DNA from: a virus
Direction: 5' to 3' (one strand)
IMG/VR virus record: IMGVR_UViG_3300028844_005938
Coordinates: 1-22,607 of that record
Length of the DNA stretch: 22,607 nucleotides
Position 1 is the stretch's first letter, and each line of letters starts with the position of its first letter. The position numbers and the translations under genes were made by a program. Below, piece by piece: positions 1 through 22,607 of the stretch. Under the pieces are notes generated by a model. The model was not told the origin of the DNA and ran no database searches. It saw only the letters and a list, made by a program, of their open reading frames with translations.

Positions 1-29
1 CTTCTGTTTAGCTGGAGTGATTCAGCCAT
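1..29 (-). CDS. 5' end of a leftward gene, cut by the window edge
   Basis: Only the first nine codons are inside the window (reads M-A-E-S-L-Q-L-N-R). The start is supported by an AGAGGA ribosome binding site seven bases before the ATG. Upstream on the same strand are a late-type box and a near-perfect sigma70-type promoter. The product cannot be identified from nine residues. The tandem promoters suggest expression both early and late in infection. Confidence 0.6.
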
Positions 30-49
30 TTGATTCCTCTTTCAAAAAG

Positions 50-57
50 AATAAATA
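50..57 (+). promoter_or_regulatory. Possible late promoter for the terminase gene (AATAAATA)
   Basis: AATAAATA fits the NATAAATA form of T4-like late promoters. It lies 82 nt before the terminase start, farther than the 40-49 nt seen for most other boxes here, and inside the leader of the divergent gene. This is a weak call. Confidence 0.3.
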
Positions 58-76
58 TGAAATAGATTACTGTAAC

Positions 77-84
77 TATTTATA
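77..84 (-). promoter_or_regulatory. Late promoter TATAAATA for the left-edge gene
   Basis: The plus strand reads TATTTATA, giving an exact T4 late consensus on the minus strand. It sits 47 nt before the start codon at 29, matching the spacing of the other late boxes in the window. Confidence 0.55.
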
Positions 85-98
85 ATTATAAAAAATCC

Positions 99-127
99 AG
101 TATACACTATTTTCCTCAACTTGTCAA
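99..127 (-). promoter_or_regulatory. Sigma70-type early promoter for the left-edge gene
   Basis: On the minus strand there is a perfect -35 TTGACA (122-127), a 17-base spacer and a -10 TATACT (99-104). The sequence before the -35 (TTTTTAGC) and the end of the spacer (TAGTG) closely resemble those of the promoter at 21182-21209. This identifies a shared early-promoter class read by host RNA polymerase. Confidence 0.8.
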
Positions 128-139
128 GCTAAAAATATC

Positions 140-1819
140 ATGTCAGCACAGGCTATTGCTCTACAGAACTACAAACGAAACCCTCATCTGAAAAGAGTAG
201 GTCAGGAAATACCCTTCACCCGTGAGCAGGTTGAAGAATATATTCGCTGCCGTGATGATGTTGTTTACTTTCTGAACAACTATTTTTTCATCACCACAAT
301 TGATAGGGGTAAGCAAATCATTGAACTCTGGGACTATCAGGAAGACATCATCAATTTGATACATGCGAATCGTAAAACGATTGTTCTGTCAGCCCGTCAG
401 ATTTCAAAAACAACAACAGTCTGTGGCTACATTCTACATTACATTCTGTTCAACAGTTCAAAGAACGTTGCGATTCTTGCCAATCAAAAGAAGATTGCAG
501 TCAAGAGCCTTCGATTAATAAAACAAGCATATGAGCAAATACCTCTATGGATGCAACAAGGTGTGATGGCTTGGAATGTCAACTCAATTGAACTTGAAAA
601 TGGTTGTGTTGTCATGACATCAGCTTCAACAGGAGACAGTATTCGTGGTGAAACAATCAACTTTCTGTATGTGGATGAGTGTGCTTTCGTGGATAACTTT
701 GACACATTCTGGTCCGCAAACTATCCTACCATCTCATCTGGAACCACATCAAAGGTTGTGATGACATCCACACCAAAAGGATTGAATCATTTCTACAAGT
801 TCTGGACAGAAGCAGAAGCAGGTGTCAATGATTTTGTTCCCTACAAGGTGATGTGGGATCAAAGACCAGGACGAGATGAGGAATGGAAGAAAAAAACAAT
901 TCAAGAGTTTGGGGAAGAACAGTTTCTTGTGGAGCATTGCTGCCAGTTTCTCGGAAGTACTGACACATTGATTGATTCATCAAAACTGAAAGAGATGCCA
1001 ATCAGCAAGCCCATCAAGGTAGTCGACAACATTAAGATCTATCATGACGTCAAAGACGGTCATGATTACACTTTAGTCGCAGATGTCTCAAAGGGGCGTG
1101 GTCAAGATTATTCTGTCTTCTCAGTCATCGATGTCTCAATGAAACCTTTTCGTGTGGTAGCAGTTTACAGAGACAATAAAGTTCAACCAATCATCTATGC
1201 GAGAATCATACACAATGCAGCTTTATATTACAACAAGGCACAGGTCCTTGTGGAAGAGAACAACATCGGTTCTCAAGTCACGGATGTTCTTTATCAAGAC
1301 CTGGAGTATGAGAACATCTTCACCACGGTCAAGAAAGACCAGAAAACAATCCTCTCAAGCGGGTTTCACCGCACTGCAAAAATGGGCATCACCACAACGC
1401 CCAGAGTCAAAAGAATTGGTTGCTCCAATCTTAAGATGCTCGTTGAAAAAAACCAACTGCTGGTGACAGATTCCGAAACAATCAGCGAATTTCTGACCTT
1501 CTCTGTTGATGGAAGAGGCTCATATAGTGCTGAAAATGGTAAGCATGACGATTGTATCATGACTCTAGTTTTGTTTGCCTGGATGGTAGACGAAATGTAT
1601 TTCAAAGAATTATATGAAAACAATATTCGTGAAAATCTCATGAAATATATGGAAGAAAAAGAAAGTGAAGAAAATTATTTACCTTTTGGCTTCCTCAGTA
1701 ATGGTGTCGATGAATATGATTTTTCATTAGGAAATGACCAAGAAGATCCTCAGGAACATCTTGAAATGCTTAGAAAAAATATGTGGCTACTAGGTCTTGA
1801 GGAAAAAAGTGAAAATTGA
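140..1819 (+). CDS. 17: Terminase large subunit (gp17-like packaging ATPase/nuclease)
   Basis: This is the motor that cuts concatemeric DNA and pumps it through the portal into the prohead. It has 559 residues against 610 in T4 gp17. The N-terminal ATPase holds a Walker A segment SARQISKTT at 84-92, a Walker B FLYVDE at 175-180 with catalytic E180, and the coupling motif TSTP at 209-212. The C-terminal RNase H-like nuclease has D315 in VADVSKGRGQDY, E372 in LVEENNIG and the D470/D471 pair in KHDD, matching the acidic triad of T4 gp17. The P-loop is odd: the normal glycine before the lysine is serine (S89). The start codon has no clear ribosome binding site and lies just beside a divergent promoter, so the exact start is less certain than the identity. 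Genes 18 and 19 follow, as in T4. Confidence 0.97.
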   Translation: MSAQAIALQNYKRNPHLKRVGQEIPFTREQVEEYIRCRDDVVYFLNNYFFITTIDRGKQIIELWDYQEDIINLIHANRKTIVLSARQISKTTTVCGYILHYILFNSSKNVAILANQKKIAVKSLRLIKQAYEQIPLWMQQGVMAWNVNSIELENGCVVMTSASTGDSIRGETINFLYVDECAFVDNFDTFWSANYPTISSGTTSKVVMTSTPKGLNHFYKFWTEAEAGVNDFVPYKVMWDQRPGRDEEWKKKTIQEFGEEQFLVEHCCQFLGSTDTLIDSSKLKEMPISKPIKVVDNIKIYHDVKDGHDYTLVADVSKGRGQDYSVFSVIDVSMKPFRVVAVYRDNKVQPIIYARIIHNAALYYNKAQVLVEENNIGSQVTDVLYQDLEYENIFTTVKKDQKTILSSGFHRTAKMGITTTPRVKRIGCSNLKMLVEKNQLLVTDSETISEFLTFSVDGRGSYSAENGKHDDCIMTLVLFAWMVDEMYFKELYENNIRENLMKYMEEKESEENYLPFGFLSNGVDEYDFSLGNDQEDPQEHLEMLRKNMWLLGLEEKSEN

Positions 1820-1825
1820 TAAATA
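1818..1825 (+). promoter_or_regulatory. Late promoter GATAAATA upstream of the sheath gene
   Basis: The box overlaps the terminase stop codon and has the context TTGATAAATAT, repeated at 5199 and 16605. It would give the sheath mRNA an unusually long leader, with 100 nt between box and start codon. Confidence 0.5.
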
Positions 1826-1925
1826 TTTGAAATACGAATAATAATAAAGAAAATGATTCAATATAATTTATTTTTTGATGTGGAATTTAACCCTGAATAC
1901 GAAGCATCAATAAAAAGGATACAAT

Positions 1926-4418
1926 ATGTCAACTGTAAATGTAGATTTCCCACTTTCCCCGGGTGTAGTAACTTCAGAGATTGACAATTCAATTCGTCAA
2001 ACTGCAGTTCCTCTGGGAAGTGTTGGTTCCTTGATTGGTAAGTTTTCTTGGGGTCCTGCTATGGTACCAACAATGGTAGCGGATCATCAAGAATTTGAAA
2101 CTTTATTTGGAGGACCAACAAATAATAATTTTATTGAATGGTTTAACGGATATAACTTTTTAGAGTATGGTGAAAATTTAAATGTAGTGCGATTGGTTGA
2201 TTTTGATAATTCAAGAAATGCTTGTTTTTCAGGCATCGATACTGTTTTAGTTACAAATGATGAAGACTATACAAACAATTTGATCATTGAAGAGGGTGGT
2301 ATCAGTGATGGAACAGCCGCTCCTGGTAAAATTGTAATTGGTGTCAATTCAGCACCAGGACCTTGGATTGCTCGTTATCCAGGTGTCAAAGGTAATTCAC
2401 TACGTGTTGATACTTGTTTTGCTACTGATTATGGACGACAAATTGGAAGATATGACGAAGAAGGTATGGTTCTGGGAAGTATCGCTAATTCAAATCCAAC
2501 TTGGGTAATTAATCAAATTACATTTAATCTTATTGCCAGTTCAGCAAATGAGTATGAATGTCAACTTGCTTATCGTGACCTTGTATCAAATAATCATATT
2601 GATATTTGGGGAGGAGTGCGAGGTTGGTTTGAAGATTCAACAGATGTATTAGCAGATGGCGGTCTTCTAAATCAAGAAAAAGTTGTAACATTCTTTGATG
2701 GAACAGATTCATATAATATGTTGATTACTGGAATTAACTCAGCAGCAAAAACATTTAATGCTTATGTAAATCGAAATGATGTAGGTGCGCCTCCACGTGT
2801 TTTAGACTTGAGCGCAAATCCTTTACAATCATTACATATAAGAACTCGTTCAAAGTATCGTGAATTTTCTTACGGAGCTACACGAAATTCACCAAACAAT
2901 CTATTGGGTAAAGTTTATTTCTCAAACAATACCTATAAGATTCGTGGTGTAAAGACTGCATTTACAAAGCAAATTTCGAAAGGTGATACAATTAGTGTTG
3001 CCGGACAAGCAGTAAATGTTTTGAGTGTAGATAATGATAGAGAACTCACAGTCGGACGTGTTTTGATTGGTGAGTATACAGCAAACACCGCAACTAGCTG
3101 GTCAAGAGAATGGCAATATTCTCAGTTCTTTGCCAGTGAACCAGCTTCATCAAACTACAATCGTGGTGTAAATGGTGATTATACAGCACATTTCAATGAC
3201 CAAATGCATATTGTAGTGCTTGATGAGCTTGGTGATATTACAGGAAATAAAGGTGAAGTCCTTGAGACTTATTCACACCTTTCACTTGCTCGAGATGGTA
3301 AAGATGACTACGGTGTTCCAACTTATTATGTTGGACGAATCAATACAAATTCAGATTGGATTCGTTGGTCAAATCATGCTCTTGCAACACAGCCTCATAA
3401 CTGGGGTTCAAATGCTTTGGATACAACATTTATGACATATAATAAAGTTCTAAATGCTCTTGGTAACAATCTAAGTGCTGCTACCTTTGCTGGTGGTTCA
3501 AATGGAACTCAAGTCGATAATGCTGACGTCATTGAAGCAATTGATTTGTTCCGAGCAAAAGAAACTCATGAGACAGATTTTATGATGACTGGTTGGACTT
3601 ATGATGTTATGAATCCTTTAAATTATCATTTGCTCATTTCAAAAATGATTCAAGTAGCTGAAGAAAGAAAAGATTGTGTAGTATGTGTCTCTGGTGAATA
3701 TGGAGCAATTTGCCGAGGTAAATCAAATGCGGATGACATCACTGATAACTATATACAGTGGAGGTCTGCGATTGTACCTAGTTCATATGCGATTATGGAT
3801 GGAAACTTTAAGTATCAATATGATTCGTATAATGATACTTATCGTTGGTTGCCTCTATCTGGAGATATCGCAGGTTTGATGGCGAGAGTTGACATTGAAC
3901 AAGCACCTTGGTATTCTCCTGCTGGAATGAAACGAGGTCAAATTAAGAATGTAGTTAAACTTTCTTATAGCCCTTCTCGAGAAAATCGAGATAATTTGTA
4001 TCTCAATCAAATCAATCCAGTAGTAACATTCAAAGGTGAAGGAACTATTCTATACGGAGATAAAACACTTCAGGTAATTCCAAGTGCTTTTGACCGAATC
4101 AATGTTCGACGACTTTTCATTCGCTTGAAAGATTATATTGTTGTTGAAGCAAGAAAGAAATTGTTTGAATTTAACACTCCTTACACAAGGGCCGATTTTA
4201 GAAAATTGACCGAACGCTATCTCGATCAGGTTCGTGTTGATCAAGGTCTTTCTGAGTATCGTGTGATTTGTGATGAAACAAATAACACTAATAAACTTAT
4301 TGAAGAAAATAAATTTGTGGCTGATATCTACATCAAGCCGACATATGTAATTAACTTCATTAAATTAAACTTCACCGCAGTTGGTCAAACTGTAGAGTTT
4401 GATGACCTTGGTGTATAA
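1926..4418 (+). CDS. 18: Contractile tail sheath protein (gp18-like)
   Basis: This subunit polymerises around the tail tube and contracts to drive DNA injection. The N terminus has the family signature LSPGVVTSEID, then a segment SLIGKFSWGPAM and a phenylalanine/glycine-rich stretch ending FLEYGENLNVVRLVD. The conserved C-terminal core contains RRLFIRLKDYIVVEARK, a FNTPYTRADF segment and VADIYIKPTYVINFIKLNF, the strand that locks neighbouring subunits together. At 830 residues it is much larger than the 659-residue T4 protein. The extra length lies in the middle (about residues 90-480), where sheath proteins carry surface-exposed, variable domains. An AAGGAT ribosome binding site precedes the ATG. 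The tube gene follows after 11 bases, so the two are cotranscribed. Confidence 0.96.
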   Translation: MSTVNVDFPLSPGVVTSEIDNSIRQTAVPLGSVGSLIGKFSWGPAMVPTMVADHQEFETLFGGPTNNNFIEWFNGYNFLEYGENLNVVRLVDFDNSRNACFSGIDTVLVTNDEDYTNNLIIEEGGISDGTAAPGKIVIGVNSAPGPWIARYPGVKGNSLRVDTCFATDYGRQIGRYDEEGMVLGSIANSNPTWVINQITFNLIASSANEYECQLAYRDLVSNNHIDIWGGVRGWFEDSTDVLADGGLLNQEKVVTFFDGTDSYNMLITGINSAAKTFNAYVNRNDVGAPPRVLDLSANPLQSLHIRTRSKYREFSYGATRNSPNNLLGKVYFSNNTYKIRGVKTAFTKQISKGDTISVAGQAVNVLSVDNDRELTVGRVLIGEYTANTATSWSREWQYSQFFASEPASSNYNRGVNGDYTAHFNDQMHIVVLDELGDITGNKGEVLETYSHLSLARDGKDDYGVPTYYVGRINTNSDWIRWSNHALATQPHNWGSNALDTTFMTYNKVLNALGNNLSAATFAGGSNGTQVDNADVIEAIDLFRAKETHETDFMMTGWTYDVMNPLNYHLLISKMIQVAEERKDCVVCVSGEYGAICRGKSNADDITDNYIQWRSAIVPSSYAIMDGNFKYQYDSYNDTYRWLPLSGDIAGLMARVDIEQAPWYSPAGMKRGQIKNVVKLSYSPSRENRDNLYLNQINPVVTFKGEGTILYGDKTLQVIPSAFDRINVRRLFIRLKDYIVVEARKKLFEFNTPYTRADFRKLTERYLDQVRVDQGLSEYRVICDETNNTNKLIEENKFVADIYIKPTYVINFIKLNFTAVGQTVEFDDLGV

Positions 4419-4429
4419 AAGGAGATAAA

Positions 4430-5125
4430 ATGGCAATTAGTATTTCAACACTTAGAAATAAAATGACTGGTGGTGGAGCACGTCCATCACTCTTTTTTGC
4501 TCACGTTTCATTTTCAGACGAATTGAAAACTGCACTTGGTAGTGCTGTATCGGATGTTATTGATGGAGGTAATGGTGCGGATGTTTCGTTTTTTATGAAA
4601 GGTTCTCAAATACCTGAGAGTACATTAAATGCTGTTCCAATCAATTTTCTTGGTCGTGAATTTAAAGTTCCTTCTACAGACCGTGTATTTCAAGACTGGA
4701 CTGTTCAAGTAATTAACGATGAAGATTATCGTATTCGTCACATCTTTGAAGCATGGATTGAGCATGTCACACCAGGAGGAGCTATCTTTGCATCTCAAGC
4801 AGCATTTGGTGGTGATGGAAACCAAAGTGTGTTCTGCAATATGGAAGTTCATCAATTGACAAAAGCCGGAGATATTTCATCATATGGTGGTGGAACTGGA
4901 AACGCTACGAATGCGAAATATTACGGATCTTATTATTTTGTTGATGCTTTTCCAACCAGTGTTTCTCAAATGGATTTAAGCTGGGATACAAAGGATACAA
5001 TTGAAGAATTCACTGTGACCTTTGCTTATCAATATTGGAAGAAGACTCCGGATGTTGTACCAGGTACAGTGAGTCCATTTATTGATACGAAAGCTACTAG
5101 TTGGGTTGCGGCAGCGAAAGAATAA
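4430..5125 (+). CDS. 19: Tail tube protein (gp19-like)
   Basis: This protein stacks as hexameric rings to form the inner tail tube through which DNA passes. It has 231 residues against 163 in T4 gp19. Recognisable family features are the N terminus with RPSLFFAHVSF, the IPINFLGR-like segment (VPINFLGREFKVPSTDR), the block FQDWTVQVINDEDYRIRHIF and the closing strands DLSWDTKDTIEEFTVTFAYQYW. Extra residues sit in a glycine-rich loop near 145-165 and in the tail after residue 210. The AAAGGAG ribosome binding site is strong and lies 11 bases or less after the sheath stop codon. A terminator follows at 5150-5180, ending the 17-18-19 unit. Confidence 0.94.
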   Translation: MAISISTLRNKMTGGGARPSLFFAHVSFSDELKTALGSAVSDVIDGGNGADVSFFMKGSQIPESTLNAVPINFLGREFKVPSTDRVFQDWTVQVINDEDYRIRHIFEAWIEHVTPGGAIFASQAAFGGDGNQSVFCNMEVHQLTKAGDISSYGGGTGNATNAKYYGSYYFVDAFPTSVSQMDLSWDTKDTIEEFTVTFAYQYWKKTPDVVPGTVSPFIDTKATSWVAAAKE

Positions 5126-5149
5126 GATTATTATTTTATATGAATATTC

Positions 5150-5180
5150 AACCCACACCATAAGAGGTGTGGGTTTTTTT
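5150..5180 (+). terminator. Rho-independent terminator after the tube gene
   Basis: AACCCACACC (5150-5159) and GGTGTGGGTT (5166-5175) form a perfect 10-bp stem around a 6-base loop. The stem runs into a seven-T tract (5174-5180). It separates the tail unit from the portal/head unit. Confidence 0.93.
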
Positions 5181-5198
5181 AGGTCAAAAATTGTGAAT

Positions 5199-5206
5199 GA
5201 TAAATA
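5199..5206 (+). promoter_or_regulatory. Late promoter GATAAATA for the portal gene
   Basis: The box sits in the intergenic region just after the terminator, 40 nt before the portal start codon. It shares the ATGATAAATATT context with the box at 1818. Confidence 0.6.
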
Positions 5207-5246
5207 TTGATACCAATATTTCTAATTTATTCAGGAGTTTATATTC

Positions 5247-6980
5247 ATGGCTACATTATTTGGATGGAAGTTTGAAGAACAGAAAGACCGTGAAGAAACG
5301 AATCTTCAGGCGTTTAGCCCACCTGACTTTGATGATGGCTCTGCCGTTGTAGGCGCAGCCGGTGTATATGGTACCTATCTAAATTTAGACAATACCTTTA
5401 CAAACGAATTTGATCTGATGGCTCGTTATCGTGCGATGTCAATGCAACCTGAATGTGAGTTAGCAATTGATGAGATTGTTAACGAATCGATTACATCTGG
5501 AAGAAAATCATATCCCGTATCCATTGAACTTGACTATCTTGAAGACTATTCGGAGATGCTCAAGGAAAAGATTGGTGATGCTTTCTATGAACTAATGGAT
5601 AAACTGAATTTCAAATACATGGGTTATGAAATTTTTCGCAAGTGGTTTATTGATGGACGATTATTCTATCAAACATTGATTGATGTCAAGAATCCTCAAA
5701 AGGGTATTCTTGAATTGCGACCGATTGACCCATTCAAAATCAAGAAAATTCGAGAGAGAAAGAAGACAGAGGAAGAGTCTGCACGCATTGGAATGGATGA
5801 AATCAAAATCAATCAGCAATATAATGAATACTATCTATATTCTGAAACTGGTGTTTTTAATCTTGAAACAGAAGGAGATCGAAAGAATGTTCTGAAGATT
5901 TCACCCGATTCAATTGTCTATGTGAACAGTGGTCTGTTGGATGAAAGACGCAAGAATGTAGTTTCATATCTACACAAAGCGTTTCGTCCAATGAACCAAA
6001 TACGAATGCTGGAAGATGCGGCAATCATTTATCGATTAAGCCGTGCGCCATCACGAAGAGTGTTCTATGTGGATGTTGGTAACTTGCCAAAAGCAAAAGC
6101 CGAACAGTACATGCACTCACTGATGAGCCAGTATCGTAACAAGATGGTCTATGATAGCAAAACAGGTCAGTTAAGAGATGACCGTAAGTTTCAAGCAATG
6201 CTTGAAGACTATTGGATGCCCCGGAGAAATGGCTCGGCAACCACAGAGATTGACACAATTCAAGGAAGTGAGGCGAACTTCACTCAGCTGGATGAACTTG
6301 AATTCTTTCAGCGACAACTCTTTCGTTCACTGAATGTGCCCATCTCAAGAATGCAACCTGAAGCTGGTTTCTCATTAGGACGAGCAAGTGAAATCTCAAG
6401 AGAAGAATATAAGTTCATGAGATTCATTGAAAGATTAAGAACACGATTTTCAAATTTCTTTTTAGAGGTTTTAAAACGACAGCTAATTCTCAAGAACATT
6501 GTTTCAATGAAACAGTGGGAAGAAATAGCTGATTCAATTCATTTTACATTTGACCAAGACAGTAACTTCAATGCTCTGAAAAACCTTGAACTTCTCACTG
6601 AAAAGATGAATGTGTTGCGAGATGCGGAAGAGTATCGTGGAAGATACTTCTCTGCTAACTATATTCGTAAGAACATTCTATCTCTTAGTGATGAAGATAT
6701 CGATAGAATTGATGAAGAGATTGAAGAAGAAAAATATGATCCACGATTCGCACCTAAAGAAGGTGACGCTGGCTTCGGTATGGGCAGCATGGGCGGAATG
6801 GGAGGCGGTCTCGGTGGTGGCCTCAGAGGTGACCTCGGTGGTGGATTACCCACAAGTTTTGATGATGGCATCGGAGGAGAACCAAGTGAACCAAGTGGTT
6901 CAGGTATGGTAAATGACCTCGGTGGTGGAAGTGGTGGAGGTCTTGGCGGAACAACAACACCTGGCACAGGAGAATTATAA
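5247..6980 (+). CDS. 20: Portal vertex protein (gp20-like)
   Basis: A dodecamer of this protein forms the head vertex where scaffold assembly starts, terminase docks and the neck attaches. The long conserved block at about residues 249-310 includes IRMLEDAAIIYRLSRAPSRR and then VFYVDVGNLPKAKAEQYM, both typical of T4-like portals. A later segment (IQGSEANFTQLDELEFFQ, then NVPISRM) is also characteristic. It has 577 residues against 524 in T4. The surplus is a glycine-rich tail from about residue 506 made of short GG(G/M/L) runs mixed with D, S and P, unlike the rest of the protein. A CAGGAG ribosome binding site precedes the start. The stop codon overlaps the next ATG (TAATG), so gp67 is translationally coupled. 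Confidence 0.96.
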   Translation: MATLFGWKFEEQKDREETNLQAFSPPDFDDGSAVVGAAGVYGTYLNLDNTFTNEFDLMARYRAMSMQPECELAIDEIVNESITSGRKSYPVSIELDYLEDYSEMLKEKIGDAFYELMDKLNFKYMGYEIFRKWFIDGRLFYQTLIDVKNPQKGILELRPIDPFKIKKIRERKKTEEESARIGMDEIKINQQYNEYYLYSETGVFNLETEGDRKNVLKISPDSIVYVNSGLLDERRKNVVSYLHKAFRPMNQIRMLEDAAIIYRLSRAPSRRVFYVDVGNLPKAKAEQYMHSLMSQYRNKMVYDSKTGQLRDDRKFQAMLEDYWMPRRNGSATTEIDTIQGSEANFTQLDELEFFQRQLFRSLNVPISRMQPEAGFSLGRASEISREEYKFMRFIERLRTRFSNFFLEVLKRQLILKNIVSMKQWEEIADSIHFTFDQDSNFNALKNLELLTEKMNVLRDAEEYRGRYFSANYIRKNILSLSDEDIDRIDEEIEEEKYDPRFAPKEGDAGFGMGSMGGMGGGLGGGLRGDLGGGLPTSFDDGIGGEPSEPSGSGMVNDLGGGSGGGLGGTTTPGTGEL

Positions 6981-7243
6981 TGGACGCAGAAGAATTAACT
7001 AAAAATTTGATCAAGAATATTAACGATGAAGATTTGGCAGGTGCTAAATCAAACTTTGAAAGACTAATTGCAAATAAACTTTACGACAGACTTGAAGATA
7101 AGAAAGAAGGTCTAGGTAAAAAGATTTATTCAAAGGATTCAAATCCAGAATCAGATTCAGAACATGAAACTCAAACAACACAAGAGCCATCAGGACATGA
7201 GCAAGAAACTACAAGCGCCGAATACGCAACTGCGGAGCAGTGA
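6980..7243 (+). CDS. 67: Prohead core protein (gp67-like)
   Basis: This 87-residue acidic protein sits directly after the portal gene, as gp67 does in T4 (80 residues there). The N-terminal half is helical (ELTKNLIKNINDEDLAGAKS, then FERLIANKLYDRLEDKK), resembling the T4 gp67 pattern. The C-terminal half is a disordered E/S/T/Q-rich tail. In T4, gp67 is an internal scaffold component, essential for prohead shape and later digested by gp21. The start overlaps the portal stop by one base and the 3' end overlaps the next gene in a different frame. The assignment rests on position, size and composition more than on strong motifs. Confidence 0.78.
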   Translation: MDAEELTKNLIKNINDEDLAGAKSNFERLIANKLYDRLEDKKEGLGKKIYSKDSNPESDSEHETQTTQEPSGHEQETTSAEYATAEQ

Positions 7244-10200
7244 AATTGAACTAATCCTTGAACGTTCTTTTATTGATGATTGGATTGAAGGATCAAAAAA
7301 ATATGTTGCTGGTGAAAGAGATAAACTTCTCAAGAAAGCCTGGAATGGAAGTCGCAAGGCTGCCATCAACACGGGAGGAAAACTTTTTCTTCGTTCTCTC
7401 GAAAAGTTAGGTGTAAAGTCTGCTGGTGAAAAAGCAGATTTACTTGATCAGGCAAAGGAGTTAACTATTGCGTATCGTGAAAATCGACATAATGCCAATC
7501 AATCAAATGTACAGTTGATGAAAGCGATGAATAAACTTGGTATATTAGGCGATTATCTTGCAGAAATTACGACAAACAAAAATTTCTTAGAACGAATTGA
7601 TAATTTACTTCAAAGTCAATTTGATCCAGAAAGTCAAATTTTACTTAAGCAAGTAAAAAAATCATTTGAGGAACGACAGAAGCATATTACGACCGCTAAT
7701 AATGCACGTCTAAAATTAATGACTCCTTTATTCAAGCCACTTTTTGATGTAGATTTTTTGAATAATGATTTTAAAAGAGATATTCTACCATTAGAGTCCG
7801 CAGGTCTTATTCTTGTTGATACACCTCAAGAAGAAGAAAAAGCTAAAGATGAAATTCAGAAAAAGGGAAGACCAACTCAACTAAAACCAGAACTTGATTG
7901 GAAAAAAGATCCAACATCAAGTCATTTTCGAAGCATCACAGACCTCACTGTAATGAAAAATTGGCTTGAGCAGGACATCAATCAAAAGGATCCTCAAAAA
8001 GTTCAAAAGGCAAAAGAATTTACAACTGAGATTAACTCAAGAACTTCTGGTGCGACAAGAGAACAAGAATCAAATGAATCTTATCAACCAGAATTGTTTG
8101 AAGAATTGTTTGAGAATTTTGTAACTAAAAAAAAAATTAAAATTCTAGAGGCAGAAGATCGATCTGAATATGAAGAAGATGAAGATGGAAACGTAAGCTC
8201 AGACGAAGAAGTAGATCAAAATATTGTTTCTGAACTCAAACAAGAGTATCAAGAATTCTCAAAAAACATAACAGAAGTTCAAGAAGGATTTGAAAATTTC
8301 TTAACAAAAGATTTTCCAAAACATGTTGAAGAGATTGTAAAAAATTGGCGAAAACAAATTTCTAATAACTCAAAAGAAAAAGAAGAGGATAGAGTAGATG
8401 ATTTATTAACAGTAGCTATTGGTAATTCAAAACGTGTTGTAAAATTAGCAGATGAAATAGCAAATGAATATCGTATTATTCACGGAAACTTAACTACAAA
8501 AAGTTCTGTTCAAAAACTACTTCCAGGAATTTCCTCACTTCTTTCCAAAGTAACTGCTCAAGTCAAAAATTTAAAATCAGGCAACAATCTGAATAACAGA
8601 ATAAGTGCGAACAGTGTTAGGCCTGATGATAAAAATCTCTCTCCCTATGTTCAGTCAATACTTCATGAAATTTTTATAATGCATGGAGTAAGCTTGCTTT
8701 TATTTGATTCATATGTTCGTGATTCTCTGAGTGACCTTGATGATTTTTTTACTTCAAACAATACTCCTATTTTAAAGCCAAGCCAAAAAGTAGAAAAAAC
8801 ACCCTTTCGTAAATTATTATCCACTTTAGAAAAATATAATAAGTTTGTTTCGGAATTTTCTCAGCATACGCAAAATCTTGGCAGTAATAAAGAAGTTCAT
8901 AAATTGTATAACTTTTTGTATGACCATTTGTATTTGACAAAAGCAGGAGAAAATCCAGATGATAAAGATGAAGGATTATTTCATGCTGCTGTTTCTCATG
9001 CGGCAAATAAAAATAAAAAAGAATCTTATGACCATATAAAAGGATTTGCTGATTATCTTGGAAATTTGCTTAAAAGAAATTACCAAGAATTTGATGATTT
9101 GTCAAAACAAAAATTAGATAGTCTTGAAGGTAGAACAGCCTTTGATATAAGAAAGATTGACCGTGATCGAAAAGCGGCGATTTTATCTTGGGGACCTCAT
9201 CCTGAATTACAGGATAAAAAAGATACTGACTTGAATGAGTACGATAGTAAAGATTTTTCTTGGCAAAAATTTATTGAAGATAAACATTTATATTTCAAAA
9301 ATCCTGAATTATATGGTAAGCAAACACCAGCCCATGTGATTCGATATATTCAAAGTTTATCTTTAGAACAAAAGCAAAATAAATGGGAGGAATATCTCGC
9401 ATCAAAAAATAAGGTAAGTACAGAAGAAGGTGAAAAATCAGTTCCAGTGATTGAACACTTAAAGAATGATAAAATAATTGAATATATTAATGAAAATAAA
9501 GTAATTCTCTATACAACTCGAACAACTTGGGCCAAATTAAGAAATAAATGGAAACAAAAACGTAAAGAAGTTTATAATCATATTGAACGAACAAAATATT
9601 ATAAATTTGAGGATCTCTTAGGAAAATTGAATAAAGACATTGCTCCTGTTTCAATAAATCGAAACATCGTTGCTTTTCAAATACCTACTATAAACATATA
9701 TCATATTGACACTTTATTAAAAAATGAAGAATCTTCATCAGAAGACCTCAATCTAACAATTGATTTAGATAAACTTGCTTTTATTGCTGATAATTATAGT
9801 TTATTCGAAAAGATAGTTAAAGGAAATAAAAAAAGTATATTCATTTATGAACAAAATGAAGATTTTCAAAATAAAAATTTGCTAAAAGTGTTGACACAGA
9901 TTGCGACTATACTTGACGCTTTTCAACGAAGTTATGAACCCGCAAAAAAAATAAGTAAAGTTGAATTGATACAAGACTTAACCAATCGTGAATCAGAGTT
10001 TTTTAAAAAATTAGAATCAGATATAAATGAAAATAAAGTTAAAAAAGAGGTTATAATCCTTACAGCGGATTTTAATAAAATAATAAAGGGTCTTGAAAAA
10101 CAACAAACATCATCAATGATTAAGCTTAATATTTTAGCCACTCTTTTCTATAATCAAGATAACAGAGGAGGAAACACTTTAGTTCAAAATTATGCTAAGG

Positions 10201-12185
10201 ATATTGTATCAGAATCTAGTATTGAATCTTCTGATTCTCAAATTCGAATGCTAAAAAGTTCTTCACGGTCAATGAAGAGTAAAGTTGAAGGACGAGATCG
10301 GTTCTTAAGTGCTGAACAAAAATGGAGACATCGTAAAGAAACAATCGATAAAATTTTGACTGATAAAGATCAAATTAAGGCGATGGCTAAAGAAAGAGAA
10401 GAGAGGAATAAAAATAATGCGTTTTCTTATGAGGCACCGAGTTTAGATGAATATAAGTATAAACCTTTGGTTGATTTACTCAAAGATTTCTATACTCATC
10501 TTGGTAGAACAACAGCAAGAGGTATCAAAAGCTTAAGTTCTTATAATAAAGCCTTGTCACGATTTAAAAGATTTCATGATATTCCACAAACCTTCAGTCT
10601 TACAAGTTTTCAAAAGGTTATTACTGATGGTGAATACCCAGACAAATCTAATGATATTCAAGATTACGCTCCAAGAAAAGAATACGATCAAAAACAAAAA
10701 GAACTTATTCATAAAAAAGAAGATTTAGAAAAAATAACCAATTCAGAAACAAATCTCTTGCATAGTTGGGAAGACCTTGATGGTGAATTTAAATCTCTGT
10801 ATGACCTTGATAAGGGAGAGAAGGAAGCGAATCAAAGAATTTGGGATACTATTCTAAAACTTCAAAGACAGAATGAGGATTTTAAACAATTGAATCCAAT
10901 CAATCGTAAATCTTTTATTTCAATTTTGATTCCTTTATTGAAAGCCCTGTTAGAATATTCAAGGCAATCAACTACTTTATTATCTTTTGCTGACAAATTT
11001 ATGACTCTTCATTCAAAAGATATAATGCCTTTGCTAAGATATCGACAAAGTGATCCGAATCATGAGCAAAGTCCATTGAAAAGTAGGTCAGCGATTTCAA
11101 CTGAAAAATGGGACAATTATAATAGTATAATGAGAACATTGATAGGTGGAAGTGATTCGAATGGAATCAAAAGTAAGAATAGTATAGTTGAAAAATTAGG
11201 AAAAGAACCAAACGATAATACAGGTTCTTTTCATCCAGATGAATACCTAGAATACTTAAACTCGGATGAAGTTAATTTAGGGTTCTTTAAAGATATTGAC
11301 GTTGATTTATCAAGTGGCAATTATAAACAACTTGACTTAGAAAAACTGAACAAAAACATTGACGACATTGAATTTTTCTTTGACAAAATGGATCCGGATG
11401 CTGAACTTTCAATAAAGGAAAAAGAAAATGAAAGCGAGGATGAATATGAGGAAAGAAAAGAAAAGATCATAAAGCTGATCAAAACTTATCACAACAAATA
11501 TGAAGATGAAATTCTTCTCGTAAAGAATTTTATTTCAAAAATAAAAGGTAAAGATATTGAAATGCCTTTAGAAAAATTTTATCAAAGTGATCCATATTAT
11601 AAAAAGGTAGGAACTTATATAAGAGATGAAATAAAAGGACTGAGTAATCATCAAAAAGATTCTTTAATTATTATTTGCTGTTCGGTTGCGGAAATATTAT
11701 CAATAAAAAATCATGACCAAAGAGATGACAACCAAAAAACTGTAAAATTAAGTGAAGAAAAAATAAAAAGTATTCTTCAAGATTTTGTTCATCGACTAGT
11801 GGGCAAAGATAAAGGAGATACTGTAAATGATGCGAAACATATTCTCAAAGAATATTTTCGAAAATATAAAGCTCAAGTTTCTGTCAATGAATCATTTGCT
11901 TCAATTCGTTGGCGTAAGAATCCAAGGACGCATTTGAACAAAGTTACAATGGTTTGTAAAAATAATGAATACAAAAAAAGTCTAAATAGAGAAATAAACA
12001 TAGCCGGACAAAAGGTCAAAGAAACCATGTGTTTACCAAAAAGCGCAAAGCCTGCGGTTGATAAAGCAAAAGATAGAAAGTCTTCTCTTAAAAGATGGAA
12101 GACGGTTCGTTCAAATCCAGGCAAAATGAAAATTGCTAAAATGAAAAGAAATTTGACACGCAAATATTCAAAAACTTTAAGGTAG
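7197..12185 (+). CDS. Giant uncharacterised protein in the gp68 position, probable internal head protein
   Basis: I do not recognise this protein. The reading frame is open from an ATG at 7164 (1,673 residues). I prefer the ATG at 7197 (1,662 residues) because it overlaps gp67 less and has a weak AAGAG about ten bases upstream, but neither start has a good ribosome binding site. The sequence is almost entirely hydrophilic and helix-rich in K, E, D, N and S, with no membrane segment or signal peptide. A strongly acidic stretch lies near 8137-8220. The last ~100 residues are very basic and include RWRKNPRTHL, two cysteines (VCKNN, MCLPKS) and a K/R-rich end, suggesting nucleic-acid binding. It occupies the place of the small core protein gp68 between genes 67 and 21, so I infer a scaffold-core or DNA-packed internal protein. 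Codon use is more A-rich than in genes 21-23. Confidence 0.8.
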   Translation: MSKKLQAPNTQLRSSEIELILERSFIDDWIEGSKKYVAGERDKLLKKAWNGSRKAAINTGGKLFLRSLEKLGVKSAGEKADLLDQAKELTIAYRENRHNANQSNVQLMKAMNKLGILGDYLAEITTNKNFLERIDNLLQSQFDPESQILLKQVKKSFEERQKHITTANNARLKLMTPLFKPLFDVDFLNNDFKRDILPLESAGLILVDTPQEEEKAKDEIQKKGRPTQLKPELDWKKDPTSSHFRSITDLTVMKNWLEQDINQKDPQKVQKAKEFTTEINSRTSGATREQESNESYQPELFEELFENFVTKKKIKILEAEDRSEYEEDEDGNVSSDEEVDQNIVSELKQEYQEFSKNITEVQEGFENFLTKDFPKHVEEIVKNWRKQISNNSKEKEEDRVDDLLTVAIGNSKRVVKLADEIANEYRIIHGNLTTKSSVQKLLPGISSLLSKVTAQVKNLKSGNNLNNRISANSVRPDDKNLSPYVQSILHEIFIMHGVSLLLFDSYVRDSLSDLDDFFTSNNTPILKPSQKVEKTPFRKLLSTLEKYNKFVSEFSQHTQNLGSNKEVHKLYNFLYDHLYLTKAGENPDDKDEGLFHAAVSHAANKNKKESYDHIKGFADYLGNLLKRNYQEFDDLSKQKLDSLEGRTAFDIRKIDRDRKAAILSWGPHPELQDKKDTDLNEYDSKDFSWQKFIEDKHLYFKNPELYGKQTPAHVIRYIQSLSLEQKQNKWEEYLASKNKVSTEEGEKSVPVIEHLKNDKIIEYINENKVILYTTRTTWAKLRNKWKQKRKEVYNHIERTKYYKFEDLLGKLNKDIAPVSINRNIVAFQIPTINIYHIDTLLKNEESSSEDLNLTIDLDKLAFIADNYSLFEKIVKGNKKSIFIYEQNEDFQNKNLLKVLTQIATILDAFQRSYEPAKKISKVELIQDLTNRESEFFKKLESDINENKVKKEVIILTADFNKIIKGLEKQQTSSMIKLNILATLFYNQDNRGGNTLVQNYAKDIVSESSIESSDSQIRMLKSSSRSMKSKVEGRDRFLSAEQKWRHRKETIDKILTDKDQIKAMAKEREERNKNNAFSYEAPSLDEYKYKPLVDLLKDFYTHLGRTTARGIKSLSSYNKALSRFKRFHDIPQTFSLTSFQKVITDGEYPDKSNDIQDYAPRKEYDQKQKELIHKKEDLEKITNSETNLLHSWEDLDGEFKSLYDLDKGEKEANQRIWDTILKLQRQNEDFKQLNPINRKSFISILIPLLKALLEYSRQSTTLLSFADKFMTLHSKDIMPLLRYRQSDPNHEQSPLKSRSAISTEKWDNYNSIMRTLIGGSDSNGIKSKNSIVEKLGKEPNDNTGSFHPDEYLEYLNSDEVNLGFFKDIDVDLSSGNYKQLDLEKLNKNIDDIEFFFDKMDPDAELSIKEKENESEDEYEERKEKIIKLIKTYHNKYEDEILLVKNFISKIKGKDIEMPLEKFYQSDPYYKKVGTYIRDEIKGLSNHQKDSLIIICCSVAEILSIKNHDQRDDNQKTVKLSEEKIKSILQDFVHRLVGKDKGDTVNDAKHILKEYFRKYKAQVSVNESFASIRWRKNPRTHLNKVTMVCKNNEYKKSLNREINIAGQKVKETMCLPKSAKPAVDKAKDRKSSLKRWKTVRSNPGKMKIAKMKRNLTRKYSKTLR

Positions 12186-12192
12186 AGGACAA

Positions 12193-13062
12193 ATGAAATT
12201 ACTTGTTGAAAGCTCAGAAGATATCAAGAGTGTGATTGAAGAAAATGCCGATGGTGAAAAATCACATTTCCTTTCTGGCATCTTCATGCAAGCAGAACAA
12301 ACCAACAAGAATGGTAGAATCTATACTTTACCGATTCTTGAAAAAGAAACAAATCGTTACATTGACGAAAAAGTCAAAACGCAACGAGCATTGGGTGAGT
12401 TGAATCACCCTGCAGATCCTACTGTAAATCTTGAGCGAGTTTCACACATGGTGACGGAACTTGCAGTGGATGGAAATAATATTATGGGAAAAGCAAAAGT
12501 GCTTAACACTCCATGTGGGAATATAGTCCGTGGTCTTGTAGACGGTGGCGTTAAGCTTGGAGTATCTTCAAGAGGTGTTGGTTCTCTTCATCAAAGAGAT
12601 GGTGTTTCACTGGTCGGGGAAGACTTTCAATTGTCCGCAATTGATGTTGTCTATGACCCTTCAGCACCAAAAGCTTTTGTTGAAATGGTAATGGAATCTG
12701 TTGATTGGTTATGGAACGATGAAACAAAATCTTATGTAAAGCAGCAAGCTTCAATTCAAGAAGAAAAGTCCTTCACAAACAATCCAATGCCTTTCCTCGA
12801 TACCTTAGTTGAACTGAAAAGTGAAATCAAAGGTATGCAAGATAAGGTAATGATGGTGATGAACGAGAATCGAGAGATTCGCAAACTTGTTGAGAATCAA
12901 GCTTCTGTGCGTGTGAAGAAGAAAGAACAAGAACTAGACCGTTTGATTGAAGATACAAAAGACACTATCGAATTGAGTGTCAAGGAAAAGTTACGAGAGA
13001 AGCGTGAAGCAGAAACTCTTAAAATCTTTGACCATTTTTTGAAAGAAGTATCAAAAAAATAA
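12193..13062 (+). CDS. 21: Prohead core protease (gp21-like)
   Basis: This serine protease is built into the prohead core, where it digests scaffold and trims capsid proteins before DNA entry. The protease domain covers about residues 1-170. Family hallmarks are FLSGIFMQAEQTNKNGRIY at the N terminus, the histidine in ALGELNHP (H72), the serine in LGVSSRGVGS (S125/S126) and LSAIDVVYDPSAP after it. It has 289 residues against 212 in T4. The extra 120 are a charged, probably coiled-coil C-terminal extension that may anchor it in the core. SIQE at 187-190 fits the (L/I)-x-E cleavage rule and could be a self-processing site. An AGAGGA ribosome binding site lies in the 7-base gap after the giant gene. 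Confidence 0.95.
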   Translation: MKLLVESSEDIKSVIEENADGEKSHFLSGIFMQAEQTNKNGRIYTLPILEKETNRYIDEKVKTQRALGELNHPADPTVNLERVSHMVTELAVDGNNIMGKAKVLNTPCGNIVRGLVDGGVKLGVSSRGVGSLHQRDGVSLVGEDFQLSAIDVVYDPSAPKAFVEMVMESVDWLWNDETKSYVKQQASIQEEKSFTNNPMPFLDTLVELKSEIKGMQDKVMMVMNENREIRKLVENQASVRVKKKEQELDRLIEDTKDTIELSVKEKLREKREAETLKIFDHFLKEVSKK

Positions 13063-13067
13063 ATTTT

Positions 13068-13075
13068 TATAAATA
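13068..13075 (+). promoter_or_regulatory. Late promoter TATAAATA for the scaffold gene
   Basis: This is an exact T4 late consensus in the 60-base gap after gene 21, 47 nt before the scaffold start codon. Confidence 0.7.
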
Positions 13076-13122
13076 ATCTATAAACGGACTTTAACTGTTA
13101 ACTATTAAGCAAAGGAATTCTT

Positions 13123-14436
13123 ATGGCCTCTAACACAGAACTTAAGAGTCAGATTTCCGATTTCATGAAAGATAAATTCGGAGATGAAATCAAAGACTCA
13201 ACTGACTTAAGTACTGTTGTTGATGAAGATAAAGTCGATTCAACAGTCAGTGCTTTGATGAAAAAATTGAAGATTACTCCTTCTGCGACCGAAGTTACAA
13301 TCAAAAAAGGAACCACAATCAGCACTCTTGCTACTCAACTTGCAGATGAGCAAGACAAGGATGATGATAGTGATGAGGATACTGTAACTGAAGCACGTCG
13401 ACGGAGAATGAAGAAGAAAGAAGAAGAACTCGAAGAAGCTCGTCGAAAGAAGAAGAAAGAAGAAGACGAGGATCTGAAAAAGAAACTTGATGAAGCTTCA
13501 AAGAAAAAGGATGATGACGATGATGACGAAGACGAAGATGATGAAAAGGAAATGGACTTTGAAGACATTGAAGACAAGGATAATGACGATGATGAAAAAG
13601 ACGAAGATGATGACAAGAAAGAAGCCAAGAAGAAAGCTGATAAAAAGAAGGACGTTAAGGAACAGATTGAATCTCTGTTCGCACAAGACGAAACTCTTAC
13701 AGAGGCTTTCAAAGAAAAAGCAGCAATTCTATTCGAAACCGTCTTGAATAAAAGAATTGACGAAGAAGTGGACGAGATTCGAGAATCTCTCGAAGAGCAA
13801 TACAATGAAAATCTCAAGGAAGCGGTAGAGGCTCATGCTGAACAACTCCATGAAGAATTGGATAACTTGACCACTAAGATTGATGAATACTTGACCTATG
13901 TAGCCGAAGAGTGGATGAAAGAGAACGAATTGGCAATTGAAAAAGGTGTTCGTGCAGAAATCACTGAAAACTTCATTTATGGATTGAGAAATCTCTTTGC
14001 TGAAAACTACATTGACGTTCCAGAAGGCAAGGAAAATCTTGTAGAATCTCTTGAAGAGCAGACCGAAGAACTTCAAGAACAAGTGAATTCTCACCTCAAG
14101 CGCAATATGAGGTTGAAGAAACAACTGCAGAATGAGCGAAGGAAGAACATCTTGTTTGAAAATTCCTCTGACCTGACAATGGCAGAAAGAGATCAACTCG
14201 AGCAGTTGACTGAATCTGTTGACTTTGAAAGCGAAGATGAATTCGAAAAGAAGATTCAGATCATTAAAGAACATTATTTTTCAAATGACTCTGAAACAAC
14301 CGTATCAAAGAAAAAAGATATGACTGAGGAAGAACAGTTTGGTTCTCAAACATTGCTTGAGGATTATCATGCTGAACCTGCCTCGATAACGGCGATTGAC
14401 GTATATAAAAACGCAATTTCAAAATTTGTTCGCTAA
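13123..14436 (+). CDS. 22: Prohead scaffold (core) protein (gp22-like)
   Basis: This is the main assembly core, around which the capsid protein polymerises and which gp21 then destroys. It has 437 residues against 269 in T4. Residues 1-85 look like a small folded domain. Residues ~90-185 are an extreme charged tract of alternating K/R and D/E blocks (for example DDDDDDEDEDDEKE). The rest is long coiled coil (LFETVLNKRIDEEVDEIRES and beyond), the part most like T4 gp22. Several LxE sites followed by alanine (LEE-A, LDE-A, LTE-A, LKE-A) fit gp21 cleavage. The C terminus ends VYKNAISKFVR, a plausible capsid-binding helix. Position between 21 and 23, the AAAGGA ribosome binding site and the dedicated late promoter support the call. 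The charged tract is the main enlargement relative to T4. Confidence 0.93.
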   Translation: MASNTELKSQISDFMKDKFGDEIKDSTDLSTVVDEDKVDSTVSALMKKLKITPSATEVTIKKGTTISTLATQLADEQDKDDDSDEDTVTEARRRRMKKKEEELEEARRKKKKEEDEDLKKKLDEASKKKDDDDDDEDEDDEKEMDFEDIEDKDNDDDEKDEDDDKKEAKKKADKKKDVKEQIESLFAQDETLTEAFKEKAAILFETVLNKRIDEEVDEIRESLEEQYNENLKEAVEAHAEQLHEELDNLTTKIDEYLTYVAEEWMKENELAIEKGVRAEITENFIYGLRNLFAENYIDVPEGKENLVESLEEQTEELQEQVNSHLKRNMRLKKQLQNERRKNILFENSSDLTMAERDQLEQLTESVDFESEDEFEKKIQIIKEHYFSNDSETTVSKKKDMTEEEQFGSQTLLEDYHAEPASITAIDVYKNAISKFVR

Positions 14437-14455
14437 CTTTGAAAAAGTGTAAATA

Positions 14456-14463
14456 TATAAATA
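14456..14463 (+). promoter_or_regulatory. Late promoter TATAAATA for the major capsid gene
   Basis: This is an exact T4 late consensus, 43 nt before the capsid start codon in a 70-base intergenic gap. It is placed to allow high, separate expression of the most abundant virion protein. Confidence 0.77.
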
Positions 14464-14506
14464 AGAAAAAACGAAAGTATTTCAATTTTTTAACAAAGGA
14501 GAAGAT

Positions 14507-16009
14507 ATGATTCTTAACGAGCAAGTTCAAGCAAAGTGGAAACCGATTCTTGAACATGAAGAATTACCTCAAATCGACGACAACTATAAGAAAAGCGTAA
14601 CCGCTATTCTCTTGGAGAACCAAGAAAAAATGATGCGAGAGCAAGCAATTCAGCAACAAGGTTCTGGATTGTTCTTGAGCGAGAATCCAAATGGTGGACC
14701 GATGGGTTCTAGTATGGATACATCCAACTTTGCTTCAGGAGTTGGAGATGGTTTACAGGCTACAGTGCCTTACAACGGACACACCTTTGGTGCTGCACCT
14801 GATGCTTCCGGTGCTGTTCAGTGGGTTGACCCTGTATTGATTTCTCTTGTAAGACGAACCATGCCTAAATTGTTGGCATATGATGTTTGTGGTGTTCAGC
14901 CAATGACATCTCCTGTTGGTTTGATCTTTGCAATGCGTTCACAATACGGATCACCTGGTGTTGTTCCTGGTACAGGAATGGATGGATTTGATGATACACT
15001 ATTGGGAACAAACGAAGCCTTCTTCGGTGAAGCAAACACTGCTTACACAGGAACAGGAACTCATGCTGACCTGAAAAATCCTACACAAGTCAATGCGCTT
15101 ACAGGAACAGATGATCCAGTAGAAGTATTTTTTAATGGGAATATGAATCATGGTAAAGGAATGCCAACCAGCTGGGGTGAGAACATGGGACGACCTAACG
15201 GACCAGAATTCCCAGAAATGTCATTCAGTATTGAGAAGATGTCTGTATCAGCCGTAACACGTAAGTTGCGTGGTCAGTATACTCTTGAGATGGCTCAAGA
15301 CCTGAAAGCAACTCACGGATTGAATGCTGAAAGCGAACTCGCAAACATTCTCTCAAATGAGATTCTTGCTGAAGTAAACCGCCAAGTAATTCGCACCATC
15401 TACACTGTAGCAAAGCCTGGTGCCCAGAACACAACTACCGCTCATGAATTTGACCTTTTGGTTGATTCAAACGGACGATGGTCAGTTGAGAAGTTCAAAG
15501 GTTTGATGTTCCAATTGGAAGTAGAAGCAAACCAAATTGCACGACAAACACGACGTGGAAAAGGAAATGTCATTCTTTGTTCCGCTGATGTTGCTTCCGC
15601 ACTTCAGATGGCAGGAATGCTTGACTACTCCTCAAACATGAGAGTGTCTTTGAAGACTGACGAAACTGACAACTTGTTTGCCGGTATTCTGAATGGTCAA
15701 TTCAAAGTATACATCGATCCTTATCTGCCTGTCAATGCTAAGAAAGCTATGGTATGTGTTGGATACAAAGGAACATCTCCTTATGATGCCGGTGTATTCT
15801 ACTGCCCATATCAGCCGCTACAAATGCTGAAGGCACAAGATCCACGAACCTTCACTCCAATCATTGGATTCATGAGCCGAGATGCAATGGTAGCTAATCC
15901 ATTCTCTCAAGTGGATCGAAATGGTTATCCAGTGCGTATCCCAGATGACGGAATTACTCCTAATCTGAACGTATACTATCGCAAGATGAAGGTTGTTAAC
16001 TTGACCTGA
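14507..16009 (+). CDS. 23: Major capsid protein (gp23-like)
   Basis: This protein builds the head shell. It has 500 residues against 521 in T4 gp23. Recognisable blocks include VDPVLISLVRRTMPKLLAYD, MSFSIEKMSVSAVTRKLRGQ, YTLEMAQDLKATHGLNAESE and ELANILSNEILAEVNRQVIR. The N-terminal ~59 residues are a charged helical propeptide matching the T4 delta domain. The sequence FLSE-N at 56-60 gives an (L/I)-x-E site, so gp21 is predicted to cut after E59 and leave a mature N terminus NPNGGPMGSSMD. The start has a strong AAAGGAG ribosome binding site and a dedicated late promoter, and a terminator follows. No gp24-like vertex paralogue follows it in the window. Confidence 0.97.
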   Translation: MILNEQVQAKWKPILEHEELPQIDDNYKKSVTAILLENQEKMMREQAIQQQGSGLFLSENPNGGPMGSSMDTSNFASGVGDGLQATVPYNGHTFGAAPDASGAVQWVDPVLISLVRRTMPKLLAYDVCGVQPMTSPVGLIFAMRSQYGSPGVVPGTGMDGFDDTLLGTNEAFFGEANTAYTGTGTHADLKNPTQVNALTGTDDPVEVFFNGNMNHGKGMPTSWGENMGRPNGPEFPEMSFSIEKMSVSAVTRKLRGQYTLEMAQDLKATHGLNAESELANILSNEILAEVNRQVIRTIYTVAKPGAQNTTTAHEFDLLVDSNGRWSVEKFKGLMFQLEVEANQIARQTRRGKGNVILCSADVASALQMAGMLDYSSNMRVSLKTDETDNLFAGILNGQFKVYIDPYLPVNAKKAMVCVGYKGTSPYDAGVFYCPYQPLQMLKAQDPRTFTPIIGFMSRDAMVANPFSQVDRNGYPVRIPDDGITPNLNVYYRKMKVVNLT

Positions 16010-16031
16010 TTTTTACGAACAGTGAAAGAAG

Positions 16032-16063
16032 AAAGCGTGGGTGTAAAAACTCACGCTTTTTTT
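16032..16063 (+). terminator. Rho-independent terminator after the capsid gene
   Basis: AAAGCGTG (16032-16039) pairs with CACGCTTT (16052-16059). The stem extends inward through a G-U and two further pairs to about 11 bp around a 6-base loop, and is followed by a seven-T tract ending at 16063. It lies between two convergent genes and may also slow leftward transcripts. Confidence 0.88.
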
Positions 16064-16083
16064 AGGCCTTGGATTTTGAAGGG

Positions 16084-16584
16084 TTAATCTTCAATGAAAA
16101 AAAACTCACCTGTCCATTCTTCATCAATTATACGAGGAGCAGTTTTTGATTGACGTGCTTGTAGAATCAAATCATTTGATTCTTTTGCGAAGTGACCATC
16201 CGCCCATGAAATTGTAACATGAGCAGGTCCTGGTTTTTGATTGGGTCCTGAATCTCTCTTTTGTAATATCTCACCATTTTCAAAGACCATTTCTGAAACT
16301 AAAAATGCTTGAATAAAATAATTCTGATAAAGTTTATTCATTTTCACTTTAACTTTTTGCCCTATATATCTTTTATATGATTCAGCAACTTTCATTTCAG
16401 GCTTGTAAGTGATTGTGATATGATAGAGAGGTTTGCCTTTTTCGTTTGTTGGATATTTTTTGAAATGAGCATATCTTTCAAAAAGTCTTTTGGATATTTG
16501 TGTTGAAGCAACAACAGCAAAATACCCATTCACTCTCTGTTCTTCATTAAGTAAAGTATTGATATCTGAGATTAGCTTATACAT
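16084..16584 (-). CDS. 2H phosphoesterase-family protein (two HxT motifs)
   Basis: This 166-residue protein has the two catalytic signatures of the 2H phosphoesterase superfamily: H55-I-T57 in LYHITITYKP and H122-V-T124 in PAHVTISWADG, 67 residues apart. The superfamily includes LigT-like RNA 2',3'-cyclic phosphodiesterases and 2'-5' ligases, viral 2'-5' oligoadenylate hydrolases, and the phage anti-CBASS nuclease Acb1 (T4 57B, about 152 residues). Length, motif spacing and the N-terminal NGYFAVVA strand are compatible with Acb1, but I cannot separate it from an RNA-processing role by eye. It lies on the opposite strand to the flanking virion genes, with its own leader and a possible late box 47 nt upstream. 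The ribosome binding site is weak (AGAG). An RNA ligase gene lies 3.5 kb away. Confidence 0.82.
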   Translation of the reverse strand: MYKLISDINTLLNEEQRVNGYFAVVASTQISKRLFERYAHFKKYPTNEKGKPLYHITITYKPEMKVAESYKRYIGQKVKVKMNKLYQNYFIQAFLVSEMVFENGEILQKRDSGPNQKPGPAHVTISWADGHFAKESNDLILQARQSKTAPRIIDEEWTGEFFFIED

Positions 16585-16604
16585 GATTCTCTGTTTTATA
16601 AATT

Positions 16605-16612
16605 GATAAATA
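16605..16612 (+). promoter_or_regulatory. Late promoter GATAAATA for the 203-residue gene
   Basis: The box lies in the divergent region between the 2H gene and the rightward gene, 49 nt before the start codon at 16662. Its AATTGATAAATA context recalls the box at 1818. Confidence 0.55.
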
Positions 16613-16631
16613 ATACAAATGAGATATCTAT

Positions 16632-16639
16632 TATTTATT
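16632..16639 (-). promoter_or_regulatory. Possible late promoter AATAAATA for the 2H gene
   Basis: The plus strand reads TATTTATT, giving AATAAATA on the minus strand, 47 nt before the start at 16584. I found no convincing TTGACA-type early promoter for this gene. Confidence 0.4.
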
Positions 16640-16661
16640 CCATCCTAAGCGCAAAGGGAAC

Positions 16662-17273
16662 ATGCATCAGAATATCAAAGAGTATAATGTAATCAATAGC
16701 ATTATCAATGGACGAAGACTTCAACCAGTCGAGAGTGTTTCTCCGGGTAAAGGTCCACAACTTCTTCTCGAGAATGAGCAATTAGAAGCTGATTCCGTAA
16801 GAAAGCAAGAAGAACTAAAAAAGAAAAAAGAAGAAACGAAAAGAGCAGAATTAGACGCAATTGAGGCTCGTAAAAAAGAATTGACTTCAGAAGATTGTCC
16901 TCACACTGATGGTCATGATCACAATGAAGATTACTGTGCGATGGTCAAATCACAACTTCAAAAATCGGGTCAAATCATTGGTATGATTCAATCAATGCTA
17001 CCGAAAGATGCTGACCTTCCTGATGAAATCAAAGAGAAAATTTCATCCGCAATGGGAAGTTTAGCAGGTGCTGCTTCTGCTATGCGTGATGCGGCATCAA
17101 AACAAGATGGTGATAAAGAAAAAGAAGACCGACCGCAGCAACAAAGTTCAGCACCTTCAGGTGAAAGAAAAATCACAGCATTTAATGTTCGCCCTGTTAG
17201 TGCTTCACCTCAAAGAATGGGTGGTTTCAGTTTCAATCCACCTAGTTCACAATCAAATTATGACTACGAATGA
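16662..17273 (+). CDS. Uncharacterised protein, probable virion component with a Cys/His cluster
   Basis: I do not recognise this 203-residue protein. A charged helix at about 34-75 (QEELKKKKEETKRAELDAIE) is followed by a compact Cys/His cluster, C79-x-H81-x3-H85-x-H87-x4-C92, that could bind a metal. A helical Ala/Met/Ser-rich segment follows, and the tail is disordered and Q/S/P-rich. LLLE at 34-37 fits the (L/I)-x-E rule for gp21 cleavage. It starts with an AAAGGG ribosome binding site under its own late-type box and heads a unit with the next three genes, so a late virion role is inferred from context only. Confidence 0.75.
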   Translation: MHQNIKEYNVINSIINGRRLQPVESVSPGKGPQLLLENEQLEADSVRKQEELKKKKEETKRAELDAIEARKKELTSEDCPHTDGHDHNEDYCAMVKSQLQKSGQIIGMIQSMLPKDADLPDEIKEKISSAMGSLAGAASAMRDAASKQDGDKEKEDRPQQQSSAPSGERKITAFNVRPVSASPQRMGGFSFNPPSSQSNYDYE

Positions 17274-17285
17274 TAGGAGATAATT

Positions 17286-17525
17286 ATGGCTGGTTCACCA
17301 AATTCTATTAACAAAAGATACGCTCAAGAAAATTGGTTTGGAAATCCGTTAGGTATTCCTGCTTACGATAACATGGTCAATGAATATGACGCTTATTGGA
17401 ATCTAGCAAACACAATGTATTATCTTGGGGAACCAGATCCGCCAATTAACGCAAATCTGGTAGCAAGACTTGAAATGACTTATGATGCGAATCGTAATAT
17501 GCTTACAATGAAAAGAGTAAAATAA
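17286..17525 (+). CDS. Small uncharacterised protein in the late virion unit
   Basis: This 79-residue protein has no motif I recognise. It is rich in N, Y and M (for example WFGNPLGIPAYDNMVNEYDA) and looks folded rather than disordered. A strong AGGAGA ribosome binding site precedes the ATG, 12 bases after the upstream gene. Its TAA stop codon directly abuts the next ATG. This tight packing between virion-type genes suggests a small structural or fibre-linked protein. Confidence 0.78.
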   Translation: MAGSPNSINKRYAQENWFGNPLGIPAYDNMVNEYDAYWNLANTMYYLGEPDPPINANLVARLEMTYDANRNMLTMKRVK

Positions 17526-19346
17526 ATGGCATACGTTTATAATCCGTTCACCTTTGGACTTGACTATACAGACCGTAGAATTCTTGCGCCGCTTGAAGCA
17601 AACATTGCAAATCTTGTTATCAAAACAAGTGCGAATGAAGTTCTTAGTAAATCAAATCAAACGAAAGTCAATAAACTACGAAACGCAAATACAGTCATAT
17701 GGCCTAAAGTTTTTGTAGACCATGAAACTCGAATTGCTACTCTTGAAAATACAGACTTCGCAGACCATGATCCAAGAATCACTGCTCTTGAAACAAGTAA
17801 CACTACACTATGGGAAGAAGTATTTGATTACCAAAAGCCAATGTTTGGTATCTATGGTAATAAAATCGAATACGTTGAAGACAAAACAACAGAGATTTCT
17901 CGAGCAGGCTTTCGAGGTCAAATCAATGTTCTTCAAAGAGATTCAAGTTACGCAACAAGACCTGAATGGATTATCTTCGAAGGTTACTTCACCGCAAATA
18001 CAAACAATGAAGTAGCAATTATCACAACAAATTTATCTGTTACTCTTGAAGATGTTTTTGACACTTGGTCAAGATTTGCCTTTGGTGATGATGGTGCTTT
18101 CCCTTACACTGCGGATAACAGTCTCACAGCATTTCAATTTAATCCATCACCAGCAAATACAATTTCTTGTTTGATCAATACTACTCATGATGTAGGATTT
18201 ATCAGCCCTGAAGCAACAGATGATTATCTTCTCGAAGTTCGTGTAGAAGTGAATGGTAATGATGAGCAAGAATGGTGGAATATTCAATACGGTAGACCGC
18301 CTGGAGACACCTCGAGTGAATTCTATGACAATGATCGAATGGGAATTGTTCTTGCTTATGCAATTGATCCTGTTGATCCATCTATTCATCGTGTAATGAG
18401 TGTAATTCGCAATCAAGATGATTCACATTTTACTTGGTTTGTTGTTATTCATGAAATTACATCAGTGGTAACTACAGTTGTAGGAACAGAACCTGGTTAT
18501 AAAAGAGATAACTGGAGTAATAAAGCATTGTTTACAGTAAGTAATCCGGCAAGACAAACTGTAGGTAATTTGACAATCAATGGCTCACATTTAGTTGAGA
18601 GAGATCCTGCGGATGTTTGGGCAGGCGCCTTAAGCAGAGCAAGTTCTGGTGGAACATCAATCAAAGTTCGTCGACAAGGAGATAACTTTAAAATTTGGAC
18701 TTCACCTTATAACAATTTCACAATTGATAACAACACATTGATTGAATTTGATTTAAACATGGCTTCATACGGACTCATTGGAGATGCTGCTCAATTAGCT
18801 TTGCCTGTGTTTGACCATATTGCTCAAGAAGGTGACATCTATGGTCTTAATCCTACTGACTCTTGGGAAGCCCGCACAACTGATGTTTCAAAGGTTCAAC
18901 CTTCAAATCGTATCGGCACACTTGATATGAGTATTCTTGAACACTTCAAAGGTCCAAAACCATACGGCTTCACCTGTTCTTCACAAACAGGAACTACATT
19001 TGATGTTGTACAAAATGAAAACTATTCAGCAACAAGAGCAGAGAATTTTGTCTTTGACCTAACAGAAGATAAAGTTTGGGTGCCTGATATGTCAACAGGA
19101 ACTTACAAACAAGCAACAACATCAAATCTTGAATCTGAATTAGGACGAGGAAGAATCATTCGTGATAAAACATCAAATGATGTATTTTATTTCAATAAAG
19201 ATTCTCAAATTGTTCCTTTGTTCCGACAAGGTACAATTGACCATCTAACAGTTCAAATGGAAACATTGATGACATTGATGGCAAACACCGCAAATCAAGT
19301 TGCGAATCTCTATGCAAATATTATTCATGGAACACAATTACAATAA
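17526..19346 (+). CDS. Fibre-like virion structural protein
   Basis: This is a 606-residue protein. The N terminus MAYVYNPFTFGLDYTD resembles the NPFTG-x-LDY start that I recall from fibre and appendage proteins of environmental T4-like phages. Residues ~65-105 have a heptad pattern (RIATLEN, then RITALETSNTTLWEEVF), suggesting a short trimeric coiled coil. The middle (~120-560) is beta-rich with many T, N, D and aromatic residues. The end (~572-602) is again helical with repeated L/M/V spacing. This pattern of anchor, stalk, beta domain and helical end fits a trimeric fibre or head/tail decoration. The substrate or receptor cannot be inferred. It is translationally coupled to the gene before it, with no gap, and to the next gene, with a 2-base gap. 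Confidence 0.8.
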   Translation: MAYVYNPFTFGLDYTDRRILAPLEANIANLVIKTSANEVLSKSNQTKVNKLRNANTVIWPKVFVDHETRIATLENTDFADHDPRITALETSNTTLWEEVFDYQKPMFGIYGNKIEYVEDKTTEISRAGFRGQINVLQRDSSYATRPEWIIFEGYFTANTNNEVAIITTNLSVTLEDVFDTWSRFAFGDDGAFPYTADNSLTAFQFNPSPANTISCLINTTHDVGFISPEATDDYLLEVRVEVNGNDEQEWWNIQYGRPPGDTSSEFYDNDRMGIVLAYAIDPVDPSIHRVMSVIRNQDDSHFTWFVVIHEITSVVTTVVGTEPGYKRDNWSNKALFTVSNPARQTVGNLTINGSHLVERDPADVWAGALSRASSGGTSIKVRRQGDNFKIWTSPYNNFTIDNNTLIEFDLNMASYGLIGDAAQLALPVFDHIAQEGDIYGLNPTDSWEARTTDVSKVQPSNRIGTLDMSILEHFKGPKPYGFTCSSQTGTTFDVVQNENYSATRAENFVFDLTEDKVWVPDMSTGTYKQATTSNLESELGRGRIIRDKTSNDVFYFNKDSQIVPLFRQGTIDHLTVQMETLMTLMANTANQVANLYANIIHGTQLQ

Positions 19347-19348
19347 TC

Positions 19349-20146
19349 ATGAAAAAAATACTTTCTCATAATTCAGAAAATCATCATTTTAATATTGAAC
19401 ATCTTTGTTCTACAGATGTTGCTGACTTTGAACAAGAGGGTAAACAGGACGGTGATATTCTGGTTTGGAATTCAGTTGAAAAACGATGGAATTTATATCA
19501 TGGACTTTTCACCAGACTCAAAGCAGCCACTCTTTTATGGTGTGACACCTTTGATGCGAATGGTATGCAATTGATCAATTATGGTGGTGCTGAAAGAGAA
19601 ATGCATGTTGAGTTCTTCAACGGTAAAGCTTACGCTGAAATCTTTGTTTCAAAAGCAAACAATGTGAATGAACCTTGGGACAATTGGATCAACGCAACTA
19701 CAAACAAAATTGAAAGTTATAATCTAGCACCACATAATGGTTTGGACTATGAAACCGCAGAAAGTTCTGTTTGTATTGCGCCTGAAGTTATAACATCTCT
19801 TCTCATCACAGCAAAAACATCCTACACTGGTGAAATCAATCCGAATGCGATTGCGACCACCAATCATCTTTCAACTGCTAATCGTGCACAATTTTTAGAT
19901 TACTTCACTGGACAAATTCCTGGGTTTGAACAACTTGACACCTTTGACCTTTATGACACACATCTAGGATATCGTGCGGGTTCCATTGAAACTGATGAAT
20001 GGTTGATCAAAGATTCGGTTGAAGGTTCAAAGATTGGAGCACCTCGCTGGGGTTATCGTTCAAGTGGTACTGAAAAAGGAGCGAGAGCCGCCAACACGAA
20101 CATCTCTGAGAATAATGTTCTCTCAATCTGGGTCACGAATTATTAG
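19349..20146 (+). CDS. Fibre-like structural protein with a D-G-D-x-L-V-W-N motif
   Basis: This is a 265-residue protein. Residues 23-52 (DVADFEQEGKQDGDILVWNS, then VEKRWNLYHG) match the linker motif common in phage fibre and appendage proteins, where a D/G turn leads to an LVWN strand and a W. The rest is T/N/D/Y-rich and probably beta-structured, with no recognised enzymatic motif. It starts two bases after the preceding fibre-like gene, with little ribosome binding site of its own, so translation is probably coupled and the products may act together. Its 3' end overlaps the 3' end of the leftward RNA ligase gene by 14 bases. Confidence 0.78.
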   Translation: MKKILSHNSENHHFNIEHLCSTDVADFEQEGKQDGDILVWNSVEKRWNLYHGLFTRLKAATLLWCDTFDANGMQLINYGGAEREMHVEFFNGKAYAEIFVSKANNVNEPWDNWINATTNKIESYNLAPHNGLDYETAESSVCIAPEVITSLLITAKTSYTGEINPNAIATTNHLSTANRAQFLDYFTGQIPGFEQLDTFDLYDTHLGYRAGSIETDEWLIKDSVEGSKIGAPRWGYRSSGTEKGARAANTNISENNVLSIWVTNY

Positions 20147-21161
20147 AGAGATTGTATTCAACCAAGAATTGACGAAGAATCATTTTATCCAACAACTCCT
20201 GCCCCTTTCTCCAATAGCTGAACAGCAACACACGATCCTTCACATGCTCTTGAACCGTCAGAGCAATCTCCTTGTCAGTCTCGTTGTTTGAGCGAATGCT
20301 CTCGAAAAGCACTCTCAGGCGCTTGGATTCGCTCACCAGTCGCTTTTCGATGGCTGCCCTATGCTCTCGCACCTGTAAAGCAAATTCTTCAGGAATATCG
20401 TTAAACCACGAATCAATGTCATCTTCAATCATTGACTGAAGAGTCATGCGATAGAAGTCCTGATTCGCAACCAATCGATGAAGAGAGAGATACCACTCTG
20501 ATTTGACTTTTGCGGTCTCTTGATTTGAAAACTGCACAACAACTCCTTCTGAGTGTTCGGGAAAATCTTGAGCATCCTCTCTCTTTTCCACAACAGTCAC
20601 AAATTTTGAGAATTCATTTCGATCGGTTTCATAGTCAATCAAACCAGTATGATTGTCAACAGTGCCAATATAGATCAGTTCTCGACGCTGACCATAGTTG
20701 ACAACAATTTGATTATGAGGATAGATGACTTCGAAGATGGGTGTGAAACTATTTTCAAGCAAATCTTGTATCATGTTCGTGAAGAACTCATCATGCTCAT
20801 GAAGCATTTCTGTGGCAACAAAGGCTTGGTTTGAAACAAATGAACCTTTTGTGGCGCAATAAACCTCTCTTTCAAACAGATAGGGAATGACAAGAGAGCC
20901 GTCCACTTTTTCATAGAAGCCAACTCCTTCCGACAATGGTGGATGAATTTGACTTGAATAGTTCATGAACTTCTTGGGACTTCTCGCAATCACATGTCCT
21001 TTGCGAGTGATCAATCCACGACAATTCAAAGTGACTTCATCCCAAACATTTTTGAATTGACACTTCTTTGTATATTGATATATTTTATAATCTGAATTCG
21101 AAGGATGCTCATTACAATAAACGAGACCCTTGTCTATGTAACTTTGAATTTGTTCAAGCAT
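20133..21161 (-). CDS. rnlA: RNA ligase 1 (T4 Rnl1/gp63-like)
   Basis: This enzyme is an ATP-dependent RNA ligase that joins 3'-OH and 5'-phosphate RNA ends through an enzyme-AMP intermediate. In T4 it repairs tRNA cut by host anticodon nucleases and also helps attach tail fibres. All nucleotidyltransferase motifs are visible: CRGLI at 47-51, motif I EKVDGSL with K85 as adenylated lysine, TKGSF at 104-108, motif III FEVIYPHNQIV at 143-153, motif IV EGVVVQF at 205-211 and motif V KVKSEWYLSLH at 218-228. The last is almost the T4 Rnl1 sequence as I remember it (KIKSDWYVSLH). It has 342 residues against 374 in T4, with a helical Rnl1-type C-terminal domain. A strong AGGAGA ribosome binding site and a near-consensus early promoter lie upstream, which contrasts with the late structural genes around it. 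Confidence 0.95.
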   Translation of the reverse strand: MLEQIQSYIDKGLVYCNEHPSNSDYKIYQYTKKCQFKNVWDEVTLNCRGLITRKGHVIARSPKKFMNYSSQIHPPLSEGVGFYEKVDGSLVIPYLFEREVYCATKGSFVSNQAFVATEMLHEHDEFFTNMIQDLLENSFTPIFEVIYPHNQIVVNYGQRRELIYIGTVDNHTGLIDYETDRNEFSKFVTVVEKREDAQDFPEHSEGVVVQFSNQETAKVKSEWYLSLHRLVANQDFYRMTLQSMIEDDIDSWFNDIPEEFALQVREHRAAIEKRLVSESKRLRVLFESIRSNNETDKEIALTVQEHVKDRVLLFSYWRKGQELLDKMILRQFLVEYNLSNNS

Positions 21162-21172
21162 TTTATCTCCTG

Positions 21173-21180
21173 TATAAATA
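21173..21180 (+). promoter_or_regulatory. Late promoter TATAAATA for the 61-residue gene
   Basis: This is an exact late consensus, 42 nt before the rightward start at 21223. It lies inside the leader of the divergent RNA ligase and just downstream of that gene's early -10 element, so early leftward and late rightward promoters are interleaved. Confidence 0.55.
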
Positions 21181-21181
21181 G

Positions 21182-21209
21182 ATCATACACGATTTCCCCA
21201 AAATGTCAA
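21182..21209 (-). promoter_or_regulatory. Sigma70-type early promoter for RNA ligase
   Basis: On the minus strand there is a perfect -35 TTGACA (21204-21209), a 16-base spacer and a -10 TATGAT (21182-21187). The flanks match the promoter at 99-127: TTTTT-x-GC before the -35 and TCGTG before the -10. It lies 20 nt upstream of the RNA ligase start codon. Confidence 0.82.
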
Positions 21210-21222
21210 GCGAAAAACGAAT

Positions 21223-21408
21223 ATGAAATACTTTGAAACCTCAATGCAATTAGCAAAAAGTTTGATTCACAACATGCCAAAGGATCAGTTTGAAACTGAA
21301 TTTGATGGCGATCCTGTTGAAGTTCTTCAGTATTGTGTCTTTGGAGTTGAGCCTAAAACAGAAGACACTCCAAAGTTAGAGTATAAAGATATAAAATATA
21401 TTGAGTGA
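21223..21408 (+). CDS. Small uncharacterised acidic protein
   Basis: This is a 61-residue protein (MKYFETSMQLAKSLIHNMPK, then a D/E-rich half ending KYIE). I recognise no family. A late promoter 42 nt upstream and an amphipathic, protein-like sequence support it. The lack of a clear ribosome binding site and the short length weaken the call. Its TGA directly abuts the stop codon of the convergent 134-residue gene. Confidence 0.6.
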   Translation: MKYFETSMQLAKSLIHNMPKDQFETEFDGDPVEVLQYCVFGVEPKTEDTPKLEYKDIKYIE

Positions 21409-21813
21409 TTATTCTCGGTGTTCGTGAAACCAACCGAGTGCGGCAAAGTCGGCTCTGATTTCATTCGAAACATAACCTTCTGAGATTGGTGTGGGAACAC
21501 CATCAACTAGAACTGTTTCTTCTCCGATATAACAATAGAAGTTCATATAGTCTTCTCCCTTTCCTCGTAAGTCAGCTACAACTCCACCAGCTTCACGAAA
21601 AGAAAAGGTCACTTCTTTTCCATCCTTTTTCCAAACATTATTACATAATGCCAAATAAAAATAATCGGCATATTTTTGCTCCTCAAGTTTGTTTGAAATC
21701 TTGACTGAATTGTACATATCAACCATAAAGTTTCTTTTAGCACCTGCTCTCAAAGAACCTTCATAGTCTGAAACATCCATTCCTGAACCCATGGGTCCAC
21801 CGTTTGACGACAT
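21409..21813 (-). CDS. Uncharacterised virion-type protein sharing the mature capsid N-terminal motif
   Basis: I do not recognise a family for this 134-residue protein. Its N terminus, SSNGGPMGSGMDVSD, closely matches the predicted mature N terminus of the gp23-like capsid protein, NPNGGPMGSSMDTSN. The rest looks folded, with beta-type segments (KEVTFSFREAGGVVADL, YMNFYCYIGEETVLVDG), and ends in WFHEHRE. The start is marked by an AGGAGA ribosome binding site that overlaps the end of the upstream gene, so the two leftward genes form an operon. The shared motif and the structural neighbour suggest a head or neck component, possibly sitting in the same binding groove as the capsid N-arm. That role is inferred. 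Confidence 0.82.
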   Translation of the reverse strand: MSSNGGPMGSGMDVSDYEGSLRAGAKRNFMVDMYNSVKISNKLEEQKYADYFYLALCNNVWKKDGKEVTFSFREAGGVVADLRGKGEDYMNFYCYIGEETVLVDGVPTPISEGYVSNEIRADFAALGWFHEHRE

Positions 21814-21821
21814 AATATCTC

Positions 21822-22607
21822 CTAACCTATGACGAACGATAGCGGCTCGTAATAAAAATTTTGAAGTTCTTCTCTCATTTTATCCATCTCAGCTTGTGCT
21901 TCTTGTTTCATGACATCACCATTGAGTTGAACACCACCAGGAAGCGCAAGTGTCCCAAATTTTGAAATATTTTGTCCAAACTGATATTTGACCTTCTGGA
22001 GAAAAAATTCCTTCAACCAGCGATCCGAGTAAATTCCCTTAGCCTCCTCCGGGTCAAGTAATTTGTGGCACTCTAAGATCACAAAGTCACCTTCTCTCAT
22101 ATCAGGACGACCAGTTGTATTTCCTGTAAGTTCTGATTCGAATTGAATGTTGAAATTCTCTTGGTCAGTTGGATTATCATTTTCATTCAACACTTCACCA
22201 TCTGGTGTTTCTGTGAGAATGTTTGATTCTGTATATTCTTTCGGACCCCAATTACAATCTATAAATAGTTTATTACTATAACGTTTATATCTTATATCAT
22301 GTTTTGTATTTAAAAGCAAGTCAATTGTAGTAGCATATTGGCGAAACATTACATAGCTGGTCAAATCAATCGGCGCAAATCCCCCGTTGCCGAAGCCACC
22401 AGAACTCATCATTTGATAAAAGATATCAAATGGTAATTGAGAAAATGAATCATCCAAGCGGCCCATGAACAAATAAGATGCTGGTATTAGTTTTGTAATT
22501 CCAATAATGCGACTACCATCAATTGGTATCCATTGATTATAAATATCCTCTGCAGTAATTTGATAACGCAGGTAGGTTCTCTCATTTGCTTCTAAATTAA
22601 ATTCTTG
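21822..22607 (-). CDS. Virion structural protein of marine T4-like phages, 5' end outside the window
   Basis: The frame stays open to the window edge, so the true start lies beyond 22607. At least 261 residues are visible. In-window ATG/TTG codons near 22466-22472 are internal. Recognisable blocks in order are ITAEDIYNQWIPIDGSRIIG, FDIFYQMM, ATTIDLLLNTKHDIRYKRYS, KLFIDCNW, EGDFVILECHKLLDPEEA, the SDRWLKEFFLQKVKYQFGQN block, ISKFGTLALPGGVQLNGD and a C terminus ending EPLSFVIG. I recall this architecture (YNRWIPL, LYIDxxW, V-x-EC, KYQWGxNLSKF, LPGGVxLNG, PLxFxxG) from an uncharacterised structural protein of marine T4-like phages, probably neck or tail associated. The exact role is unknown to me. 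Confidence 0.85.
   Translation of the reverse strand, partial: QEFNLEANERTYLRYQITAEDIYNQWIPIDGSRIIGITKLIPASYLFMGRLDDSFSQLPFDIFYQMMSSGGFGNGGFAPIDLTSYVMFRQYATTIDLLLNTKHDIRYKRYSNKLFIDCNWGPKEYTESNILTETPDGEVLNENDNPTDQENFNIQFESELTGNTTGRPDMREGDFVILECHKLLDPEEAKGIYSDRWLKEFFLQKVKYQFGQNISKFGTLALPGGVQLNGDVMKQEAQAEMDKMREELQNFYYEPLSFVIG

What the first reader, a model, noticed from the sequence alone, without database searches (positions are those of the whole stretch)
7164..12185. Giant protein replaces the small core protein gp68 inside the prohead operon
Between genes 67 and 21, where T4 has the 141-residue gp68, there is a single open frame of about 1,670 residues taking up over a fifth of the window. 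It is hydrophilic, helical and A-rich in codon use, with no enzymatic motif I can see. Its position predicts co-assembly with the scaffold core. It could be a giant core/length-control protein, or an internal protein ejected with the DNA.
Basis: partly seen in the sequence, partly recalled or inferred. Interest (0 to 1): 0.75.

Follow-up and report, generated by a model that had tools for sequence, protein, structure and literature searches.

The report
Giant swappable phage head-core protein
An uncultured T4-like virus carries, in the head-building gene block where T4 has the small protein gp68, an intact gene for a protein about twelve times larger; its two ends are conserved among relatives but its body is replaced wholesale between otherwise nearly identical viruses, which suggests a variable protein loaded into the virus head and perhaps injected into the host.

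Summary
One intact frame (7164-12185; likely start Met12 at 7197, 1,662 aa, 194 kDa) fills the gene-68 slot between 67 and 21. It is real coding sequence: an independent contig keeps the frame at 90% protein identity, with dN/dS about 0.5 against 0.05-0.10 in genes 18, 20 and 21. No cultured phage or profile library matches it.

Metagenomic relatives carry slot proteins of 623-1,737 aa, or two genes. All share a basic 98-aa C-terminal domain; most share an N-terminal (L/I)xE|RS[FL]ID motif. The body is lineage-specific. Between window and L011, whose genes 20 and 21 are 95% identical in DNA, the giants are unrelated over most of their length and differ even in the tail (71% DNA). An xxE motif close to the gp21 cleavage motif precedes the tail in every relative. 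In the window giant (L/I)xE sites are not enriched, as in T4's retained internal proteins and unlike degraded core proteins.

Best reading: a prohead-core protein trimmed by gp21 at both ends, with a fast-evolving body kept in the head and probably ejected. Membership in the gp68 family is suggestive, not shown. The body's structure model failed (pLDDT 33), so its activity is unknown.

The parts
5247..6980 (+). gene 20, portal protein (neighbour; 93-97% identical in the closest contigs)
   Evidence: Portal_T4 E=4e-154
6980..7243 (+). gene 67, prohead core protein; overlaps the start of the giant; its C-terminal half changes with the giant allele
   Evidence: phrog_1064 E=3e-5; DNA similarity to L011 ends near 7121
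7197..12185 (+). giant slot-68 protein, 1,662 aa from Met12 (ORF opens at 7164)
   Evidence: intact in L002
7197..7262 (+). putative 22-aa N-terminal propeptide / capsid-targeting peptide ending ...LILE|RSFIDD
   Evidence: conserved (L/I)xE|RS[FL]ID in L011, L015, L018 and, as LEE|RSFID, L022
7263..8150 (+). module A (residues 23-318), ends at KIKILE|AED, about where L022/L023/L026 have a gene boundary
   Evidence: boundary chosen by eye, inferred
8151..11888 (+). variable body (residues 319-1564), lineage-specific; no detectable relative outside its own allele over most of its length
11889..12182 (+). conserved basic C-terminal domain, 98 aa (net +24, pI 11.0), preceded by VNE|; predicted four strands then two helices broken at SNPG
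12193..13062 (+). gene 21, prohead protease
   Evidence: Peptidase_S77 E=1e-40
13068..13075 (+). TATAAATA, T4-type late-promoter match upstream of gene 22; none upstream of the giant within 85-13067 on this strand
13123..14436 (+). gene 22, major scaffold (enriched in (L/I)xE sites)
   Evidence: T4_CASP E=2e-52
14507..16009 (+). gene 23, major capsid protein
   Evidence: Gp23 E=8e-127

Best explanation
The gene encodes a late prohead-core protein of the gene-68 slot that has grown into a giant. During head assembly it would join the core through its N-terminal peptide and/or its basic, conserved C-terminal domain. The gp21 protease would then cut after ILE22 and after VNE1564 (and perhaps at ILE318), releasing a roughly 180-kDa body free of its targeting parts. 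The body would stay in the head with the DNA and be ejected into the host, where, like T4 internal proteins, it meets host-specific targets; this would explain why it evolves fast and is exchanged as a whole allele. Shown by sequence: intact gene, slot, conserved ends, allele exchange, weak purifying selection. Inferred: head location (about 0.8), gp21 processing at the two end sites (about 0.65), retention and ejection of the body (about 0.5), counter-defence or takeover role (about 0.35).
For: Slot between 67 and 21 in a T4-type operon. In all ten aligned relatives a Glu directly precedes the conserved tail, mostly as (L/I)xE (LTE, IVE, ITE, LNE; VNE in the window type, TTE in L022); N-terminal (L/I)xE|RS[FL]ID in L011, L015, L018. 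Where the slot holds two genes, the second opens with a short peptide ending LIE or VLE (MSQLNDLLIE|, MKFLTLKDVLE|), like the T4 targeting peptide MKTYQEFIAE|. (L/I)xE counts: T4 gp22 16 vs 5.9 expected, T4 gp68 5 vs 2.0; T4 ipII 1/1.0, ipIII 1/1.1, Alt (first 501 aa) 6/6.0; window gp22 18/10.0, giant 19/24.6. Giant alleles unrelated over most of their length in backbones 95% identical at DNA level; dN/dS 0.50 overall, 0.95 at residues 1250-1420, vs 0.05-0.10 for genes 18, 20, 21. Precedents read here: T4 Alt is cut at ITE-6 and LTE-619 (PMC5694885); Ip1-3 share only the leader, are injected and block restriction enzymes (PMC12373910).
Against: No proteomics. The window-type C-terminal site is VNE, not (L/I)xE, and L022 has TTE. 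(L/I)xE motifs are common by chance, so single sites prove little; the shorter relatives L015 and L018 and the L011 giant are mildly enriched (z 1.6-2.0), compatible with some degradation. gp19 shows a similar dN/dS (0.49), so fast evolution is not unique to the giant. No enzymatic or counter-defence domain found and the body model is unusable (pLDDT 33).
Confidence: 0.5

Rival explanations
1. Enlarged gp68: a structural core or head-size protein that is chopped up by gp21 and expelled before DNA packaging, its bulk filling the core and its variability reflecting weak sequence constraint on a spacer.
For: Same slot and same plan as T4 gp68, (L/I)xE followed by a basic helix-NP-helix tail; weak profile similarity of the tails; gp67, gp68 and gp22 of T4 are degraded (PMC9958956); mild (L/I)xE enrichment in L011, L015 and L018; a body under relaxed constraint would also give dN/dS near 0.5.
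Against: Window giant has fewer (L/I)xE than expected (19 vs 24.6) while gp22 of the same phage is enriched; length varies 623-1,737 aa among related phages; expelling 180 kDa per copy needs many cuts.
Confidence: 0.27
2. Polyprotein: gp21 cuts the giant at the tail, near residue 318 and elsewhere into several separately acting internal proteins.
For: Relatives L022, L023, L024 and L026 encode the two halves as separate genes, and L018 and L015 have ILE| or LLE| near the corresponding junction.
Against: The site at 318 was picked by eye among 19 candidates; body homology across lineages is too weak to place the junction firmly.
Confidence: 0.15
3. Non-structural or host-takeover protein that merely sits in the operon (not packaged).
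For: No direct evidence of packaging; lineage-specific sequence without family match.
Against: Tail and its preceding motif are conserved with the slot across the lineage; such conservation of ends with a free body is typical of targeting signals.
Confidence: 0.06
4. Assembly artefact or spurious ORF.
For: None.
Against: Same frame and flanks in contigs from independent metagenomes, with synonymous-biased divergence.
Confidence: 0.02

Closest known systems
T4 gp68 (prohead core protein; phrog_1049, PHROGs 'head scaffolding protein')
   Same: Gene slot 67-[68]-21-22-23, overlap with gene 67, (L/I)xE directly before a basic C-terminal tail with a helix-NP-helix pattern.
   Different: 1,662 vs 141 aa; no hit to phrog_1049; tail similarity only suggestive; (L/I)xE density 1.1 vs 3.5 per 100 aa.
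T4 internal proteins IPI-IPIII
   Same: N-terminal targeting-peptide-like segment ending (L/I)xE, body unrelated between alleles, no (L/I)xE enrichment (PMC12373910).
   Different: 100-193 aa for ipII and ipIII, encoded elsewhere in T4; no conserved C-terminal domain is described for them; the giant sits inside the prohead operon.
T4 Alt (packaged, ejected ADP-ribosyltransferase)
   Same: Large packaged protein reported to be cut at both ends, ITE-6 and LTE-619 (PMC5694885).
   Different: No sequence relation seen by eye; the Alt C-terminal propeptide is not basic; no ADP-ribosyltransferase match for the giant.
Ejection ('E') proteins of SPN3US-type giant phages
   Same: Large internal proteins with long propeptides processed by the prohead protease and ejected (PMC5694885).
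   Different: Different phage group; no sequence match found with any family.
Polyvalent proteins (Pfam LPD domains)
   Same: Very large phage protein; a sub-threshold LPD29 hit (E 0.056).
   Different: Hit 14.6 bits, below the 27-bit cut-off; no catalytic domains.

Membership tests
T4 gp68 family | Gene position between 67 and 21 | tested here: met
T4 gp68 family | Profile match to phrog_1049 or related gp68 families | tested here: not met
   No hit for the giant, its relatives or tails; T4 gp68 itself scores 1.7e-71
T4 gp68 family | Homologous basic C-terminal tail after a gp21 site | tested here: inconclusive
   Same architecture; hhalign probability 2-5%, 2/200 shuffles reach the score
T4 gp68 family | Degraded by gp21 (many (L/I)xE sites) | tested here: not met
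   As a proxy, 19 sites vs 24.6 expected; T4 gp68 5 vs 2.0
T4-type internal (injected) proteins | N-terminal targeting peptide ending (L/I)xE | tested here: inconclusive
   Motif present and conserved in several lineages but 22 aa long and not similar to MKTYQEFIAE
T4-type internal (injected) proteins | Present in virion and ejected | not testable with these tools
   Needs virion and infected-cell proteomics
T4-type internal (injected) proteins | Body unrelated between alleles of related phages | tested here: met
   for the N-terminal half weak similarity remains (z 4.7)
Polyvalent proteins | LPD or catalytic domain above cut-off | tested here: not met
   LPD29 14.6 bits vs cut-off 27

The most novel reading that the evidence does not exclude
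T4-like phages of this uncultured lineage use the gene-68 slot as a hypervariable delivery cassette: a conserved targeting head and tail carry a giant exchangeable body into the prohead, gp21 trims it free, and it is injected as an allele-specific effector against host defences.
Probability: 0.33. Interest if true: 0.82.

Novelty: new variant of a known kind. Interest (0 to 1): 0.6.

Why it matters
T4's internal head proteins are small and encoded outside the prohead operon, and the role of gp68 is poorly understood. A series of relatives in which the same slot holds two genes, one 620-680-aa protein, or a 1,660-1,740-aa giant with conserved ends would make it testable which part of a gp68-type protein targets it to the core, and whether the slot can serve as a delivery cassette. 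Two giant alleles in nearly identical backbones are a natural swap experiment. If the body is ejected, it would be far larger than the known injected proteins of T4 and a candidate source of counter-defence activities.

Tried and rejected
AlphaFold2 of residues 613-1572 with two sequences: mean pLDDT 33, not used for fold search. Fold search of the well-modelled tail (pLDDT 82): no match with E below 0.4 in PDB or BFVD; top PDB hits are mostly ribosomal proteins with E above 1. Weak profile hits (LPD29, Arc1p_N_like, NDK for L011, mad4 for L011, HAD for P0001) are below cut-offs or isolated and were rejected. Internal repeats: a blastp self-comparison printed none. A first reading that the swapped segment ends at 11904, before the tail, was corrected: blastn runs through the tail, but the tail itself is only 71% identical at DNA level while gene 21 next to it is 95%, so the whole gene changes. 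A full-family alignment of bodies is unreliable, and profile comparison beyond the ends is no better than reversed controls, except weak signals between the two giants near residues 13-182 and 291-358. Genus-style relatives of the record are not available. No tail relative in GTDB genomes or cultured phages. Length-control ruler considered and downgraded.

Full report
Observation. The window is a 22.6-kb linear virus record with the T4 late order 17-18-19-20-67-[giant]-21-22-23. The frame at 7164-12185 is open for 1,673 codons. Start: gene 67 ends at 7243; most relatives begin the slot gene with an overlap of roughly 20-65 nt, so Met12 at 7197 (47 nt overlap) is more likely, giving 1,662 aa and 194 kDa. 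The frame is genuine: L002, from another metagenome, keeps it at 90% protein identity and L003 keeps its start, with dN/dS 0.505 for the giant, 0.123 for its last 98 residues, 0.086 for gene 20 and 0.053 for gene 21.

No known family. The giant has no accepted hit in PHROGs, Pfam, NCBIfam, PADLOC or PDB sequences and no tblastn hit in 50,697 phage records. Of 2,550 phage records with a portal/gp21 match, 2,358 have both in one joined place; by the tool's joining rule, and from the joined spans listed, that implies a gap of at most about 1.5 kb, so there is no room for such a gene there. The lineage is uncultured: its capsid protein is at most about 50% identical to cultured phages, best to Methylophilales phage Melnitz. 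No psbA was found in five relatives, all of them partial, so the host is unknown.

The slot in relatives. gp20/gp21-anchored IMG/VR contigs give a series: window type 1,673/1,668 aa; L011/L012 type 1,722/1,737 aa; L015 type 677 aa; L018 type 623 aa; and two-gene types L022 (223+471), L023 (238+475), L024/L026 (261+495/496). All slot proteins, or the second of the pair, end in a 98-101-residue basic domain 57-67% identical to the window's (99% in L002) with invariant RWRxN, EYKK, CLPK and KRW positions. The N-terminal motif ILE|RSFID (window) recurs as LLE|RSFID (L015, L018), LNE|RSLID (L011) and LEE|RSFID (L022). Between these ends, different types are barely or not alignable: window and L011 show weak similarity over the N-terminal half (score z 4.7) and none in the last three of six slices; profile comparison with the short types finds only the N-terminal motif.

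Allele exchange. Window against L011: gene 20 part 95.1%, first 141 nt of gene 67 90.8%, then similarity collapses from about 7121; the tail is 71.4% and gene 21, eight bases further on, 94.9%. Each allele is seen in three independent metagenomes (window, L002, L003; L011, L012/L051, L052). The whole gene is therefore exchanged or has diverged far faster than its neighbours. Genes 18-19 form a second, milder block of divergence in some contigs.

Processing motifs. T4 gp21 cuts after (L/I)xE (PMC9026906). In all ten aligned relatives a Glu lies directly before the conserved tail: VNE, LTE, IVE, ITE, TTE, LNE. As a calibration, T4 proteins that gp21 degrades are rich in (L/I)xE (gp22 16 vs 5.9 expected, gp68 5 vs 2.0), while retained ones are not (ipII, ipIII, Alt part). 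In the window gp22 is enriched (18 vs 10.0) and the giant is not (19 vs 24.6); L011, L015 and L018 lie between (z 1.6-2.0). In two-gene relatives the second protein starts with a 10-14-residue peptide ending in LIE, VLE or INE, which looks like a T4 targeting peptide (MKTYQEFIAE in ipII and ipIII). These are motif arguments; no cleavage was observed.

Tail. AlphaFold2 on ten tails gives pLDDT 82: four strands and two helices broken at SNPG, with no fold match. T4 gp68 has after LNE67 a basic tail that also contains an NP break. Profile comparison places the two helical segments against each other near the C-terminus but weakly (E 0.0077 and 0.023; 2 of 200 column shuffles score as high). Homology to gp68 is thus plausible, not established.

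Mechanism. The most economical reading is a core protein with a conserved N-terminal peptide and a conserved basic C-terminal domain that secure packaging, both removed by gp21, leaving a large variable body in the head. T4 Alt is processed at both ends in this way (PMC5694885), and T4 Ip1-3 combine a shared leader with unrelated, injected bodies that block different restriction enzymes (PMC12373910). The main rival is an enlarged gp68 that is degraded and expelled. What would decide is the presence or absence of the intact body in virions.

Noticed in passing
window 16084-16584 (-): 166-aa protein with HITITY and HVTISW motifs and a sub-threshold 2H-phosphoesterase (2H-SAK) hit, E 0.0093.
   Followed up: partly
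window 20133-21161 (-): 342-aa protein with an EKVDGSL motif that looks like an RNA ligase by eye; no Pfam hit at E 0.01.
   Followed up: partly
window 879-5049 (end of 17, genes 18 and 19): Only 74-80% DNA identity to L003, L051, L052, L053 and L057 although gene 20 next to it is 92-95% identical: a second block of divergence or exchange.
   Followed up: no
window 4430-5125 (gene 19): Tail-tube gene has dN/dS 0.49 against L002, unusually high for a structural gene.
   Followed up: no
window 13123-14436 (gene 22): Scaffold protein of 437 aa with a long Asp/Lys/Glu-rich stretch near residues 85-170, larger than T4 gp22 (269 aa).
   Followed up: no
window 21409-21813 (-): 134-aa protein starting MSSNGGPMGSGMDVSDYEG, resembling the gp23 segment NPNGGPMGSSMDTSNFASG that follows its possible LSE cleavage site.
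   Followed up: no
L022, L023, L024, L026 (slot between 67 and 21): The slot is filled by two genes rather than one, with gene fusion or fission apparently near a gp21-type motif.
   Followed up: partly
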